Of a stretch of DNA of 46,397 nucleotides, positions 1-46,397 are shown one piece after another. The position numbers and the translations under genes were made by a program. Position 1 is the stretch's first letter, and each line of letters starts with the position of its first letter. Source of the stretch: a virus; IMG/VR virus record IMGVR_UViG_3300026089_000013, positions 1 to 46,397 of that record; one strand, given 5' to 3'. The notes under the pieces were generated by a model. The model searched no databases. It was not told the origin of the DNA and saw only the letters and a program-made list of their open reading frames with translations.

Positions 1-1531
1 CAGCAGCAATCATGAAACCACCGAAAGCAACTCCAGCGATTTGTAGAGGCTGTGGCAACGACGTGAAAAGATCGATGAGCTTTTTCACGGCTGGCAGGGC
101 ATAGTCAGTGATGAAACTGATTAGAGTTTTCATCATTGGCAGGAGAGCTTGACCAAACTGGATTCCTACTGCCTCCAGACTGGCCTTGAACTCATTCCAC
201 TGCTGTGTCCAAGTTTGCTGAACTTGCGTGAAAGCGGTATCCAGTGTTCCAGCTGAATTACGAATTGCGTTGGCTGTATCTAAGAAAGATTCTCCTTGTG
301 CCTTGGCATCAGCCAAGACAAGAGTCAGAGCGCGGATGTTCGGGAAGACATCATTTAGTTTCGCCATTCCGCCTGGAACTTTCTCAGCGGCGGCAACTAG
401 ATCTGTCAAGGCTTTTGCGAAGTTATCCCGCATCGCGGCCTGCAGATCAACCATAGAAATGTTGAGTGCCTTCAGGCCTTTCTCGGTCTTTGCACTGTCG
501 TTCAGGATATTGGAAAGAACCGCTCGAACACCAGTAGCAGCGACTTCTGCAGGAGCTCCAAGATGGGTGAAAGTCGCAATAGCGGCATTCACATCTGCAA
601 ATTTGACGCCCATCGCAGCAGCAAGAGGATTGATCTTAGCCAGCGCACCAACCAAGTCACCAATCTTCATGTTACCAAGCTGAACCGTTTTCAGCAAGAT
701 ATCACTAGCTGCCGCGGCATCCAAATTTTCATTCTTATATGCGAGCATCGCGCCAACGACTGCTCGCGTTGTCTCCTCGACTGTGCCCATTCCGAGGGCT
801 GACATTTTGGTCGCCTTCTCGAGAATGCCAGCAGCCTCCGCTCCTTTATACATTGCTGAGCCGATAACGTCAAGACCCAGCGCAACTTCAGCCGGGGCTT
901 TGCCCATCGTTTCAGCAGTGCTAATGACAGTGGACTCAAAGGCTTTCATCTCGTTGGCGGTCAAGCCGCCCAAGATAGAAGCCTTGGTCATCGCTTTTTC
1001 AAAATCGCCAGCAAAGCTGAGAGAAGCTGCTCCAGCGGCAGCCATAGGAATTGAAAATGCCGTGCTAACTACAACTCCAGCTTCCTGCATACCGCGACCA
1101 AAGGCCACGATCTGCTGGCTGGTAATCTGTGCAGATTCCTTAACGGTGTTGAACTCCTTATCGAGGAGTTTCATTGAAGCGCGAAGTGCATCGGCTTGGG
1201 ATTTAGCCTGTAGGAGTGCTTGAGCTTCAGCTTGAATGACGGGCTGCAACTCTTTCGCTGCACGAGCTCCCGTCATTGCAACCTTGGTCGCGTCGTCCAA
1301 ACTTTTCGTATAACCGGCTACAAGGATTTGGCTTTTGGCGAGTTCAGCCTGAAGTTGTGTTTGAACGTTTGCCGCTTGACCAAAGACGGTGCTGGAAGCT
1401 TGAACTTTCTTGTCCAGTTCCTGGAAATCAACACCAGTTAAGGTCAAGCGGGCATGGATCTTTTCGAGTGCAGAAGACAGAGCATCATTTAGTTCAATGC
1501 CACCGGCCAGATTACCGACATTGATACTCAT
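1..1531 (-). CDS. Phage tail tape measure protein, N-terminal part (cut by window edge)
   Basis: About 510 residues are visible before the window edge, with no stop. The tape measure fills the tail tube, sets tail length and helps DNA ejection. The sequence shows a coiled-coil Ala/Gln-rich start, then the TP901-type core: a hydrophobic AAAGAASLSFAGDFEKAMTK segment near residue 180, then the 'ILGGLT..EMKAFESTVI..AETMGKAPAEVA..LDVIGSA' pattern typical of phage tape measures. The start ATG at 1531 overlaps the stop of the upstream chaperone extension (ATGA). Position directly after the frameshifted G/GT pair is the canonical siphovirus order. The missing C-terminal part prevents a tail-length estimate. 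Confidence 0.93.
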   Translation of the reverse strand, partial: MSINVGNLAGGIELNDALSSALEKIHARLTLTGVDFQELDKKVQASSTVFGQAANVQTQLQAELAKSQILVAGYTKSLDDATKVAMTGARAAKELQPVIQAEAQALLQAKSQADALRASMKLLDKEFNTVKESAQITSQQIVAFGRGMQEAGVVVSTAFSIPMAAAGAASLSFAGDFEKAMTKASILGGLTANEMKAFESTVISTAETMGKAPAEVALGLDVIGSAMYKGAEAAGILEKATKMSALGMGTVEETTRAVVGAMLAYKNENLDAAAASDILLKTVQLGNMKIGDLVGALAKINPLAAAMGVKFADVNAAIATFTHLGAPAEVAATGVRAVLSNILNDSAKTEKGLKALNISMVDLQAAMRDNFAKALTDLVAAAEKVPGGMAKLNDVFPNIRALTLVLADAKAQGESFLDTANAIRNSAGTLDTAFTQVQQTWTQQWNEFKASLEAVGIQFGQALLPMMKTLISFITDYALPAVKKLIDLFTSLPQPLQIAGVAFGGFMIAA

Positions 1532-2243
1532 GCTGCTTCTTTCTTGGACTTTGCTTTGCTACCAGACAGAGCAGCAACCCAAAGATGGGCGACGGCCTTC
1601 TGTTGTTGCCATGTCTGTTTGGGCGCTTCCTTCTTTACCTCGTCACCGAATACGAGTACGAAATCATCTATCGTGAAAGGCCGTGGTTTTCTACGAGCAT
1701 CACGATGGATGTTAGCGAGAAGAGAGCAGATAGAAGCCGCCCGAAGATCTGCACGCTTCTCACTAAATGGCTCAATCTGGTCGTAGGCAAACCATCCGAG
1801 GAAGCCTTCCCAGGACATCCCTCGAAGCATCCGCCGTACGTCAGTCTGGCCTGTCTTCAGTGCAAGACGGTACGCGAAGCGTCGGTAATCGCTTCGCCGG
1901 ATTCGTTTTTTATTTCTTCGAGCTGTCCTTTCTGTCCCAGCTTGTTCAGCTTGAGAATCACGCCGACGAGCTCGGAAATCGTAGCCGAGTCCTTCTTCTT
2001 GAGCATCTGGATGTGTTTCTCGGTTCCGATGCGCTTTCCATCCGCGTCGACCCAGCTTTTGACGATGATGCGAATCGCAGCCGTCTTTTTCGCTGGGCCT
2101 TCGTTGGATTCCAGGAACTCGATCATGTCCTCGGCTGGCAGGGAGCCGAAGCGAAGCGTGCCGCCCCAAGCGGTCGCATCGATATAACGGATGTCATTGA
2201 CCGTTTCGACATCCTCTGGCGTGAGATATTTAGTTTCGCTCAT
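1528..2243 (-). CDS. Tail assembly chaperone, -1 frameshift product (lambda gpGT-like)
   Basis: Slippage at 1911-1905 joins the first 113 codons of the short chaperone to a 125-residue extension in the -1 frame (KRIRRSDYRRFAYRLALKTG onward), giving about 238 residues. The extension has no start of its own where needed, and the 5' part of its open frame is only a shadow of the short form. It contains MSWEGFLGWFAYDQIEPF and a basic C-terminus, resembling the GT/T-domain proteins encoded this way in many siphoviruses (the 'MSWEEFLEW..Y..I.PFG' pattern). In lambda the T domain recruits the tail tube subunit to the tape measure. Its stop overlaps the tape measure start as ATGA. Confidence 0.85.
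1857..2243 (-). CDS. Tail assembly chaperone, short form (lambda gpG-like)
   Basis: This 128-residue acidic and helical protein lies between the tail tube and tape measure genes, the fixed position of lambda gpG-type chaperones that coat the tape measure during tail assembly. The start is MSETKYLTPEDV, with AGAGG about 12 nt upstream; the frame is open further upstream but would overlap the tail tube gene. A slippery heptamer A AAA AAC lies 16 codons before the stop and allows a -1 shift into the longer product described separately. Assignment rests on context plus the frameshift signal rather than on sequence identity. Confidence 0.85.
   Translation of the reverse strand: MSETKYLTPEDVETVNDIRYIDATAWGGTLRFGSLPAEDMIEFLESNEGPAKKTAAIRIIVKSWVDADGKRIGTEKHIQMLKKKDSATISELVGVILKLNKLGQKGQLEEIKNESGEAITDASRTVLH
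1874..1911 (-). promoter_or_regulatory. Programmed -1 ribosomal frameshift signal
   Basis: On the minus strand the heptamer A AAA AAC (1911 to 1905) is in the X_XXY_YYZ phase of the short chaperone frame. It is followed by a 7-nt spacer and a perfect 8-bp hairpin GCGAAGCG-attaccga-CGCTTCGC (1897-1890 with 1881-1874). An AAGGA Shine-Dalgarno-like stretch lies about 13 nt upstream. All three known stimulators of bacterial -1 frameshifting are therefore present at the expected distances. Confidence 0.92.
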
Positions 2244-2275
2244 AAGCTCGCTCGTCCTCTCGGTGAAAGCCGACG

Positions 2276-2704
2276 CTACGGCAACAGGATGTGTCCGCCG
2301 CTCGGCCGAATGTTGACCGTCGCCTCGAGGCCGCCGTCCACCGGAGCCGTCGGTGCGATATTGGTGACGAATCCGGAGAACTGCCATGTGGCGCCATCCG
2401 GGAACGTCAGAAGATAGAGATCCTTGGATCCGTCGTGCCACGCCTTGACGAGGCCGGTCAACGAATCGTGGGTGCTCTCGCCGCTCGGCAAGAAGCCCAT
2501 CGTCATGGACAACTCGCCCTTTCGCCGAACGCCGACGACGTAGCTGTCATCGCTGGAGTTCTGCGAAGTCGTCTCGATCGTGTTGCGGGTAAGCGTTGGC
2601 GGCGTGATGTCGCGGAGCTCGGCAATTTCCGTACCGTTCCGCGAGATGAGAGTGCCATGTGCGGATATGGCATTGCTCTCGAGACCTGTGGTAACACTAG
2701 GCAT
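2276..2704 (-). CDS. Major tail tube protein
   Basis: The 142-residue protein opens with MPSVTTGLESNAISAHGTLI and has the beta-rich pattern of the lambda gpV/TTP fold: 'IAELRDITPPTLTRNTIETT', then 'DSLTGLVKAWHDGSKDLYLLTFPDGATWQFSGFV'. It ends in a 'GLEATVNIRPSGGHILLP' strand, similar to 'ATVTLRPSG' endings of siphoviral tube subunits. It would polymerise into the non-contractile tail tube. The start overlaps the end of the glycosyltransferase gene by 8 nt, so the two are translated from one message. Confidence 0.85.
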   Translation of the reverse strand: MPSVTTGLESNAISAHGTLISRNGTEIAELRDITPPTLTRNTIETTSQNSSDDSYVVGVRRKGELSMTMGFLPSGESTHDSLTGLVKAWHDGSKDLYLLTFPDGATWQFSGFVTNIAPTAPVDGGLEATVNIRPSGGHILLP

Positions 2705-3890
2705 CTGTCCCTCCTACGACCTGCAAATCAGGCAGGTGTGAGTCCTCCGAGGAGTAAGCAATCGCTAGCTCGGCTTCGATTTGTGACGCGATCTTCCACC
2801 AACGGAACCGTTCTTGATTGACAAGAGCAAGGCCTCGTGCCCCATACTCCTGTCGTAGATCTTGAAGACGATAGAGCCGATCCAAAGCAGAAATACAGCG
2901 ATACTGATCCGCAATGCCGCCAATCGGATTTGCGTGACCAGGAGTGGCGATAGTGGTTGGGCAGCTGATCTTCCAGGCTGCGTCTTCGGTCCATTCCCCA
3001 AGAGCAGCCCAGTCAGGAACAATCTGTGGAATGCCACAGGCCATCCCTTCCATCGTCGTCAGACCCCACCCTTCACCCTGAGTGGTGGTCATTTGAACAT
3101 CGAAAGCCTGATATGTGGCAACGAGCTCTGGTATCGGTACGCCTTTCCAGACCTCGGGTAAGGCCAGGAATAGACGTCGCTCGATGCCGTAATATTTCAT
3201 CAAGCGGACGCAATCGTATCCGTTCTCACCAGTTGGTCCGATGTGGAGAAACAGATACGCGTTCTCGATGTTGTGGCTCTTGACCCACATGCAGAAATAG
3301 CGGATCAAAAGATCGAATCGCTTGCGAGGTTGGTTGCGATTGACACAGCCAACGATAAAGCCATCGACCATCTCTTGTGGCAGACCAAGAAATTGTCGAG
3401 CCGCTTGTTGAAAGCCAGGAACGAAAATCGTTGTATCGACGCCGAGCGGAATGACCGTTGACGGCTTTTTCAGGCCACCCTTGATCGCTTCATTCCTGCC
3501 GAAGTGCGTCCAGAAGATGACTCGATCCAAGGTGTTGAGCTGATCACCAGCGCAGTTCCGACCATCGACCGGAATAATACCAATGACTGGAATTCCACAT
3601 CCAATCAAAGCATCGTAGGTTGGCACATTCCATGGATCCGTCTGAAGAACGACCACGTCTGGCTTCTCGGCCTCGAGGACGTCCTTTACCCGAGAGGTTC
3701 CAAGAAAATTGCGACATCCAACCACAAAGGCTGGATAAATGCGATACGGATAGTTGTGCGGATCGCCGCGATAATTGACGCCAAGAACACTGACGTCCCA
3801 CGAGTTGTGCAGAAAGGAAAGGACACTGTGAGTGACATTGGAGAAGCCACTATCACAGGCTGCGTCACCGATCCACAAAAGTTTTTTCAT
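2697..3890 (-). CDS. Glycosyltransferase, GT4-like (GT-B fold)
   Basis: The 397-residue protein has the architecture of family 4 retaining glycosyltransferases. An N-terminal nucleotide-fold half (MKKLLWIGDAACDSGFSNVT) is followed by the linker 'STVIPLGVDTTIFVPG' and a C-terminal sugar-nucleotide half. That half has 'VGCVNRNQPRKRFDLLIRYF' and the EX7E region 'EGWGLTTMEGMACGIPQIV'. No signal or membrane segment is seen, so it should act in the cytoplasm. It sits between the tail terminator-like gene (4-nt overlap) and the tail tube (8-nt overlap), inside the structural operon, which suggests a virion protein substrate or late DNA/host-surface modification. The sugar and acceptor are unknown. 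Confidence 0.85.
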   Translation of the reverse strand: MKKLLWIGDAACDSGFSNVTHSVLSFLHNSWDVSVLGVNYRGDPHNYPYRIYPAFVVGCRNFLGTSRVKDVLEAEKPDVVVLQTDPWNVPTYDALIGCGIPVIGIIPVDGRNCAGDQLNTLDRVIFWTHFGRNEAIKGGLKKPSTVIPLGVDTTIFVPGFQQAARQFLGLPQEMVDGFIVGCVNRNQPRKRFDLLIRYFCMWVKSHNIENAYLFLHIGPTGENGYDCVRLMKYYGIERRLFLALPEVWKGVPIPELVATYQAFDVQMTTTQGEGWGLTTMEGMACGIPQIVPDWAALGEWTEDAAWKISCPTTIATPGHANPIGGIADQYRCISALDRLYRLQDLRQEYGARGLALVNQERFRWWKIASQIEAELAIAYSSEDSHLPDLQVVGGTDA

Positions 3891-4303
3891 GCTGCTCTCT
3901 TGTAGGCAATGATATTGAATAGAACCTTCGGTCGGCCCTGCTCATCACTGCCACCATCAAATGGCTCCTGTTGAGGGGCCATATTCAAATACCATGTTCC
4001 TGGCGCATTGCCTACAAATTGATTTCTTACAGCTGAAATTGTGTTATAGACTTCAACTGCACGGTTTCGTGCAACAATATAATCTGTCGCACGGACGATA
4101 ACCTGGAGTCCAGGTCTCTGATAAGCCGGTTTGGTTTTGCGATTCTGTGTTTTCTCTGGCGCTAACCCTCCTGTCTCGATTAGACTAACATATGGCCCGT
4201 TTCCAACCGGAATCTTTGCACGAGTAGAATAGAAAATATTTGTTCCTACAGTGCCAAATCCATTGGCGACTAGCAGAAATGCAACATCTTCCATGAACGG
4301 CAT
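3887..4303 (-). CDS. Tail terminator / minor capsid-like protein
   Basis: The 138-residue protein starts MPFMEDVAFLLVANGFGTVG and ends with a strand (WYLNMAPQQEPFDGGSDEQGRPKVLFNIIAYKR). This is the layout of phage tail-completion proteins: an N-terminal helix, 'GPYVSLIETGG', 'RPGLQVIVRA', then 'A..VYNTI'. In the head-to-tail gene order it fills the terminator slot, capping the tail tube at the neck. The start overlaps the stop of its upstream neighbour by one base. Function is inferred from order and fold-like pattern. Confidence 0.7.
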   Translation of the reverse strand: MPFMEDVAFLLVANGFGTVGTNIFYSTRAKIPVGNGPYVSLIETGGLAPEKTQNRKTKPAYQRPGLQVIVRATDYIVARNRAVEVYNTISAVRNQFVGNAPGTWYLNMAPQQEPFDGGSDEQGRPKVLFNIIAYKRAA

Positions 4304-4689
4304 TATTCTTGCCCAAGCTTGATACGAGCCGCCACACGACGAAGAATGTATGGCGCACTCTCATTCATAGTAGATTCGAGAAATTTCGCCTGACCTACTG
4401 GATGAAATGCCTCCAAATCTTCATGAACCCGAACTGCATAGTCGAGCCCTTCCCCGACTTCAATCCACGCGCTGATCTTATTCATTCGAATGACCGGGCC
4501 GCGCGTCGTATGAGAATCTCGAAGATCGCCATAGCGAACTGGAGTCCGTGCCATGCTTTCAGGCTTCTCGACTTTATCCAGTTCATCATACAGTGCCTTT
4601 CCAACCTGCTTGGGGAATCTACGCGCAATATTCAAAATCTTGCGCTGCATCTCCGCCAAGCCTTTCAGTGTCGCTCTAGGTCTACCCAT
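4303..4689 (-). CDS. HK97 gp10-like / neck protein
   Basis: This 128-residue basic protein has an N-terminal helix (LKGLAEMQRKILNIARRFPK) and the sequence 'ARTPVRYGDLRDSHTTRGPV', which matches the 'tPvdtG.Lr.S' signature of HK97 gp10-type head-tail joining proteins. A C-terminal 'HPVGQAKFLESTMNESAPYILRRVAARI' resembles their 'pfl..A......' tail. It would act in head-tail joining. Both ends overlap or abut its neighbours by one nucleotide, so translation is coupled. Confidence 0.75.
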   Translation of the reverse strand: MGRPRATLKGLAEMQRKILNIARRFPKQVGKALYDELDKVEKPESMARTPVRYGDLRDSHTTRGPVIRMNKISAWIEVGEGLDYAVRVHEDLEAFHPVGQAKFLESTMNESAPYILRRVAARIKLGQE

Positions 4690-5036
4690 CAGCCCGTCTG
4701 TGTCCAGAAGAAGTAGACCCGTTCGTGCGACTCACCAGTCTCGTCACTTGCATGGCCGACAGCGATCGGCTTGGGATCTCGAGGAACGAAATGTGCCGGA
4801 AGAATATACGTATAGTCGATCGAAAGTCCCTTTGCCGTTGGGAAGATTGCCATCACCGAGCTCATTACCGTCTGTCCACCAGCGTCCTTAATCTGTCTGA
4901 CTTTACCATCTACACGAGCAGGATAATCGATTTGTGAAATTGGCGTCACCGCACCGAACGCATCAGGAGGACTATTTATGACGACAGTAACCGTATCAGG
5001 AAACATCTCCATCATGTGTTCGATGAAGTCGCTCAT
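4689..5036 (-). CDS. Putative head-tail stopper protein
   Basis: The 115-residue beta-rich protein lies between an adaptor-like and a gp10-like gene, the normal place of the head closure/stopper protein. 'DTVTVVINSPPDAFGAVTPISQIDYPARVDGKVRQIKDAGGQ' (read in parts) resembles the 'v.....d.yG......ypcrv......' core of these small barrels. 'YILPAHFVPRDPKPIAVGHASDETG' matches their usual second half. Overlaps: 4 nt with the upstream gene and 1 nt with the downstream gene. Confidence 0.65.
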   Translation of the reverse strand: MSDFIEHMMEMFPDTVTVVINSPPDAFGAVTPISQIDYPARVDGKVRQIKDAGGQTVMSSVMAIFPTAKGLSIDYTYILPAHFVPRDPKPIAVGHASDETGESHERVYFFWTQTG

Positions 5037-5371
5037 GGCTGGGTTCCTGCGACCCGAAACACGAAACTCGTACCAGCTGCCATCGCCATCCCTTTGGCGC
5101 GGAGGCTGTTGATGTATTCGTGGTATGCGGACTTCGCATTATCTGACCAGCGGAGACGAAGATCATCGACGGCCTTCTCGACGAGCCCACGATCCTTAGC
5201 AAGGATCACTTCTGCTGCACGAGCAGCAGCAAGATAGCGATTCCCCTCTGACGCGAGAATCGCTTCTAGCTCTTCATCCTGAAAGAAGGGACGAGCTACA
5301 TCTCGATCGCCAACAAGGAGACGGACCCAGTCCTTTTCTTCCTCGAGTGACGGATCATAGCTTGCAGACAT
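5033..5371 (-). CDS. Putative head-tail adaptor protein
   Basis: The 112-residue, mainly helical protein follows the pattern of connector adaptors (gp6/gp15-like): 'KDWVRLLVGDRDVARPFFQDEELEAILA', then 'YLAAARAAEVILAKD' and 'DNAKSAYHEYINSLRAKG'. 'LLVGDTD...PLFSDEEI..FL' is a common opening in this family. It would bind the portal and form the first ring of the neck. It is translationally coupled to the stopper gene by a 4-nt overlap. Confidence 0.75.
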   Translation of the reverse strand: MSASYDPSLEEEKDWVRLLVGDRDVARPFFQDEELEAILASEGNRYLAAARAAEVILAKDRGLVEKAVDDLRLRWSDNAKSAYHEYINSLRAKGMAMAAGTSFVFRVAGTQP

Positions 5372-5386
5372 CGTCCCTTCTCCTCG

Positions 5387-5899
5387 CTACTTCTTCTCTT
5401 CGGCAGGCGCAGTGCCGGACGGACGCGCGCCGCTGGCAGCCTGAGCCGGAGCCGGTTTTCCGGTTTCGGCCTGTTTGCCACTGAACACGGCAGGAACCGG
5501 CGCTTTGCCGGAATCGATGATCTGCCGCTGCTCGCGGGACTGCTGTCCCTGACGAGCCGGGTCCATGACGTGCGGATCGACCGGACCACTGAATCCGCCG
5601 GTGCCCTCGACGTGAATCGCCGGTGCCGCGACCGGCTGGCCCTGAGGAGCCTCTTTGGTCGGTCCCTTGTCGTTCCCTTCGTCCTTGGATTTGGCGCCCT
5701 TGGACTTGGAGCTCTTCTTGGGATCGTACTTGGGGACTTCATCCATCTCCTCGAAGTCACCGTCACCGACAGGAACGAACTTGTCCTGCCACGCGCGCGA
5801 CTGAGCCTCGGTGAGATGCACGGTGTCACCGGGCTGGACCTGCTCACCATCGTGATAATGCACGGCATCGTCACGCAGCTTGAACTCTTTCACTCTCAT
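5387..5899 (-). CDS. Capsid-proximal protein with disordered Lys/Pro/Ala-rich tail
   Basis: The 170-residue protein has a folded-looking first 50 residues (MRVKEFKLRDDAVHYHDGEQ, then 'VQPGDTVHLTEAQSRAWQDKFVPV'). This is followed by about 120 low-complexity residues rich in K, S, P, G, Q and A. The first part resembles small domains found next to capsid genes that guide or anchor head proteins. A strong GGAGG lies upstream of the ATG. It sits between the major capsid and adaptor genes. No specific function can be assigned. Confidence 0.75.
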   Translation of the reverse strand: MRVKEFKLRDDAVHYHDGEQVQPGDTVHLTEAQSRAWQDKFVPVGDGDFEEMDEVPKYDPKKSSKSKGAKSKDEGNDKGPTKEAPQGQPVAAPAIHVEGTGGFSGPVDPHVMDPARQGQQSREQRQIIDSGKAPVPAVFSGKQAETGKPAPAQAASGARPSGTAPAEEKK

Positions 5900-5993
5900 C
5901 TGCTTCCTCCGTTGGTAAGGATCTGCGTTGTCCAGAGTTCAGACAACGCTAAGATGAGCCCGAAGGCTCTACATGGGGCCACGCCCCACCTCC

Positions 5994-7001
5994 TTACGAC
6001 ATGTGAACGATGCCGCTGTTCCCGTCCGCGTCCGCGCGAATCAGAGGCACCTGAATCGCGAAGACCTTGAAGTTGACGCCGAAGCCGCCGTTGACATCCC
6101 ACTGAACGTTCTGCGGCCGCTCGCCGTCAACAAGCTGCACGACATCCGACGTCGGCTGGATCAGGATCGCGCTGTTGGTCGGCAGCATGTCCAGCGACGT
6201 GAAACGAGAGATGCCGTCGACCGCCTCGATGCGTTGACGGATCGTGAGATCCGACGTCGCACTGTAGTCGCCTTCCATGCGGACCGAAGCGTTCTTGCTG
6301 AAGTAGATCCAGTACGGGCCGTAGAATCCGTCCGCTTCAGCCGCCGACATCATGGCCTGGACGTCGGTGAGGATGCCAGCGCCGTCCTTGGTGAGATCTG
6401 ACCACGGCTTGCTTCCGCTGAAGCCAATGGTGTTGCGATTGGGATGCGTGGTGTAGCCGTAGATCGGAAGGCTCTGGAACTGCTTGCCACCGATCAAAAG
6501 CATCCGTTCGATCTCCTCACCCACGAGGCGACCGGCGATTCGAATCTGAATCGTGTCGAGGGCTTCGACACCCAGCCGAGAAGCCATCAGCTTCCGGATG
6601 TTGATGAAGAAGTCCTTGTGGGTGATCGGGATGGGCAGCGCGCCAGCTTCGAACTCGACCCGGTCGTTCTCGGAGCGAGCCATGCCGTCCATCGATACGG
6701 TCGCCGGATCCATGTCGCCGATCTTGTCGTACGACAGAACCGTTTTTGCCATCGCATTCGGCAGAGGGATCGTCAGCCCGGCTCCGATGAGATCCGCAAC
6801 TGCGCGGAGCCGAGTCCGAATACCTTCCACCAGAGCGGTGTCGAACGCCTTCCACTCCTCGTTCCGAAGGGTGTCGTTTGTCCGAAGCTCCTTCGGCGTC
6901 AACGACCGCCCTTCCTTCATCGCGCGCAACATGCGCTCGGTTGCCCACTTTCCGGATCCCCAGAAAGCTCGGCCACCGTCGACCCTTGCAGTTTCCGCCA
7001 T
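5994..7001 (-). CDS. Major capsid protein (HK97 fold, encapsulin-like)
   Basis: A 335-residue protein. The ATG at 7001 is preferred over GTG/ATG at 7010/7007 because AAGGAG lies 8 nt upstream. 'GLTIPLPNAMAKTVLSYDKIGDMDPATVSMDG', 'IPITHKDFFINIRKL', 'EIERMLLIGG' and 'IYGYTTHPNRN' (the E-loop/spine pattern) match the linocin/encapsulin-like branch of phage capsid proteins. So does 'GPYWIYFSKNASVRMEGDYS', and the end 'NFKVFAIQVPLIRADADGNSGIVH' matches too. Like other encapsulin-like shells it appears to need no long N-terminal delta domain, consistent with a separate scaffold segment in the DUF2213 gene upstream. Confidence 0.9.
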   Translation of the reverse strand: MAETARVDGGRAFWGSGKWATERMLRAMKEGRSLTPKELRTNDTLRNEEWKAFDTALVEGIRTRLRAVADLIGAGLTIPLPNAMAKTVLSYDKIGDMDPATVSMDGMARSENDRVEFEAGALPIPITHKDFFINIRKLMASRLGVEALDTIQIRIAGRLVGEEIERMLLIGGKQFQSLPIYGYTTHPNRNTIGFSGSKPWSDLTKDGAGILTDVQAMMSAAEADGFYGPYWIYFSKNASVRMEGDYSATSDLTIRQRIEAVDGISRFTSLDMLPTNSAILIQPTSDVVQLVDGERPQNVQWDVNGGFGVNFKVFAIQVPLIRADADGNSGIVHMS

Positions 7002-7059
7002 TTGCATCACTCCTTGTCAGACAATCTCGAGAACTGCTGGTGACGAGATGACTCGTTCG

Positions 7060-7482
7060 TTAGACTACGAGCCCGCGAATCCGAGCAGGTCCAGGTCCCG
7101 CGGCGTTGTTCACCGCTTCCAGGGCCTGGAGCTTGACCTTGCCCGCGGCCAGAACACGAAATGCTCCGCCGCCAGCGGATTCGAGATACGCGCCGAGCGC
7201 GATGTTCTGACCGGAAGCGATGAACGCATTCACTCGCATCCCGGCGTGGAAGCAACCGACTTTGACCGTATCGCCGATCGCGTAGGCGACATCGATATCG
7301 TCGCCCATCTCGTCACGCTCCATGGCATACATGTGAGCGCAATCCGCGGCAGCAGTCGCCTGCTTGATCAGGAGGCCGCTTCCGTTGATATTGACGAGCA
7401 TCCCAGGGGTGATCGCTTCTGCGGCAGCCCAGTCCTCGGTCTGGATCGGCTCACCGAGCAGAGCGATTACTCGCTTTGCCAT
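7060..7482 (-). CDS. Head decoration-like protein
   Basis: The 140-residue beta-rich protein has 'AITPGMLVNINGSGLLIKQ', 'AYAIGDTVKVGCFHAGMRVNAFIASGQNI' and 'GAYLESAGGGAFRVLAAG'. This is the repeated-turn pattern of capsid decoration/cement proteins (DUF2190-like) found directly before the major capsid gene. AAAGGAG lies 6 nt before the ATG. It is expected to bind the shell surface and stabilise it. Confidence 0.75.
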   Translation of the reverse strand: MAKRVIALLGEPIQTEDWAAAEAITPGMLVNINGSGLLIKQATAAADCAHMYAMERDEMGDDIDVAYAIGDTVKVGCFHAGMRVNAFIASGQNIALGAYLESAGGGAFRVLAAGKVKLQALEAVNNAAGPGPARIRGLVV

Positions 7483-7533
7483 GTCTGCTCCTTTGTTCTC
7501 TACGTTTACTTCACGACGACCAGTGGGACTGAG

Positions 7534-8175
7534 CTACTTCTTGGTGCCTGCCGCAGCGACCCGGATGTCCTGGTAGAAATCCGGCGGATCGGGGACGGTC
7601 TCTTCCTGGGTCTCGCCGACGTTGGACCGCACGCCCTGAGGCATGTAATCCACGCGACCGGTTGCCGGAACGGTGGCGCCGACGAGCTTCGCCATCTTCT
7701 CGAGCGCGACGACGTCCATCGCCTCGAGCTCGGCGTCGCTGTAGTCACACCGCTTGGATTCCTTGAGCACCTTGATCGCCGCGGCCTTGTGCTCCTTGGC
7801 GAACGCCGCCGTCGCACGGAATCCGTCGCGCAACTCCGGTGGCGCCGATGCGAGGAACTCCTCCATCGAGAGCACCCTCGAGGAGTTGTGACGGGTCGCG
7901 TCGGTTTCGGATCCAGTCTGCGAACCGGTCTGCCCGCTCTTGTCACCCTGCTGGGCAGGATTGGACGAAACAGACGACTGCCCGCTCTTGTCGCCGCCCT
8001 TCTCGCCCTCGGGTTCGCGAGCAGTTCCGCCGCCTGCCTCGAGAACGACCGCCGCCTGTTCGAGGGAATCGATGACGGTGTCCGGCGATGCTTCCAGCGC
8101 GGCCTGACTTTCCTTGGCAAGCTTCATCTTGGGGTTGTCGATGAGTGCCTTGACACGCTCCGCCTTCGTTTTCAT
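7534..8175 (-). CDS. Predicted internal-start scaffold protein (nested in protease gene)
   Basis: An ATG in frame with the DUF2213 gene (MKTKAERVKALIDNPKMKLA) is preceded by AGAAGGAG with an 8-nt gap, which is better than the site at the main start. The 213-residue product is helical, lacks the protease part, and would be a head scaffold like lambda Nu3 inside gene C. The residues just before it are a Cys/Gly/Asn linker (PCGCRNNAEGEQN), a natural domain border. Inferred, not shown. Confidence 0.55.
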   Translation of the reverse strand: MKTKAERVKALIDNPKMKLAKESQAALEASPDTVIDSLEQAAVVLEAGGGTAREPEGEKGGDKSGQSSVSSNPAQQGDKSGQTGSQTGSETDATRHNSSRVLSMEEFLASAPPELRDGFRATAAFAKEHKAAAIKVLKESKRCDYSDAELEAMDVVALEKMAKLVGATVPATGRVDYMPQGVRSNVGETQEETVPDPPDFYQDIRVAAAGTKK

Positions 8176-8556
8176 GTTTTGTTCTCCTTCTGCATTGTTG
8201 CGACATCCGCACGGAGCGGGCGCTGCCTCACTGAGTGGTTCGTATCTGGTGACTGGCTTGACTTCCTCTTTCTCTTTCGCCAGCTTGACTTCCCCGCTGT
8301 TGACTTCGTAGCTACGGCGGAAAAGTTGGAATTCGTCTTTGGGCATCACGGCGTAGACGACGAGCTTCTCGTTGGGAAACACGGAATCGATTCCCATGTA
8401 TCCCGGCTCGACGGCGCGTAGTGCCTGACTGAGCATGCTCCGGAGATCGGAGTCGCTCGTGTCCGCTTCGGCCTTGCCACTCTTGAAAGTGATGAGTGAC
8501 ATCAGTCGTTCGCGGAGGGTCTTCTTCTTGTCGTCGGTCTCATTCGTGTCAGCCAT
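7534..8556 (-). CDS. Second possible internal start of the protease-scaffold gene
   Basis: An in-frame ATG (MADTNETDDKKKTLRERLMS) has GGAGGAG 6 nt upstream, exactly where the DUF2213 domain ends. It would give a 340-residue product. Use of this start is less certain than the one at 8175, but the two together suggest a nested set of products. Confidence 0.4.
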   Translation of the reverse strand: MADTNETDDKKKTLRERLMSLITFKSGKAEADTSDSDLRSMLSQALRAVEPGYMGIDSVFPNEKLVVYAVMPKDEFQLFRRSYEVNSGEVKLAKEKEEVKPVTRYEPLSEAAPAPCGCRNNAEGEQNMKTKAERVKALIDNPKMKLAKESQAALEASPDTVIDSLEQAAVVLEAGGGTAREPEGEKGGDKSGQSSVSSNPAQQGDKSGQTGSQTGSETDATRHNSSRVLSMEEFLASAPPELRDGFRATAAFAKEHKAAAIKVLKESKRCDYSDAELEAMDVVALEKMAKLVGATVPATGRVDYMPQGVRSNVGETQEETVPDPPDFYQDIRVAAAGTKK

Positions 8557-9156
8557 CTGGAACTCCTCCGCTGCAAAGCGCGGAGCTCCACACCCCATAT
8601 CGTTGTTGCACGCTCCACGCCTTCCTTCCTGTAACATGGCGAGATGATCGCCAACGATGTTGCGCCAGATCGCATCGTACGGCTTGCCGTCGAAAGTGCC
8701 GGACTTTTCTTCCGCTTCCATCAAAGCGCCGATAGAGATTTCGATCGGTTGACCAGCTTTCGCTCGCTCAACGACGCTAACCGCGTCTGGGCCGACGACA
8801 CTGGCACGATCTGCATCCAGCCACGCTTCGAAGGTGAGCTTCTCGTCCGACGTAGACGTATTGAAGAGTTCACCGAATCGATACTTCTCGAGAATGTCGG
8901 GATTATTCGCCAAGACATAGTTGCCGTCCACTTGTGGGTGATCCGGCAGAACCGGTCGTCCATTCCAGCCATTGGCGACCATCGCTGAAATTTCAGATCC
9001 CGGGATGTATTCCCATCGCTTGGAGTTGGCCGATTTCACCACTCCCTCGACTAGGCCGACGACAGGTACCACGACATGATCACGCCCGCAATACTTCGCG
9101 ACGCGAACCTGTCCGGTTTGTCCCTTGAGCCGTAGGAAGCGATGTTCTTTAGCCAT
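7534..9156 (-). CDS. DUF2213 prohead protease with C-terminal scaffold region
   Basis: The 540-residue protein (ATG at 9156, one base after the upstream stop; the frame is open to 9225) has two parts. Residues 1-200 carry DUF2213 features. These are 'VVPVVGLVEGVV', 'GRPVLPDHPQVDGNYVLANN', 'FGELFNTSTSDEKLTFEAWLD', 'PIEISIGALME' and 'NIVGDHLAMLQEGRRGACNN' (the 'DHLA.l....GACs' block). DUF2213 proteins are phage maturation proteases. Residues 201-540 are charged, low-complexity and helical, with a 'GDKSGQ' repeat, as expected for a scaffold. Two in-frame internal ATGs with strong ribosome binding sites (8556 and 8175) suggest separate scaffold products. Confidence 0.85.
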   Translation of the reverse strand: MAKEHRFLRLKGQTGQVRVAKYCGRDHVVVPVVGLVEGVVKSANSKRWEYIPGSEISAMVANGWNGRPVLPDHPQVDGNYVLANNPDILEKYRFGELFNTSTSDEKLTFEAWLDADRASVVGPDAVSVVERAKAGQPIEISIGALMEAEEKSGTFDGKPYDAIWRNIVGDHLAMLQEGRRGACNNDMGCGAPRFAAEEFQMADTNETDDKKKTLRERLMSLITFKSGKAEADTSDSDLRSMLSQALRAVEPGYMGIDSVFPNEKLVVYAVMPKDEFQLFRRSYEVNSGEVKLAKEKEEVKPVTRYEPLSEAAPAPCGCRNNAEGEQNMKTKAERVKALIDNPKMKLAKESQAALEASPDTVIDSLEQAAVVLEAGGGTAREPEGEKGGDKSGQSSVSSNPAQQGDKSGQTGSQTGSETDATRHNSSRVLSMEEFLASAPPELRDGFRATAAFAKEHKAAAIKVLKESKRCDYSDAELEAMDVVALEKMAKLVGATVPATGRVDYMPQGVRSNVGETQEETVPDPPDFYQDIRVAAAGTKK

Positions 9157-9157
9157 A

Positions 9158-9541
9158 TCAGTGTGCAGTCGCTTGAAGAAACACGATCGAACCGAAGACC
9201 AGAATTGTCTCGCTACCGACATCAACGCGCTTCACTGAGTATCGGTATGAAGATGCTTTAAGGCCATTCGTATCGTCGCTCTCGATATCGATAAGCACTC
9301 TCTGGAGATTCTCACTAGGAGTCGAAGAAAAAGTACCCTCAACTTGAATGCCAGCGCCGAGCGTTTTTGTGATAAGTGCTGGGTCAGCGTCTTTGTCTTT
9401 CTTGCGAACATAGAATGCGAGATTCCAGCCACTCACGTCCAACGGAGTAGTGAGATCTTCCTCGAAGACTTGCAGACGAAGGACCTTATCTTCGCCTAAG
9501 AAGAATCGATGCGCGTCTGTTATGTTGAACTCGGTAGCCAT
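9158..9541 (-). CDS. Putative Ig-like/baseplate-type structural protein
   Basis: The 127-residue beta-rich protein opens with 'ITDAHRFFLGEDKVLRLQVFEEDLTTPLDVSGWNLAFYVRKKDKDAD'. This follows the '.g.......v.d.dG.pvdltG....f.vk....' pattern of N-terminal Ig-like domains in baseplate upper proteins (BppU) and related fibre-anchoring proteins. It lies among the fibre-associated genes. Family membership is a pattern judgement only. Confidence 0.6.
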   Translation of the reverse strand: MATEFNITDAHRFFLGEDKVLRLQVFEEDLTTPLDVSGWNLAFYVRKKDKDADPALITKTLGAGIQVEGTFSSTPSENLQRVLIDIESDDTNGLKASSYRYSVKRVDVGSETILVFGSIVFLQATAH

Positions 9542-9543
9542 CG

Positions 9544-9768
9544 TTACACTTCAGCTAACTCGAGAGGAGCAACTCCTGCCATGATATCGATCGTATTACT
9601 TGATGAACCCTGGATTGCGATCGAGACCGTTGTACGAACTAGAATATCAAAAACTGGATTCGCCGCGCTTCCATTGATATCGATAATAGTTGGCTCTGGA
9701 AATGGGAGTAACCCAGAGTCAAAAATTGCTGGATCAAAAATTGCTGGATCAAAGATGCCAATCGTCAC
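9544..9768 (-). CDS. Small structural-type protein with IFDPA tandem repeat
   Basis: A 74-residue protein with a GTG start that overlaps the upstream stop (GTGA). Residues 5-17 contain a tandem repeat IFDPAIFDPAIFD, encoded by near-identical 12-nt units at about 9720-9757. The rest is beta-rich ('EPTIIDINGSAANPVFDILVRTTVSIAIQG'). Its location among fibre genes suggests a virion or fibre-associated role. No family is recognised. Confidence 0.6.
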   Translation of the reverse strand: MTIGIFDPAIFDPAIFDSGLLPFPEPTIIDINGSAANPVFDILVRTTVSIAIQGSSSNTIDIMAGVAPLELAEV

Positions 9769-9944
9769 TTCGACTCCAGCTCAATCGGTAGCCTGATCTC
9801 CTTTGAAAGCTCTTCCTTCAGTTTACGATTTTCGTCCCTGAGTTTCGCGTTTTCTTCCACTAAAAGCTCAGTTTCTTGCCTAATCTTCGCAATGCGAAAA
9901 TGAAGTTCACCAAGCTCCAACCGGACGTGATCTTCGAAGACCAT
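9765..9944 (-). CDS. 59-residue coiled-coil protein
   Basis: A short gene reading MVFEDHVRLELGELHFRIAK and then a charged coiled coil (ELLVEENAKLRDENRKLKEE). The ATG overlaps the upstream stop (TAATG) and the stop overlaps the next start (GTGA), so it is tightly embedded in the operon. Leucines and isoleucines at heptad spacing suggest an oligomerising helix, perhaps a fibre or scaffold accessory. Confidence 0.7.
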   Translation of the reverse strand: MVFEDHVRLELGELHFRIAKIRQETELLVEENAKLRDENRKLKEELSKEIRLPIELESK

Positions 9945-10228
9945 TAGTCCGGAGTCCCGCTAACCGTTCCAGCAGGAAGTTTGCCGTCTTGCGCGAATCG
10001 CAGCATAGCTCGTCGATGCATCGACTGTGTTCTGAAATCAGCAGTGTTGATAAATTGCATCACGGCGATTGCAGGTGGCCCATCATATTCGATTGGAACT
10101 ATGACGCCATCATCACCTTCAACAGCAGCACGGACCGCAGCATTCTTCCAGTCCATTGTCAAGAAGTTCAGACTGTAAGAAGTGCGAGATGTTGCGATCG
10201 GCGCTTGAAGCGTAAATTTTTCTGCCAT
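9944..10228 (-). CDS. Small hypothetical protein in fibre cluster
   Basis: A 94-residue protein (MAEKFTLQAPIATSRTSYSL..) with 'VRAAVEGDDGVIVPIEYDGPPAIAVMQFINTADF' and 'SMHRRAMLRFAQDGKLPAGTV'. It lies 6 nt after the upstream fibre gene. It resembles small proteins found next to fibre genes in environmental phages, but no function can be assigned. Confidence 0.7.
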   Translation of the reverse strand: MAEKFTLQAPIATSRTSYSLNFLTMDWKNAAVRAAVEGDDGVIVPIEYDGPPAIAVMQFINTADFRTQSMHRRAMLRFAQDGKLPAGTVSGTPD

Positions 10229-10234
10229 CGTAGC

Positions 10235-11875
10235 CTACTGCAAGTTGACCATACACCACGATCCACGTTTGACCGTGACTGCACTGGCCGCAACTTCAGA
10301 ACGAATACGGACTGCGAATGTGCCCGAAGCTGTGGTGACTATCGAGCCATACAATTGAACAGGGCCTCCCGGAGTTGTGATACCAGAGACCGGATTCACA
10401 TTCGTATCGTAGGCTGTCACCACAGAATTGAAAACAGCAGTAGATGTCGTCGCTTGCGTCGTTGCAAGATCGATAGCAGAGGCCGTAGGTCCATTGATGC
10501 CGAACTGTGGTGCCGTCGTAGTCGCTGCTGCAAATGCGATCAAATTGCAGCTGAAATTTACTGTGACTCCAGACCCAACCGCAAGAGTGAGTCCGGTTAC
10601 GTTGGAGAAATTGACCGTGCTGTTACTGACATCAGCTGTTACGCGCAGGAAAGTCGGTGCTGTTCCAGCAGATGGCGTCTGACACGTCGCGGTGCCGTTT
10701 GCAGTGATTCCTACCGCAAACTGCCCACCAGTACAATCCGCAGGATCAGAAGCTAAGGCTGTCGCTGTCGCTGCTGTAGTAGCGGAATTGACCGTGATCG
10801 TATCAGGGATATCAGCGTCTGTCAACGCGGCGCAGGTTAGATTCCCGTTAGCGCCAATCGTCGTTGCGAATTGATTCGCGGCACAATCTGTTGGATTCGC
10901 GGCCAGTGCAGTCGCAGCCGCTGCTAAACTGACGGTGATGTTATCTGGGACATCTGCGTCGGTGATTGCAGCACAGGTAAGATTTCCATTAGCCGCAATC
11001 GTCGTCGCAAACTGATTCGCAGCACAATCTGTCGGGTTGGCCGCTAGAGCCGTCGCGGTGGCCGCTAGAGTTGCATTATTGACCGTAATGGTGTCTGGGA
11101 TAGCAGCATCGGTCAGCGCGACACACGTCAAGTCGCCATTAGCGCCAATTGCTGTCGCAAACTGATTTGCTGCACAGTCTGCTGGATTAGCCGCTAGAGC
11201 CGTCGCCGTAGCCGCCAAATCAATCGTGATGGTATTAGGAATATCCGCATCCACATGGGTATGTGATAACGGAGTGCGTGCATCCGTGAGACGAGCATCA
11301 TTGGTGTCTATCTTCGTTAAAAGCGCAGCAGCAAGTCCTGTAATTTCACCTTGAGTATGAGTGTGACCAGTGTTGGACTTCGTTAAAAGTGTAGCAGAAA
11401 GTCCAGTAATTTCTGGCTGAAGATGGGTGTGGGCGACTGGAGTTCGCGCATCGGTAAGTCGCGCATCACTCGTATCAACTTTACCTGATAATGCCGTGAC
11501 GAGATTGGTAATATCCGACTGTGGATGAGTGTGAGCCGTTGGACTACGAGAATCTGATAACCGTGCATCGTTGGTCGCGACCTTTGCGTCCAGAGCAGAT
11601 TGAAGATCGGTCTGATTGGCAACAGTTCCAGTGATGTCGCCCCATACCGGCGCAGAAGCACCTGGAATTGTCGCTGGATCGGTCCGAACAGGACGCCACA
11701 CGTTCGGACTGATGCACTCATGGAGACCAATTACAGGGCCGGAACCCAAGATAAAGATCTCACCGACGGCACAATTCGCTGGAAGAACATCGCCATGTGG
11801 CATGATCTGGCGTTCTTGCGCCAACCCGATCGTGCCAAGCAGAACCACCGAAATGACGCCGAGGAATCTCTTCAT
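10235..11875 (-). CDS. Repeat-containing fibre with N-terminal signal peptide
   Basis: The 546-residue protein begins with a Sec-type signal (MKRFLGVISVVLLGTIGLAQ), unusual for a virion fibre. A 'CAVGEIFILGSGPVIGLHECISPNVWRPV' segment follows. Then come four HxH blocks (AHTHPQ, AHTHLQ, GHTHTQ, SHTHVD), like the metal-binding HxH turns of T4-type fibres. About four imperfect 40-residue repeats built on 'TALAANP.DCAANQFAT.I.ANG.LTC' and 'IPDTITV' come next, and a beta-rich C-terminal domain closes the protein. It is likely a trimeric fibre or host-surface binding protein. The start overlaps the upstream fibre stop (TGATG). Confidence 0.75.
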   Translation of the reverse strand: MKRFLGVISVVLLGTIGLAQERQIMPHGDVLPANCAVGEIFILGSGPVIGLHECISPNVWRPVRTDPATIPGASAPVWGDITGTVANQTDLQSALDAKVATNDARLSDSRSPTAHTHPQSDITNLVTALSGKVDTSDARLTDARTPVAHTHLQPEITGLSATLLTKSNTGHTHTQGEITGLAAALLTKIDTNDARLTDARTPLSHTHVDADIPNTITIDLAATATALAANPADCAANQFATAIGANGDLTCVALTDAAIPDTITVNNATLAATATALAANPTDCAANQFATTIAANGNLTCAAITDADVPDNITVSLAAAATALAANPTDCAANQFATTIGANGNLTCAALTDADIPDTITVNSATTAATATALASDPADCTGGQFAVGITANGTATCQTPSAGTAPTFLRVTADVSNSTVNFSNVTGLTLAVGSGVTVNFSCNLIAFAAATTTAPQFGINGPTASAIDLATTQATTSTAVFNSVVTAYDTNVNPVSGITTPGGPVQLYGSIVTTASGTFAVRIRSEVAASAVTVKRGSWCMVNLQ

Positions 11876-13374
11876 CAGTATGTGATCGACGCAATGGTTC
11901 GCGTCGCTCCTCCATCATACGCTTTCACTGCTAAAACCCGCGCAGGCGAGGTGCCAGATCCCTCGACCCAGACGTCGCCCTCCGCCAGACTGGACGGCGT
12001 TCCGAGGGAAGTACGAATACGGAAGGCGATCGAAGCATCCCCGACTGCCAAGGCACCAATTTCAGTGAAACCAGTGTCATCCCCAAGTCGGACCTGGAGA
12101 TTTGCACCAGAGCGTTTGAGCGCAGGGAATGATGAAGTCAGCCCACCGAATCCAAGTCTGCCAAAACTTGTTCCTGCTGCGTTCTGAAGACGCCAAACAC
12201 CATCAGCCGTCGCATCGAAATAGCCGCGTGTGCCAATGCTGAGAAATCCTGACGCCGCCGCACTGACGCTGCCGTTGAACTGTGTGCCTGTGATCGCACC
12301 AGAGGCTGTAATCGTGCTGCAATCCAATCCTGCCCCAACATCAATCCGATTGCTCGAATTGGTGCGGAACATATTGATGTCAGCGGTATCGGTAGAATTG
12401 CGACCGGTTATGTATTGATTGTAATCAATCCGCAGAGCTTTTGCAAAGAGAATAGCGGCAGCAGAATCATCGGCTAAACGGATCTTAAGATCTGCGCCAG
12501 ATCGTTTCAGCGCTGGGAACGAAGCGGACGTGCCACCGAACTGGAGTCGATCAAAAGTAGTTTCATTCCAATTCAGTAAAGTCAGGACACCATTCGCAGG
12601 TGCCCGCCATGTCAGTCGATTGGTGAAACCTCCATAGCTGTCCTGTCCATGGAGAATTTCATTGTCCATGTACAGACGGTCAACAATCAGCGCAGCACCG
12701 GATGGACCTGTTACTCCTCGTCCAGTCGCTGAGCCGATTTCAGTGCGATCGTTCGAATATCGAATGACTTGACGCTGTGTGGATCCGTTCGTATGCAGTC
12801 CGTAGATCCACGCGTCTTTCTGGAGAAGCAGGCTACCGTCATTTTGAAGCCGTAACGCTTCGGTCGCACCGTTGTTGCCGACCTTCAGAATGATATCCGC
12901 ACCGGCAGCGCCAACTCCACTCGTTGGTTTCAGAGTAAGAGTGGAAGTAGTTCCCGTCCCACCGATCAGCGTTGACGTTGTCAGTGGGTCAGCAACTGGT
13001 CCGGGAATTCCCTGTATGCCCTGCGGACCTTGAACACCCTGAGGACCCTGTGGGCCTTGAGGTCCAGTTGCGCCATCCGCTCCATCGGCTCCATCAGCCC
13101 CATCCGCTCCAGCTGGTCCTTGAGGCCCCTGAATCCCTTGGATACCCTGTTCTCCCTGCGGGCCTTGGATACCCTGTTCTCCCTGTTCCCCGATTGGCTG
13201 TGGGATAGTTCCGAATCCGCTCGGATGGGTCGAATCGACAACGAGCACTTCCCCGTCAGGACCACCAGCGACCTTAAACGTTCCTTCATTGACGACATCA
13301 GCGGAAATGTCGTACGCCGGATTGTTTGGAAAATCCGTCGTGAACGGAAATTTTATGGTCCCAGCCGTGCTCAT
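11875..13374 (-). CDS. Collagen-like tail fibre
   Basis: The 499-residue protein has a short N-terminal domain (TIKFPFTTDFPNNPAYDISA). It then has about 70 residues of collagen-type G-X-Y repeats (GEQGEQGIQGPQGEQG, GADGADGADGADG), and a long beta-rich region that repeats 'SFPALKRSGA.L..RL.DD' at least twice, consistent with beta-helical shaft units. Collagen repeats are common in phage fibres and promote trimerisation. No C-terminal chaperone domain is seen. Confidence 0.8.
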   Translation of the reverse strand: MSTAGTIKFPFTTDFPNNPAYDISADVVNEGTFKVAGGPDGEVLVVDSTHPSGFGTIPQPIGEQGEQGIQGPQGEQGIQGIQGPQGPAGADGADGADGADGATGPQGPQGPQGVQGPQGIQGIPGPVADPLTTSTLIGGTGTTSTLTLKPTSGVGAAGADIILKVGNNGATEALRLQNDGSLLLQKDAWIYGLHTNGSTQRQVIRYSNDRTEIGSATGRGVTGPSGAALIVDRLYMDNEILHGQDSYGGFTNRLTWRAPANGVLTLLNWNETTFDRLQFGGTSASFPALKRSGADLKIRLADDSAAAILFAKALRIDYNQYITGRNSTDTADINMFRTNSSNRIDVGAGLDCSTITASGAITGTQFNGSVSAAASGFLSIGTRGYFDATADGVWRLQNAAGTSFGRLGFGGLTSSFPALKRSGANLQVRLGDDTGFTEIGALAVGDASIAFRIRTSLGTPSSLAEGDVWVEGSGTSPARVLAVKAYDGGATRTIASITY

Positions 13375-13387
13375 TGTCGATCCGGCG

Positions 13388-13768
13388 CTACGCGCTCGGC
13401 GTGTTGGCGGCGACCGCAGCCGCGAGCTCGCCCGATTTCGACCTGAGCTGATCGGCGAGGCCCTGTAAGGCGGTGGGATCGGTTTTCAGTGATTCGATCT
13501 GTGAACTGAGTCCGTTGAGGAGCTCGATCGCCGACTGTTCGACCGTCGTCGTCTCCTCGACCTGTGCCTTGAGATCATCCAATTCCTGCATGACTACGAC
13601 TCCTTGTTTTTGAACTGCTGTGAGCGCCGCCTCGATACGATTCAATGAGTTCTGGATGTTGCTGCGATGACAGAGACACAAACAGTCCACATCGCAGAAT
13701 TTGCACTTCTGTCTGCACCGAGCATGCAAACCATGCTGACACGCCGTTGACACATATTGATGAATCAT
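13388..13768 (-). CDS. Cys/His-rich N-terminus fused to coiled-coil protein
   Basis: The 126-residue protein overlaps the portal stop (ATGA). Residues 1-35 carry a dense Cys/His motif (C10..H12..H15..RC..KCKFCDVDCLCLCH) that probably binds zinc. Residues 36-126 form a coiled coil (NIQNSLNRIEAALTAVQKQG, ending AAAVAANTPSA) like small coiled-coil proteins found near fibre genes. An in-frame ATG at 13591 has AAGGAG 8 nt upstream, so the 67-residue coiled coil may also be made alone. Function unknown. Confidence 0.7.
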   Translation of the reverse strand: MIHQYVSTACQHGLHARCRQKCKFCDVDCLCLCHRSNIQNSLNRIEAALTAVQKQGVVVMQELDDLKAQVEETTTVEQSAIELLNGLSSQIESLKTDPTALQGLADQLRSKSGELAAAVAANTPSA

Positions 13769-15171
13769 TGCTGTGCCCGCACCTGATTTGCATCCTCCGG
13801 AAGAGCCGGATTCTTACGAGAACCGGGCTGTCCTGGAGGTTGACCGAAAGCTGGCTTCTTCGCCGCGGCCTTAGCCGCCTCTTCTTTCTTCTGTTCCTCG
13901 GTCAACTTCGGATAACCAAACACGCGGTCCCGAATTTCGTCCGCCGTAACGACCGTTTCGCCCTGATACTTGTTAACGGTCGCGATTTTGATCGCCAAGT
14001 CGGCTTTTTGTCCGTCATCCAGACTTTTCAGCTGCGACCAGCGAGTTTCGTACTGTGCGGGCTTTCCGAGGAACTTAAATTCAATCAAACGGTCGGTCAA
14101 AACGTTGATAAGATTCGGTTCCGCGAACTGTAAGCGCCTATCACCGATCTGATCGAACCAATTGTCTCGATCCTGAGTCGATGCGAGCTCACCACGCTCC
14201 GAACCCATCAAAATTCGCTGCGGAATTCCAGTTCCGCTGCAAATTTGAGCGATAATCGCGGCTACCGGGTTCTTAAAGTCCGCAACTTCGCTTCCCAACG
14301 TGTTGACCGTTGTGCCACGAGTTCGCAAAACTCGCGAAATTTCGTGGATATAGCGATCGACCTCTTCATCGAGTCTCTTTTCCGCCTCAGTGGAGAGATC
14401 GATCTCTTTCTCAACGTCAACCTGAATCCCCTGATTCGCCCTCAACCAGAACGCCTCTGCGCCTCCACCAGTGACCTTATCCAGGTCATCCAGTCGGTTC
14501 CAAACGCATTCCAGTCGAGGAGAACCGTATAAATCGTCTTCCAAGTCGTCGCAAACGTGGATTACGCGGGTCCAATGGACCATCTTGTCTTCCAAAGTCG
14601 GAAATTTCACGACTTTGACTTCTTTATCGAGCTTTGGAGGCTTCAGACGATACATTTTCGGCTTGCCGAACCGAATATCGTTGGAATTGGACTCCAACTC
14701 CTCAATTGTGAGGATATCGTCCGCGTAAGGCTTCGCGTAGACCAAATCTTCAGGTCCGCGAGCATCTTGTAGCGGAGTGTTCAGCGCACCGGGTGCTCCG
14801 AGGAGAATGCAAGAATAGCGATCCAGGCCAGCAAGGACATCAGCACGATAAAACACGCGCCACAACCTGAGGCGCACAGCAAGATCGTGCCACTGCTTCT
14901 CGAACGGCGTGTAATCCTGCTTCTCATCGTCCTCGATCAGCTCCCCGCCACCCCTCCATGTCCCTTGAGGGAATGCCCGAATGATGCGACTGCCCAAAGG
15001 ATTCCGTCGCGCACATAGGCGATAGTCGTTGATATCGAGACTTGATTTGTAGCCCAGGACCCGTGCGAGGTCCCGCATTCCACCGAAAGTCTTTCCTAAA
15101 GCAGCTGAGAGAGCCGCTCGTGGGCCAATAATGGACGCCAACGTACGGAGTGCCTCCATTCCTGATCCCAT
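13765..15171 (-). CDS. Portal protein (DUF1073 type)
   Basis: A 468-residue protein lying directly after the large terminase. 'LDINDYRLCARRNPLGSRIIRAFPQGTWRGG', 'YSCILLGAPG' and 'HWTRVIHVCDDLEDDLYGSPRLECVWNRLDDLDKVTGGGAEAFW' match DUF1073 portals. 'CSGTGIPQRILMGSERGELASTQDRDNWFDQIGDRR' also matches (the 'GIP..iL.GseaG.L.S...D...y...I...' signature). The dodecameric portal is the DNA gateway and packaging-motor docking site. The C-terminus is Ala/Lys/Pro-rich and disordered. Confidence 0.9.
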   Translation of the reverse strand: MGSGMEALRTLASIIGPRAALSAALGKTFGGMRDLARVLGYKSSLDINDYRLCARRNPLGSRIIRAFPQGTWRGGGELIEDDEKQDYTPFEKQWHDLAVRLRLWRVFYRADVLAGLDRYSCILLGAPGALNTPLQDARGPEDLVYAKPYADDILTIEELESNSNDIRFGKPKMYRLKPPKLDKEVKVVKFPTLEDKMVHWTRVIHVCDDLEDDLYGSPRLECVWNRLDDLDKVTGGGAEAFWLRANQGIQVDVEKEIDLSTEAEKRLDEEVDRYIHEISRVLRTRGTTVNTLGSEVADFKNPVAAIIAQICSGTGIPQRILMGSERGELASTQDRDNWFDQIGDRRLQFAEPNLINVLTDRLIEFKFLGKPAQYETRWSQLKSLDDGQKADLAIKIATVNKYQGETVVTADEIRDRVFGYPKLTEEQKKEEAAKAAAKKPAFGQPPGQPGSRKNPALPEDANQVRAQQ

Positions 15172-15173
15172 GA

Positions 15174-16667
15174 TTAGTTCTTAGCTCCCCATGTTGCTTC
15201 AGTATACTTTTTCCGAATCTTCGCATACGACAGCATGATAGATTCTGCGCGATTCGGCGACTTCACACCTCGATTTTTGGCCTCCTGCTTTGATTCAATC
15301 TGGATTTTGCCAACGGAGGACCTCTTATACCTAATTTCAACGAGTTCCGCCGCAGTATCCTCGTCTTCAGGGTCCAAATCGATCTGACCACGCTCAAAAG
15401 CAGTCCGTACATCCCACCAAATCTCGGATCGGTGGTTGAGGAATCGCTTCGGGTCATCTGGTGCATCAGAAACGTTGACTTCAAAGAAAGGCTCACCAAG
15501 TTCCTTCCCCCGATCCACCACTCCCCGACCGATTCCGATTACGTCTACATGAACCTTCTCCGCCCCGACTTCATGCAACGCCTCCACGGCCTTACCACAC
15601 GTCTGCATCGTGTCAGGGTTGTTGTCCTCCCAAAGAATCCGGCAAACACCCGAATCGTTGTGTGCTCCGCACGATGCATCCCCGCCCGCCCCAACGTCTA
15701 ACCCGATGGTGCCGCCTCCGCGCCTCATCAGAGTCCGTTTTTGAGCTGCAAGGATCCAGGAAAGAGGAATGAGGGACTGCTCGAGGGAGACGGCTGGGAA
15801 TTCGCCGAGTATTTTTGACGACCAGAACGGATTGATCTCTTCTGGCCTGATGTCTGCCGGTGGGACTACCCTAACTCCTTCTTCAGGACTCGAAGGCTGA
15901 CCTTCTTTGTCAACCCAGACCCATTTCGGCGCCCATTTCCGCCTTTTCTCTTCAACGTAGAGTCTGCCGATAAGGTCATGCCGAAGCTCAGCTGGGATTT
16001 CTTCGCCCGTAAAGTTCGGCGAGTCGAATGCCCCGACTTGGAGGACGAACCATCCTGATCCTGGCTTCGACGCTTCAAAGTATTCCCCCTGAGGATCGTC
16101 CGGATTCCCGATCATGAGCATGCGCCCATAGTCGTTCGCAATGAGCGACGACGCGGCTTCATGCAAAGCTCCTCGAATCCCGTTAGCCTCATCGAGGATG
16201 ACTAAAACGAATCGTGCATGGATACCCTGAAAAGCCGCCGGATCATAGTCATCAGGTTTACGACCGAATGCGACGAGTTCCTCCCTCCCCGACGCAACCG
16301 TCATGTACCACTCCAACTGATTGACCCGTCCGTCTAGCCCTCCAATGTCGTGAACCCGCCCGATCTCCCTCCACAGAATCGCCTTGATCTGCGGCGCAGA
16401 TGGAGCGCTCGTCACTACGAAAGCCTTACCCCGCGGATGAACATCCAACCAGTGACCGGCTGTCCGAGCCGCCGTCCACGATTTGCCCACCCCATGACAA
16501 GTCTTTACCAGCACCAAACGATGCTGCTGCACAGCCAGAATAACTTGTTTCTGGAACGACCACATATGTTCGCGCAGACGTTCCCGTACCCACTCGTCGG
16601 GCCGTTCCAAAAATCGCCGTCGTTCCAGTTCTCTTGTGATTAAGATCAGTGCATCTTCCGGCGGCAA
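15174..16667 (-). CDS. Terminase large subunit (TerL)
   Basis: The 497-residue protein is the packaging ATPase/nuclease. Walker A is CHGVGKS (residues 57-63) and Walker B is VLVILDEA (D159, E160). The nuclease domain has 'TIGLDVGAGGDAS', 'VHVDVIGIGRGVVD' and a C-terminal 'SPNRAESIMLS'. The start is problematic: TTG at 16667 is the first usual start in frame, but the frame stays open upstream and encodes 'LLADQNPRAAARLEEL', which resembles terminase N-termini. No ATG or GTG precedes it before the in-frame stop near 16744. Initiation may use a rarer codon, or the sequence may contain an error. Confidence 0.9.
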   Translation of the reverse strand: MPPEDALILITRELERRRFLERPDEWVRERLREHMWSFQKQVILAVQQHRLVLVKTCHGVGKSWTAARTAGHWLDVHPRGKAFVVTSAPSAPQIKAILWREIGRVHDIGGLDGRVNQLEWYMTVASGREELVAFGRKPDDYDPAAFQGIHARFVLVILDEANGIRGALHEAASSLIANDYGRMLMIGNPDDPQGEYFEASKPGSGWFVLQVGAFDSPNFTGEEIPAELRHDLIGRLYVEEKRRKWAPKWVWVDKEGQPSSPEEGVRVVPPADIRPEEINPFWSSKILGEFPAVSLEQSLIPLSWILAAQKRTLMRRGGGTIGLDVGAGGDASCGAHNDSGVCRILWEDNNPDTMQTCGKAVEALHEVGAEKVHVDVIGIGRGVVDRGKELGEPFFEVNVSDAPDDPKRFLNHRSEIWWDVRTAFERGQIDLDPEDEDTAAELVEIRYKRSSVGKIQIESKQEAKNRGVKSPNRAESIMLSYAKIRKKYTEATWGAKN

Positions 16668-16754
16668 CTCTTCCAGCCGCGCGGCTGCGCGCGGATTCTG
16701 GTCCGCCAGAAGTGCAGAGGAGGAGGGTATCGTTGTGTCCTAGACCGACAAGTC

Positions 16755-17168
16755 CTAATGGACTCGTTTCAGAGTCGGTCCCGGCGTTTCAACTGATACG
16801 TTCGATTCGGATTGATGATTTGGTGCTAAACGAGAAGCGAGCTTGATCGCCAGAGCGGCAAGCTCCGAAGTCGACAGTTCTTCCAGATCGCCTTCCTGAA
16901 TCTTGAGCGTCGATGTCGGCCCAAACCCCGACCGATCCAGCACAGCCTTGGCCGCGGATACAGCCACCGGATACTCCGCGAATCTCATAGCTTCCCGCAG
17001 AGTATCAAACGCCTCACCACTGAGTTCTTGCAGCCGGATCTGCCCACGTCGCAGCGCGAGCACTCCCACCCCTTCCACATCTCGCTTGTTGGAACGTGAC
17101 CGTTCCTCCGTCGCGGACTCCTCCTTCGAGGGAAGAGGAGGCAGGTGCTCGTCAAAAATGTTGGTCAT
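16755..17168 (-). CDS. Terminase small subunit-like protein
   Basis: A 137-residue protein starting MTNIFDEHLPPLPSKEES. An open extension upstream to 17240 is judged non-coding because it runs into the previous gene. The core 'LQELSGEAFDTLREAMRFAEYPVAVSAAKAVLDRSGFGPTSTLK' followed by 'EELSTSELAALAIKLASRL' matches the helical domain of TerS-like proteins that precede TerL and recognise the packaging site. Evidence is mainly position and this pattern. Confidence 0.7.
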   Translation of the reverse strand: MTNIFDEHLPPLPSKEESATEERSRSNKRDVEGVGVLALRRGQIRLQELSGEAFDTLREAMRFAEYPVAVSAAKAVLDRSGFGPTSTLKIQEGDLEELSTSELAALAIKLASRLAPNHQSESNVSVETPGPTLKRVH

Positions 17169-17176
17169 TCCTATAC

Positions 17177-17347
17177 CTAGTGCCTTCGACTCGTGAACTC
17201 GGCGGCGAAAGTGTGGTTGCCAATCGTAATCGCTTTGCACGCTACGAGTGAGCCAGCGTTACGACAATCCCAGATACTGATATAGATCTGCCACGCAAGC
17301 AGAAGGAATACCAGAATCGCCGCTATTCGAGGGAAGGTGTTTGTCAC
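17177..17347 (-). CDS. Small single-pass membrane protein
   Basis: A predicted 56-residue protein (GTG start; AAGG upstream) has one hydrophobic segment 'IAAILVFLLLAWQIYISIW' and then 'DCRNAGSLVACKAITIGNHTF', with two cysteines. Small phage membrane proteins with a TM helix and a paired-Cys outer loop are common. It is the first gene after the late promoter and ends 8 nt before the TerS start. The start choice is uncertain. Confidence 0.45.
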   Translation of the reverse strand: MTNTFPRIAAILVFLLLAWQIYISIWDCRNAGSLVACKAITIGNHTFAAEFTSRRH

Positions 17348-17389
17348 CGAATTCACCCTTGGAGCGTGCTCAACCCTACGGAAAAATTC

Positions 17390-17418
17390 AGTATACCACA
17401 AGACGTCTTCGATTGCAA
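17390..17418 (-). promoter_or_regulatory. Promoter P1 for the late (structural) operon
   Basis: Minus-strand -35 TTGCAA (17418-17413), 17-bp spacer ending TGTGG, -10 TATACT (17395-17390). Transcription would start near 17383 and read TerS, TerL, portal and the rest of the virion genes. It belongs to the reiterated promoter family of this genome. Confidence 0.8.
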
Positions 17419-17719
17419 GCCCATGTAAGAGTTACACGGTGAACGGTGCTTGGCATGTTCCTTGCTACGCGCTCGCGCCCGCGCGAATAATAATGTCAAG
17501 GGCTGTTCCGGTTGGCTTTGGGAGGCGGGTTGGGAATTCCGTGATTTAGCTGGCGGGTTTCGGTTTCCGGGAATAGGTGAAGTCAATTTGGGGAGCGGGA
17601 TTGGGGATGCGCGATGGACGAGCGACGCGAAACCCGGAACCCGCCGAACGAAATTGTAAGAACAGGATTGTAATTACAGGATGGTACTTACAGATATGTA
17701 TTACAGAATTAGTACGTGG
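17419..17719. other. Intergenic stretch with TTACA-type repeats
   Basis: About 300 bp without a convincing gene. The right part (17654-17715) repeats GTAATTACA/TTACAG motifs (AGGATTGTAATTACAGGA; TACTTACAGATATGTATTAC). Similar AT-rich motifs occur upstream of other promoters here and may be UP-like elements or protein binding sites. A perfect TTGACA at 17494-17499 (minus) lacks a -10 at the right distance. Confidence 0.4.
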
Positions 17720-17753
17720 AAATAAGCCGTGCCACCGGAGGTGATGGCACGGC
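17720..17753 (-). terminator. Terminator after the 88-residue protein gene
   Basis: Stem GCCGTGCCA / TGGCACGGC (9 bp) with a 10-nt loop, followed on the minus strand by TTATTT. It lies just after the stop at 17765. Confidence 0.65.
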
Positions 17754-17764
17754 CCTTGCTAGTG

Positions 17765-18031
17765 CTAGGGTTTACGACCCTTGGCACGATACTTGCTACC
17801 CTTGGGCAGGGGAGCAAGAGGCATGCCAATGCGGCGCAGGTAGCGGCGATGGGCGGCACGAATCTTGCTGCGCCGTGCCACTGCCATTTCTGTAAGCCGC
17901 AGGAACCGTGCCAAGGAGGCATTGTAGCGGTAGGTAGCCGCTGCAATGTCCGTGCCAACGGGGACCTGCGGGTATGCGGCCAAACCGGAGGGAGCCTGCC
18001 AACCACGAGCAAGAACGGTGCCAAGAGTCAT
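17765..18031 (-). CDS. Small basic hypothetical protein
   Basis: An 88-residue protein (MTLGTVLARGWQAPSGLAAY..) with a very basic second half ('MAVARRSKIRAAHRRYLRRIG', 'PKGSKYRAKGRKP'), suggesting nucleic-acid binding. It starts with a one-base overlap with a 27-codon ORF and is followed by a hairpin terminator. No family is recognised. Confidence 0.6.
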   Translation of the reverse strand: MTLGTVLARGWQAPSGLAAYPQVPVGTDIAAATYRYNASLARFLRLTEMAVARRSKIRAAHRRYLRRIGMPLAPLPKGSKYRAKGRKP

Positions 18032-18114
18032 TATTTACCTGCCTTTGTGCGCTTGAGCGCACTTACAACCTTGTAAGGGACGCGTGGGTTAGGATGCTGT
18101 TTACCGTATGCCAT
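18031..18114 (-). CDS. 27-residue basic peptide
   Basis: The short frame MAYGKQHPNPRVPYKVVSAL.. ends TAATG, so its stop overlaps the start of the next gene. The basic C-terminus (LKRTKAGK) and the coupling suggest it may be translated, but the ribosome site is weak. The larger open frame upstream looks non-coding. Confidence 0.4.
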   Translation of the reverse strand: MAYGKQHPNPRVPYKVVSALKRTKAGK

Positions 18115-18143
18115 GCCATTGACTACTGCACCATCCGTACCAT

Positions 18144-18178
18144 GTGTAGAGGTGTGCAACCCTGTGCTACTTCGTGTA
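18144..18178. repeat. GTGCA-type 10-bp phased array A
   Basis: GTGTA/GTGCA/GTGCT/GTGTA begin at 18144, 18154, 18164 and 18174, an exact 10-bp period. This is the most regular member of an array family found in the gaps of this region. Confidence 0.6.
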
Positions 18179-18221
18179 GGACCATGTTGCATTTTGGTTC
18201 CCGTGCCTACCAAAACGGAGC

Positions 18222-18254
18222 ACGGTAAACCATTGCGTATCAAGGGTTTACCGT
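18222..18254 (-). terminator. Hairpin after lipoprotein gene
   Basis: Perfect 10-bp inverted repeat ACGGTAAACC / GGTTTACCGT with a 13-nt loop just downstream of the lipoprotein stop. On the minus strand GCTCCGTTTT follows, a weak T-run. A second dyad TTTTGGT/ACCAAAA (about 18193-18216) follows. Either could be a terminator or an operator. Confidence 0.5.
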
Positions 18255-18259
18255 ATGTG

Positions 18260-18448
18260 TTACAGGATGGGCACAGCAGGACACGGCACGGGACTTGCAT
18301 ACGTGTCCACCTCCATACTTACACTTCCGTCAGGTAGGGCATATGCCCTCGGCTGGGTCGTGCAGATGTGTGCAGGCGCGACGGGCGAACTGCAAGAAGC
18401 GAGCCAGAGGCACGCCAAGACGATGATTACAATAATGGTATCCTTCAT
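18260..18448 (-). CDS. Small lipoprotein
   Basis: The 62-residue protein has a short signal peptide (MKDTIIVIIVLACLW) and a lipobox L16-A-S-C19 followed by Ser-Ser-Pro. The mature part would be about 44 residues, Pro/Thr-rich with three more cysteines. AAGGA lies 7 nt before the ATG. Signal peptidase II processing would place it on the outer face of a membrane. Known phage lipoproteins of this size either block superinfection (T5 Llp type) or are Rz1 spanin subunits. Absence of a neighbouring Rz or endolysin favours an exclusion or host-surface role, but this is inference. Confidence 0.7.
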   Translation of the reverse strand: MKDTIIVIIVLACLWLASCSSPVAPAHICTTQPRAYALPDGSVSMEVDTYASPVPCPAVPIL

Positions 18449-18475
18449 GGCACATCCTTTGCTAGGGTTACGTGT

Positions 18476-18592
18476 TTACCGAGTAAAAATTACACGGACG
18501 CCGCCGCCTGCCTTGAGCATAGATTTGATACGCTTTTTGGCAGGCTTTTTGCTAAACTCGGACCGCGTCATTACGATTGTGTATTTTGCCAT
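18476..18592 (-). CDS. 38-residue basic protein
   Basis: MAKYTIVMTRSEFSKKPAKK.. followed by a Gly-rich 'KAGGGVRVIFTR' end. It starts 4 nt after the stop of the 37-residue gene upstream and precedes the lipoprotein gene. Basic and beta/alpha-like; no family recognised. Coding is supported by codon pattern and tight spacing. Confidence 0.55.
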   Translation of the reverse strand: MAKYTIVMTRSEFSKKPAKKRIKSMLKAGGGVRVIFTR

Positions 18593-18596
18593 TGGC

Positions 18597-18710
18597 CTAG
18601 TTCTTGCTAGCGACCAGCACAAGCGGGATGTACTGAATCGGAGCATAGATGTCGTTACCGATTTTGTAATACTGGGTGATTACGATTTTGGTCGATGCCT
18701 TGTTTGCCAT
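18597..18710 (-). CDS. 37-residue hypothetical protein
   Basis: MANKASTKIVITQYYKIGND.. then 'IYAPIQYIPLVLVASKN', a compact beta-type peptide. It stops 4 nt before the next small gene. The stop is followed by the CTAG-GCC context seen after other genes here. No function can be assigned. Confidence 0.5.
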   Translation of the reverse strand: MANKASTKIVITQYYKIGNDIYAPIQYIPLVLVASKN

Positions 18711-18922
18711 GCCCTATAGATAAGCATGGGTCGTGCCACGTATAGAAGTGTGCAGGTCCGCGCAAGATCGTGCACGAGCTGTGTACAATTCTGGCGCCTG
18801 TGTTACATCTTGGGTGAACACAGACAGGAACGGCGCATGGCCTGGACCCGATACCCCGAGTCTGCAGCTTAAAATCAACCCACTGGATATCGCCGTTTGG
18901 CGACTTCCAGCGGGATTCTAAC
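18711..18922. other. Non-coding block C with GTGCA array and dyad
   Basis: No convincing gene. It holds GTGCA/GCGCA/GTGCA at 18750, 18760 and 18770 (period 10) and a 7-bp dyad CTGTGTT...AACACAG. It also has CGATACCCCGAGT and TTTGGCGACTTCCAGCGGGA. The last three elements recur in the same order in block D (19545-19690), so the two blocks are duplicates. Confidence 0.55.
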
Positions 18923-19180
18923 CTATAGTGCCATCAGGCACAAGCGAAAGCGCTTGTCGTCGGACAGGGCATCCCAGAGCGGAACAAGATTCGTGCCATG
19001 TTCCAGCAGATAATCGCGCATCCGGTCCTGCAAGATGGATGCCACTTCCTCATCCTCGACGTATGCATCTTCCGTGCCAAGACCGGCCGCGGCCTGGAGG
19101 TCGTGGCCGATAGACTGATACAAATCACATGCCATCTCGAGGAGGGCAGTATCGTAAATGTCAAATTGGTTATTCGTCAT
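18923..19180 (-). CDS. Acidic hypothetical protein
   Basis: An 85-residue, acidic, helical protein: MTNNQFDIYDTALLEMACDL.. with 'EDAYVEDEEVASILQDRMRDYLLEHG'. The start codon follows a UUCG-loop terminator and has GGGATG spacing typical of this cluster. No family recognised. Confidence 0.6.
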   Translation of the reverse strand: MTNNQFDIYDTALLEMACDLYQSIGHDLQAAAGLGTEDAYVEDEEVASILQDRMRDYLLEHGTNLVPLWDALSDDKRFRLCLMAL

Positions 19181-19189
19181 TGGTACATC

Positions 19190-19223
19190 CCTTGCAGAAA
19201 AGGGCCAGCCCGAAGGCTGGCCC
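19190..19223 (-). terminator. UUCG-loop intrinsic terminator
   Basis: Minus-strand stem GGGCCAGCC-TTCG-GGCTGGCCC (9 bp, UUCG tetraloop) followed by TTTTCT. It lies 8 nt after the stop of the 66-residue gene. Clear intrinsic terminator. Confidence 0.85.
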
Positions 19224-19231
19224 GGATTTTG

Positions 19232-19432
19232 CTAGTAGGAAGCCGCGCGGCGCGGACCGTTGACCGCCAAAACCAAATTTCCGGTTTTGCGTTCAAAAAC
19301 GGTAAGCACGGCGGCGTGGCGGACCCAGCGGTTCCGGCGCACGTTATGCAGGGCGCGTTCGGCCGTATGGCCCGGAGCGGGGATTGCAATCTTCGTGCCG
19401 TTGGTATGCGCCTGGATAACAAATTTGGTCAT
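19232..19432 (-). CDS. 66-residue basic hypothetical protein
   Basis: MTKFVIQAHTNGTKIAIPAP.. with 'NVRRNRWVRHAAVLTVFERKTGNLVLAVNGPRR'. Basic, beta-rich and possibly RNA/DNA binding. GAGGT precedes the ATG by 9 nt. A UUCG terminator follows. Confidence 0.65.
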   Translation of the reverse strand: MTKFVIQAHTNGTKIAIPAPGHTAERALHNVRRNRWVRHAAVLTVFERKTGNLVLAVNGPRRAASY

Positions 19433-19584
19433 GTAAGTTTTACCTCGAAGCTGGCGTAATTGCCGCCGACTAAGAGTGCATGGCCGATGCCAGCGCGAAA
19501 TCGTGCAACGATGTGCACTTCCGTAAAGGAAAGTGTGCCATTTCCGTACTTCGTGTTACATTTTGGTAGAACACGGTCTGGCAC
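19429..19584 (-). CDS. Possible 51-residue ORF coupled to the next gene
   Basis: An open frame with GTG start whose stop overlaps the next ATG (ATGA). Its second half 'TLSFTEVHIVARFRAGIGHALLVGGNYASFE' (read in parts) has a protein-like beta pattern. The first half coincides with the block D dyad, so the true start may be the GTG near 19515. Uncertain. Confidence 0.35.
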   Translation of the reverse strand: MPDRVLPKCNTKYGNGTLSFTEVHIVARFRAGIGHALLVGGNYASFEVKLT

Positions 19585-19720
19585 GACCGTTGCATATCGG
19601 GGATGGGATAGGACCGATACCCCGAGTATCGGGCATACTTCGGCTGGACGTTCCTATCCCCTTTTGGCGAGTTCTGGCGGGATTGGTGGCGATGGGCGTT
19701 AACGGATGGGCGGACGGAAT
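19503..19720. repeat. Block D: GTGCA array, dyad and duplicated elements
   Basis: GTGCA at 19503 and 19513, then the dyad CGTGTT..AACACG and CCGATA-CCCCGAG-TATCGG (an inverted repeat). TTTTGGCGAGTTCTGGCGGG follows. The last elements match block C (18711-18922) in the same order. Nothing coding is seen from 19585 to 19853. Confidence 0.5.
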
Positions 19721-19815
19721 TGCACGATCTGGCTCAAGTTGAGCCGGGGAGCCATCGTGATGCGCTCTAAAGGCGGGATTTGCGGGCGATTTCCAATCAA
19801 AACGAAAACTGAGCA

Positions 19816-19846
19816 GAGTGAGGTCAGCGCTCGGCCAACCTCACTC
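19816..19846 (-). terminator. Terminator after the 68-residue protein gene
   Basis: 9-bp stem GAGTGAGGT / ACCTCACTC with a 13-nt loop just downstream of the stop at 19854. On the minus strand TGCTCAGTTTTCGTTTT follows. Confidence 0.65.
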
Positions 19847-19853
19847 CGGTCCC

Positions 19854-20060
19854 TTAGCGGACCTTGACGACCCGACCCGCCTCCAGCGTCACGTATCCAT
19901 ACCAACGATGAGGCTGAGGGAAGTGAGGTCCCTCGACGTCAATCTCACCGTTGACTGGAACCGAGCCCAGTCCAGGCTGGAAGACCGTGACCGTGCGACC
20001 GGCGGCGACCGCGTCCTTCAGCTCTTTCTTCGACTTGAAATTCGGCCTGACGTATGCCAT
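19854..20060 (-). CDS. Small phage hypothetical (EGPHxPxPHRWY type)
   Basis: A 68-residue protein MAYVRPNFKSKKELKDAVAA.. followed by 'VEGPHFPQPHRWYGYVTLEAGRVVKV'. Short proteins with this 'F.tkk.LK.a...G..v.vf.pG' and 'EGPH.P.PH.WY' layout are widespread in phages; their function is unknown. The ATG at 20060 has GGAGG 6 nt upstream. A second in-frame ATG at 20072 sits 7 nt after the -10 box and would add MEVS. Confidence 0.75.
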   Translation of the reverse strand: MAYVRPNFKSKKELKDAVAAGRTVTVFQPGLGSVPVNGEIDVEGPHFPQPHRWYGYVTLEAGRVVKVR

Positions 20061-20079
20061 GCTGACCTCCATGCAGAGC

Positions 20080-20108
20080 ATTGTAACACAGAACGTGGTA
20101 ATTGACAA
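20080..20108 (-). promoter_or_regulatory. Promoter P2
   Basis: -35 TTGTCA (20108-20103), 17-bp spacer, -10 TACAAT (20085-20080). It drives the 68-residue protein gene. Confidence 0.7.
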
Positions 20109-20127
20109 CTACCAATTCTGTAAGTGT

Positions 20128-20343
20128 TCAGTCCACCCGGACTTCCTCGGCGTCGCAGATCTTCTCGAGATTGACGATTAGCGAATCATCTTCCACCTCC
20201 AAGCAAATGCCGCGGCCTCGAATATCGAAGCCGATGTCCCGGCGAGTCTTCTTGGCGACCTCCTCGATGCGCTCCTTCGTGTCCGCCTTGATCTTGACGT
20301 GAACGTGGTACACAACCCATGAAACGAGTTTCGTTTTCGGCAT
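20128..20343 (-). CDS. 71-residue hypothetical, leaderless start
   Basis: MPKTKLVSWVVYHVHVKIKA.. with 'DTKERIEEVAKKTRRDIGFDIRGRGICLEVEDD'. A small alpha/beta fold; no family recognised. The ATG is exactly 6 nt after the -10 box of P3, so the message should begin at or next to the start codon, with no room for a Shine-Dalgarno site. Confidence 0.7.
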   Translation of the reverse strand: MPKTKLVSWVVYHVHVKIKADTKERIEEVAKKTRRDIGFDIRGRGICLEVEDDSLIVNLEKICDAEEVRVD

Positions 20344-20349
20344 AAGAGC

Positions 20350-20378
20350 ATTCTACCACAGGTTCCCGGGAAATGCAA
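20350..20378 (-). promoter_or_regulatory. Promoter P3 (leaderless)
   Basis: -35 TTGCAT (20378-20373), 17-bp spacer ending TGTGG, -10 TAGAAT (20355-20350). The start codon is at 20343. Confidence 0.75.
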
Positions 20379-20500
20379 GCCATTTCATGTTTCGTTTTTC
20401 GTTGTTCATATTTCGTTGTTCGTATTGGGGCATTTCCAGAATCGCCCAGACCGATTTCTGTCCAATCCTCCCGACTCCCTCGAGGAAGAGGGAAAGAGGT

Positions 20501-20529
20501 CGGGCCAGTCCGTTTGCAGAACTGGCCCG
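20501..20529 (-). terminator. Terminator after the 78-residue protein gene
   Basis: Stem CGGGCCAGT / ACTGGCCCG (9 bp, 11-nt loop) followed on the minus strand by ACCTCTTTCCCTCTTCC. It lies 10 nt after the stop. Confidence 0.65.
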
Positions 20530-20538
20530 ATTCTTGCT

Positions 20539-20775
20539 TTAGGCAGCGACGCGCTCGCGAAGCACAGCGAGACGGTCCAGCCATTCACGAGTCGTCGAGA
20601 CGTCCGGATTGTTCTCCGGATTGTCCGTCGGGCAGAGGTCCTTGCTCGTTTCGATGAGTTCATCGAGCTCAGCAAGGAGCTTGCTGCGGTAGGCGCGAAG
20701 AGCCTGACGAACAATTTCGAGTTCGTATTCGTCGACGGCGATGTTGAAGCGTGCGGTCGGAACGTTGTTTGGCAT
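20539..20775 (-). CDS. 78-residue helical hypothetical, leaderless start
   Basis: MPNNVPTARFNIAVDEYELE.. then a long helix ('LRAYRSKLLAELDELIETSKD', 'TREWLDRLAVLRERVAA'), probably a helical hairpin. The ATG is 6 nt after the -10 of P4, implying a leaderless message. A terminator follows. No family recognised. Confidence 0.7.
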   Translation of the reverse strand: MPNNVPTARFNIAVDEYELEIVRQALRAYRSKLLAELDELIETSKDLCPTDNPENNPDVSTTREWLDRLAVLRERVAA

Positions 20776-20781
20776 AAGAGC

Positions 20782-20810
20782 ATTCTACCACAGAACATCG
20801 CCAGATGCAA
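20782..20810 (-). promoter_or_regulatory. Promoter P4 (leaderless), overlapping an inverted repeat
   Basis: -35 TTGCAT (20810-20805), 17-bp spacer, -10 TAGAAT (20787-20782). The -35 lies in the 3' arm of a perfect 11-bp inverted repeat GCCAGATGCAA / TTGCATCTGGC (about 20800-20836). Confidence 0.75.
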
Positions 20811-20846
20811 CTACAAAGATTGTAATTGCATCTGGCATATTTCGTG

Positions 20847-21185
20847 CTACTTCTTCCTCCGCTTCTGCCCGCGACGACCGGCGATCGTCATCTCGACCAC
20901 GCGGTCGGCGAGATGCTCCGCCAGCGTCTCGCGCGTCACGTCGCCGAGGTTCTCGACAGGCGTTTCGTTGGCCCGCTCGCCCTGAGCGTGATTTCGCTGT
21001 CCCACGGCGAGGGCGATGACCTCGTTCACCTCGTCGACGACCGCCTGTCCCCCGAGCCGATTCCCGAGGTCTGTCTCCCAGAGCTGGAACGTGGCGTCGT
21101 TGCCCTGCTTCAGCCGGAAGTTGATGTTGCGCGGGATCCGAATCACCGCCCGCAGCTTGACCTCCACCGTTACGAGTCCGTCCAT
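20847..21185 (-). CDS. 112-residue hypothetical protein
   Basis: MDGLVTVEVKLRAVIRIPRN.. then 'FQLWETDLGNRLGGQAVVDEVNEVIALAVGQ' and a basic end 'RRGQKRRKK'. The ATG has GGGAGG upstream. A 10-codon leader frame starts 6 nt after the promoter and overlaps the first codons of this gene. No family recognised; the tail may bind nucleic acid. Confidence 0.65.
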   Translation of the reverse strand: MDGLVTVEVKLRAVIRIPRNINFRLKQGNDATFQLWETDLGNRLGGQAVVDEVNEVIALAVGQRNHAQGERANETPVENLGDVTRETLAEHLADRVVEMTIAGRRGQKRRKK

Positions 21186-21202
21186 TTGACCTCCCTCATC
21201 AT
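21170..21202 (-). CDS. Possible leaderless 10-residue leader peptide
   Basis: ATG ATG ... TAA (MMREVKWTDS) begins exactly 6 nt after the -10 of P5. It overlaps the ribosome site and first codons of the 112-residue gene in another frame. It could tune initiation of the main gene. Confidence 0.3.
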   Translation of the reverse strand: MMREVKWTDS

Positions 21203-21208
21203 GAAAGC

Positions 21209-21237
21209 ATTATACCACAGTTTTAAACGGTTTGCAA
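21209..21237 (-). promoter_or_regulatory. Promoter P5
   Basis: -35 TTGCAA (21237-21232), 17-bp spacer with TTTAAAACTGTGG, -10 TATAAT (21214-21209), a full consensus. Confidence 0.8.
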
Positions 21238-21310
21238 CCACTAATTTTGTAATTGAAGAGGAAAAGAGCCTTGCGGACTGGGGCATCGAGGAGTTCATTG
21301 CACGACGCCT

Positions 21311-21335
21311 CTGGGCGAGTCCTCAGCTCGCCCAG
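21311..21335 (-). terminator. Hairpin downstream of the zinc-ribbon operon
   Basis: 9-bp stem CTGGGCGAG / CTCGCCCAG with a 7-nt loop. No clear T-run follows, so termination is possible but not certain. Confidence 0.45.
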
Positions 21336-21342
21336 AGGGAAT

Positions 21343-21399
21343 CTAAGAAATTACTCCGTCTTTCCGGAGCGTCAGCCCGTAGGCGATGGCATGTTTCAT
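21343..21399 (-). CDS. Possible 18-residue peptide
   Basis: MKHAIAYGLTLRKDGVIS starts one base after the stop of the 66-residue gene with GGCGGGG upstream and is followed by a hairpin. It is too short to be sure. Confidence 0.25.
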   Translation of the reverse strand: MKHAIAYGLTLRKDGVIS

Positions 21400-21400
21400 G

Positions 21401-21601
21401 CTAGGTCCCCGCCTCCTGTGCCTCCTTCAGGCATTTGTCGGTGAGCTCGAGCTCACGCTGGAGGTCGCCAATCGGCTGCCCCGCAGCTCGCTTCCGCTCA
21501 ATCCATCGCTCGACCTCCCAGCGATAGCGACGGACACAGAACTCGATCTGCGAGCGCATCTCCTCGTCGCAGTGCATCTTGATCGAGCGGTCATCACTCA
21601 T
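21401..21601 (-). CDS. 66-residue helical hypothetical protein
   Basis: MSDDRSIKMHCDEEMRSQIE.. followed by 'RRYRWEVERWIERKRAAG' and 'LQRELELTDKCLKEAQEAG'. Highly charged and helical, with two cysteines. Its ATG overlaps the stop of the zinc-ribbon gene (ATGA), so the two form an operon from P6. Confidence 0.65.
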   Translation of the reverse strand: MSDDRSIKMHCDEEMRSQIEFCVRRYRWEVERWIERKRAAGQPIGDLQRELELTDKCLKEAQEAGT

Positions 21602-21705
21602 CGGATCCACCTCATTCTCATCAGTTTGCAGATCAGGCACCGGAGCCCGTTCGGCGTAACCACGAATTCCGTTTCGGCGTGACAGGCGGCGCAGTGCTTA
21701 ACCAT
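21598..21705 (-). CDS. 35-residue zinc-ribbon microprotein, leaderless start
   Basis: MVKHCAACHAETEFVVTPNG.. then 'LRCLICKLMRMRWIR'. Two CxxC pairs (C5/C8 and C23/C26) form a minimal zinc ribbon followed by a basic tail. The ATG lies 6 nt after the -10 of P6. It overlaps the next gene by 4 nt. Such tiny ribbons often bind nucleic acid or RNA polymerase, but the partner is unknown. Confidence 0.65.
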   Translation of the reverse strand: MVKHCAACHAETEFVVTPNGLRCLICKLMRMRWIR

Positions 21706-21711
21706 GAGAAC

Positions 21712-21740
21712 ATTCTACCACAGAATTCTGCCGGATGCAA
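21712..21740 (-). promoter_or_regulatory. Promoter P6 (leaderless), overlapping an inverted repeat
   Basis: -35 TTGCAT (21740-21735), 17-bp spacer, -10 TAGAAT (21717-21712). The -35 lies in the arm of the inverted repeat GCCGGATGC / GCATCCGGC (about 21730-21768). Confidence 0.75.
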
Positions 21741-21776
21741 CTACAAAGATTGTAATCGCATCCGGCACGATTCTTG

Positions 21777-22103
21777 CTAGAACTTGATGTCGTCGTCGTA
21801 GCGATGCGGAGCCGCATCATCAGCCGAGATAAAAGCCGACGACTGCTGCTCCCGCCGTGCCTGATAGTCCCGCTCGCGGATGCGATCAGCCAGCTTCCGG
21901 TCGGAGTCGTTGATCTGCTCTTGCAGATAACGACGGACGCCCATCGCCATGACCTCCTCGATGAAGTCCTTGGCCTCCTTCAGGCCAACCGACGGGACCG
22001 GCTCGAGGATGACCTGACCGTTGATGCCTTGACGGACCTCGTAACGGTTGTGACCGAGCGTCCGAACCGACTTGATGGCCTCGATGAAGTTAATCGCGTT
22101 CAA
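21777..22103 (-). CDS. 108-residue hypothetical, TTG start
   Basis: MNAINFIEAIKSVRTLGHNR.., with 'YEVRQGINGQVILEPVPSVGLKEAKDFIEEV', then a charged helix rich in Arg/Glu. The TTG at 22103 is chosen because GGAGG lies 5-6 nt upstream; the ATG at 22127 is inside the -10 box. No family recognised. Confidence 0.65.
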   Translation of the reverse strand: MNAINFIEAIKSVRTLGHNRYEVRQGINGQVILEPVPSVGLKEAKDFIEEVMAMGVRRYLQEQINDSDRKLADRIRERDYQARREQQSSAFISADDAAPHRYDDDIKF

Positions 22104-22125
22104 TGCCCACCTCCAATGTAAGAGC

Positions 22126-22154
22126 ATGATACCACAGTTTTAAACTGGATGCAA
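22126..22154 (-). promoter_or_regulatory. Promoter P7
   Basis: -35 TTGCAT (22154-22149), 17-bp spacer with TTTAAAACTGTGG, -10 TATCAT (22131-22126). A GTGCA pair lies about 65-80 bp upstream of the predicted start. Confidence 0.75.
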
Positions 22155-22183
22155 CTACTATCTTTGTAATCCGGGAGTTCTCT

Positions 22184-22290
22184 GTGCAGGATTGTGCAGG
22201 AGGATCGCCAATAGCCCTAGTATCCGTGGTATCGATGATCGTGATTTCTATCCCATCCTACGACCTCAGGCGAGGAACGTAGGAAACGGG
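22184..22290. repeat. Block E: GTGCA pair plus conserved CCATCCT..CGTAGGAAA element
   Basis: GTGCA at 22184 and 22194. The rest (TATCCCATCCTACGACC, CGAGGAACGTAGGAAA) recurs in blocks F (22890-22945) and G (23955-24000). In E the two halves can pair (CCTACG / CGTAGG). Confidence 0.55.
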
Positions 22291-22309
22291 CCAGCCCGGA
22301 GGCTGACCC
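22288..22309 (-). terminator. Terminator-type hairpin after first Ala-rich paralogue
   Basis: Minus-strand stem GGGTCAGCC-TCCG-GGCTGGCCC (9 bp with one wobble), a short loop, shortly after the stop at 22322. It is similar to the UUCG terminator at 19202-19223. Confidence 0.6.
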
Positions 22310-22321
22310 GTCCCTTGCAAA

Positions 22322-22693
22322 CTACGCGCCAGCTTCGTCGCCGCTGACCCGCTCCGCCGCAGCCTGCGCCCGAGCGAGCGCAGCGGCCGCAGCCGCCTGC
22401 GCCTTCTCGGCGATGGCGTTCGCGCGCGCCACCCGCGCTTCGGCCTTCTCGCGCGCCTTGTCGGCCTTTTCCTGTGCCCGCGCAGCCGCCACGGCGGCCT
22501 TTTCCGCGTCATCGGGCACCTGCCCGAAGCCCTCCGGCACAAGGCAGGACACCTGGATCGTGGCGGGGACCACGCCGCCGATGAACAGGCTGTTGGTGAT
22601 GTTGACCGACCCGCGGTTTCCGGGCAGGCGGAACGAGCTGTAGATGCCCTTGTGGGTCTTGTGGAACGTCAGCGTCTGCAGAATGGTATCCAT
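22322..22693 (-). CDS. Ala/Lys-rich protein, paralogue 1
   Basis: A 123-residue protein. Residues 1-60 form a beta-type domain ('LTFHKTHKGIYSSFRLPG', 'RGSVNITNSLFIGGVVPATIQV', 'LVPEG'). The remainder is an Ala/Lys/Arg/Glu helix (AVAAARAQEKADKAREKAEA..). It is clearly paralogous to the gene at 23070-23477. The alanine/lysine tail recalls histone-H1-like tails but is also compatible with a coiled coil. Function unknown. Confidence 0.75.
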   Translation of the reverse strand: MDTILQTLTFHKTHKGIYSSFRLPGNRGSVNITNSLFIGGVVPATIQVSCLVPEGFGQVPDDAEKAAVAAARAQEKADKAREKAEARVARANAIAEKAQAAAAAALARAQAAAERVSGDEAGA

Positions 22694-22758
22694 ACACACC
22701 TTTCAGCGGCCTTGCCGCTTGTTTGTTAGGTCGCGAACCGTGCGCCCAACGTAAGACC

Positions 22759-22787
22759 ATTCTAGCACGGTGCCCGCCAGAATGCAA
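22759..22787 (-). promoter_or_regulatory. Promoter P8
   Basis: -35 TTGCAT (22787-22782), 17-bp spacer, -10 TAGAAT (22764-22759). At the +1 position, where five siblings have ATG, this copy has ACG. Confidence 0.75.
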
Positions 22788-22815
22788 GTACCAAAATTGT
22801 AAGATGCTAGAATGT

Positions 22816-22945
22816 GTGCAGGTCTGTGCAGAATCGTGCAGATTTGCCGAGGTCCAGGAGCCGATAGCCCCAATATCCGAGGAGGGAAGAACCCGACCTC
22901 CCATCGCATCCTCGCGGTCGTCGCGAAGATCGTAGGAAGTCGCCT
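22816..22945. repeat. Block F: triple GTGCA array plus conserved element
   Basis: GTGCA at 22816, 22826 and 22836, exact 10-bp period, located about 65-90 bp upstream of the P8 start point. It is followed by CCCCAATATCCGAGG and the CCATCGCATCCTCG..CGTAGGAAG element shared with blocks E and G. Confidence 0.65.
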
Positions 22946-23035
22946 TGCGACTAACGGAAATCAGTGGCACGGAACTTGCATACGCTCAGGCCGTCCCTGC
23001 AAGCTCCGTGCCCGAAATCCTCGTCTGCAAGGACC

Positions 23036-23057
23036 GGGCCAACCCGAAGGTCAGCCC
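23036..23057 (-). terminator. UUCG-loop hairpin after second Ala-rich paralogue
   Basis: Minus-strand GGGCTGACC-TTCG-GGTTGGCCC (9 bp with two wobbles), just after the stop at 23070. No strong T-run. Confidence 0.6.
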
Positions 23058-23069
23058 GGTCCCTGCAAA

Positions 23070-23477
23070 CTACATGCCCGCCGTCTCGCCGGTCTGCTCG
23101 CCGGACGTGGCACCGGACTTGCTTGCCGCCTCCTGCGCCTTGGCCGCCCGAGCCAGAGCCGCTTCGGCCGCTGCCTTGGCCTTGTCGGCGATGGCCTGCG
23201 CCTTCGCCGCCCGCGCCTCGGCTTTCGCCTTGGCCTTTTCCGCGCGCTCCTGCGCCTTCGCCGCCGCTGCCGCCGCGCGGTCGACGTCCGCCGGGACCTC
23301 GCCGCTGCCCTCCGGCACGAGGCCGCTGACCTGGATGGTCTGCGGGATGACCCCGTCGACGAACATCTTGTTGGTGATGTTGACCGAGCCGCGAACGCCC
23401 GCGAGCCTGAACGAGCTGTAGATGCCCTTGTGGTTCTTGTAGAACGTGAGGGTCTGAACGCCGTTGTTTTCCGCCAT
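23070..23477 (-). CDS. Ala/Lys-rich protein, paralogue 2
   Basis: A 135-residue protein with the same layout as the gene at 22322-22693: 'LTFYKNHKGIYSSFRLAG', 'RGSVNITNKMFVDGVIPQTIQV', 'GLVPEG', then a long Ala/Lys helix (AAAAAAKAQERAEKAKAKAE..). About 60-70 percent of the N-terminal residues match by eye. The ATG at 23477 has AAGGAG 6 nt upstream. The frame is open far upstream but that part is intergenic. Function unknown. Confidence 0.75.
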   Translation of the reverse strand: MAENNGVQTLTFYKNHKGIYSSFRLAGVRGSVNITNKMFVDGVIPQTIQVSGLVPEGSGEVPADVDRAAAAAAKAQERAEKAKAKAEARAAKAQAIADKAKAAAEAALARAAKAQEAASKSGATSGEQTGETAGM

Positions 23478-23497
23478 GCTAATCTCCTTTTCGGCCG

Positions 23498-23542
23498 TTA
23501 TTGGCCTGCCGTTGTTTGCCGACGCGTCCCGTGCGCCAGCAT
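23498..23542 (-). CDS. Possible leaderless 14-residue leader peptide
   Basis: ATG (6 nt after the -10 of P9) to TAA encodes MLAHGTRRQTTAGQ and ends 20 nt before the start of the paralogue 2 gene. The same position upstream of paralogue 1 has ACG in place of ATG, so it is conserved in position but not in start codon. Confidence 0.3.
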   Translation of the reverse strand: MLAHGTRRQTTAGQ

Positions 23543-23548
23543 GAGAGC

Positions 23549-23577
23549 ATTCTACCACAGTTTTTGCTGGATTGCAA
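23549..23577 (-). promoter_or_regulatory. Promoter P9
   Basis: -35 TTGCAA (23577-23572), 17-bp spacer, -10 TAGAAT (23554-23549). An 8-bp inverted repeat CACCAATT / AATTGGTG lies just upstream of the -35. Confidence 0.75.
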
Positions 23578-23648
23578 GCACCAATTTTGTAAGAATTGGT
23601 GGCACGATTCTTGCTATCCAGGAGCGCAATGCAACCGTGGGCAATGCA

Positions 23649-23673
23649 GTGCAACATCGTGCTAAGTCGTACA
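23649..23673. repeat. GTGCA-type array H
   Basis: GTGCA, GTGCT, GTACA at 23649, 23659 and 23669, period 10, about 110-130 bp upstream of the P9 start point. Confidence 0.5.
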
Positions 23674-23741
23674 CTTCGCACGCCGAGCTCGTCCCTGACC
23701 GTGACCCACGGTTTGACAGGGTTCAGGCACACTACTTGCAC

Positions 23742-23761
23742 CGGAAGGGGAAACTTCCGGC
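23742..23761. other. Short perfect hairpin
   Basis: CCGGAAG-GGGAAA-CTTCCGG (7-bp stem, 6-nt loop) in the P9-P10 gap. It may be a regulatory hairpin in the P10 transcript. Confidence 0.35.
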
Positions 23762-23815
23762 AGCCGCTATGCCCTGCCGTATACCGTTGACCAGCTTCGA
23801 TTGCCATAGGAAAGC

Positions 23816-23844
23816 ATGATACCACAGTTTTAAACCGTTTGCAA
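23816..23844 (-). promoter_or_regulatory. Promoter P10
   Basis: -35 TTGCAA (23844-23839), 17-bp spacer with TTTAAAACTGTGG, -10 TATCAT (23821-23816). An ATG follows 8 nt later and opens a frame through the intergenic region, but no gene is convincing there. Confidence 0.7.
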
Positions 23845-23867
23845 CTACCAATATTGTAAGTGGGAGG

Positions 23868-24070
23868 CTCCTAGCATAGATCGTGCCAATTGGATAGGAG
23901 CCCGACATCGCCCTGCCCGATATTGGGGCATTGAGGTCACCGAAATCCCCGACTTCCTATCCCATCCTCCCAACTAATCGAGGGAACGTAGGAAAGGTCA
24001 AGGGCCTCTAATTACAGATATGTAAGATGTGCAGAAGTGTGCAATTTTGTGCAATCTGCATCGTTTTATT
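23868..24070. repeat. Block G: conserved element and triple GTGCA array
   Basis: It contains CCCGATATTGGGG, then CTATCCCATCCTCCC..CGAGGGAACGTAGGAAA (shared with E and F). GTGCA follows at 24029, 24039 and 24049 (period 10), next to an AATTACAGATATGTAAG motif also found near 17680. Confidence 0.55.
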
Positions 24071-24262
24071 ACACTGAGTTTCAACGTTGGACGCTCTTAA
24101 AGTTCGGTTGATATCCGCGTTTCCAATCTTTTCCATTTTTGAATTCTGTCCAATCGTCCATCTGGGCATCGGTTCGAGGGAGGCGGACCTCGGGATGCGG
24201 CAGGCGGGTCGAGGGAGGTCAACGGCGAAATCGTGAATCGCATATTCTTGCTATCAAGAGAA
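24071..24262. other. Gap without a recognised gene
   Basis: No supported gene or clear repeat. A purine-rich GGGAGGCGGAC..GGGAGGTCAACGG stretch is present; nothing more can be said. Confidence 0.3.
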
Positions 24263-24616
24263 GGGTTACGCCGGTTTAGTGATTTAAAATTGGGTTACAA
24301 GTGCTGATGTAACCCAATATTTTGCGATTGGGACGCTTGCTGAACGGCCGTAAGTGCTTTGTTTGCAGCCACTTACAGCCATCGAGGATTTATCCCTATT
24401 TCCCTATTCTTATATATGTTACATAGGTTACTAGGTTACGTGGCACAGTATAGGGCGATACATGACCGGGCATATTTCTGGCAACTGTTGAGAACCGCAG
24501 TGTAACCTGTATACCTATTGCAAGTTCAAAGACGCTAACCTGTTGCATCTAGAGCACTTAGAGCCCTCTCGGAAGGCAAAAAACGCGCGTAACCCGACGT
24601 AACCCATATGTAACCC
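24263..24616. other. GTAACC repeat cluster, candidate replication origin
   Basis: Nine GTAACC/GGTTAC hexamers in 355 bp. Plus-strand copies begin at 24309, 24502, 24589, 24599 and 24610; minus-strand copies at 24264, 24293, 24426 and 24434. The last three plus copies are spaced 10 and 11 bp. An AT-rich tract (24390-24425) lies in the middle. The cluster precedes the primase/helicase genes. TGGGTTAC / GTAACCCA at 24291-24316 is also a perfect 8-bp dyad and could act as a terminator. Confidence 0.45.
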
Positions 24617-24770
24617 AACCACTGAAAGAGCGTAAGAATTACACGATAAGCCATCCAAACCGCGCGAGGCCGTGCCAGTTCCCTCGATTCTAGCGGCTAA
24701 ACAGACCTCCACTCGGCTCATGTTTCGTTGGTCGTTCCCACCTTTCATCGTTTCGTTGGTCGTGAATTCC
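24617..24770. other. Gap downstream of the replication operon
   Basis: No supported gene; the minus-strand frame at 24515-24748 lacks a ribosome site and protein-like pattern. Confidence 0.3.
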
Positions 24771-25106
24771 TCAGAAAGGCCCGCTAAACAACAATTTCGG
24801 GTTCCTCAGAAGTCCTGGGACCAGACGAACCTCGCCATCCCAGCCAGATGTCGCATCCATTACCTGCGACTCAACACGAAGCTCGGTCATCACGCCGATC
24901 ATGACGTAATTCCCGTCACTATCCCTCGAGTATACTTTCCCGTCACCGAAGAACGGGACAGGTATCGGCCCTTCCTCGAGCTTGGTCATCGCGAGCTTGT
25001 CGCCAGAAACGACCGCGGCGACCTCCCTCGGAGTGGCGAGTTCCACTCCTACTGAAGTCCCAACAACGCTCGTGACGAGTCCTTGTAGAAACAGTCGGCG
25101 TTCCAT
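24771..25106 (-). CDS. Small exported-type protein with Tat-like signal
   Basis: A 111-residue protein with start MERRLFLQGLVTSVVGTSVG. The twin arginines followed by x-F-L-x-G resemble a Tat signal (RRxFLxG), with an Ala-X-Ala-free cleavage region near 'VELATPREV'. The mature part is beta-rich ('GDGKVYSRDSDGNYVMIGVMTELRVESQ'). GAGGAGGT lies 8 nt upstream. It follows the primase/helicase gene. Role unknown; export by Tat is a motif-based guess. Confidence 0.65.
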   Translation of the reverse strand: MERRLFLQGLVTSVVGTSVGVELATPREVAAVVSGDKLAMTKLEEGPIPVPFFGDGKVYSRDSDGNYVMIGVMTELRVESQVMDATSGWDGEVRLVPGLLRNPKLLFSGPF

Positions 25107-25198
25107 TGTTGACCTCCTCGTGCATTTCGTCGATCGTGATGAACTGGTCGTATCTACGACCAAACTAGGTAACATAATTTGCCGGTTCGCGCATTCCA

Positions 25199-27286
25199 TC
25201 AAGATTCAGGCGGCTTCTTGATCCAGGCTCGCGTGCTAATTCCCTTTGTGGATGCATCTTTATACACGCCATACACGAAGCCGAGGCCTTGCATGATAGC
25301 GCTGATTCGCTTGCTCATGGCAGGCGTTCGGTGAGATACGGGGAGAGCTAGGGCGGAGTAGACGGCGTCCACAGATACCTGACAGCCACCCGTATCGATG
25401 TAACCACAGATCTTACAAATTCGCTTATGACGACGATCTTTGACGGGATCGTATTCGCATCCTTCATCGGGGCAGGGCTGGCCGAACTGAGTTCGGAGGG
25501 TGATCTCCCAAGGATCTTCGATTCGTCGTCGCTCTTGCTGGACGGTAGCTTGTCCATACAGCCCGGGATCAAGGCGAATTGATTCGCCCTGAGCCTCCCT
25601 CGAAGCGGCCTCGGCCCAGAGCTGATCCCGCTCGGCTTTCAAACCGGGTATGTTGAATTGTTGCAGACGGATGGGCCAGAATCGGCGGTTCCCGGTCTCA
25701 TCCTGCAGATATTTATGGGAATTCGTGGTCCCAATGATGATAAATTGACGTGGATACGATTCCCTCGTTCGGCCATAGGCCAGTCTGCTTTCGTCTTTCT
25801 CACGGCTCAACATAGACTTCAGGTGATCTATATTTCGTGCGCTCATTCCGCTCAACTCAGAAGCCTCGATGATCCATTTCCCAGTCGTCCTCTCGATGAT
25901 TTCCTTCGCATCAGCATACAGTGGCAAATCATCGGAAAACCATTCCTCCCTCGGGCACAAGGCTCGCAGGGCAGAAGATTTGAACATCCCCTGCTCGCTC
26001 TCAAGGACCATGAGCTCGTCGAACTTGCATCCCGGTTGACGGATTCGTCGAACGGCCGCAATCAGAACGATCGCGCTCACTGCGCGCGTATAGGGCGAAT
26101 CGGCGGCCTGTCCGTATTTGATTAGCCACTCCTCGAGCCGGGGGATCCCATCCCACTTCAGGCTATCCAAGTAGTCGCGGACTGGGTGGAATTTCCGCTT
26201 ATAGGCGATCGAGTCAGTGACGATATAGTAGAACTCCAGGCCGGGCTTGAAGTGGAAATTAGACTGGATATCAAGCCAGACTTGGTTGTTGATGATGCCC
26301 TTGTTCTGTCCCTCGTAGCCGTTATACTTGATATATTGATGGTTGTTGAACTCATCGTAGGCGAGTCGGACATCCATCTTGTCTAGGGCGATGGTTATGT
26401 TCGATTCGTTGTCTGGAAGGATCTTGCCCTTATCGTTGTAGACGAAATCCTCGCGGCCGAGCCATCGCATGATTCGGTTGAGGACTTGCTGACCCTGCTT
26501 ACCGATGGCCTTGATCAGCTCGCTGCGACCTTTGACCGGTTCGTGCGCTTTGAGGCGGTTGGCGGTGGATTTGACGGCTGTGGCGACGTCCGTTACATCG
26601 TTCCTAGTGACCTCTGCTACGGCAGTACAGATACTGATGACCTCAGCTTCTGAGACGCCTTCTTTGAGAAGGAAACCTGCGGTGCCAAGTCTTGTGTCGT
26701 GGAGGAGACCTCGATCGCCCAGATGCTTGAATAAGATACAGGCGACGGCGTAAAGGACAATAGCTCTGCGAAGATTAGTCGCGTGGCCTATCTCGTCATC
26801 AGAACGAATTTCAACCTTCTCCCCGGAGGGATGAATCGAGGGAGGGACCATCGTTTGCTGACCGATATCGCCGTCCTTCGTAGCTCCTCGGATTTCGACG
26901 AAAGTCGTCTTCTCATCGATATCTTTGAAAGCTTCATTGATGATCGGTTCAGGAGTCGTATAGAAAACATGGGAGATACGGCGGGAGTCACGACCGAAGC
27001 CGAATCCGGTGGGTGGTAAGATCGTTCGATGAAGGCGGAGTCCCTCCGACCAGTCGAAATCCACGTCAGCTAAATATTTCCCTGGCTGAATCTCGACTCC
27101 AAGGAAAACGCCTACATTCGGTTGAACTCCTTTTGCGAGCCACTTTTCGTAATCTTCGGTGGTGTGACTCTGCTTCTGCCAATCTTTCGCTTCAAGACCA
27201 CTTGGGCCTTTTTGCTGAGGGGGATAAAAGATAAGCCGAAATCCACGTTTATAATAGTCGGCTAGCCAGACTGGAAGGGCGGCCAT
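25199..27286 (-). CDS. Primase-helicase: prim-pol-like N-terminus with VapE-type helicase
   Basis: The 695-residue protein is a replication initiator-type enzyme. The N-terminal third resembles bifunctional primase-polymerases ('GVQPNVGVFLG', 'KYLADVDFD' with acidic pair, 'FGRDSRRISHVFYTT', 'FVEIRGATKDGDIGQQTMVPPSIHPSGE'). The centre is a virulence-associated-E helicase: 'DYLDSLKWDGIPRLEEWL', a degenerate Walker A 'LESEQGMFKSSAL', Walker B-like 'GKWIIEASEL' and 'IIIGTTNSHKYLQDETGNRRFWPIRL'. A C-terminal zinc-finger-like CPDEGC..CKICG follows. It would unwind and prime phage DNA. It has its own consensus promoter P11. Confidence 0.85.
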   Translation of the reverse strand: MAALPVWLADYYKRGFRLIFYPPQQKGPSGLEAKDWQKQSHTTEDYEKWLAKGVQPNVGVFLGVEIQPGKYLADVDFDWSEGLRLHRTILPPTGFGFGRDSRRISHVFYTTPEPIINEAFKDIDEKTTFVEIRGATKDGDIGQQTMVPPSIHPSGEKVEIRSDDEIGHATNLRRAIVLYAVACILFKHLGDRGLLHDTRLGTAGFLLKEGVSEAEVISICTAVAEVTRNDVTDVATAVKSTANRLKAHEPVKGRSELIKAIGKQGQQVLNRIMRWLGREDFVYNDKGKILPDNESNITIALDKMDVRLAYDEFNNHQYIKYNGYEGQNKGIINNQVWLDIQSNFHFKPGLEFYYIVTDSIAYKRKFHPVRDYLDSLKWDGIPRLEEWLIKYGQAADSPYTRAVSAIVLIAAVRRIRQPGCKFDELMVLESEQGMFKSSALRALCPREEWFSDDLPLYADAKEIIERTTGKWIIEASELSGMSARNIDHLKSMLSREKDESRLAYGRTRESYPRQFIIIGTTNSHKYLQDETGNRRFWPIRLQQFNIPGLKAERDQLWAEAASREAQGESIRLDPGLYGQATVQQERRRIEDPWEITLRTQFGQPCPDEGCEYDPVKDRRHKRICKICGYIDTGGCQVSVDAVYSALALPVSHRTPAMSKRISAIMQGLGFVYGVYKDASTKGISTRAWIKKPPES

Positions 27287-27320
27287 ACGCTAGTATGCGG
27301 AGTAGACAGAGGAAACTTAT

Positions 27321-27349
27321 ATTATACCACGTTTTTTAACCTTTTGCAA
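27321..27349 (-). promoter_or_regulatory. Promoter P11 for the primase-helicase gene
   Basis: -35 TTGCAA (27349-27344), 17-bp spacer ending CGTGG, -10 TATAAT (27326-27321). Confidence 0.8.
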
Positions 27350-27375
27350 GTGTTTTGTCTGTTCCGTACAGAGTA

Positions 27376-27636
27376 TTAGGGTAAACGACGGCGTTTGGAA
27401 GATCGTGGCACATCATTTATTGCACGCTTTTTCTTGGCGCGATCCCATCGGCGTATCTGGCCGGTCGCGCGATTATCTCGCCGCGCCTTCATGAAGAGCT
27501 TTGCGAAGAAGGGCGTATGTTCAATCTTGAAGTCCAATACATGGACCAGTCCACAATCACAGCACGCAAAACGGAAGTTACGTTGACGAGTCCACTCCCA
27601 TACATTGGATGGACTATAAGTGTATCGGCGTCCCAT
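27376..27636 (-). CDS. Small CxxC protein of phage-hypothetical type
   Basis: An 86-residue basic protein (MGRRYTYSPSNVWEWTRQRN..) with 'FACCDCGLVHVLDFKI' and 'RRDNRATGQIRRWDRAKKKR'. Proteins with 'CCDCGLVH...F' followed by 'aRRN.RaT...R' are common in phages of many hosts; the CxxC likely binds zinc. Function unknown. Confidence 0.75.
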   Translation of the reverse strand: MGRRYTYSPSNVWEWTRQRNFRFACCDCGLVHVLDFKIEHTPFFAKLFMKARRDNRATGQIRRWDRAKKKRAINDVPRSSKRRRLP

Positions 27637-27833
27637 TATGGATTTCGCACCTTGACGCCCTTAAAGCCTTGATAGCACTCGGAGTGACCATCAGTAAAGG
27701 CTAAACGAGCGACCGCGTTGTTCGGTTCTAGACTGATGTCGAGCGAGACGACCTTGGATATCTCCTCGGAGCCACGCGCGTAGCGGAGCACGACGATGAA
27801 CGTGTCGGGCTTCGCGTTACTGTCCCTTGACAT
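27636..27833 (-). CDS. 65-residue hypothetical protein
   Basis: MSRDSNAKPDTFIVVLRYAR.. with 'SLEPNNAVARLAFTDGHSECYQGF'. The compact beta pattern suggests a small barrel. It overlaps the gene before it by 17 nt and abuts the next. No family recognised. Confidence 0.6.
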   Translation of the reverse strand: MSRDSNAKPDTFIVVLRYARGSEEISKVVSLDISLEPNNAVARLAFTDGHSECYQGFKGVKVRNP

Positions 27834-28023
27834 CGCTGACCTTGTCGAGGATGTCAGCCAGTCTGCTCAGGACCGAGCTGATCTTCTCCATCAGTTCAGT
27901 CTGCTTTTTCAGCTCCGCCAGCACCGCTTCGAGGGCGGGAGTAAGACTGTGAGGGACGGGTTCCTTTGATTCCACGGTTGACTCCTTCTCGATTCTGCCG
28001 TTACGAGCGACCAGTCTAGTCAT
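27817..28023 (-). CDS. 68-residue coiled-coil protein
   Basis: The disordered first half is followed by the helix 'ALEAVLAELKKQTELMEKISSVLSRLADILDKVSDV' (given here as motif; heptad Leu/Ile). The start ATG overlaps the stop of the acidic gene upstream. Probably an oligomerising protein; role unknown. Confidence 0.65.
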   Translation of the reverse strand: MTRLVARNGRIEKESTVESKEPVPHSLTPALEAVLAELKKQTELMEKISSVLSRLADILDKVSDVKGQ

Positions 28024-28166
28024 TCGTCCTCTTCATCCTCCATGTCCGATTCGTCATACTCGCTGTCTTCGTCCTCGTCGTCATCGAATTCGTCGGTGTC
28101 TGGATCTTCACTGGATTCATCCAGATCCTGGTTGGACTTGGTCACGTCCTCATCAGTCGGTTTCAT
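28020..28166 (-). CDS. 48-residue extremely acidic protein
   Basis: MKPTDEDVTKSNQDLDESSE.. continuing with runs such as DEFDDDEDEDSEYDES; more than half of the residues are Asp or Glu. GGAGG lies 5 nt before the ATG, and the stop overlaps the next start (ATGA), so it is surely translated. Strong negative charge in a short phage early protein suggests a DNA mimic or a basic-protein chaperone, but it has no recognised family. Confidence 0.7.
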   Translation of the reverse strand: MKPTDEDVTKSNQDLDESSEDPDTDEFDDDEDEDSEYDESDMEDEEDE

Positions 28167-28175
28167 GAAATCCTC

Positions 28176-28388
28176 CTATCGACACGGTGTCCCAGATCCA
28201 ATCTGTGCCCCACATCGCTTACAGAAGCTGCCATTCGCGTAGAATTCCCACTGATGCTCTCGCGTGACTGTCAGCGGGATTCCCCATTTCTTCTTGCCAC
28301 AATCGCAAGGCGTGCCCACGTCGGGCGTCCAGTCGTCACCCCACTGATGAGTCCAGGTATGGCCGTTGGAGCAAGGTGCGTCATTCAT
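28176..28388 (-). CDS. 70-residue putative zinc-binding protein
   Basis: MNDAPCSNGHTWTHQWGDDW.. with 'PCDCGKKKW' and C-terminal 'FCKRCGAQIGSG'. C-x-C and C-x2-C pairs would form a zinc ribbon. It overlaps the upstream gene by 8 nt. Function unknown. Confidence 0.6.
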   Translation of the reverse strand: MNDAPCSNGHTWTHQWGDDWTPDVGTPCDCGKKKWGIPLTVTREHQWEFYANGSFCKRCGAQIGSGTPCR

Positions 28389-28758
28389 TGGCGGACTCGT
28401 AGCCACAATTACATTCTTCGTACGGTGGCTGGTAATTGCCGTATGCTGGACAAGAACGATCGTGTCGCTTCTTTGGCGGCGCCGAGACGACGGCATGGCT
28501 GTGATGCGTCGGCTCTAGACGACACACTTTGCAGGGACTTCCCACGTAAACGTCTGGCTCATAACGATGCCTTGCAGGCGCCGAGACGACAGAGGGCGAG
28601 GCGGCAAGGTGTTCAGCCAGATACGTCGCAAGTTGCGGAGCGATGTCTCGAACGACAGCGCCATCGCTGGCACGCAACACCGAGAACTCGCGCAATGATA
28701 GCTCGTAGTTCACCCAGTTTTGAATCAGATTAACGATTTGCGCGGCTTGCTTACTCAT
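28381..28758 (-). CDS. 125-residue putative zinc-binding protein
   Basis: The N-terminal helical half (MSKQAAQIVNLIQNWVNYEL..) is followed by 'RHRYEPDVYVGSPCKVCRLEPTHHSH', a C-x2-C..H-H pattern common in small phage proteins. A second Cys cluster 'SCPAYGNYQPPYEECNCGY' follows. Probably binds zinc; role unknown. Confidence 0.65.
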   Translation of the reverse strand: MSKQAAQIVNLIQNWVNYELSLREFSVLRASDGAVVRDIAPQLATYLAEHLAASPSVVSAPARHRYEPDVYVGSPCKVCRLEPTHHSHAVVSAPPKKRHDRSCPAYGNYQPPYEECNCGYESANE

Positions 28759-28818
28759 ATTAGGTTAAATGCCCAAAACCCGAATTTTTGACCACCGTTG
28801 GCAGACGTCATCAGCCCA

Positions 28819-29070
28819 TTAGGAATTTCTCTGATCACCGTTGGGCTTGACCTTCCCGTCCTTCTTATCCCTCTCGGCCGTGACAAATGTATCGAAGGCG
28901 GTGTAGAGATCCTTCGTCGCTTTCCCATCCATCACGCATTCCTTACAGTACTCCGAGAAAGCCTTGGCGACCATCGCTGTGCCGACCCTCCCTTCGAGGG
29001 AGATATAAAAGTAGATATCGTCTGGTGGAATCTCATGGTTGCACAGGTCACAGAAGCGATGCATCGCCAT
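28819..29070 (-). CDS. 83-residue zinc-ribbon-like protein
   Basis: MAMHRFCDLCNHEIPPDDIY.. and 'SEYCKECVMDGKATKD'. Two CxxC pairs 40 residues apart form a typical knuckle pair. The start overlaps the helicase stop (TGATG). A longer frame upstream is rejected since it would lie inside the helicase gene. Confidence 0.65.
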   Translation of the reverse strand: MAMHRFCDLCNHEIPPDDIYFYISLEGRVGTAMVAKAFSEYCKECVMDGKATKDLYTAFDTFVTAERDKKDGKVKPNGDQRNS

Positions 29071-30668
29071 CACGTCACCTCGACTGTTAGCTCTTCCTTG
29101 AGTTCGCTCAGCCATGCACTCGCTGTCCATTTCGCAAGATCGTCCTTCGCCTTCAGTGCTTTCATGATCGTGTGGTCGATTGTCTTCTGGCCGTTCGGAC
29201 CTTCTGCAACAATATCAAAGTAAGATACTGGAGAGGTTTGGCCTGGACGATGCACACGATCCTCTGATTGGAGTCTGGTTTTAAGATTATAGTCGTTGGA
29301 GAGGTAGACGACTGTATGGGAAGCAGTGAGATTAAGCCCCATCGCTCCGCTAGCCGGAGTGCCAACCACCACAACGGGACCAGAAGGACAAACTCGAGGA
29401 TCCAATAGCCTAAGTGCTGCATCACGTTCATCTCTCTTTTGTCCGCCATGAATCCGGCCCAATGGGATCGTAGGATACATGGTAGACAGACGTGCATGAA
29501 GTCTATTGAGCTCTGCACGGAACCTGCACCAGACGAGGAGCTTGAGACCGTCGTCTCCCTCGAGTAGGATCTTGAAAAGCTCCATGAAGAGATCTAGCTT
29601 CTCCGAGCCGATCTCTTTCGTGATGTTCGTCTTGAGATCTTGACTCTGAACTTCTGGTTCTTCAGTCGTTTCACAATAATCGACATCTCCCTGTTGCACG
29701 CCTCCAAGAAAGCCGCTCGTAATCTGGGATAGACGTAGGATTCGAACGATCGCTTGTTGCGCCGTGGCAAGAGTATCCTCGCTGAGCCACGCGACCATGT
29801 CGTCGCGCATTTGTTTGTAGATATTCCAGGTTGAGGGCTTCATTGTCGCTTCCATGATAACTGGAGGAAGCTTCTCTGGAAGATCTACGCACTGTTCCTT
29901 GAGTCTACGAAGGATGTAGGGTGCAAATCGTCGCTGGATATCTGGGATATCGCGCCACGCGACAACCTGACGACCTTGCCAGCCTCCCATCACTCCGTAG
30001 CGAGCTTTGAAATGATAGTAGGACTTGCATCCGAAGATGCGCGGGTCGAGGAAGTATGCCTGAGAGAAGAGGTCACCGGGTCCGTTGGGCGAGGGCGTGC
30101 CATTGAGGATGCTTGCACGTCCGCATTTTTTACGAATTTCTAGGCAAGCCTTCGTCTGGATGGCAGACGGATTCTTGATCGCCGTTGACTCATCCAAAAT
30201 AATCCATGATCGCTTCGATGCTAGCTGGAGGAGCACCGCACGGCGATCAGGATCACGTATAAAATCGTAGTTCGTCACAACCCACTTCAAAACACGACCA
30301 TCAGGACGAGGCTTTCCCTGCTTCCACTGCCGCCTACGACTGTGGTATTCTGTGACCCAGACAGGGAGGTCAGGCCACAGGTGGTTCTTCAGTTCACCCA
30401 ATTCAGGATGAAACCAAACAGTGCGAATAGGGGCAGGAGCAACAACAAAAACCCGATCCAAAGCATTAGCCTCAAATAGGATTTGGGCTGCATTGATCAC
30501 CTGATAAGTCTTTCCCACACCCATCTCATCGAAGAGTGCGAAACACCCACCGAAGATTCGGCCAATGTGCGGGTCATCCCACTTGACAAGCGCATCGATT
30601 CCTACGATCTGGTGATCGAAAGGTGGAAACGCCGACCTTATTTGCTCACGAATTAGCGCGTGTTCCAA
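29070..30668 (-). CDS. SNF2-family DNA helicase/ATPase
   Basis: The 532-residue protein has all superfamily 2 helicase landmarks. These are Walker A DEMGVGKT (47-54), motif Ia 'VVAPAPIRTVW', a DEST box in place of DEAH (159-162), and 'ILNGTPSPNGPGDLFSQ' (motif III). 'LLVWCRFRAELNRL' and 'ASGAMGLNLTASHTVVYLSNDYN' follow, then motif VI 'QSEDRVHRPGQ'. Phages carry such proteins for replication, recombination or remodelling of DNA-bound proteins. The start appears to be TTG at 30668, overlapping the upstream gene, with a weak ribosome site, so the exact N-terminus is unsure. Confidence 0.9.
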   Translation of the reverse strand: MEHALIREQIRSAFPPFDHQIVGIDALVKWDDPHIGRIFGGCFALFDEMGVGKTYQVINAAQILFEANALDRVFVVAPAPIRTVWFHPELGELKNHLWPDLPVWVTEYHSRRRQWKQGKPRPDGRVLKWVVTNYDFIRDPDRRAVLLQLASKRSWIILDESTAIKNPSAIQTKACLEIRKKCGRASILNGTPSPNGPGDLFSQAYFLDPRIFGCKSYYHFKARYGVMGGWQGRQVVAWRDIPDIQRRFAPYILRRLKEQCVDLPEKLPPVIMEATMKPSTWNIYKQMRDDMVAWLSEDTLATAQQAIVRILRLSQITSGFLGGVQQGDVDYCETTEEPEVQSQDLKTNITKEIGSEKLDLFMELFKILLEGDDGLKLLVWCRFRAELNRLHARLSTMYPTIPLGRIHGGQKRDERDAALRLLDPRVCPSGPVVVVGTPASGAMGLNLTASHTVVYLSNDYNLKTRLQSEDRVHRPGQTSPVSYFDIVAEGPNGQKTIDHTIMKALKAKDDLAKWTASAWLSELKEELTVEVT

Positions 30669-30916
30669 TCAATTGGCCCTATCGTGACAAACATTGGGTT
30701 GACTATGCCGCCATTTTGGATGGAGACATAGATATCTTCGCCCTCGAGTATGCGCTGCCGTTCTTCATCTGTCGGTGACCACCTCGTGATCATGTAGCCA
30801 CGAGGAGTCAGTATCGTTGGAAGCTCCTTAACTCCCGGCTGACCCCGTCCATACATCTTCGGGACGGTGCCAGCCGGTGTATAGATCGGGTTAATCCGGG
30901 GATCAACTGGTTCCAC
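30653..30916 (-). CDS. Small phage hypothetical (ITRWSPTDEER type)
   Basis: An 87-residue protein ending in 'GYMITRWSPTDEERQRILEGEDIYVSIQNGGIVNPMFVTIGP' (in parts). The 'it.We.tdeER..i..G.diyl.i......p' module is widespread in phages, without a known function. It overlaps the helicase start by 16 nt and abuts the upstream gene. Confidence 0.75.
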   Translation of the reverse strand: MEPVDPRINPIYTPAGTVPKMYGRGQPGVKELPTILTPRGYMITRWSPTDEERQRILEGEDIYVSIQNGGIVNPMFVTIGPIDWNTR

Positions 30917-31098
30917 TAGGTTGCATCTCCACTTTTCGTCACGATAATTGTCAAAAGCGTAGCGGTTCCAGTCACAACTGGGACCATGTTGATGTTGATG
31001 CGACCCAGTTTCTCTTCACATTCGTTCAGAAATTCCCTGATCAGGCGGTCGGGCACGCCTTTTTGATCGTCGACCTTGTAAGAATGGACTTCAGCCAT
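30916..31098 (-). CDS. 60-residue hypothetical protein
   Basis: MAEVHSYKVDDQKGVPDRLI.. with 'NECEEKLGRININMVPVVTGTATLLTIIVTK'. The ATG overlaps the exonuclease stop (TGATG). Looks like a small alpha/beta domain; no family recognised. Confidence 0.65.
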   Translation of the reverse strand: MAEVHSYKVDDQKGVPDRLIREFLNECEEKLGRININMVPVVTGTATLLTIIVTKSGDAT

Positions 31099-31868
31099 CA
31101 CGAACTCCTCGTCGGATATTTACCAGCGAGTGCTTTGGTGATGATAGCTTTAACTTCAGCCGAAAAGTTCGACCGAAGTATCCATTGAAGATAGGCTGGA
31201 TCACATTGTTTGAGAGTCGTGCCAGCCTTGGCGCCGAAGTTTATGACGACCTCGCCATTTTTCCAGACGAGCTTGCCTTCATCATCGACGTTGTTGCCTC
31301 CTCCCTTGAAGCACCGCTCGATCTCGGCGATGTTCCGAGGGAGGTCCTTGTGCTGAAGAAGCTGCTCACGTAGGACCTGCATCGATGCTCGTGCATCTGC
31401 AAGGGCGGAGTGGGCATCCAGAAGATCTTTACCAGTATAGTGCTTCAGGGCGGCGGATAGATTCCGTGGACTATACTTCTTGAAGATAAGGAACGAGTCG
31501 ATTATGCATCCTGGAACGAAGTTTATCCCGCAGCGGCGGAACTCCTCGATAAAGAAGCGTATGTCGAACGACTTGCAGTTGTAGCCACAGAAGTCACAAC
31601 CCTGGAAACCCTTGTACAAGACAGGAGCGATGTCTTTAAAGTAGGGCGCATCCTTTACGGTAGCGTCAGTGATGTGATGAACGGCGGAGGCGTTGTCCGG
31701 AATGGGGATATCTGGATCAATCAGAGTCTCCCATTCGTTTAGCTCACCGTCTGGATAGAGCTTTAGCAGACCGATCTGGACGATCCGATCTACGTTTGGA
31801 TAGATTCCAGTTGTCTCTAGGTCCACTGAAATCAGCGGACGTTCTAGAGTGATGAGATCATGGATCAT
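31098..31868 (-). CDS. DnaQ-like 3'-5' exonuclease
   Basis: The 256-residue protein has the DEDDh motifs: ISVDLETTG (D16, E18), 'NCKSFDIRFF' (D102) and 'DAHSALADARA' (H153, D158). This matches a proofreading-type or ribonuclease T/exonuclease X-type enzyme. The C-terminal 70 residues ('GKLVWKNGEVVINFGAKAGTTL', 'YLQWILRSNFSAEVKAII') match the DUF3820-type domain often fused to exonuclease X-like proteins. It could supply proofreading missing from the phage polymerase, whose own exonuclease motifs look degenerate. It is coupled to both neighbours by short overlaps. Confidence 0.9.
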   Translation of the reverse strand: MIHDLITLERPLISVDLETTGIYPNVDRIVQIGLLKLYPDGELNEWETLIDPDIPIPDNASAVHHITDATVKDAPYFKDIAPVLYKGFQGCDFCGYNCKSFDIRFFIEEFRRCGINFVPGCIIDSFLIFKKYSPRNLSAALKHYTGKDLLDAHSALADARASMQVLREQLLQHKDLPRNIAEIERCFKGGGNNVDDEGKLVWKNGEVVINFGAKAGTTLKQCDPAYLQWILRSNFSAEVKAIITKALAGKYPTRSS

Positions 31869-32113
31869 GATTGAAGAGGTTCGACGCTACTCGCTCTTAG
31901 TCCATTACCCTTTTGCATTGCCGGATTCTTCTCGCCCATGTCGACCGGCACGAAGGAGACTTGCTGACCCTCATGCATCAGGTCGAAGTCCCGGCGGTTC
32001 GTAACATCATCCACATGGAAGAATCGCGTCATCGAATCATCCCCACGAATGAAACCAAACCCGCGGTTCGGTAACAAGGTGATGATGACGCCCTTGCTTC
32101 TACCGTTTGGCAT
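31865..32113 (-). CDS. Cold-shock domain protein
   Basis: The 82-residue protein MPNGRSKGVIITLLPNRGFG.. has RNP1-like 'RGFGFIRG' and RNP2-like 'RFFHVDDV' motifs of the five-stranded cold-shock barrel that binds single-stranded RNA/DNA. It overlaps the exonuclease start by 4 nt. Likely an RNA chaperone or antiterminator in the infection. Confidence 0.85.
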   Translation of the reverse strand: MPNGRSKGVIITLLPNRGFGFIRGDDSMTRFFHVDDVTNRRDFDLMHEGQQVSFVPVDMGEKNPAMQKGNGLRASSVEPLQS

Positions 32114-32213
32114 GATATTCTTTCCACTCCGGACGGACACTTACGTAATCCGAATCCCTGACATAGTTGTAGTGCTGAATCTTCCGGTAAATCCACAGAA
32201 TGAATCGTTTCAT
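32100..32213 (-). CDS. 37-residue basic hypothetical protein
   Basis: MKRFILWIYRKIQHYNYVRD.. followed by 'SVRPEWKEYHAKR'. AAGGAG lies 6 nt before the ATG. It overlaps the cold-shock gene by 14 nt and the upstream gene by 4 nt. Aromatic and basic; function unknown. Confidence 0.6.
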   Translation of the reverse strand: MKRFILWIYRKIQHYNYVRDSDYVSVRPEWKEYHAKR

Positions 32214-32395
32214 CTCTTCTCCTTTATGACTCCTCGAGCAATGAGGAACAGCCGACGCTCGTCAGGATCATCAGGAATCGGGAAAAGATAATGATATTCT
32301 TTTACGCCATCCGGACGTATGAGTAGATGCTGATTCAACAATACGTCCCGCTCCTGGACAACGATGCGACAGAGTGTGCAGTAGTATTCAGTAAT
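32210..32395 (-). CDS. 61-residue protein apparently starting at ATT
   Basis: The frame encodes (M)TEYYCTLCRIVVQERDVLL.. then 'YHYLFPIPDDPDERRLFLIARG', which is protein-like with a CxxC near the start. No ATG, GTG or TTG is available before the CxxC, but ATT at 32395 has AGGAG 7 nt upstream and is preceded by a stop. The stop overlaps the next start (ATGA). ATT is a rare but known initiation codon (infC). Confidence 0.5.
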   Translation of the reverse strand: MTEYYCTLCRIVVQERDVLLNQHLLIRPDGVKEYHYLFPIPDDPDERRLFLIARGVIKEKR

Positions 32396-32405
32396 GGTGC
32401 TTCTC

Positions 32406-32681
32406 CTAGACGGTCACCCATTCACCTTTGGTGAGAAATCCGTGCCAGTTGCATTTCTCACCACGTCTTTGGATACTCGGCGTGATAGTTGGTTCGTTAG
32501 TGTTGCCATCCCATTGCCAGACTGTATTTGCCTTGACAAATGGGATAGCGATGATATCGCCACAGCCGTTGGGACAATTCGCAACTATCCCTTCGTTGTT
32601 GGCGTTGAACATATAGTTCCCAGGTTTCTCGTAGAGCTCATCCCAGGAACTAACTTTCACCGCTCTCATTCTATTTTCCAC
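32406..32681 (-). CDS. DUF6527-like protein
   Basis: A 91-residue protein. 'CPNGCGDIIAIPF', 'VWQWDGNTNEPTITPSIQ', 'KCNWHGFLTKGEW' match the 'W.wdGn...PTl.PSi....CgWHGfl..G.w' signature of DUF6527 proteins found in phages and mobile elements. Cys and His positions suggest a metal site. Function unknown. Confidence 0.8.
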   Translation of the reverse strand: MENRMRAVKVSSWDELYEKPGNYMFNANNEGIVANCPNGCGDIIAIPFVKANTVWQWDGNTNEPTITPSIQRRGEKCNWHGFLTKGEWVTV

Positions 32682-32946
32682 GTGTGACTCCAGGCTGCTT
32701 CATCTTCTGCGGATTATTCCAAGCGAAGTCCTGAAATCGTCCAAGCATTTCACGGACACTGTCCAGAAGATAGTCATTGCAACCATCTCCTTCCGCAAGC
32801 TCGATGTAGTGAGAGAGGGCAGCAACGGCAAGTCGATCTCGAGCGCGCAGGATGAAGATTGGCTCGTCGTCTGGGATGGGCTGACCGTTGCTAACCTTAA
32901 CAATCTTTCCATCTTCGATACGCCAACGGTCGCTATTGATGCCCAT
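32671..32946 (-). CDS. Small phage hypothetical (DEPxFxLRARDxLA type)
   Basis: A 91-residue protein with 'DDEPIFILRARDRLAVAALSHYIELAEGDGCNDYLLDSVREML' (in parts). The 'DEP.F.LRa.D.la...l..Y' module is common in phages near replication genes; function unknown. It overlaps the downstream gene by 11 nt. Confidence 0.8.
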   Translation of the reverse strand: MGINSDRWRIEDGKIVKVSNGQPIPDDEPIFILRARDRLAVAALSHYIELAEGDGCNDYLLDSVREMLGRFQDFAWNNPQKMKQPGVTRGK

Positions 32947-33482
32947 TAATAGTTCCTCACTTCCCAGAAGAGTGTGTTGCGGTTCGGGATGTTCCCAACG
33001 TTGACCGAGAAACAGGTAAACTCAATGGTAGCGTCAGGGAAAAGTTCGAAGAAGGCGTCAACATCATCTCGAGATGATGGGTCCATGAATTCATTAATAA
33101 GCACAAGGGTCTCGAGAGAGCTACGATGCCTAAGGATTCCCGCGGCCATCGCCTTTCGCATAGGAAGATGACTTGCTCCAATATATCCTTCGAGGCCACG
33201 GAAAGTTCTACAAATTTCACCCTGGATGGTTTGATGCTCGTCTGGACAGACGTCGTCCATAGTGAAAGTGCGCCCCGCGATTCGCCATATCGTGACAGTC
33301 TCCCAAAAACTGTCGCGTGGTACACGCTCCCATGTCCCTCCGCCAGCACGATGTTCACGGAAACCGAACTCTTTGGCGTCTGAAGCCCATGCCTCATTTG
33401 GATCCCACCATAGACGCGTCGCGTTACCGAGAAGTCCTTGTTTCCACTTCTCGAAGAACTCTCTCTTCGAGCTTATCTTCAT
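32946..33482 (-). CDS. Hypothetical protein in the modification operon
   Basis: A 178-residue protein, start MKISSKREFFEKWKQGLLGN, whose ATG overlaps the thymidylate-synthase-like stop (ATGA). It contains 'FTMDDVCPDEHQTIQGEICRTFRGLEGYIGASHLPMR' and 'TLVLINEFMDPSSRDDVDAFFELFPDATIEFT'. No family is recognised. Its coupling to the synthase suggests a linked role. Confidence 0.65.
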   Translation of the reverse strand: MKISSKREFFEKWKQGLLGNATRLWWDPNEAWASDAKEFGFREHRAGGGTWERVPRDSFWETVTIWRIAGRTFTMDDVCPDEHQTIQGEICRTFRGLEGYIGASHLPMRKAMAAGILRHRSSLETLVLINEFMDPSSRDDVDAFFELFPDATIEFTCFSVNVGNIPNRNTLFWEVRNY

Positions 33483-34579
33483 GCCTTGGCAAGATGTGCG
33501 CTGAGCCGCCGTGACATCCATTCCTGGCCAGCGACGATCCAGTCACAATCTTGGTCGCCCGTCTCCAAGCATTCCAGCGCCTTACGATAATGACTTCCAT
33601 CCGATGATCGTTGGCGGTATGCCTGATGTGCTTGGAGCATCACATACCAGTTAACAGCATAACGATATCGGAAATGAAGTGCTTCATCCATCCCATCCGC
33701 ATCGGCAGCTTTCAAAATCAGCTCGATGTTGCGGTCCACCTCTTTGATCGTGCCTTGAATGGGATAGACCCGAAGTCGTGGTGTCTCGATGTACTTCTTG
33801 CCAATCGTACTGGAATCAGTCACATCAACTTTAGATCCCTCTTGATATGGCTGATGGATGAAACCACTGTATTCCATCATCTCGGCAAGACTGATGACGC
33901 CCTTCAAGATATCAGCGTATGCGTGCCAGTTCGTACTCACTTGATACATACGGCCCACTGGACATTCAATCCAATTTGCCATGTATTCGAGGAGCATCGA
34001 GAAATGGACTGCGTTCGCTCCGTAGGCACCCCAGATGATGTCATTGGAACGGCAGAAGATTGTCAGGTCCAAGGACCCATCCAGATTTCTCTGGAAGGTG
34101 GTGATGGTATTACATGGCACATCCTTGAACGGCTTCCCAAGATCTTTCTCCGAGTCCCACATCTGTAGGACACAGCGACGATCATTGGGATCTTTGGTCA
34201 AGCGCTCGGCGATGACTTGGAGTTGGTCCCTCGAAGAGCCAAGGGAGAACCAATCGCGCCATCGCTTCCCGTAAGCACCGTGCAAGATCTTACCGTCGTC
34301 CGAATACTGTGCCATCTGCTTCGCATACTTGATGAGCGAAGCGACATCGTTGCGGCCTGCCAGCATCCACAACGATTCATAGAGGTGGAAGAAGGGGTTG
34401 GCATCCCGCTGAGGCCAGAGCATGACTCGCTCGGATGGCCTGTTGTAGACCGTAGTGACTGGATAGGGCGTCACGTAGACCGGTCCATTGCGACTCTCGC
34501 GATACACAGCTTCCTGTCGCAGTAAGCGCAAGGCTCGAGGAAGAGCTTCGTGGACGTTCCTAACCTCAAGAACTTTCAT
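33479..34579 (-). CDS. Thymidylate synthase-family protein (candidate dUMP hydroxymethylase)
   Basis: The 366-residue protein has the ThyA core: 'NRPSERVMLWPQRDANPFFHLYESLWMLAG', 'LHGAYGKRWR', the double Arg 'DRRCVLQMW', catalytic Cys156 in 'DVPCN', and 'SLDLTIFCRSNDIIWGAYGANAVHFSML'. Asn189 in GANA aligns with the Asn that selects dUMP in thymidylate synthases; dCMP hydroxymethylases have Asp there. The usual 'RSxDxxLGxPFN' is changed to RSNDIIWGAYGAN, a variant seen in phages. It could make dTMP or 5-hydroxymethyl-dUMP. Neighbouring hypermodification-type genes favour the second. Overlaps 4 nt with both neighbours. Confidence 0.85.
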   Translation of the reverse strand: MKVLEVRNVHEALPRALRLLRQEAVYRESRNGPVYVTPYPVTTVYNRPSERVMLWPQRDANPFFHLYESLWMLAGRNDVASLIKYAKQMAQYSDDGKILHGAYGKRWRDWFSLGSSRDQLQVIAERLTKDPNDRRCVLQMWDSEKDLGKPFKDVPCNTITTFQRNLDGSLDLTIFCRSNDIIWGAYGANAVHFSMLLEYMANWIECPVGRMYQVSTNWHAYADILKGVISLAEMMEYSGFIHQPYQEGSKVDVTDSSTIGKKYIETPRLRVYPIQGTIKEVDRNIELILKAADADGMDEALHFRYRYAVNWYVMLQAHQAYRQRSSDGSHYRKALECLETGDQDCDWIVAGQEWMSRRLSAHLAKA

Positions 34580-35424
34580 CGTCTCCTCAAGTCTGGAGTC
34601 CCCGGCTTGTAGCCGTTGTCGGATGCTGTCAGTTTGATGTGGTTAGGGATTCCCTCGCGCTTCCATGCCTCGAGCCACGCGATGTTGACATCTTTTCTTT
34701 TCGCCATGACGCCAACCTGCGAGTCACTTTCTTTTTCGACCACTTTGACGTATGATGGAAAGAGAGTACGGAGCTGCTCGGCTGCGGTCGCTTGGAGGTC
34801 TGCAGTTCGATACAGTGAGCATCCACCCTTTGCACCACTGCCTCGTTGACTCCAACAATAGTGGTATGCCACGCGATTTGGATAACCCATACAGAGAAGT
34901 GAAAGCGTAACGTAGAAATCTTCCATGACGGGGAGGACATCGAATCGGAGACCGAGATTACGATAGACCTGTGCATCGAAGAAGTGAGCATTGTTGACCC
35001 GAATGCAATCGGCGGATTGAAGCTCGATGTTCTGATTGCCCTGTCGTGCTGAAATACCGCCGTGCATGAAGCCCGAGTCAAGCTGGTCACTAATCCATTG
35101 GAACATTGGATCGATATCAGTAACTCGCTCCAAGCAGCCCGCTCCTCCAAGCGTAGGGATGGGTCGGTAGGAAAAATACATGTCGTCGTCGAGCATGACG
35201 ACACCGCGGGTTGGACTGTTCTCCAGAATGAACTGACGAGTCGGGCCAATCCCGTCGTGCGGGCATTCCATCACCTCGGAATTGGCGTAGTTCTTGTAGT
35301 GGAAGGCTTCTTTGGATGGACAAACCACGATGGGCTTGCGAGATGAAAACTTCTTCATCTCATTGATCGTGATATGTTCCATTGAACTGCGTCCCCGAGT
35401 TGGGATGAACACAGTTAGATCCAT
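34576..35424 (-). CDS. Glycosyltransferase, TET-associated (TAGT)-like
   Basis: The 282-residue protein has a GT-A layout: 'LTVFIPTRGRSSMEHITINEM', 'KPIVVCPSKEAFHYKNYANSEVM', 'GIGPTRQFILENSPTRGVVMLDDDMYFSYR' (nucleotide-sugar-binding DDD at 79-81). This is followed by a region that checks an acceptor ('SADCIRVNNAHFFDAQVYRNLGLRFDVLPVMEDFYVTLSLLCMG'). The pattern matches the TAGT family that glycosylates oxidised/hydroxymethylated pyrimidines in phage DNA. It overlaps the thymidylate-synthase gene by 4 nt and lies 11 nt after a second, divergent DDD glycosyltransferase. Confidence 0.7.
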   Translation of the reverse strand: MDLTVFIPTRGRSSMEHITINEMKKFSSRKPIVVCPSKEAFHYKNYANSEVMECPHDGIGPTRQFILENSPTRGVVMLDDDMYFSYRPIPTLGGAGCLERVTDIDPMFQWISDQLDSGFMHGGISARQGNQNIELQSADCIRVNNAHFFDAQVYRNLGLRFDVLPVMEDFYVTLSLLCMGYPNRVAYHYCWSQRGSGAKGGCSLYRTADLQATAAEQLRTLFPSYVKVVEKESDSQVGVMAKRKDVNIAWLEAWKREGIPNHIKLTASDNGYKPGTPDLRRR

Positions 35425-35435
35425 TATGATAACCT

Positions 35436-36176
35436 CTATCGCTTCATCTTCCAGTTCGGTATATCTATTCCGTTGACTTTTCTGGTTCCTTCACAACTGA
35501 CGTATCGGGAGAACCGTTGGAGGACGATGTCGCGGGTTCGATCAAAGTCTTCTTGTCGTATCGTTCTGGAGCTAGAATCCGCAGAGGTATCAGCAGACCC
35601 TTTCTTATCAAATCCGATAAACTTGACCCGTCCGACGGCACCGTCGAGTTCGCGGTGAGCGCATGTTCGATATACATCTTCCGCTCGTACAAGTCGTTCG
35701 TCGATGAAACGCGAGGGGTCTTCGGCGCTGATTCCGATGTTTCCTCCGCCATGGATTAGCCCCCAAGTTCTGGCGTAGCCATCACCGAGCCAATCTCTTC
35801 GGGAGGTATTGCAGAAGCCCGCATGAGTGGTCTTGGTGACATCTAAGCATTCACGAGCGACACGAATTGCGATGGGTAAATCGATAAAGCCGTCCATCCC
35901 AACAAAGGTCTTCGGTAAGAGGTCGTCATCCATCTTGAAGAAATAGGGGAATCCAGCCTTCGCTGCGGCACGATAGCACGCCGCACACTGAGGACCGTTT
36001 CCACGACCTCCCTCGACTACGGTAATATTACGGATAGCATGATAGAACTGCTCGTGTATGCCTACGAACTCAGGGTCTGCGACGATAATCACCTCGAATG
36101 GAGCAGTCTGGTAGCTCATCAAGCTCTTCAGCGGAGGCTTGCGACGGGACGGAATGCAGATAACCGTATCAAGCAT
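35436..36176 (-). CDS. Second DDD-motif glycosyltransferase
   Basis: A 246-residue protein with 'DTVICIPSRRKPPLKSL', 'FEVIIVADPEFVGIHEQFY', 'VVEGGRGNGPQCAACYRAA' and 'FPYFFKMDDDLLPKTFVG' (DDD at 83-85). It is a GT-A-type enzyme related in layout to the TAGT-like neighbour but clearly divergent. Two such enzymes in tandem suggest successive sugar additions or different acceptors. It overlaps the HMUDK-like gene by 8 nt. Substrate unknown. Confidence 0.65.
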   Translation of the reverse strand: MLDTVICIPSRRKPPLKSLMSYQTAPFEVIIVADPEFVGIHEQFYHAIRNITVVEGGRGNGPQCAACYRAAAKAGFPYFFKMDDDLLPKTFVGMDGFIDLPIAIRVARECLDVTKTTHAGFCNTSRRDWLGDGYARTWGLIHGGGNIGISAEDPSRFIDERLVRAEDVYRTCAHRELDGAVGRVKFIGFDKKGSADTSADSSSRTIRQEDFDRTRDIVLQRFSRYVSCEGTRKVNGIDIPNWKMKR

Positions 36177-37032
36177 ACGCTGTCCGAGGAGCTACGAACT
36201 TTCGTTTCATCGACTCACCGCTGCGAGCGCGACAATACTTGTCCCACTCGCACATCCAGTGCTCTACCTCCCTCATTTCCCACGTGTGCCATTTCTGCGG
36301 CCAGTACTGTTCGTCCCGGCTCATGGCGAGAATCTCACGCATCAGGCTGAGCATGGTTCTCTGATCGCTGGGACCAGTGCCAAAGCGACCGACATGCCCA
36401 TCCACAGTCCAGCTGAGTCCTCGAGCACAGCCGGGACCAGCGTTCGCCCATGTGAGTATATCGGGCGCGACTGATAAGAACGGTGTCCAGCGCAGATCAG
36501 AGACGATCTCATAGGCCATGAAACCGCCCAGATAGTTCAGGGTCGTGAGATCCCGCCACGCGGCTTCGAGGGAGGGTTTGGCCTTCCACTTTTCAACCAT
36601 CGGAGGAAGTCGTGGAAAAGCCTCATCGATGCACTTGAGGACACCCTCTAGTTTTGGGTATCCATCATAGCCTTTGATGATGTAGGCGCCGGTGACTATC
36701 GGAGCAACTCCTCGGAGACGGCGTTCAGCTTCTTGGGAATCCCACTTGTCAACCAGCAGATCTACAATGAGCTCCCCGGTCTCGATTCGGTTGAACCATC
36801 GAAAGGCCACGGTCGCACGAGTGGCTGCGAGCTCGTCCAGATGCTTACGGACAGTCTCACGGAACCACCGAGTTGTCTTGTCGTGCTCTCTGTGAACGTG
36901 ACAGAACCGCCACTGACGGAATTGCTTGTCAGTAGTCCATGGAGGTGGCTCACCGGCTTCACGCTTCAGCTTGATATTGTAGCGTTCACGAGCTGTCTCG
37001 AAGAAGCCGGTGGCGTATTTAAGTTCCAGCAC
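36169..37032 (-). CDS. 5-hmdU DNA kinase helical domain / aGPT-PPlase-like protein
   Basis: A 287-residue protein. 'ERYNIKLKREAGEPPPWTTDKQFRQWRFCHVHREHDKTTRWF' (in parts) is the hallmark of the HMUDK_hel/aGPT-PPlase family ('R..i...r..g...PWT.D.il...rF.nv.Re.Dr.t.w'). 'LGGFMAYEIVSDLRWTP', 'GPGCARGLSW' and C-terminal 'REVEHWMCEWDKYCRAR' fit the same family. Members phosphorylate or pyrophosphorylate 5-hydroxymethyluracil in DNA as the entry step of thymine hypermodification. No P-loop is seen here. It is embedded in an overlapping operon with nucleotide and glycosyl enzymes. Confidence 0.7.
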   Translation of the reverse strand: MLELKYATGFFETARERYNIKLKREAGEPPPWTTDKQFRQWRFCHVHREHDKTTRWFRETVRKHLDELAATRATVAFRWFNRIETGELIVDLLVDKWDSQEAERRLRGVAPIVTGAYIIKGYDGYPKLEGVLKCIDEAFPRLPPMVEKWKAKPSLEAAWRDLTTLNYLGGFMAYEIVSDLRWTPFLSVAPDILTWANAGPGCARGLSWTVDGHVGRFGTGPSDQRTMLSLMREILAMSRDEQYWPQKWHTWEMREVEHWMCEWDKYCRARSGESMKRKFVAPRTAYA

Positions 37033-37633
37033 CCATCACCTCAGCATACATTCGATAGTGAACAAGGAAGAGTTCTTCGGCTGACTTCCAGGACCACGGA
37101 GACCACGGCCCGATTAGATCGATTTCTGATTGGCTGAGATTGGGATAGTCAGGATGGTCAATGACAAATCCAGGACCGAACCCTTTCCTTCCCTCGAATA
37201 GGACTAGGATGCGGTCTGCGTAGCTAACGAATTCGTGTTGGTCAACAGGGCAGCCGAACTTTCTGTAGATCTTGGCTTGTATGATATCTTCAAGAATACG
37301 ATAATTCTCGAAGATCTTGGTCTGCTTCAGCCACTTAGTGACGTCACCGACATACGCTTCTGCGGCGTCATGTAGAAGAGCCTGACGAATAATACTATGA
37401 TGATTAACGGCAGAGTCTGGGCCTCTAGCAAGAAGCTCAGCAACAATTCGCGCAGCATAGACGGAGTGCTGCGCGACAGAAATCGGTCGCTTGGTGTGAC
37501 CAGCGAAACGATTACAAAGGGCGAGAGCGTGAGCTATGTCTTCAATGCGGATTAAGTCAGGCTCGAGACGGCACACGTCTAGCTCAAGCCCGGAATACGT
37601 CCGGATGAGCGTCTGGGTCGCCGGGCCGGGCAT
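37019..37633 (-). CDS. HD-domain nucleotide phosphohydrolase (YfbR-like)
   Basis: The 204-residue protein has an HD site: 'ISVAQHSVYAARIV' (H56), 'ALLHDAAEAYVGDVTKWLKQ' (H88, D89) and a distal 'SYADRILVLFEGRKGFG'. It resembles 5'-deoxynucleotidases/YfbR-like enzymes that dephosphorylate dNMPs. In phages with modified bases such enzymes remove the normal nucleotide from the pool. It is adjacent to, and overlaps by 14 nt, the HMUDK-like gene, so this role is plausible here but unproven. Confidence 0.8.
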   Translation of the reverse strand: MPGPATQTLIRTYSGLELDVCRLEPDLIRIEDIAHALALCNRFAGHTKRPISVAQHSVYAARIVAELLARGPDSAVNHHSIIRQALLHDAAEAYVGDVTKWLKQTKIFENYRILEDIIQAKIYRKFGCPVDQHEFVSYADRILVLFEGRKGFGPGFVIDHPDYPNLSQSEIDLIGPWSPWSWKSAEELFLVHYRMYAEVMGAGT

Positions 37634-37840
37634 TTAATGCACGAACGGCAGCGGAACGTCTTCTTCGTTGGAAGATGCACGAGTTACCTCGACACCTTCC
37701 TTCGCCAGTTTATCTTTGATGGCTTCGTAGATCAAAGCCGACATGGACTTGTTCTGCTTCAGCGATAGTTGCCGGAGTGCATCTTTCACCTCCGGCGTGA
37801 CATGGGCACCTGCAAAGACGTCGCGATCTGACATAATCAT
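37634..37840 (-). CDS. Ribbon-helix-helix protein
   Basis: A 68-residue protein, start MIMSDRDVFAGAH (overlapping the upstream stop). 'HVTPEVKDALRQLSLKQNKSMSALIYEAIKDKLAKEG' (in parts) is a CopG/Arc-like ribbon-helix-helix fold. It would dimerise and bind operator DNA, perhaps controlling the operon from P12. A shorter start at 37834 is possible. Confidence 0.75.
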   Translation of the reverse strand: MIMSDRDVFAGAHVTPEVKDALRQLSLKQNKSMSALIYEAIKDKLAKEGVEVTRASSNEEDVPLPFVH

Positions 37841-38217
37841 TTGTGAACCGCCTTGATGAAGTCCGTGACCCAAGCGTGGTCAAAGCCAATCATCATATCC
37901 CCGGACTGTTCCCACTTCACATAGTCATTGGGAGTGACTATGTGCATTCGTTTCTCCTTTGTTTTATCGATCTCGAAAATAAGGTAGTACGCCTTTCCCA
38001 CATTTCCGAGACGTCGCATTGTAAGATCCTGAGCGCCTCGCGATCTGCAATCAGGATTGGCAAACTTGACCTCCCACCACGATGTGGATCCACACATCGT
38101 GACGCTAAGATCTGGTATGCCATATGTTGAACGATCTTCGTGTCTAAGAATGACTGCGCGCAATAAGTTAGCTCGCAGATACGTCGTGAGGTTTGCCTTC
38201 ACAAACGCTTCATTCAT
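37837..38217 (-). CDS. PD-(D/E)XK nuclease-like protein (VRR-NUC/resolvase type)
   Basis: A 126-residue protein, start MNEAFVKANLTTYLRANLLR. 'STYGIPDLSVTMCGSTSWWEVKFANP' gives the D36 - E49-V-K51 catalytic pattern, and 'LTMRRLGNVGKAYYLIFEI' supplies the following strands. Such small nucleases act as Holliday junction resolvases or on branched/packaging DNA. It is the first gene of a long operon behind promoter P12. The longer open frame upstream overlaps the promoter and is rejected. Confidence 0.75.
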   Translation of the reverse strand: MNEAFVKANLTTYLRANLLRAVILRHEDRSTYGIPDLSVTMCGSTSWWEVKFANPDCRSRGAQDLTMRRLGNVGKAYYLIFEIDKTKEKRMHIVTPNDYVKWEQSGDMMIGFDHAWVTDFIKAVHK

Positions 38218-38231
38218 TAGACCACCAATAC

Positions 38232-38260
38232 AGTATAGCACAAAACGGTTAAAAAAGCAA
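38232..38260 (-). promoter_or_regulatory. Promoter P12 for the nuclease/modification/helicase operon
   Basis: -35 TTGCTT (38260-38255), 17-bp spacer, -10 TATACT (38237-38232). The start codon of the nuclease gene follows 14 nt downstream. Confidence 0.7.
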
Positions 38261-38325
38261 ATCCAAATTCGTACATAGTCCAGATAAAAGTTGAGTCGGG
38301 CGCTGCTCACGCCCGACTCCTATGC

Positions 38326-39276
38326 CTACTGCTTCGCCCTTCGCGCTCTCGTTCTCGCAAACAAGCCACCCAGAATCGTACCGACCGTTGAGCCGATTGT
38401 CCCCGCCAGACCACCGGAAGGACCAGTCGAGGGATCTGCCTGATAACGGCAGGTGATGAGCGGGAGCACCTGCTTCATGCTGTCCTCGACGTCCTCAACC
38501 AGATCGTGGATCTGGGTCTGGATCTTCTCGGTGTTCTGGTCGGCCTGAAGGGCCAACTGGTTCAGCTTCTGGTCCATCGCGGACAGGGCAAGCTGGATCT
38601 CGTCGAGCTTCTTGATGACGATGGCGTCCGACGGTTCCGGGTTTGGCGACGGCCGGTCCTTGAGCTTCATCGGCCCGGACTGCTGCGTATACATCACCGT
38701 CGGCTCAACCCAGTCAGCATACGGCGGCGTTCCCTCGGCGGGATGAGCGGTACGGGTGACCCTGATTTCGCGCGAGTTCGGGTCTCCCTCGACTGCCACG
38801 TCGGTGATATAGTCGTCCCAGGATCCGTCTCTCTTGTCCTTGAGCGAGTCAACAGAGACACCGAGGTATTGCGTCTGGCCGGGATTCTTCTTGATGTAGC
38901 CGACGTTGGTATCCCCGGCGGTGTAGATCTTGAAACCTGCACGGACGAGGAGCTGACCCTTTCCAGCGTCGGCTTGATCCTTCGGAACGATCGGCGATTC
39001 GAAATCGGCCAGTGTCTCTGTGAAGATTCTTCTGTAGTCCTGCATTCTGCCTCCATTCCACGGTGTCCTGGGATTTGCGTAGAACCCAAATCGTGGAGCA
39101 TCCTCTTGACCTGCCTGCCAGCCAAGCATCCGCTTCCAGAAGTAGACGGGATCCTCGGTGTAGCGATTCCAGTACCCGATGTCCTGATGTTTCTCGAAGC
39201 CGTAGGCCATCAGGTTGGACAACCTCACCGCTTCTTCAACAGTCGAGGGAGGTGGAGGAATTGTGACGTCAGCCAT
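38326..39276 (-). CDS. Hypothetical protein with coiled coil and Gly-rich C-terminus
   Basis: A 316-residue protein starting MADVTIPPPPSTVEEAVRLS with AGGAG upstream. It has an aromatic-rich N-terminal part ('YWNRYTEDPVYFWKRMLGWQAG'), a central region, a coiled coil ('KLDEIQLALSAMDQKLNQLALQ') and a C-terminal Gly/Thr/Ile stretch ('GGLAGTIGSTVGTILGGLF'). The end may be membrane-active. It is last in the operon after the polymerase. No family recognised. Confidence 0.65.
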   Translation of the reverse strand: MADVTIPPPPSTVEEAVRLSNLMAYGFEKHQDIGYWNRYTEDPVYFWKRMLGWQAGQEDAPRFGFYANPRTPWNGGRMQDYRRIFTETLADFESPIVPKDQADAGKGQLLVRAGFKIYTAGDTNVGYIKKNPGQTQYLGVSVDSLKDKRDGSWDDYITDVAVEGDPNSREIRVTRTAHPAEGTPPYADWVEPTVMYTQQSGPMKLKDRPSPNPEPSDAIVIKKLDEIQLALSAMDQKLNQLALQADQNTEKIQTQIHDLVEDVEDSMKQVLPLITCRYQADPSTGPSGGLAGTIGSTVGTILGGLFARTRARRAKQ

Positions 39277-39285
39277 GCTGTTCTC

Positions 39286-41181
39286 CTATTCGTCTCCGCA
39301 TTCACGCCAGTTCTTTCCAATCTTTAGATCCCATAGAATGGGAATTTTCAGCGATGGAAACGTCTGTCGATTGAGGATCTCTCGAACTTTGTCTGCGTGA
39401 TGTGCATCAGGAATATCGCCGTTAACAGAGTCATGAACTGGATAACGAAGCACGAATCCAGTTTCCTTACGATGCCTGCGAAGCTCAACAATTTTTGCCT
39501 TCATGATATCGGCGCCACTGCCTTGAATGCGCCGATTGAGAGCCTTATGAATCTCTACGCCATCGGGGAACCGGCCACGACGACCGAGAATAGTCTTGAT
39601 GTATCCTCGAGTCTTGGCAATCTCCATTGCCTTGTCGTTGACTGGCTTGACCTCAGGAACTAGCTTGTTGTAGAGGCTGTTGATGGCAACCGTGGATTGG
39701 AGCAGAGGATGATTGGAAGTTGCCTGATCTCGTACGAGTTGAAGATACTGCTCCTTGGAAATGAACTCCAGCATCAACGCCATCTTCTTGAGGCCAGCGT
39801 TGTAGAGCTTGGCGAAGTTCAGATCCTTCTGCTGTCGATACTGAAAGTTGGGCTGATATTCCTTGACAAGTCCGTGCATGAACTTGTGAAAGCTCAGCTC
39901 AGGATTCTCTTTGTATGCCTGAATTGTCTTCGGGTTGCCAGCCTCATTCGCGAATAGCCTATACTCAATCTGCATAGCATCAGCAGAGAGATAGTCATAT
40001 CCAGGTGTTCCTGGAATGTGAAGCTCGCGAATGATGAACTCATCGCCATACGAAGATAGCTGCTTCGCTACCTTAATCGTCTGCTGGATGTTCGTGCCTT
40101 CTGTCCGCGACAGGCCAGTGCTAGAGAATCGACCGAACCCTGTTCCAGCCTCGCCCTCCTCGAATTCGCCCTCCCGGGCCTCCTTCAACTGATGTAGTGC
40201 ATATCGAAGGATGCCATTGCTGTCCACGTTTCTGCGATATTTCAGGAGATATTTCGAGAGGAGGCTCTTAAGCCGAATGCCTCGCCGGAGTTTCTTAACC
40301 GTGGGATGTTCAATCTGCTTCAGGATGAGATCGGTGAAGCTGGCCTTACCCGTCGCAGTAGTCCCACCGAACGGAATGCCAAGCTTCTGGAACAGAGCGG
40401 TCTTATCATCGGAGGAGCCGAACTCAACTTTCAGTCCAGTCTCCTTATAGATCTCCATGTAGATGTCTTGCATAGCTTGAGTGGCCTGTTTGATCCACAA
40501 CTCAAGCTTCTCAACATCTATTTTCTCACCTTGATACTCCATGTCGGCAGTAGCAAAGATGAGTTCTTCTTCGAGTAGGCGCACACGATCCAGATTCTGT
40601 CGCTGGAGCTCAGGCCACATTACATCCTTGAGCTCACGAATGACAGATGTCTGATACATTGCTCTCGGAGCGGCTTGCGCCGCATCGTACGAGGCCATGC
40701 GCGATTCGTCTAATCGAGGGACTTCGGGAGGATGACCGAGGAAATCTGGAATGAGAAGGTCTAGCTTGAAACGCTGCCGGTGGTCATCAAGGAGGGCTGC
40801 ATAGTGAGCAACGTCTGCAACACGATTTCCCTGTTCTTCTAAGTCTATACCCCAGACGCGGGCCATATGGACTTCGAACTTGGTATTCGTGTTCGTTATT
40901 TTCTTTCCTCGAATTTGCTCCTTGAAGAATCGTTTGACTTGAGCTTCGTCTAGATTTCCACCAGTGAAGCCCCACGGCATGAAGTGAGTCTTGTATCCGT
41001 TAGCTGGGTCGCCATACGTGATAGATGCGCTAATAGGTTTGTCGCCAGCCCACCACCGAAATCCAGTGGTCTCGAAGTTGAGAAAAATTTCATCCACACC
41101 ATCGAGGGAACTCGGTGGAGGCTCTGGCTTCCAGTCGAACTGCCTAGGAGGAGGATCGAGTAGATCGAAGATATTTAGCAT
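39286..41181 (-). CDS. DNA polymerase, family A
   Basis: The 631-residue protein has polymerase motif A 'SADAMQIEYRLFANEAG', motif B 'RQQKDLNFAKLYNAG' and motif C 'VLRYPVHDSVNGDI' (HDS in place of HDE). The N-terminal exonuclease-type domain is present but key acids differ: exo I reads FLNFETTG (Asn35 instead of Asp, Glu37 kept) and exo II 'NTKFEVH' (Glu103 instead of Asp). Proofreading may be weak or lost; the separate DnaQ-like exonuclease could compensate. It would replicate the phage genome, with modified or unmodified nucleotides. It is followed 9 nt later by the next gene. Confidence 0.92.
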   Translation of the reverse strand: MLNIFDLLDPPPRQFDWKPEPPPSSLDGVDEIFLNFETTGFRWWAGDKPISASITYGDPANGYKTHFMPWGFTGGNLDEAQVKRFFKEQIRGKKITNTNTKFEVHMARVWGIDLEEQGNRVADVAHYAALLDDHRQRFKLDLLIPDFLGHPPEVPRLDESRMASYDAAQAAPRAMYQTSVIRELKDVMWPELQRQNLDRVRLLEEELIFATADMEYQGEKIDVEKLELWIKQATQAMQDIYMEIYKETGLKVEFGSSDDKTALFQKLGIPFGGTTATGKASFTDLILKQIEHPTVKKLRRGIRLKSLLSKYLLKYRRNVDSNGILRYALHQLKEAREGEFEEGEAGTGFGRFSSTGLSRTEGTNIQQTIKVAKQLSSYGDEFIIRELHIPGTPGYDYLSADAMQIEYRLFANEAGNPKTIQAYKENPELSFHKFMHGLVKEYQPNFQYRQQKDLNFAKLYNAGLKKMALMLEFISKEQYLQLVRDQATSNHPLLQSTVAINSLYNKLVPEVKPVNDKAMEIAKTRGYIKTILGRRGRFPDGVEIHKALNRRIQGSGADIMKAKIVELRRHRKETGFVLRYPVHDSVNGDIPDAHHADKVREILNRQTFPSLKIPILWDLKIGKNWRECGDE

Positions 41182-41329
41182 TTAACTTCTGTCGACGATG
41201 CCAATGCCCTGATTCGCTTAGCTCTTTTCCACAACGACAACACACCGTAGAATCTCCTAGATAGCGATGTGTCTTATAGGATAGTCCACGGCTATCAATA
41301 CAAGGAAATCGTAGAACTCCACTTGGCAT
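41144..41329 (-). CDS. 61-residue small Cys protein
   Basis: MPSGVLRFPCIDSRGLSYKT.. with 'STVCCRCGKELSESGHWHRRQ', a possible zinc knuckle. It lies 2 nt after the membrane protein stop and overlaps the polymerase start by 38 nt. It may couple translation of the two. Function unknown; moderately supported. Confidence 0.5.
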   Translation of the reverse strand: MPSGVLRFPCIDSRGLSYKTHRYLGDSTVCCRCGKELSESGHWHRRQKLNAKYLRSTRSSS

Positions 41330-41331
41330 AT

Positions 41332-41676
41332 CTAAGGATCAAAGCAGCGCGCTCGTTCATCCCCTTTCGTTACTGCTGAACAAATTCGAATGAGAAGGCG
41401 ATGGTTCTCTTCCGTCCTGGATTGGTTCAAACTGATCAGCTGGCTTAATCTTTGATTCTCTACCCTCATTGAGTAAAGTTCTGACTGAAGAGATGGAAGA
41501 GTCTGTGATGTTGTCCAGACCAGGAAGAAGGCGATAGTACCTGGAATTCCTACCAGCGCCATAATCCTAGCCCATACGGGAAGATTCTTATCAGTGACCA
41601 GCGAACGACGATCTGATTGCCGACGATCTGGTCCTGAATACCTCGGCTTTCTCGGGACTCGGACTTCTTCGTCCAT
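41332..41676 (-). CDS. Single-pass membrane protein with coiled coil
   Basis: A 114-residue protein, start MDEEVRVPRKPRYSGPDRRQ. A basic N-terminus is followed by TM 'RIMALVGIPGTIAFFLVW', then 'QTLPSLQSELYSMRVENQRLSQL' (coiled coil) and a C-terminal pair of Cys ('IRICSAVTKGDERARC'). The layout is common among small phage membrane proteins of unknown role (holin-like or spanin-like proteins are possible). A folded non-coding block precedes it. Confidence 0.65.
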   Translation of the reverse strand: MDEEVRVPRKPRYSGPDRRQSDRRSLVTDKNLPVWARIMALVGIPGTIAFFLVWTTSQTLPSLQSELYSMRVENQRLSQLISLNQSRTEENHRLLIRICSAVTKGDERARCFDP

Positions 41677-41699
41677 GTGTTTGTCCAACGAAACAGGAC

Positions 41700-41888
41700 A
41701 CTTTGTGCTCGGCTCCGGGATAGCTGCACATCTACCCCGGAGCCCAATACGGATCGCCCCACCACGTCCGTATCTCTTGGGATCTCCGCCACCGTCATGG
41801 CCATCTCACATCCCAAGGCCCGTGCTATGTATGCCTAGGAGGAACATATCCAGTGGACCGCCGGACCTGCTCGACTCCTAGAACCCGC
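41700..41888 (-). ncRNA. Candidate structured RNA (four successive hairpins)
   Basis: Reading the minus strand, no gene fits this 225-bp gap but four helices do. They are CTAGGAG/CTCCTAG (long loop), CTTGGGAT/ATCCCAAG (with an inner GCCA/TGGC), ATACGGA/TCCGTAT, and GGCTCCGGGGTAG/CTATCCCGGAGCC. The last is 13 bp with one wobble and an 8-nt loop ATGTGCAG, at about 41712-41745. The short spacers between helices suggest a compact RNA, either a 5' leader/riboswitch-like element of the polymerase operon or a stand-alone RNA. No known family is recognised. Confidence 0.5.
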
Positions 41889-41913
41889 AGATGGCGCGGG
41901 GCAGTTCATTCTG

Positions 41914-42312
41914 CTAGAAGCGTAGTCCTCGTTTCTCTGCTTCGTACATCATCGCCACCAAGGACAGCAGCCGATCACGTGTCACGTCGAGGAAGCGCGT
42001 CGAGCCGAAGCCATGGATGAAGATGTGTCGGAACAGATAGAAGATACTGTTCCGAAGATGCTCATCCTCCATTTGGCTGATTGCGATACGATCCTGCTCC
42101 GCGGTTCTCCAGTGTGTCGGCAACGGATTCCGATCGGCCTGACGACGAAACTGCGCGACCTTGGTGACCTCATCGTTGTATCGCCGAATCCACGAATCGC
42201 AGTCCCTCTGCAACTGCTTGTACGCTTCATCCAGGCTCTTCAGCTGAGACTGAACGGTCGCGAGTTTCGTCGTCTTCTTGATCGGTTTCTTACGAACGCG
42301 CTTACGCGCCAT
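41914..42312 (-). CDS. 132-residue helical protein
   Basis: MARKRVRKKPIKKTTKLATV.. (basic) followed by a coiled coil 'VQSQLKSLDEAYKQLQRDCDSWIRRYNDEVTKVAQ', then 'SQMEDEHLRNSIFYLFRHIF'. The longer frame to 42564 is a shadow of the upstream gene. AAAGG lies upstream. No family recognised; probably DNA- or RNA-bound given the basic start. Confidence 0.65.
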   Translation of the reverse strand: MARKRVRKKPIKKTTKLATVQSQLKSLDEAYKQLQRDCDSWIRRYNDEVTKVAQFRRQADRNPLPTHWRTAEQDRIAISQMEDEHLRNSIFYLFRHIFIHGFGSTRFLDVTRDRLLSLVAMMYEAEKRGLRF

Positions 42313-42326
42313 ACTTTCTATCCTTT

Positions 42327-42767
42327 CTATGTGTTCTTCGTCCAGCGCCGCACGCCGAACTCGCGAAAACGACTGACCTTCGTCTTGGCTTTCTTCTTCA
42401 CGAGTCGCGGCGCCATCCTGTCTGCCTTGATGCGAGCGGCATATCGCCGCTGTGCGGACTGCTTGGTGGACTTCCTGCCCTGATAGTGCTTCCGAATCGG
42501 CGTCGCGACCACCGGCTGATCGAGATTGAACACGAATGGCTGCACTTCGATTCCACGATCCCACCGCAGGATGCTGTTCTGGGCGGCGGGAGGAGTCAGA
42601 AACGTGACGCGCATACCAGTCTTGGGGTCAGAGAACTTGATCGCCTGTGTGTCGACGCTGATGTATTGGACGTTGAGTTGCTCCTTGATCGCATCGGCGA
42701 TCATGCAGTGGTGACTGTCCTTCCGCCGCGCCGACTCGATGTGTGAGCGCGAGACTGTGATCTTCAT
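42327..42767 (-). CDS. Phage hypothetical of replication-region type
   Basis: A 146-residue protein: 'ITVSRSHIESARRKDSHHCMIADAIKEQL' and 'GMRVTFLTPPAAQNSILRWDRGIEVQPFVFNL' (in parts), followed by a basic tail. This matches the widespread 'I.v...hI..g.r.....CPia.Ai' plus 'i..FD.G..v.Pf.F.l' phage protein type of unknown function. It overlaps the upstream gene by 4 nt. Confidence 0.75.
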   Translation of the reverse strand: MKITVSRSHIESARRKDSHHCMIADAIKEQLNVQYISVDTQAIKFSDPKTGMRVTFLTPPAAQNSILRWDRGIEVQPFVFNLDQPVVATPIRKHYQGRKSTKQSAQRRYAARIKADRMAPRLVKKKAKTKVSRFREFGVRRWTKNT

Positions 42768-42949
42768 CCGACCTGCTCAATCTCGACCTTGAAGCCAGTC
42801 AGTTTCTGGAGAAAGTCCTCCGTCTCCTCGATGCGCTGGGTGACGTCCTCGATGGTGAGCGTCTCCAGCCCGATGGTTCGGTCACCCTCGATCACGGCCA
42901 CCGACTTGTTGCCCTTCTTGAACGTGATGCTGAACTGTAGCTTGAACAT
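42764..42949 (-). CDS. 61-residue hypothetical protein
   Basis: MFKLQFSITFKKGNKSVAVI.. then 'IEDVTQRIEETEDFLQKLTGFKVEIEQ'. GGAGG lies 5 nt upstream of the ATG. A small alpha/beta protein; no family recognised. Confidence 0.65.
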   Translation of the reverse strand: MFKLQFSITFKKGNKSVAVIEGDRTIGLETLTIEDVTQRIEETEDFLQKLTGFKVEIEQVG

Positions 42950-42957
42950 GCCGCCTC

Positions 42958-43131
42958 CTATCTGTCCGGTTGCGCCGATCCAACCCACACCGTGACTTTC
43001 TTGATCCCGGCGTTGTCGTTATCGGGTTGATTGAGAGCATCCTGCACGGCCAGGACCATATCCGCATCGGTTGGGAGAAGCGGATTCTCTTCGTCACTCT
43101 CAATGATCACCATGAGCACGGTCGATTTCAT
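42958..43131 (-). CDS. 57-residue hypothetical protein
   Basis: MKSTVLMVIIESDEENPLLP.. and 'DMVLAVQDALNQPDNDNAGIKKVTVWVG', a compact alpha/beta pattern. It overlaps the SLOG gene end by 32 nt and ends 8 nt before the next start. AAGGA lies 9 nt upstream. Function unknown. Confidence 0.65.
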   Translation of the reverse strand: MKSTVLMVIIESDEENPLLPTDADMVLAVQDALNQPDNDNAGIKKVTVWVGSAQPDR

Positions 43132-43555
43132 CGATATGTTCCTTTTTGATAGTGCCGTTGGGAAAACAGATCACCAACGGCCGCAATTCTTTACGAGCAT
43201 AGCGGATCGTTGCCCACGTCCCGCTCCCACGAACTACTTCGTGCGAAGTCCCAGGCGCAGCCACAAGAAGGCTGCAACAATCCACAATACGGTGATTACG
43301 ACGGATTGGGTCGATGTCAATGGGATGGATAACATCTTTTCCACCTGCACAGGTCGCTAAAGCCCATTGATGTTGTTTCTCATCGCAGGGAAACAACTCC
43401 ATGGGAACATGAACCATGCCGTGGAATTCACGGTCTGCACCGTGGCAGGCGCCGTGAAATCCACGAGTAATCCGATAGTGACGAAGAGCGAAGAACACCC
43501 TCTCGAATTGAGAGGGTGTCATCCCGCGCCGTGTTCCAGTGAAACCTATCCTCAC
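43100..43555 (-). CDS. SLOG-fold (YspA/DUF2493-like) nucleotide-binding protein
   Basis: A 151-residue protein. 'RIGFTGTRRGMTPSQFERVFFAL', 'FHGACHGADREFHGM', 'FPCDEKQHQWA', 'DCCSLLVAAPGTSHEVVRGSGTWATIRYARK' match the SLOG Rossmann-like family (first strand Gly loop, G-x-D motif, 'GTW.ti..A....'). SLOG domains bind or process nucleotide ligands and occur in phage and defence contexts. It overlaps the metallopeptidase-like gene by 4 nt. Confidence 0.8.
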   Translation of the reverse strand: MRIGFTGTRRGMTPSQFERVFFALRHYRITRGFHGACHGADREFHGMVHVPMELFPCDEKQHQWALATCAGGKDVIHPIDIDPIRRNHRIVDCCSLLVAAPGTSHEVVRGSGTWATIRYARKELRPLVICFPNGTIKKEHIDEIDRAHGDH

Positions 43556-44706
43556 TTCCCGTCCCCGATGTTGCCCCGCACCTTCGAGGGATCAAGGCCA
43601 CGTCGGCCAATCTGCATCGCATCCGCAGCCTTGATGCCGTCCTTCACGCCCTGGATGTTCGTGGCCCGCTCGTACTTCAGCGCCGTAGCCGTCTTCGCGG
43701 CGCGGCCATATCGCTCCACCATGTAGCGATTCGTCTTGACCATCGCGCCGTTCAGCCGCATCAGAGCGGTCTTCTGGACGTTAGGATCCGGCGACACTTC
43801 GACGACCGCCGCCTTACGAGCTTCCTCGAGCCGTTGCTGGATGCGGGTGACGAAGGCGTTGAGCCAGGAGTTACGATATCCAGGCTGCTTGTTGATCGCC
43901 GTCTTGTTGTAGGCGTAGTTCGCGTCCACCGACAGACGGGTCGCCGCGTGAACTAGCGTGCAGTAGACGTATTCGGCGACCGTCGCGTGCGATTTGGTGC
44001 CAACAAAGATGATCTGGTTGCTGCGAAGCTGAACCAGGAAATGACAGAGATGTCCACGAGCCACGACCGATGCGAGCGATTCCTGCCACGCGATGCGGGT
44101 CTTCTTGTCTTCCGCCTGATACTCCCGCCGCCAGTTCGCCGTCGGCCGATATTTCGCAAGGTCACAGTAGACCTCGATGACCGGATCATTGTCGGCGCCC
44201 CGAGCGTAGTCCAGGTCGCTCGGATTGAGCTCGTGCTCGAGGAGCATCTTGTTGATCATCGCCGCGAAGTTCTCCGCGGCCTCGGTGTTGCCCTGAGCCA
44301 TCTCGCCCTGACGCAATTCCTGCATCTTGACGAGCTTCTCGATGATCTTCTTGCCATACTCGAGGCGACGATTCTCCATCGCCTGTTTCAGCTCGATGCG
44401 AAAATCGCAGAAGTCATCGCCGTGGCCGCTGTAACGGAGATGAGCGAGCTCGTGGGCCGCAGTGTCCCACACCTCATCCTCGTGAAATGGCTCGTCGTCC
44501 CACTTGCCATTCGTCATGGAGCGCAGGACGATCTGGATGTCACCCGTCGGGTCGCAGTGCCCGAAGTTGTTGCCGAGCTCCGGCCGTGGCATCGGGCTGA
44601 CCGACTTCAGGGGAAGGTGATATTCCTTCGCCACGTAGCGCATCGCGTCCTTCACCGTCTTGAAGAGACGGATGTCAGCCGGATGCAATTCCTCTGCCGT
44701 ATACAT
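43552..44706 (-). CDS. HExxH metallopeptidase-like protein (DUF2786/DUF7168 type)
   Basis: The 384-residue protein has a zincin motif H85-E-L-A-H89 in 'WDTAAHELAHLRYSGHGDDF' near an N-terminal 'YHLPLKSVSPM'. Mid-protein it has 'EMAQGNTEAAENFAAMINKMLLEHELNPSDLDYA', which matches the DUF2786 pattern, followed by 'RREY'-type DUF7168 features. It may be an SprT/WSS1-like protease or an early host-takeover protein. It is the first gene behind promoter P13. Catalysis is inferred from the motif only. Confidence 0.75.
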   Translation of the reverse strand: MYTAEELHPADIRLFKTVKDAMRYVAKEYHLPLKSVSPMPRPELGNNFGHCDPTGDIQIVLRSMTNGKWDDEPFHEDEVWDTAAHELAHLRYSGHGDDFCDFRIELKQAMENRRLEYGKKIIEKLVKMQELRQGEMAQGNTEAAENFAAMINKMLLEHELNPSDLDYARGADNDPVIEVYCDLAKYRPTANWRREYQAEDKKTRIAWQESLASVVARGHLCHFLVQLRSNQIIFVGTKSHATVAEYVYCTLVHAATRLSVDANYAYNKTAINKQPGYRNSWLNAFVTRIQQRLEEARKAAVVEVSPDPNVQKTALMRLNGAMVKTNRYMVERYGRAAKTATALKYERATNIQGVKDGIKAADAMQIGRRGLDPSKVRGNIGDGK

Positions 44707-44749
44707 ACTGGACTGCTCCTTGGAAAGAAGTAAGTTCTATCCAAGAGCT

Positions 44750-44778
44750 ATTATACCACAGTTTTAAACCAATTGCAA
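44750..44778 (-). promoter_or_regulatory. Promoter P13 for the 44.7-38.3 kb operon
   Basis: -35 TTGCAA (44778-44773), 17-bp spacer with GGTTTAAAACTGTGG, -10 TATAAT (44755-44750), a full consensus and nearly identical to P5 and P10 for 20 bp. Confidence 0.85.
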
Positions 44779-44793
44779 GGGTTTTGTCAGTTC

Positions 44794-45033
44794 CTAGCCG
44801 AGATCCTTGAAAGATTCTTTCAATCGCTGATACGTCGCTGGATGCATTAAGATTTTATCTCGCATGATAAGTGCTCCAGGATGTGGAATCTGAGGCACCA
44901 CAGTACGAGTTCTCTTGAGTGGTTGCCACGGCCGCGTGAAGAACCGCTCCCGCCAGCTTCGAGGGACTTCTACTGGCTCGCCGGGAACTGTGAGATTGAC
45001 GCTAGTTATGACTTGAAGTCCGTTGAAGTGCAT
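44794..45033 (-). CDS. 79-residue phage hypothetical
   Basis: MHFNGLQVITSVNLTVPGEP.. then 'SWRERFFTRPWQPLKRTRTVVPQIPHPGALIMRDKILMHPATYQRLKE' (in parts). Small proteins with 'RPW.Pl....v..P...v......l.mHP...q.Lk' are frequent in phage genomes. GGAAGG precedes the ATG. Function unknown. Confidence 0.7.
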   Translation of the reverse strand: MHFNGLQVITSVNLTVPGEPVEVPRSWRERFFTRPWQPLKRTRTVVPQIPHPGALIMRDKILMHPATYQRLKESFKDLG

Positions 45034-45205
45034 GACTTGCCTTCCAGTGTTCGACACGGCATCTTTCTTTACAGAATTTCTTCGTTGGATTGCGGGTTTC
45101 GAATTCTGTTTTACAGTTTGGGCAGACCTGAGGCTTGAGCCACGGAAATTTATTTCGCCTGTAGCCGACCTTATTCACCATATCCTGAGGCCGTTTAAAG
45201 GCCAT
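45002..45205 (-). CDS. 67-residue zinc-finger protein
   Basis: MAFKRPQDMVNKVGYRRNKF.. followed by 'VCPNCKTEFETRNPTKKFCKERCRVEHWK': C-x2-C-x14-C-x3-C, the layout of small phage zinc fingers that resemble MYND/YacG-like ribbons. It overlaps the downstream gene by 32 nt. Probably nucleic-acid or protein binding. Confidence 0.7.
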   Translation of the reverse strand: MAFKRPQDMVNKVGYRRNKFPWLKPQVCPNCKTEFETRNPTKKFCKERCRVEHWKASHALQRTSSHN

Positions 45206-45313
45206 CGTAGGGCAATAACGGCATGGGCCGCATACCCTCTACCCCTATACTGAAATACGCTACAAACGCGCGCTAGGCCGTCCAAAACGCCTTTTAAAGC
45301 CATACCACAGCCG
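45206..45313. other. Short gap with paired TTTAAA motifs
   Basis: GGCCGTTTAAAGGCC-type and GCCTTTTAAAGCC-type motifs at about 45189 and 45289 are near-repeats. No clear gene; a possible operator pair. Confidence 0.3.
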
Positions 45314-45466
45314 CTAGGGAGCAGTGCTGTAAAAACGAAGTAGGAATTGTTTTGTTTCCGCAACGAGTAGTCCAAAATGTATATTCTCGCGGCGCAGACT
45401 ACCGAATCTAATGAGACCTGGATATTTCTTGTACTCGTATAGAAGTTGTAGACGTCTTTGGGTCAT
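45314..45466 (-). CDS. 50-residue hypothetical protein
   Basis: MTQRRLQLLYEYKKYPGLIR.. then 'FGSLRRENIHFGLLVAETKQFLLRFYS'. The ATG overlaps the upstream stop (ATGA) and has GGAG upstream. Basic, alpha/beta-like; no family recognised. Confidence 0.6.
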   Translation of the reverse strand: MTQRRLQLLYEYKKYPGLIRFGSLRRENIHFGLLVAETKQFLLRFYSTAP

Positions 45467-45744
45467 ACATCTCCTAGTACTGGAGGCGGAGCCCAACGCC
45501 GATCCTTGTAGTTAGGATGCTTGAAACAATCGGGGTTACTGCATCCCTCATTTTCATTGTGATCGTAAGAGTCACAGATCCAGGTACCCCGATTTTTCGC
45601 GTCTTGAATGAGTTCGTATCCCGGCTCACCACGTTTGACTTTACGATAAGAATAAGCTCCAAGACCGGGAAAGGAAACAGAGATTTCCTGCTTTTCCTCG
45701 GCTTCCTCGATGCGACGCCGCTGCTCCTTTGAAATCTTTTTCAT
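45463..45744 (-). CDS. 93-residue hypothetical protein
   Basis: MKKISKEQRRRIEEAEEKQE.. then 'PGLGAYSYRKVKRGEPGYELIQDAKNRGTWICDSYDHNENEGCSNPDC' (in parts) with three Cys. GGGAG lies upstream of the ATG. No family recognised. Confidence 0.6.
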   Translation of the reverse strand: MKKISKEQRRRIEEAEEKQEISVSFPGLGAYSYRKVKRGEPGYELIQDAKNRGTWICDSYDHNENEGCSNPDCFKHPNYKDRRWAPPPVLGDV

Positions 45745-45760
45745 GGCTCCCTTGAAAGAA

Positions 45761-45860
45761 AAGAGTGGGACTCTGAGGAATCAAACCTCACGACATCACC
45801 TTGACGCGCAGGGAGTATCCGCACGAGATGATATCGGCTATGCGTTCCAGCGTTGGCAAG
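45761..45860 (-). other. tRNA-like 3' half, anticodon not assignable
   Basis: On the minus strand a T-arm TGAGG-TTTGATT-CCTCA is followed directly by GAGTCCC-A, which pairs with GGGACTT about 80 nt upstream (7 bp, one wobble). Total length would be about 99 nt. D-arm and anticodon arms do not fold convincingly, so this is not called a tRNA. Confidence 0.3.
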
Positions 45861-45870
45861 TCCCATAAGT

Positions 45871-45987
45871 CTAACCCCGGAGGTTACGAGCCGCAGCCAA
45901 GAGATTCTCGCCGTGTGATCTTTGTATGTTTCTCCACAGATCGAATTCCTGTGTGAACCCGAAGAGCCACATCCAGAGATCAAACAT
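45871..45987 (-). CDS. 38-residue hypothetical protein
   Basis: MFDLWMWLFGFTQEFDLWRN.. with 'SHGENLLAAARNLRG'. The GGAGG upstream is 8 nt from the ATG. Aromatic-rich, short; moderate support. Confidence 0.4.
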   Translation of the reverse strand: MFDLWMWLFGFTQEFDLWRNIQRSHGENLLAAARNLRG

Positions 45988-46030
45988 GCTGACATCCTCC
46001 TCCCTCGCTGCTTAGCGAGAGATGAAGATA

Positions 46031-46120
46031 TCAGTACAGAAGTGGCATCGGCTGCAGAACAGTCGGCCATAACAGAGCGACCCAGACAATGACGCCGAGC
46101 AAGGCTAACCAGATTCTCAC
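46031..46120 (-). CDS. 29-residue hydrophobic membrane peptide
   Basis: GTG start with AAGGAGGT 3 nt upstream. MRIWLALLGVIVWVALLWPT then VLQPMPLLY is a single membrane helix. Small membrane peptides of this type can act as holin-like or inhibitory proteins; no family recognised. Confidence 0.5.
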   Translation of the reverse strand: MRIWLALLGVIVWVALLWPTVLQPMPLLY

Positions 46121-46129
46121 ATGACCTCC

Positions 46130-46327
46130 TTAATGGTCATCGCCCTTTATGCGACGCATGATGCGCCACATCGCGGATTGTGCTGCACCGATAGCGAAGA
46201 ATCGCCCGAAATTTTCTTGGTTGTTAGGGAGAGGAGAAAGAGCGCGATAAAGGGCATTGCGACGAGCGGTAATCCACTCATCGATCTCTTCTATCTCCTT
46301 CAGCATCCCTTTGTCGAAGTCATCCAT
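46130..46327 (-). CDS. 65-residue helical hypothetical protein
   Basis: MDDFDKGMLKEIEEIDEWIT.. then 'ARRNALYRALSPLPNNQENFGRFFAIGAAQSAMWRIMRRIKG'. Helical with a short amphipathic C-terminal helix. No family recognised. It is the first gene at the right edge; the promoter lies outside or in the last 70 bp. Confidence 0.6.
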   Translation of the reverse strand: MDDFDKGMLKEIEEIDEWITARRNALYRALSPLPNNQENFGRFFAIGAAQSAMWRIMRRIKGDDH

Positions 46328-46397
46328 ATAGATCACCGTTAAATCGGATGGAGCAGCCGGGATATTTTGGCCCGCAGTCTACCTCAGTTCAGGGTCC

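Follow-up and report, generated by a model that had tools for sequence, protein, structure and literature searches.

Short GTGCA units repeated at a spacing of exactly 10 bp form eight arrays in the small-gene region of a soil phage, and we consider it probable (roughly 0.6) that these arrays are multi-copy direct-repeat operators, bound cooperatively and regulating nearby promoters. The window, i.e. the whole stretch of DNA analysed, is the 46,397-base record IMGVR_UViG_3300026089_000013. Cooperative binding of a protein to one DNA face had been proposed in the initial annotation, and the operator signature behind that proposal is present (phase, varied spacers and promoter distances), while protein binding, its cooperativity and an effect on transcription are what we infer from the phasing, from the consensus of the units and from how far the arrays stand from promoter-like elements.

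Every convincing gene of the window lies on the - strand. The phage encodes a terminase, a portal protein, a primase-helicase and polymerase A, and the small-gene region precedes the genes for TerS (16755-17168) and TerL. It also encodes a thymidylate-synthase-like protein, a 5-hmdU kinase (HMUDK) and a glycosyltransferase-like protein, whose genes lie at 33479-37633 together with one for a nucleotide phosphohydrolase, and this combination of synthase-like, kinase and glycosyltransferase-like genes makes hypermodified thymidine DNA likely. Two of the small genes, 22322-22693 and 23070-23477, are paralogous and have Ala/Lys/Glu-rich tails, with homologues in the relatives L189 and L288 and, weakly, in L253/L258. 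GGTTAC/GTAACC words are repeated at 24265-24590, beside the primase-helicase gene, and are possible origin iterons; GC skew gave no origin signal at the arrays. The only near copy is the 68,720-base contig IMGVR_UViG_3300005459_000006, part of which matches the window at 100% identity wherever the two were compared and is therefore uninformative as a comparison; the phage collection yielded no relatives at the DNA level.

The exact pair GTGCA-N5-GTGCA occurs seven times (at 18360, 19503, 22184, 22816, 22826, 24029 and 24039), always on the + strand, against a mean of 0.04 and a maximum of 1 in shuffles of the window and a mean of 0.01 in shuffles of the region, so that the spacing first reported is far beyond chance. 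Among all pentamers at all distances from 5 to 40 in the window, GTGCA at distance 10 ranks first (Poisson ~1e-13). The word itself is not enriched (90 observed, 89 expected), and hence it is the phasing that constitutes the signal. The exact units have 20 neighbours with at most one mismatch at distance 10, where 0.8 are expected, and 10 at distance 20, with three or fewer at every other distance. This bears on the 22 units originally listed as GTGCA, 16 of which are exact; the remaining six (18144 GTGTA, 18164 GTGCT, 18174 GTGTA, 18760 GCGCA, 23659 GTGCT and 23669 GTACA) are one-mismatch variants, though in phase, and they are counted as part of the pattern because one-mismatch neighbours also fall in phase. 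Spacers differ from unit to unit within the arrays, which argues against slippage. That coding does not account for the arrays, as had been stated, is confirmed, since a 10-bp period holds no reading frame and the arrays are mostly non-coding. The well-supported genes of the region are all on the - strand, and the unit is therefore read on the sense strand as TGCAC, with the consensus Y-TGCAC-R and free spacers. A literature search found no report of GTGCA at this spacing.

Seven of the eight arrays are intergenic (18144, 18750, 19503, 22184, 22816, 23649 and 24029), and all are given here on the + strand. Array A (24029..24053) has three exact units; reading on along the sense strand, one meets TTACATATCTGTAA and, at 32 bp, TTGACC. 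Array D (23629..23673), which precedes the promoter for gene 23070-23477(-), consists of five in-phase units (ATGCA/GGGCA/GTGCA/GTGCT/GTACA), a single exact copy among units that each have at most one mismatch, against a background rate of 0.0225 per position. The three exact units of array B (22816..22840) lie 33 bp upstream of the -35 of gene 22322-22693(-), whose promoter module (22739..22815, - strand) reads as an CTTACAATTTTGGTA element followed by TTGCAT-N17-TAGAAT. The two exact units of array C (22184..22198) precede TTGCAT, the -35 in the promoter for gene 21777-22100(-), by 34 bp, and array E (19503..19517) has two upstream of gene 19232-19432(-), with the last sense unit 15 bp ahead of the sigma-54-like element TGGCATCGGCCATGCA. 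The distance of 65-90 bp between array and start, given originally for two cases, holds for these last two (start near 22100 for array C; ATG at 19432 for array E). In array F (18750..18774; GTGCA/GCGCA/GTGCA) the last sense unit stands 16 bp before the sigma-54-like site 18738(-), and in array G (18144..18178; four in-phase units, GTGTA/GTGCA/GTGCT/GTGTA) the final sense-strand TGCAC begins 16 bp ahead of another such element. Array H (18360..18374), two exact units, does lie inside a small lipoprotein gene as described, ORF 18260-18448(-), where a lipobox (LASC) is present, and the two copies of GTGCA do not share a reading frame.

Among the repeated elements of the region other than the arrays is a set of small-gene promoters of the form TTGCA-N17-TA(g/t)aAT, in which TTACAA...TTGTA adjoins the -35. 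The distance from array to -35, read by eye, is ~33 bp in two or three arrays (B and C, and A if measured to TTGACC). That arrays are present at only some promoters of the region counts against the operator reading; in its favour, the -35/-10 pair beside array B also precedes the homologous gene in L189, L288 and L255, where there are no arrays. About nine sense-strand promoters (TTGCA-N17-TAGAAT/TATAAT) can be seen at 20100-23860, most with an ATTACAA-N3-TTGTAGT-like dyad upstream, and some of these fold together with the -35 into long hairpins, as at 21722-21774. Generic scans of sigma-70 promoters and of terminators gave counts at about the shuffle level (6 vs 3.5) and at the shuffle level (7 vs 7.0), respectively.

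If the arrays are operators, several copies of one DNA-binding protein would sit on successive helix turns along one face of the DNA, each contacting one YTGCACR unit, and bound copies would help each other so that single sites too weak alone could act jointly, array D being an example. The most likely outcome would be that, during one stage of infection, the activity of the small-gene promoters is raised or lowered. In kind the arrays are ordinary, since operators with helical phasing have precedents; it is their number, wording and company that are unusual. The Apl protein of phage 186 binds direct repeats one helix turn apart, cooperatively and as monomers (PMC7498355), and operators of excisionase-type winged-helix proteins contain several copies per site, at promoters, with weak units that work only jointly (PMC7498355, PMC11963761). 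While the arrays share with Apl, Cox, Xis and RdfS operators the direct repeat spaced by one helix turn, they comprise eight scattered sites with the core word GTGCA, as opposed to att and one switch region in Apl-type systems. The 68.7 kb contig, itself perhaps incomplete, has no match to HTH_17 at E<=1 and none to Phage_integrase (tyrosine type), and for this reason the arrays are not filed in the Apl family. Boxes of the OmpR/PhoB family, such as that of CpxR (GTAAA-N5-GTAAA), have the same architecture of 5-bp half-sites in direct repeat with a 5-bp spacer, but the arrays differ from them in word and in having up to five units, and the 68.7 kb contig gave no match to Trans_reg_C (OmpR-type). 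A host regulator of this type is a possible binder; more generally, the binder may come from the host or be a phage protein, either divergent or encoded outside the contig.

The arrays are interleaved with a second signal. Between 17,400 and 24,600 (7.2 kb) there are 27 near-consensus sigma-54 -24/-12-like sites (cluster 17451..23740, both strands; TGGCAC[GA]-N4-TTGC[AT]), where shuffles give 0.17; the remaining 38 kb of the window has none. The sites have the form TGGCACGATTCTTGCT, and the sigma-54 consensus weights were set by hand. The two site halves are found 17 times with the correct spacer of 5, and no other spacer brings them together more than once. In statistical terms this cluster is a stronger signal than the arrays. 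The last sense units of arrays E, F and G stand 15, 16 and 16 bp before a sigma-54-like -24 box on the sense strand, with a p of 0.0014 that is post hoc, the sigma-54 threshold of the composite test having been picked after seeing the data, and in five of the eight arrays a + strand site lies 66-130 bp downstream. Many of the sites are inside genes or run against gene direction. Pseudomonas phage YuA reportedly has sigma-54 promoters with -24/-12 elements; the elements here, unlike those, are packed into 7 kb, occur on both strands and are often located within genes or oriented against them. No paper on clusters of sigma-54 sites in phages was among the matches listed in the literature search. 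The relatives L254/L255, L262 and L288 keep sigma-54-like sites upstream of TerL. In L288 (1785-1965), four tandem 34-bp palindromes, TGGCACGGCATATGCTATAGCATATACCATGCCA-like and ~49 bp apart, lie upstream of small genes; their half-site resembles the sigma-54 element, and as the sites there form palindromes the element is possibly no promoter in that phage. Two related soil phages, G025 (L242/L243/L186) and G024 (L244-L246), have sigma-54 promoter-like sites, of which several, for instance those at 29473 and 37157 in G025 and at 9212 in G024, are followed by an RBS and a start codon.

Absence from related phages, named at the outset as a result that would refute the observation, largely holds. 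We retrieved 80 TerL relatives and scanned 13 further HMUDK-carrying records, the nearest with identities of 53-57% in TerL and 52-59% in HMUDK. Among the closest relatives only L267/L268 show GTGCA in phase, as one pair, and the arrays are therefore rejected as a conserved signal of the phage group. Similar arrays are found in unrelated phages (L020/L038, L146, L175/L176, Collinsella-type prophages, G024 and G025), and numerous contigs, both viral and bacterial, contain exact GTGCA triplets. In the Collinsella/Coriobacteriales prophages L128, L148, L174, L336, L405 and L421, GTGCA units spaced by 10 bp make up two blocks, and in L128 and L148 the distance from the array to TerL, downstream of it, is 1.3 kb. 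Among 90 proteins flanking arrays at 25 unrelated loci, only HTH_3 repressors were shared (4 of 90), which rules out a common partner gene. An arbitrary control word was also frequent as 10-bp tandem triplets in viral contigs (40 matches vs 71 for GTGCA), so that most triplets represent tandem repeats or chance and a universal GTGCA system can be rejected. Given these control counts and the unshared flanking families, we claim no common system; near relatives without arrays, and unrelated carriers without a shared neighbour family, point to a lineage-specific one.

The company of the sigma-54-like sites raises another reading, which we regard as rather unlikely, that the arrays are UAS enhancers for a host NtrC-type sigma-54 activator, the phage using or soaking up sigma-54 and this activator. 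It draws on the confinement of the 27 sites to the same 7.2 kb, on the pairing of their halves at the correct spacer only, on the three arrays at 15-16 bp and the five with a downstream + strand site, and on G024 and G025, which were found through their GTGCA arrays and also carry sigma-54 promoter-like sites. GTGCA is, moreover, the NtrC half-site. NtrC enhancers, however, are inverted repeats (TGCAC-N7-GTGCA), whereas all eight arrays hold GTGCA in direct repeat at 10 bp; many sites are inside genes or point against them; the palindromes of L288 would amount to convergent 'promoters' and suggest a different binder; and the 68.7 kb contig gave no match to Sigma54_activat (bEBP), though a host bEBP could serve. 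A broader form, in which the 7 kb region is a dedicated sigma-54 control or decoy zone and the phased arrays load some activator, is decidedly unlikely. If true, host sigma-54 holoenzyme would drive the small genes and antisense RNAs or, alternatively, the cell would be stripped of the holoenzyme and its activator.

Other candidates look to the phage's own proteins. The ribbon-helix-helix (RHH) protein encoded at 37634-37843 matches Pfam Antitox_RHH (1e-7) and an Arc-like PHROG, and proteins of this kind often bind tandem sites, so the arrays might be its operators; its gene is distant from the arrays and is kept (35-38% identity) in relatives that do not have them, and we think it very unlikely to be the binder. 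The arrays could instead be pac/cos packaging sites wrapped by a TerS ring, with one HTH contact per helical turn; the SF6 TerS is a ring of HTHs that binds cooperatively (PMC4737164). The position of the small-gene region ahead of TerS and TerL would suit such a role, and among 36 unrelated records with GTGCA triplets, which are fragments and partly duplicated, 16 have arrays within 5 kb upstream of TerL, where 5.8 are expected. The control word shows a similar excess near TerL (3 of 12 vs 1.2), however, and TerL proximity was set aside as an array-specific signal. Eight arrays over 6 kb are also unlike a single pac site, and the TerS gene, too, is conserved in relatives without arrays, so that neither RHH nor TerS is favoured as binder and a packaging function appears very improbable indeed. 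That the arrays are a functionless leftover of tandem duplication, or chance, we find barely credible: the tandem repeats of the control word show that such structures arise in viral contigs, but here the spacers vary, the loci are eight and separate, only GTGCA and only distance 10 stand out, and degenerate units stay in phase.

That the arrays overlap so crowded a set of sigma-54-like sites, itself well outside chance expectation, hints at a sigma-54-linked programme of the phage, of which, to our knowledge, there are few examples. Under the operator reading that we prefer, if one protein reads the arrays, they would define a small regulon, made up of early genes without known functions and governed by a simple helical-phase code, which could be tested with synthetic promoters.

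Follow-up and report, generated by a model that had tools for sequence, protein, structure and literature searches.

A probable phage operon for thymine hypermodification with glycosylation as the predicted second step and a PF18723 protein as its putative constant helper

The locus at 33479-37633 (minus strand) of the virus record IMGVR_UViG_3300026089_000013, analysed here over a stretch of 46,397 nucleotides (the window), is probably an operon for thymine hypermodification, with glycosylation as the second step and the PF18723 protein HEL as a constant helper at the DNA level. According to the best reading of the sequences, 5hmdUMP would be made and polymerised, and the 5hmU in DNA would then be glycosylated, not phosphorylated. 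The combination of a TS homologue, HEL, and a TAGT glycosyltransferase without a kinase is a recurrent class, which includes the cultured phage LuckyBarnes, and the HEL tree shows at least eight exchanges between kinase and TAGT.

Five consecutive ORFs were confirmed in the locus. In coordinate order, they encode the TS homologue, two glycosyltransferases (GTa and GTb), HEL, and an HD-domain 5'-deoxynucleotidase, and neighbouring ORFs overlap by 4, 8, and 14 nt at the first, third, and fourth junctions and are 11 nt apart at the second. The original prediction of adjacent minus-strand genes, overlapping or at most 12 nt apart, was thus borne out. The same gene families were found together in dozens of independent contigs, which puts the arrangement far outside what chance would produce. 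The HMM searches that the prediction had suggested matched PF00303, PF20691 (GTa), PF18723, and the HD families, but left GTb without a family match; the suggested structure prediction gave a GT-A (GT2-like) fold for GTb and an all-helical one for HEL. A family A DNA polymerase gene (39286..41181, minus strand; PF00476, E 4e-30) has the same neighbourhood in relatives. The conserved 191-aa protein encoded downstream of TS (32946..33521, minus strand) had no match in the Pfam search; its relatives (41-55%) sit near the same place in loci L003, L006, and L014. A DnaQ-like DNA polymerase exonuclease subunit (31098..31868, minus strand; phrog_192, E 9e-44) has relatives in L003, L005, and L008-L013. 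Promoter and terminator scans gave signals no higher than in shuffled sequence.

The TS homologue (33479..34579, minus strand; 366 aa) belongs to the predicted family (PF00303, E 6e-21; phrog_5131, E 5e-108). Along its whole length, it shares 45-46% identity with the dUMP hydroxymethylase-type TS of M6/YuA-like phages, and M6/YuA phage DNA carries 5-NedU, derived from 5hmU (PMC6449724, PMC11946847). The closest solved structure was that of the MilA CMP 5-hydroxymethylase, which ranked above true TS. The position of pyrimidine specificity is Asn in the window (Asn189), L003, M6, PaMx11, LuckyBarnes, and the TS of the methyltransferase group, while a T-even dCMP hydroxymethylase and the TS homologues of Microbacterium phages are Asp-type; Asp179 is the determinant for dCMP in dCMP hydroxymethylase (PMC6400193). 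With its TS fold, catalytic Cys156, uracil-type Asn, and kinship to pyrimidine hydroxymethylases, the protein is predicted to be a dUMP 5-hydroxymethylase. A cytosine route, in which it would make 5hmdCMP and the glycosyltransferases would decorate 5hmC in the T-even fashion, was disfavoured because the specificity residue is Asn, not Asp, and is unlikely also in view of the 45% TS identity to the M6 group. In favour of cytosine, the TAGTs with established substrates modify bases derived from 5hmC, the T2/T6 enzymes (PF20691) acting on glucosylated 5hmC DNA (PMC13216743, PMC13390438), and a dCMP-hydroxymethylase was predicted in the LuckyBarnes paper, whose authors interpreted the operon as one of cytosine modification (PMC6588365). 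The T-even system likewise unites a pyrimidine hydroxymethylase and a DNA glycosyltransferase (PF20691 in T2/T6), whereas the window has a uracil-type TS, HEL, and no T-even gene order. In the preferred uracil route, the HD nucleotidase (37019..37633, minus strand; 204 aa) probably clears competing dTMP/dNMP. Its predicted assignment was confirmed by PF13023 and PF12917 and by phrog_318 (deoxyribonucleoside 5'-monophosphate phosphatase, E 5e-40), and its gene adjoins TS in M6 and PaMx11 too.

Two TAGT-like GT-A enzymes had been expected, which proved correct for GTa but not for GTb, while the DDD motifs were found at the predicted residues of both (79-81 and 83-85, respectively). GTa (34576..35424, minus strand; 282 aa) matched the TAGT family PF20691 in the hmmscan of the protein (E 1.6e-9; score 38.4 bits, cut-off 27.5), a match missed by the six-frame PF20691 search, and phrog_842 (beta-glucosyl-HMC-alpha-glucosyltransferase, E 1e-32); it is 31.8% identical to a LuckyBarnes glycosyltransferase over the full length. 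GTb (35436..36176, minus strand; 246 aa) had no significant match in Pfam, including PF20691, or in PHROG, and none among 50,697 phage records; its relatives were found in L009-L014 (39-51% identity). The AlphaFold model of GTb (pLDDT 91.8) has a GT-A (GT2-like) fold, for which Foldseek retrieved the GT2 enzymes WrtF, TarS, TarP, and SpsA (E about 4e-6 to 1e-4, prob 1.00). A pair of TAGTs was therefore rejected, and GTb is, as modelled, a separate GT-A family that is also present in other HEL loci. Further glycosyltransferases are encoded elsewhere on the phage, e.g., at 2697-3890 (phrog_2170). Such enzymes would agree with the idea that GTa and GTb target host surface glycans or virion proteins, the TS and HD proteins merely supplying nucleotides for replication. 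This is most improbable, since the glycosyltransferase genes form an overlapping gene order with TS and HEL, TAGT recurs within such clusters of distantly related phages, and GTa is a member of a DNA-glycosyltransferase family.

The 5hmdU DNA kinase (PF18748, M6 gp54, PaMx11 gp49) was absent from the window and from a second, identical record of 68.7 kb in searches with Pfam, single proteins, a 17-row alignment, and six-frame HMMs, all with positive controls. The alignment and local HMMs were included because PF18748 alone is insensitive, overlooking the kinases of L009 and L014. The whole 68.7 kb record contained no HMUDK-type P-loop and no match to the KIN model. The amino acid:DNA transferase ADDT (PF18724) was likewise not found in either record, and neither gene was found in the searched records of other TAGT-class and methyltransferase-class loci; in the control records, the kinase was detected in 5/5 and ADDT in 4/5. 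Since both are absent here, phosphorylation is probably not the step that opens the pathway. It is very unlikely that the complete kinase pathway is at work with a kinase diverged beyond recognition, the glycosyltransferases decorating a side chain installed by HEL as an amino-acid/pyrophosphate transferase (the older 'pyrophosphorylase' prediction). HEL may share the ADDT fold, both were annotated as aGPT-PPlase clades, and relatives of GTb are present in kinase/ADDT loci; against this stand the failure to find a kinase-type P-loop, KIN-model match, or ADDT in the 68.7 kb record and the one-in, one-out pattern of kinase and TAGT. The TET/JBP route was rejected as well, no oxygenase having been found: a PF12851 search of 31 records, including the window and its twin, gave just one sub-threshold fragment, elsewhere, in line with the original observation that no TET/JBP gene is visible.

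Replacement of the kinase by TAGT was evaluated in 69 HEL loci, each with at least 2.5 kb on both sides of HEL. TS was nearly constant across them, and HEL was accompanied by the kinase only in 39, TAGT only in 19, both in 1, and neither in 10 (Fisher p 7e-9). ADDT occurred in 31/40 kinase loci and 0/29 other loci, hence never in TAGT-only loci; the one locus with both companions (L088) has the full kinase/ADDT/PLP/radical-SAM set plus TAGT. In nine of the ten loci with neither, the gene immediately upstream of HEL encodes a SAM methyltransferase, and in the remaining one (L090), an FkbM-type methyltransferase gene lies directly downstream. On the HEL tree, the TAGT label changes 11 times, at least 8 of these changes being forced by well-supported branches. 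In eight independent pairs differing in the kinase, TAGT shifted the opposite way in 7.6/8 and never the same way (p 0.008). A DNA polymerase cluster lies within 5.5 kb of HEL in 43/69 loci. Kinase and TAGT thus substitute repeatedly around HEL, which therefore is not a kinase-specific part.

HEL (36169..37032, minus strand; 287 aa, GTG start) matched the full-length profile of PF18723 (HMUDK_hel, aGPT-PPlase clade 1) at positions 6-278 of 281 (E 4e-35; score 122 bits, cut-off 25) and is 45-47% identical to proteins of PaMx11-group phages. It carries the anticipated signature PWTxD..RFC.VHREHD (PWTTD from residue 31, RFCHVHREHD from residue 42), and 14 columns are invariant over all companion classes. 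The HMUDK/aGPT-PPlase-like label holds for this 'helical' family but not for the P-loop kinase of the PF18748/PaMx11 gp49 type: HEL as the kinase was rejected, since in M6 the P-loop kinase (PF18748) is gp54 and the PF18723 protein is gp55, and HEL stays where the kinase is absent. The all-helical AlphaFold model (pLDDT 95.6) gave recurrent, non-significant fold matches to the HhH-GPD DNA glycosylases MjOGG, mOGG1, AGOG, and AlkA (best E 0.5, prob 0.82, TM 0.37/0.47); this weak likeness suggests a base-presenting module common to alternative second-step enzymes. The profile similarity of HEL to ADDT was also weak (prob 20%, E 1e-3), and a sequence search of the PDB gave no match. Since a search for fusions of HEL to partner enzymes found none, the putative physical partnership is derived from gene neighbourhood only. 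HEL may not be 5hmU-specific, as Microbacterium phages pair HEL and TAGT with an Asp-type (cytosine) TS homologue. It may also function independently, given that PF18723 proteins are encoded by bacteria and archaea whose genomes lack TS, kinase, and TAGT.

These cellular proteins would also suit a function of HEL unrelated to the second step, in 5hmU replication or protection (e.g., defence against the host's uracil/5hmU glycosylases, or clearance of T/U left unmodified), with the glycosyltransferases acting alone on 5hmU. HEL accompanies TS in nearly all loci whichever the companion, adjoining it in some, and a glycosylase-like fold would be appropriate for repair or shielding. This explanation is doubtful but deserves serious consideration; it is opposed by the direct neighbour of HEL, which is the kinase in 21/37 kinase loci, TAGT in 10/19 TAGT loci, and a methyltransferase in 10/10 of the remaining ones, and by Pfam naming PF18723 a domain of 5hmdU DNA kinase. 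In the other 9/19 TAGT loci, TAGT stands apart from HEL, as in the window, where GTb lies between them. A tentative proposal, to which we give somewhat less than an even chance, is that HEL is a general adaptor presenting 5hmU to an interchangeable kinase, TAGT or other glycosyltransferase, or methyltransferase around a constant TS-HEL core, the window locus belonging to a widespread, chemically uncharacterised glycosylated-5hmU class ('base J-like', without TET/JBP).

In the proposed glycosylation pathway, judged from homology, the TS homologue would convert dUMP to 5-hydroxymethyl-dUMP, while the HD nucleotidase would remove competing dNMP, e.g., dTMP. The nearby family A polymerase would build 5hmdUTP into phage DNA, where GTa would place a sugar on the 5-hydroxymethyl of 5hmU and GTb may add a second or different sugar. 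HEL, probably a module of the HhH-glycosylase type that flips bases or selects sites, would pass 5hmU to the second-step enzyme, i.e., a P-loop kinase in the M6/PaMx11-type group, TAGT here, and a SAM methyltransferase in the third group. The earlier idea of an unusual route to glycosylated thymine derivatives is retained at the sequence level as a TS-route hypermodification locus with a TAGT-type enzyme and without TET/JBP, but the TAGT pair is not, and the combination is not unique. To our knowledge, neither a kinase-TAGT swap nor TS-route glycosylation of 5hmU by TAGT has been reported.

If this reading is true, 5hmU-based phage DNA chemistry would be modular, with a shared TS and HEL core feeding alternative enzymes, and the gene beside HEL would reveal the type of hypermodification. 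It would explain what PF18723 proteins do and provide new DNA-decorating enzymes, with a bearing on the escape of such DNA from restriction, CRISPR, and defences of the glycosylase type. In phages, the cultured LuckyBarnes among them, 5hmU DNA would be expected in glycosylated and methylated forms; the swap is directly testable, since it recurs in many viruses, at least one of which is grown in the laboratory. Part of the 'solitary TAGT' phages, 288/753 genomes (PMC13216743), might also be accounted for.

Compared with the thymidine hypermodification systems of M6/YuA and PaMx11, the window shares TS (42-46%), HEL (32-47%), and the HD nucleotidase, likewise clustered near a family A polymerase. 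Those pathways comprise the dUMP hydroxymethylase, the P-loop 5hmdU DNA kinase, ADDT, and later PLP/radical SAM or FAD enzymes, whereas the window has two glycosyltransferases instead. With the TET/JBP-TAGT systems and trypanosome base J, it has a TAGT-family transferase in common, and the expected sugar-on-5hmU product would be base J-like, but no oxygenase was found here, and the hydroxymethyl group would come from the TS homologue at the nucleotide level. Pelagiphages carry TS, aG/PT-PPlase1, a 5'-deoxynucleotidase, and a putative beta-glucosyl-HMC-alpha-glucosyltransferase in one region near the DNA polymerase, four functions shared with the window locus; in the portion of that report concerning them, these are co-located hypermodification genes, and neither kinase replacement nor 5hmU glycosylation is proposed (PMC9599517). 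The Brevibacterium phage LuckyBarnes (NC_047851), which is grown on Brevibacterium iodinum and in which no kinase or ADDT was found, has a contiguous TS-GT-GT-HEL order like that of the window; both of its glycosyltransferases are TAGT-type, whereas the window has one TAGT and GTb, and the two HEL proteins are just 25% identical.

All five minus-strand ORFs of the original prediction were present at 33479-37633 and closely spaced (overlaps of 4, 8, and 14 nt and one 11-nt gap). Pfam upheld the assignments to a thymidylate synthase homologue (TS, PF00303), an HMUDK-like protein (HEL, PF18723 HMUDK_hel), and an HD nucleotidase (PF13023/PF12917); of the two enzymes proposed as TAGT-like, GTa belonged to PF20691, while GTb had no Pfam family match. 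PHROGs agreed with Pfam for TS (phrog_5131 thymidylate synthase, E 5e-108), GTa (phrog_842 beta-glucosyl-HMC-alpha-glucosyltransferase, E 1e-32), and the HD protein (phrog_318 deoxyribonucleoside monophosphatase, E 5e-40). A search found no TET/JBP gene, as originally noted. The locus is a predicted thymine hypermodification system of phages, a genuine and recurring variant whose second step is likely glycosylation; the sequence evidence argues strongly for the pathway class, moderately for 5hmU glycosylation, and is suggestive of HEL as a shared adaptor.

Genes for portal, terminase, head protease, primase-helicase, and family A polymerase mark the window as a tailed phage, and the 68.7 kb record IMGVR_UViG_3300005459_000006 contains the 46.4 kb at 100% identity, apart from the final few bases. 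The top NCBIfam match of the polymerase (39286-41181) was the aminoadenine-incorporating DpoZ, with 194 bits, far under the cut-off of 500. Relatives that carry the kinase and relatives that lack it both conserve a 191-aa protein without a known family (32946-33521) downstream of TS. An additional glycosyltransferase (2697-3890, phrog_2170) is located close to the virion genes, and in the 68.7 kb record, a glycosyltransferase-like gene comes after a methyltransferase-like one (L182:1415-2751, judged by eye).

An alignment scan gathered 80 HEL loci, which were counted if at least 2.5 kb was available on each side, with duplicate fetches of one record dropped. The 5hmdU DNA kinase alone was found in 39 loci, TAGT alone in 19, both in one, and neither in 10 (Fisher p 7e-9); the sample comprises mainly the best relatives of the window HEL, with near-identical contigs partly remaining (64 distinct HEL sequences in 69), so these frequencies are not population estimates. 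TS was present in 37/39 kinase-only, 18/19 TAGT-only, and 10/10 neither loci, and the amino acid:DNA transferase (ADDT) in 31/40 kinase loci vs. 0/29 remaining loci. To account for relatedness, an HEL tree was built, on which the TAGT label required 11 changes, at least eight of them forced by starred branches. Across eight independent pairs differing in kinase, TAGT differed in the opposite direction in 7.6 and never in the same direction (p 0.008). The replacement is directly visible among the nearest relatives of the window, L003 (TAGT) and L014/L006 (kinase), in which HEL is 56-59% identical, TS about 48-56%, and the flanking genes are related. Only L088 (3113-11021) combined the full ADDT/PLP/radical-SAM/kinase set with TAGT beside HEL. 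Radical SAM/SPASM proteins, possibly providing additional base or sugar chemistry, occurred in TAGT and kinase loci alike (L032:5397-6440, Pfam-checked; L036:1018-1995; L058:10069-11025).

M6, PaMx11, phage Simon, and numerous metagenomic relatives encode a P-loop kinase immediately ahead of HEL or close to it; in M6, Pfam identified gp54 as the 5-hmdU DNA kinase (PF18748), gp55 as HMUDK_hel, and gp51 as ADDT. Searches for kinase and ADDT were negative for the window, the 68.7 kb record, the L003/L004 records, and the Brevibacterium phage LuckyBarnes, and alignment searches (17 and 10 rows, respectively) were likewise negative for the TAGT-class and methyltransferase-class records searched. 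The controls were positive in 5/5 records for kinase and 4/5 for ADDT, the negative one being L009, whose near relative L013 has ADDT. No HMUDK-like P-loop or kinase-model match emerged when the full 68.7 kb was translated in six frames.

The closest phage relatives of the window TS were those of M6/YuA-like Pseudomonas and Bordetella phages (45-46% full-length), several annotated as deoxyuridylate hydroxymethyltransferase; M6 DNA contains 5hmU-derived 5-NedU (PMC6449724, PMC11946847). Among solved structures, MilA CMP 5-hydroxymethylase was nearest, above true TS. The pyrimidine-specificity residue was located from the sequence downstream of it, as the automatic alignment was shifted by one residue there (a one-residue gap just after). 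It is Asn in the window, M6, PaMx11, L003, LuckyBarnes, and methyltransferase-class phages, vs. Asp-type in a T-even dCMP hydroxymethylase; in the T4 enzyme, Asp179 is known to determine dCMP specificity (PMC6400193). From these relatives and the Asn, the predicted product is 5hmdUMP rather than 5hmdCMP. Microbacterium phages Quartz and Nebulous (L107, L108) encode HEL (PF18723) and TAGT but an Asp-type TS homologue, and therefore probably act on cytosine, so that HEL may also serve 5hmC systems.

Co-occurrence of TS, HEL-type, and glycosyltransferase genes has already been described. No report was found of an unchanging TS-HEL core at which kinase, TAGT, and methyltransferase replace one another, or of the uracil assignment, in a search that lay outside the main enzymology papers, and the novelty of both is provisional. 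The class includes at least one cultured phage, which makes its chemistry directly testable.

In T2/T6, TAGT attaches a second glucose to 5hmC that already carries one (PMC13216743, PMC13390438); for cytosine, TAGT action on modified bases in DNA is thus established, and we infer it for 5hmU. Foldseek of the predicted structure placed GTb among GT2-like GT-A enzymes. GTb relatives are found at kinase/ADDT loci (L009-L014, L033/L034, L089), so GTb probably serves to lengthen or vary the attached group. Five tandem GTb-family genes, possibly for multi-sugar decoration, adjoin kinase, HEL, and TS in L033 (3294-7111; also with ADDT) and L034 (354-4171). A MobA-like nucleotidyltransferase in the L003 cluster (under the Pfam cut-off) and a GFO/IDH/MocA-family dehydrogenase in that of L013 are in keeping with sugar chemistry.

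In 9/10 neither loci, the gene immediately upstream of HEL encodes a class I SAM methyltransferase (PF13489/PF08241); in the remaining one (L090), an FkbM-type methyltransferase follows HEL immediately. Loci with the methyltransferase followed by HEL and TS, without kinase or TAGT (L091, L094-L097, L099, L101-L103; e.g., L099:7144-7983), possibly form a methylated 5hmU class. MAG contigs L115-L117 and L130 encode a GT-B-glycosyltransferase-like protein between HEL and TS, a lead only, since Pfam scores were sub-cut-off or absent. In Hyphomicrobium, a uracil-DNA-glycosylase family gene (L129:7112-7753) lies directly upstream of HEL and TS, and eight phage loci have short proteins of similar appearance close to HEL (cluster c19, by visual inspection).

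Fourteen HEL columns were invariant in 47 sequences of every companion class, so the core function of HEL seems independent of the companion. Its AlphaFold model was all-helical and confident (pLDDT 95.6). Foldseek against PDB gave no significant match; the top sensible non-significant ones were all HhH-GPD DNA glycosylases, namely OGG of M. jannaschii (prob 0.82, TM 0.37/0.47), AGOG, AlkA, and, repeatedly, mouse OGG1. HEL and ADDT profiles aligned weakly in their C-terminal halves, sharing an LC motif. HEL would be a base-flipping, DNA-binding helper, which is the least secure step of the reading. The aGPT-PPlase has been flagged as a predicted defence domain (PMC13092281). Bacterial and archaeal genomes (L137-L179, e.g., L146 Haloferax elongans and L149 alphaproteobacterium MAG) also encode PF18723-family proteins, in most cases with no TS, kinase, or TAGT; these could conceivably be modified-base glycosylases.
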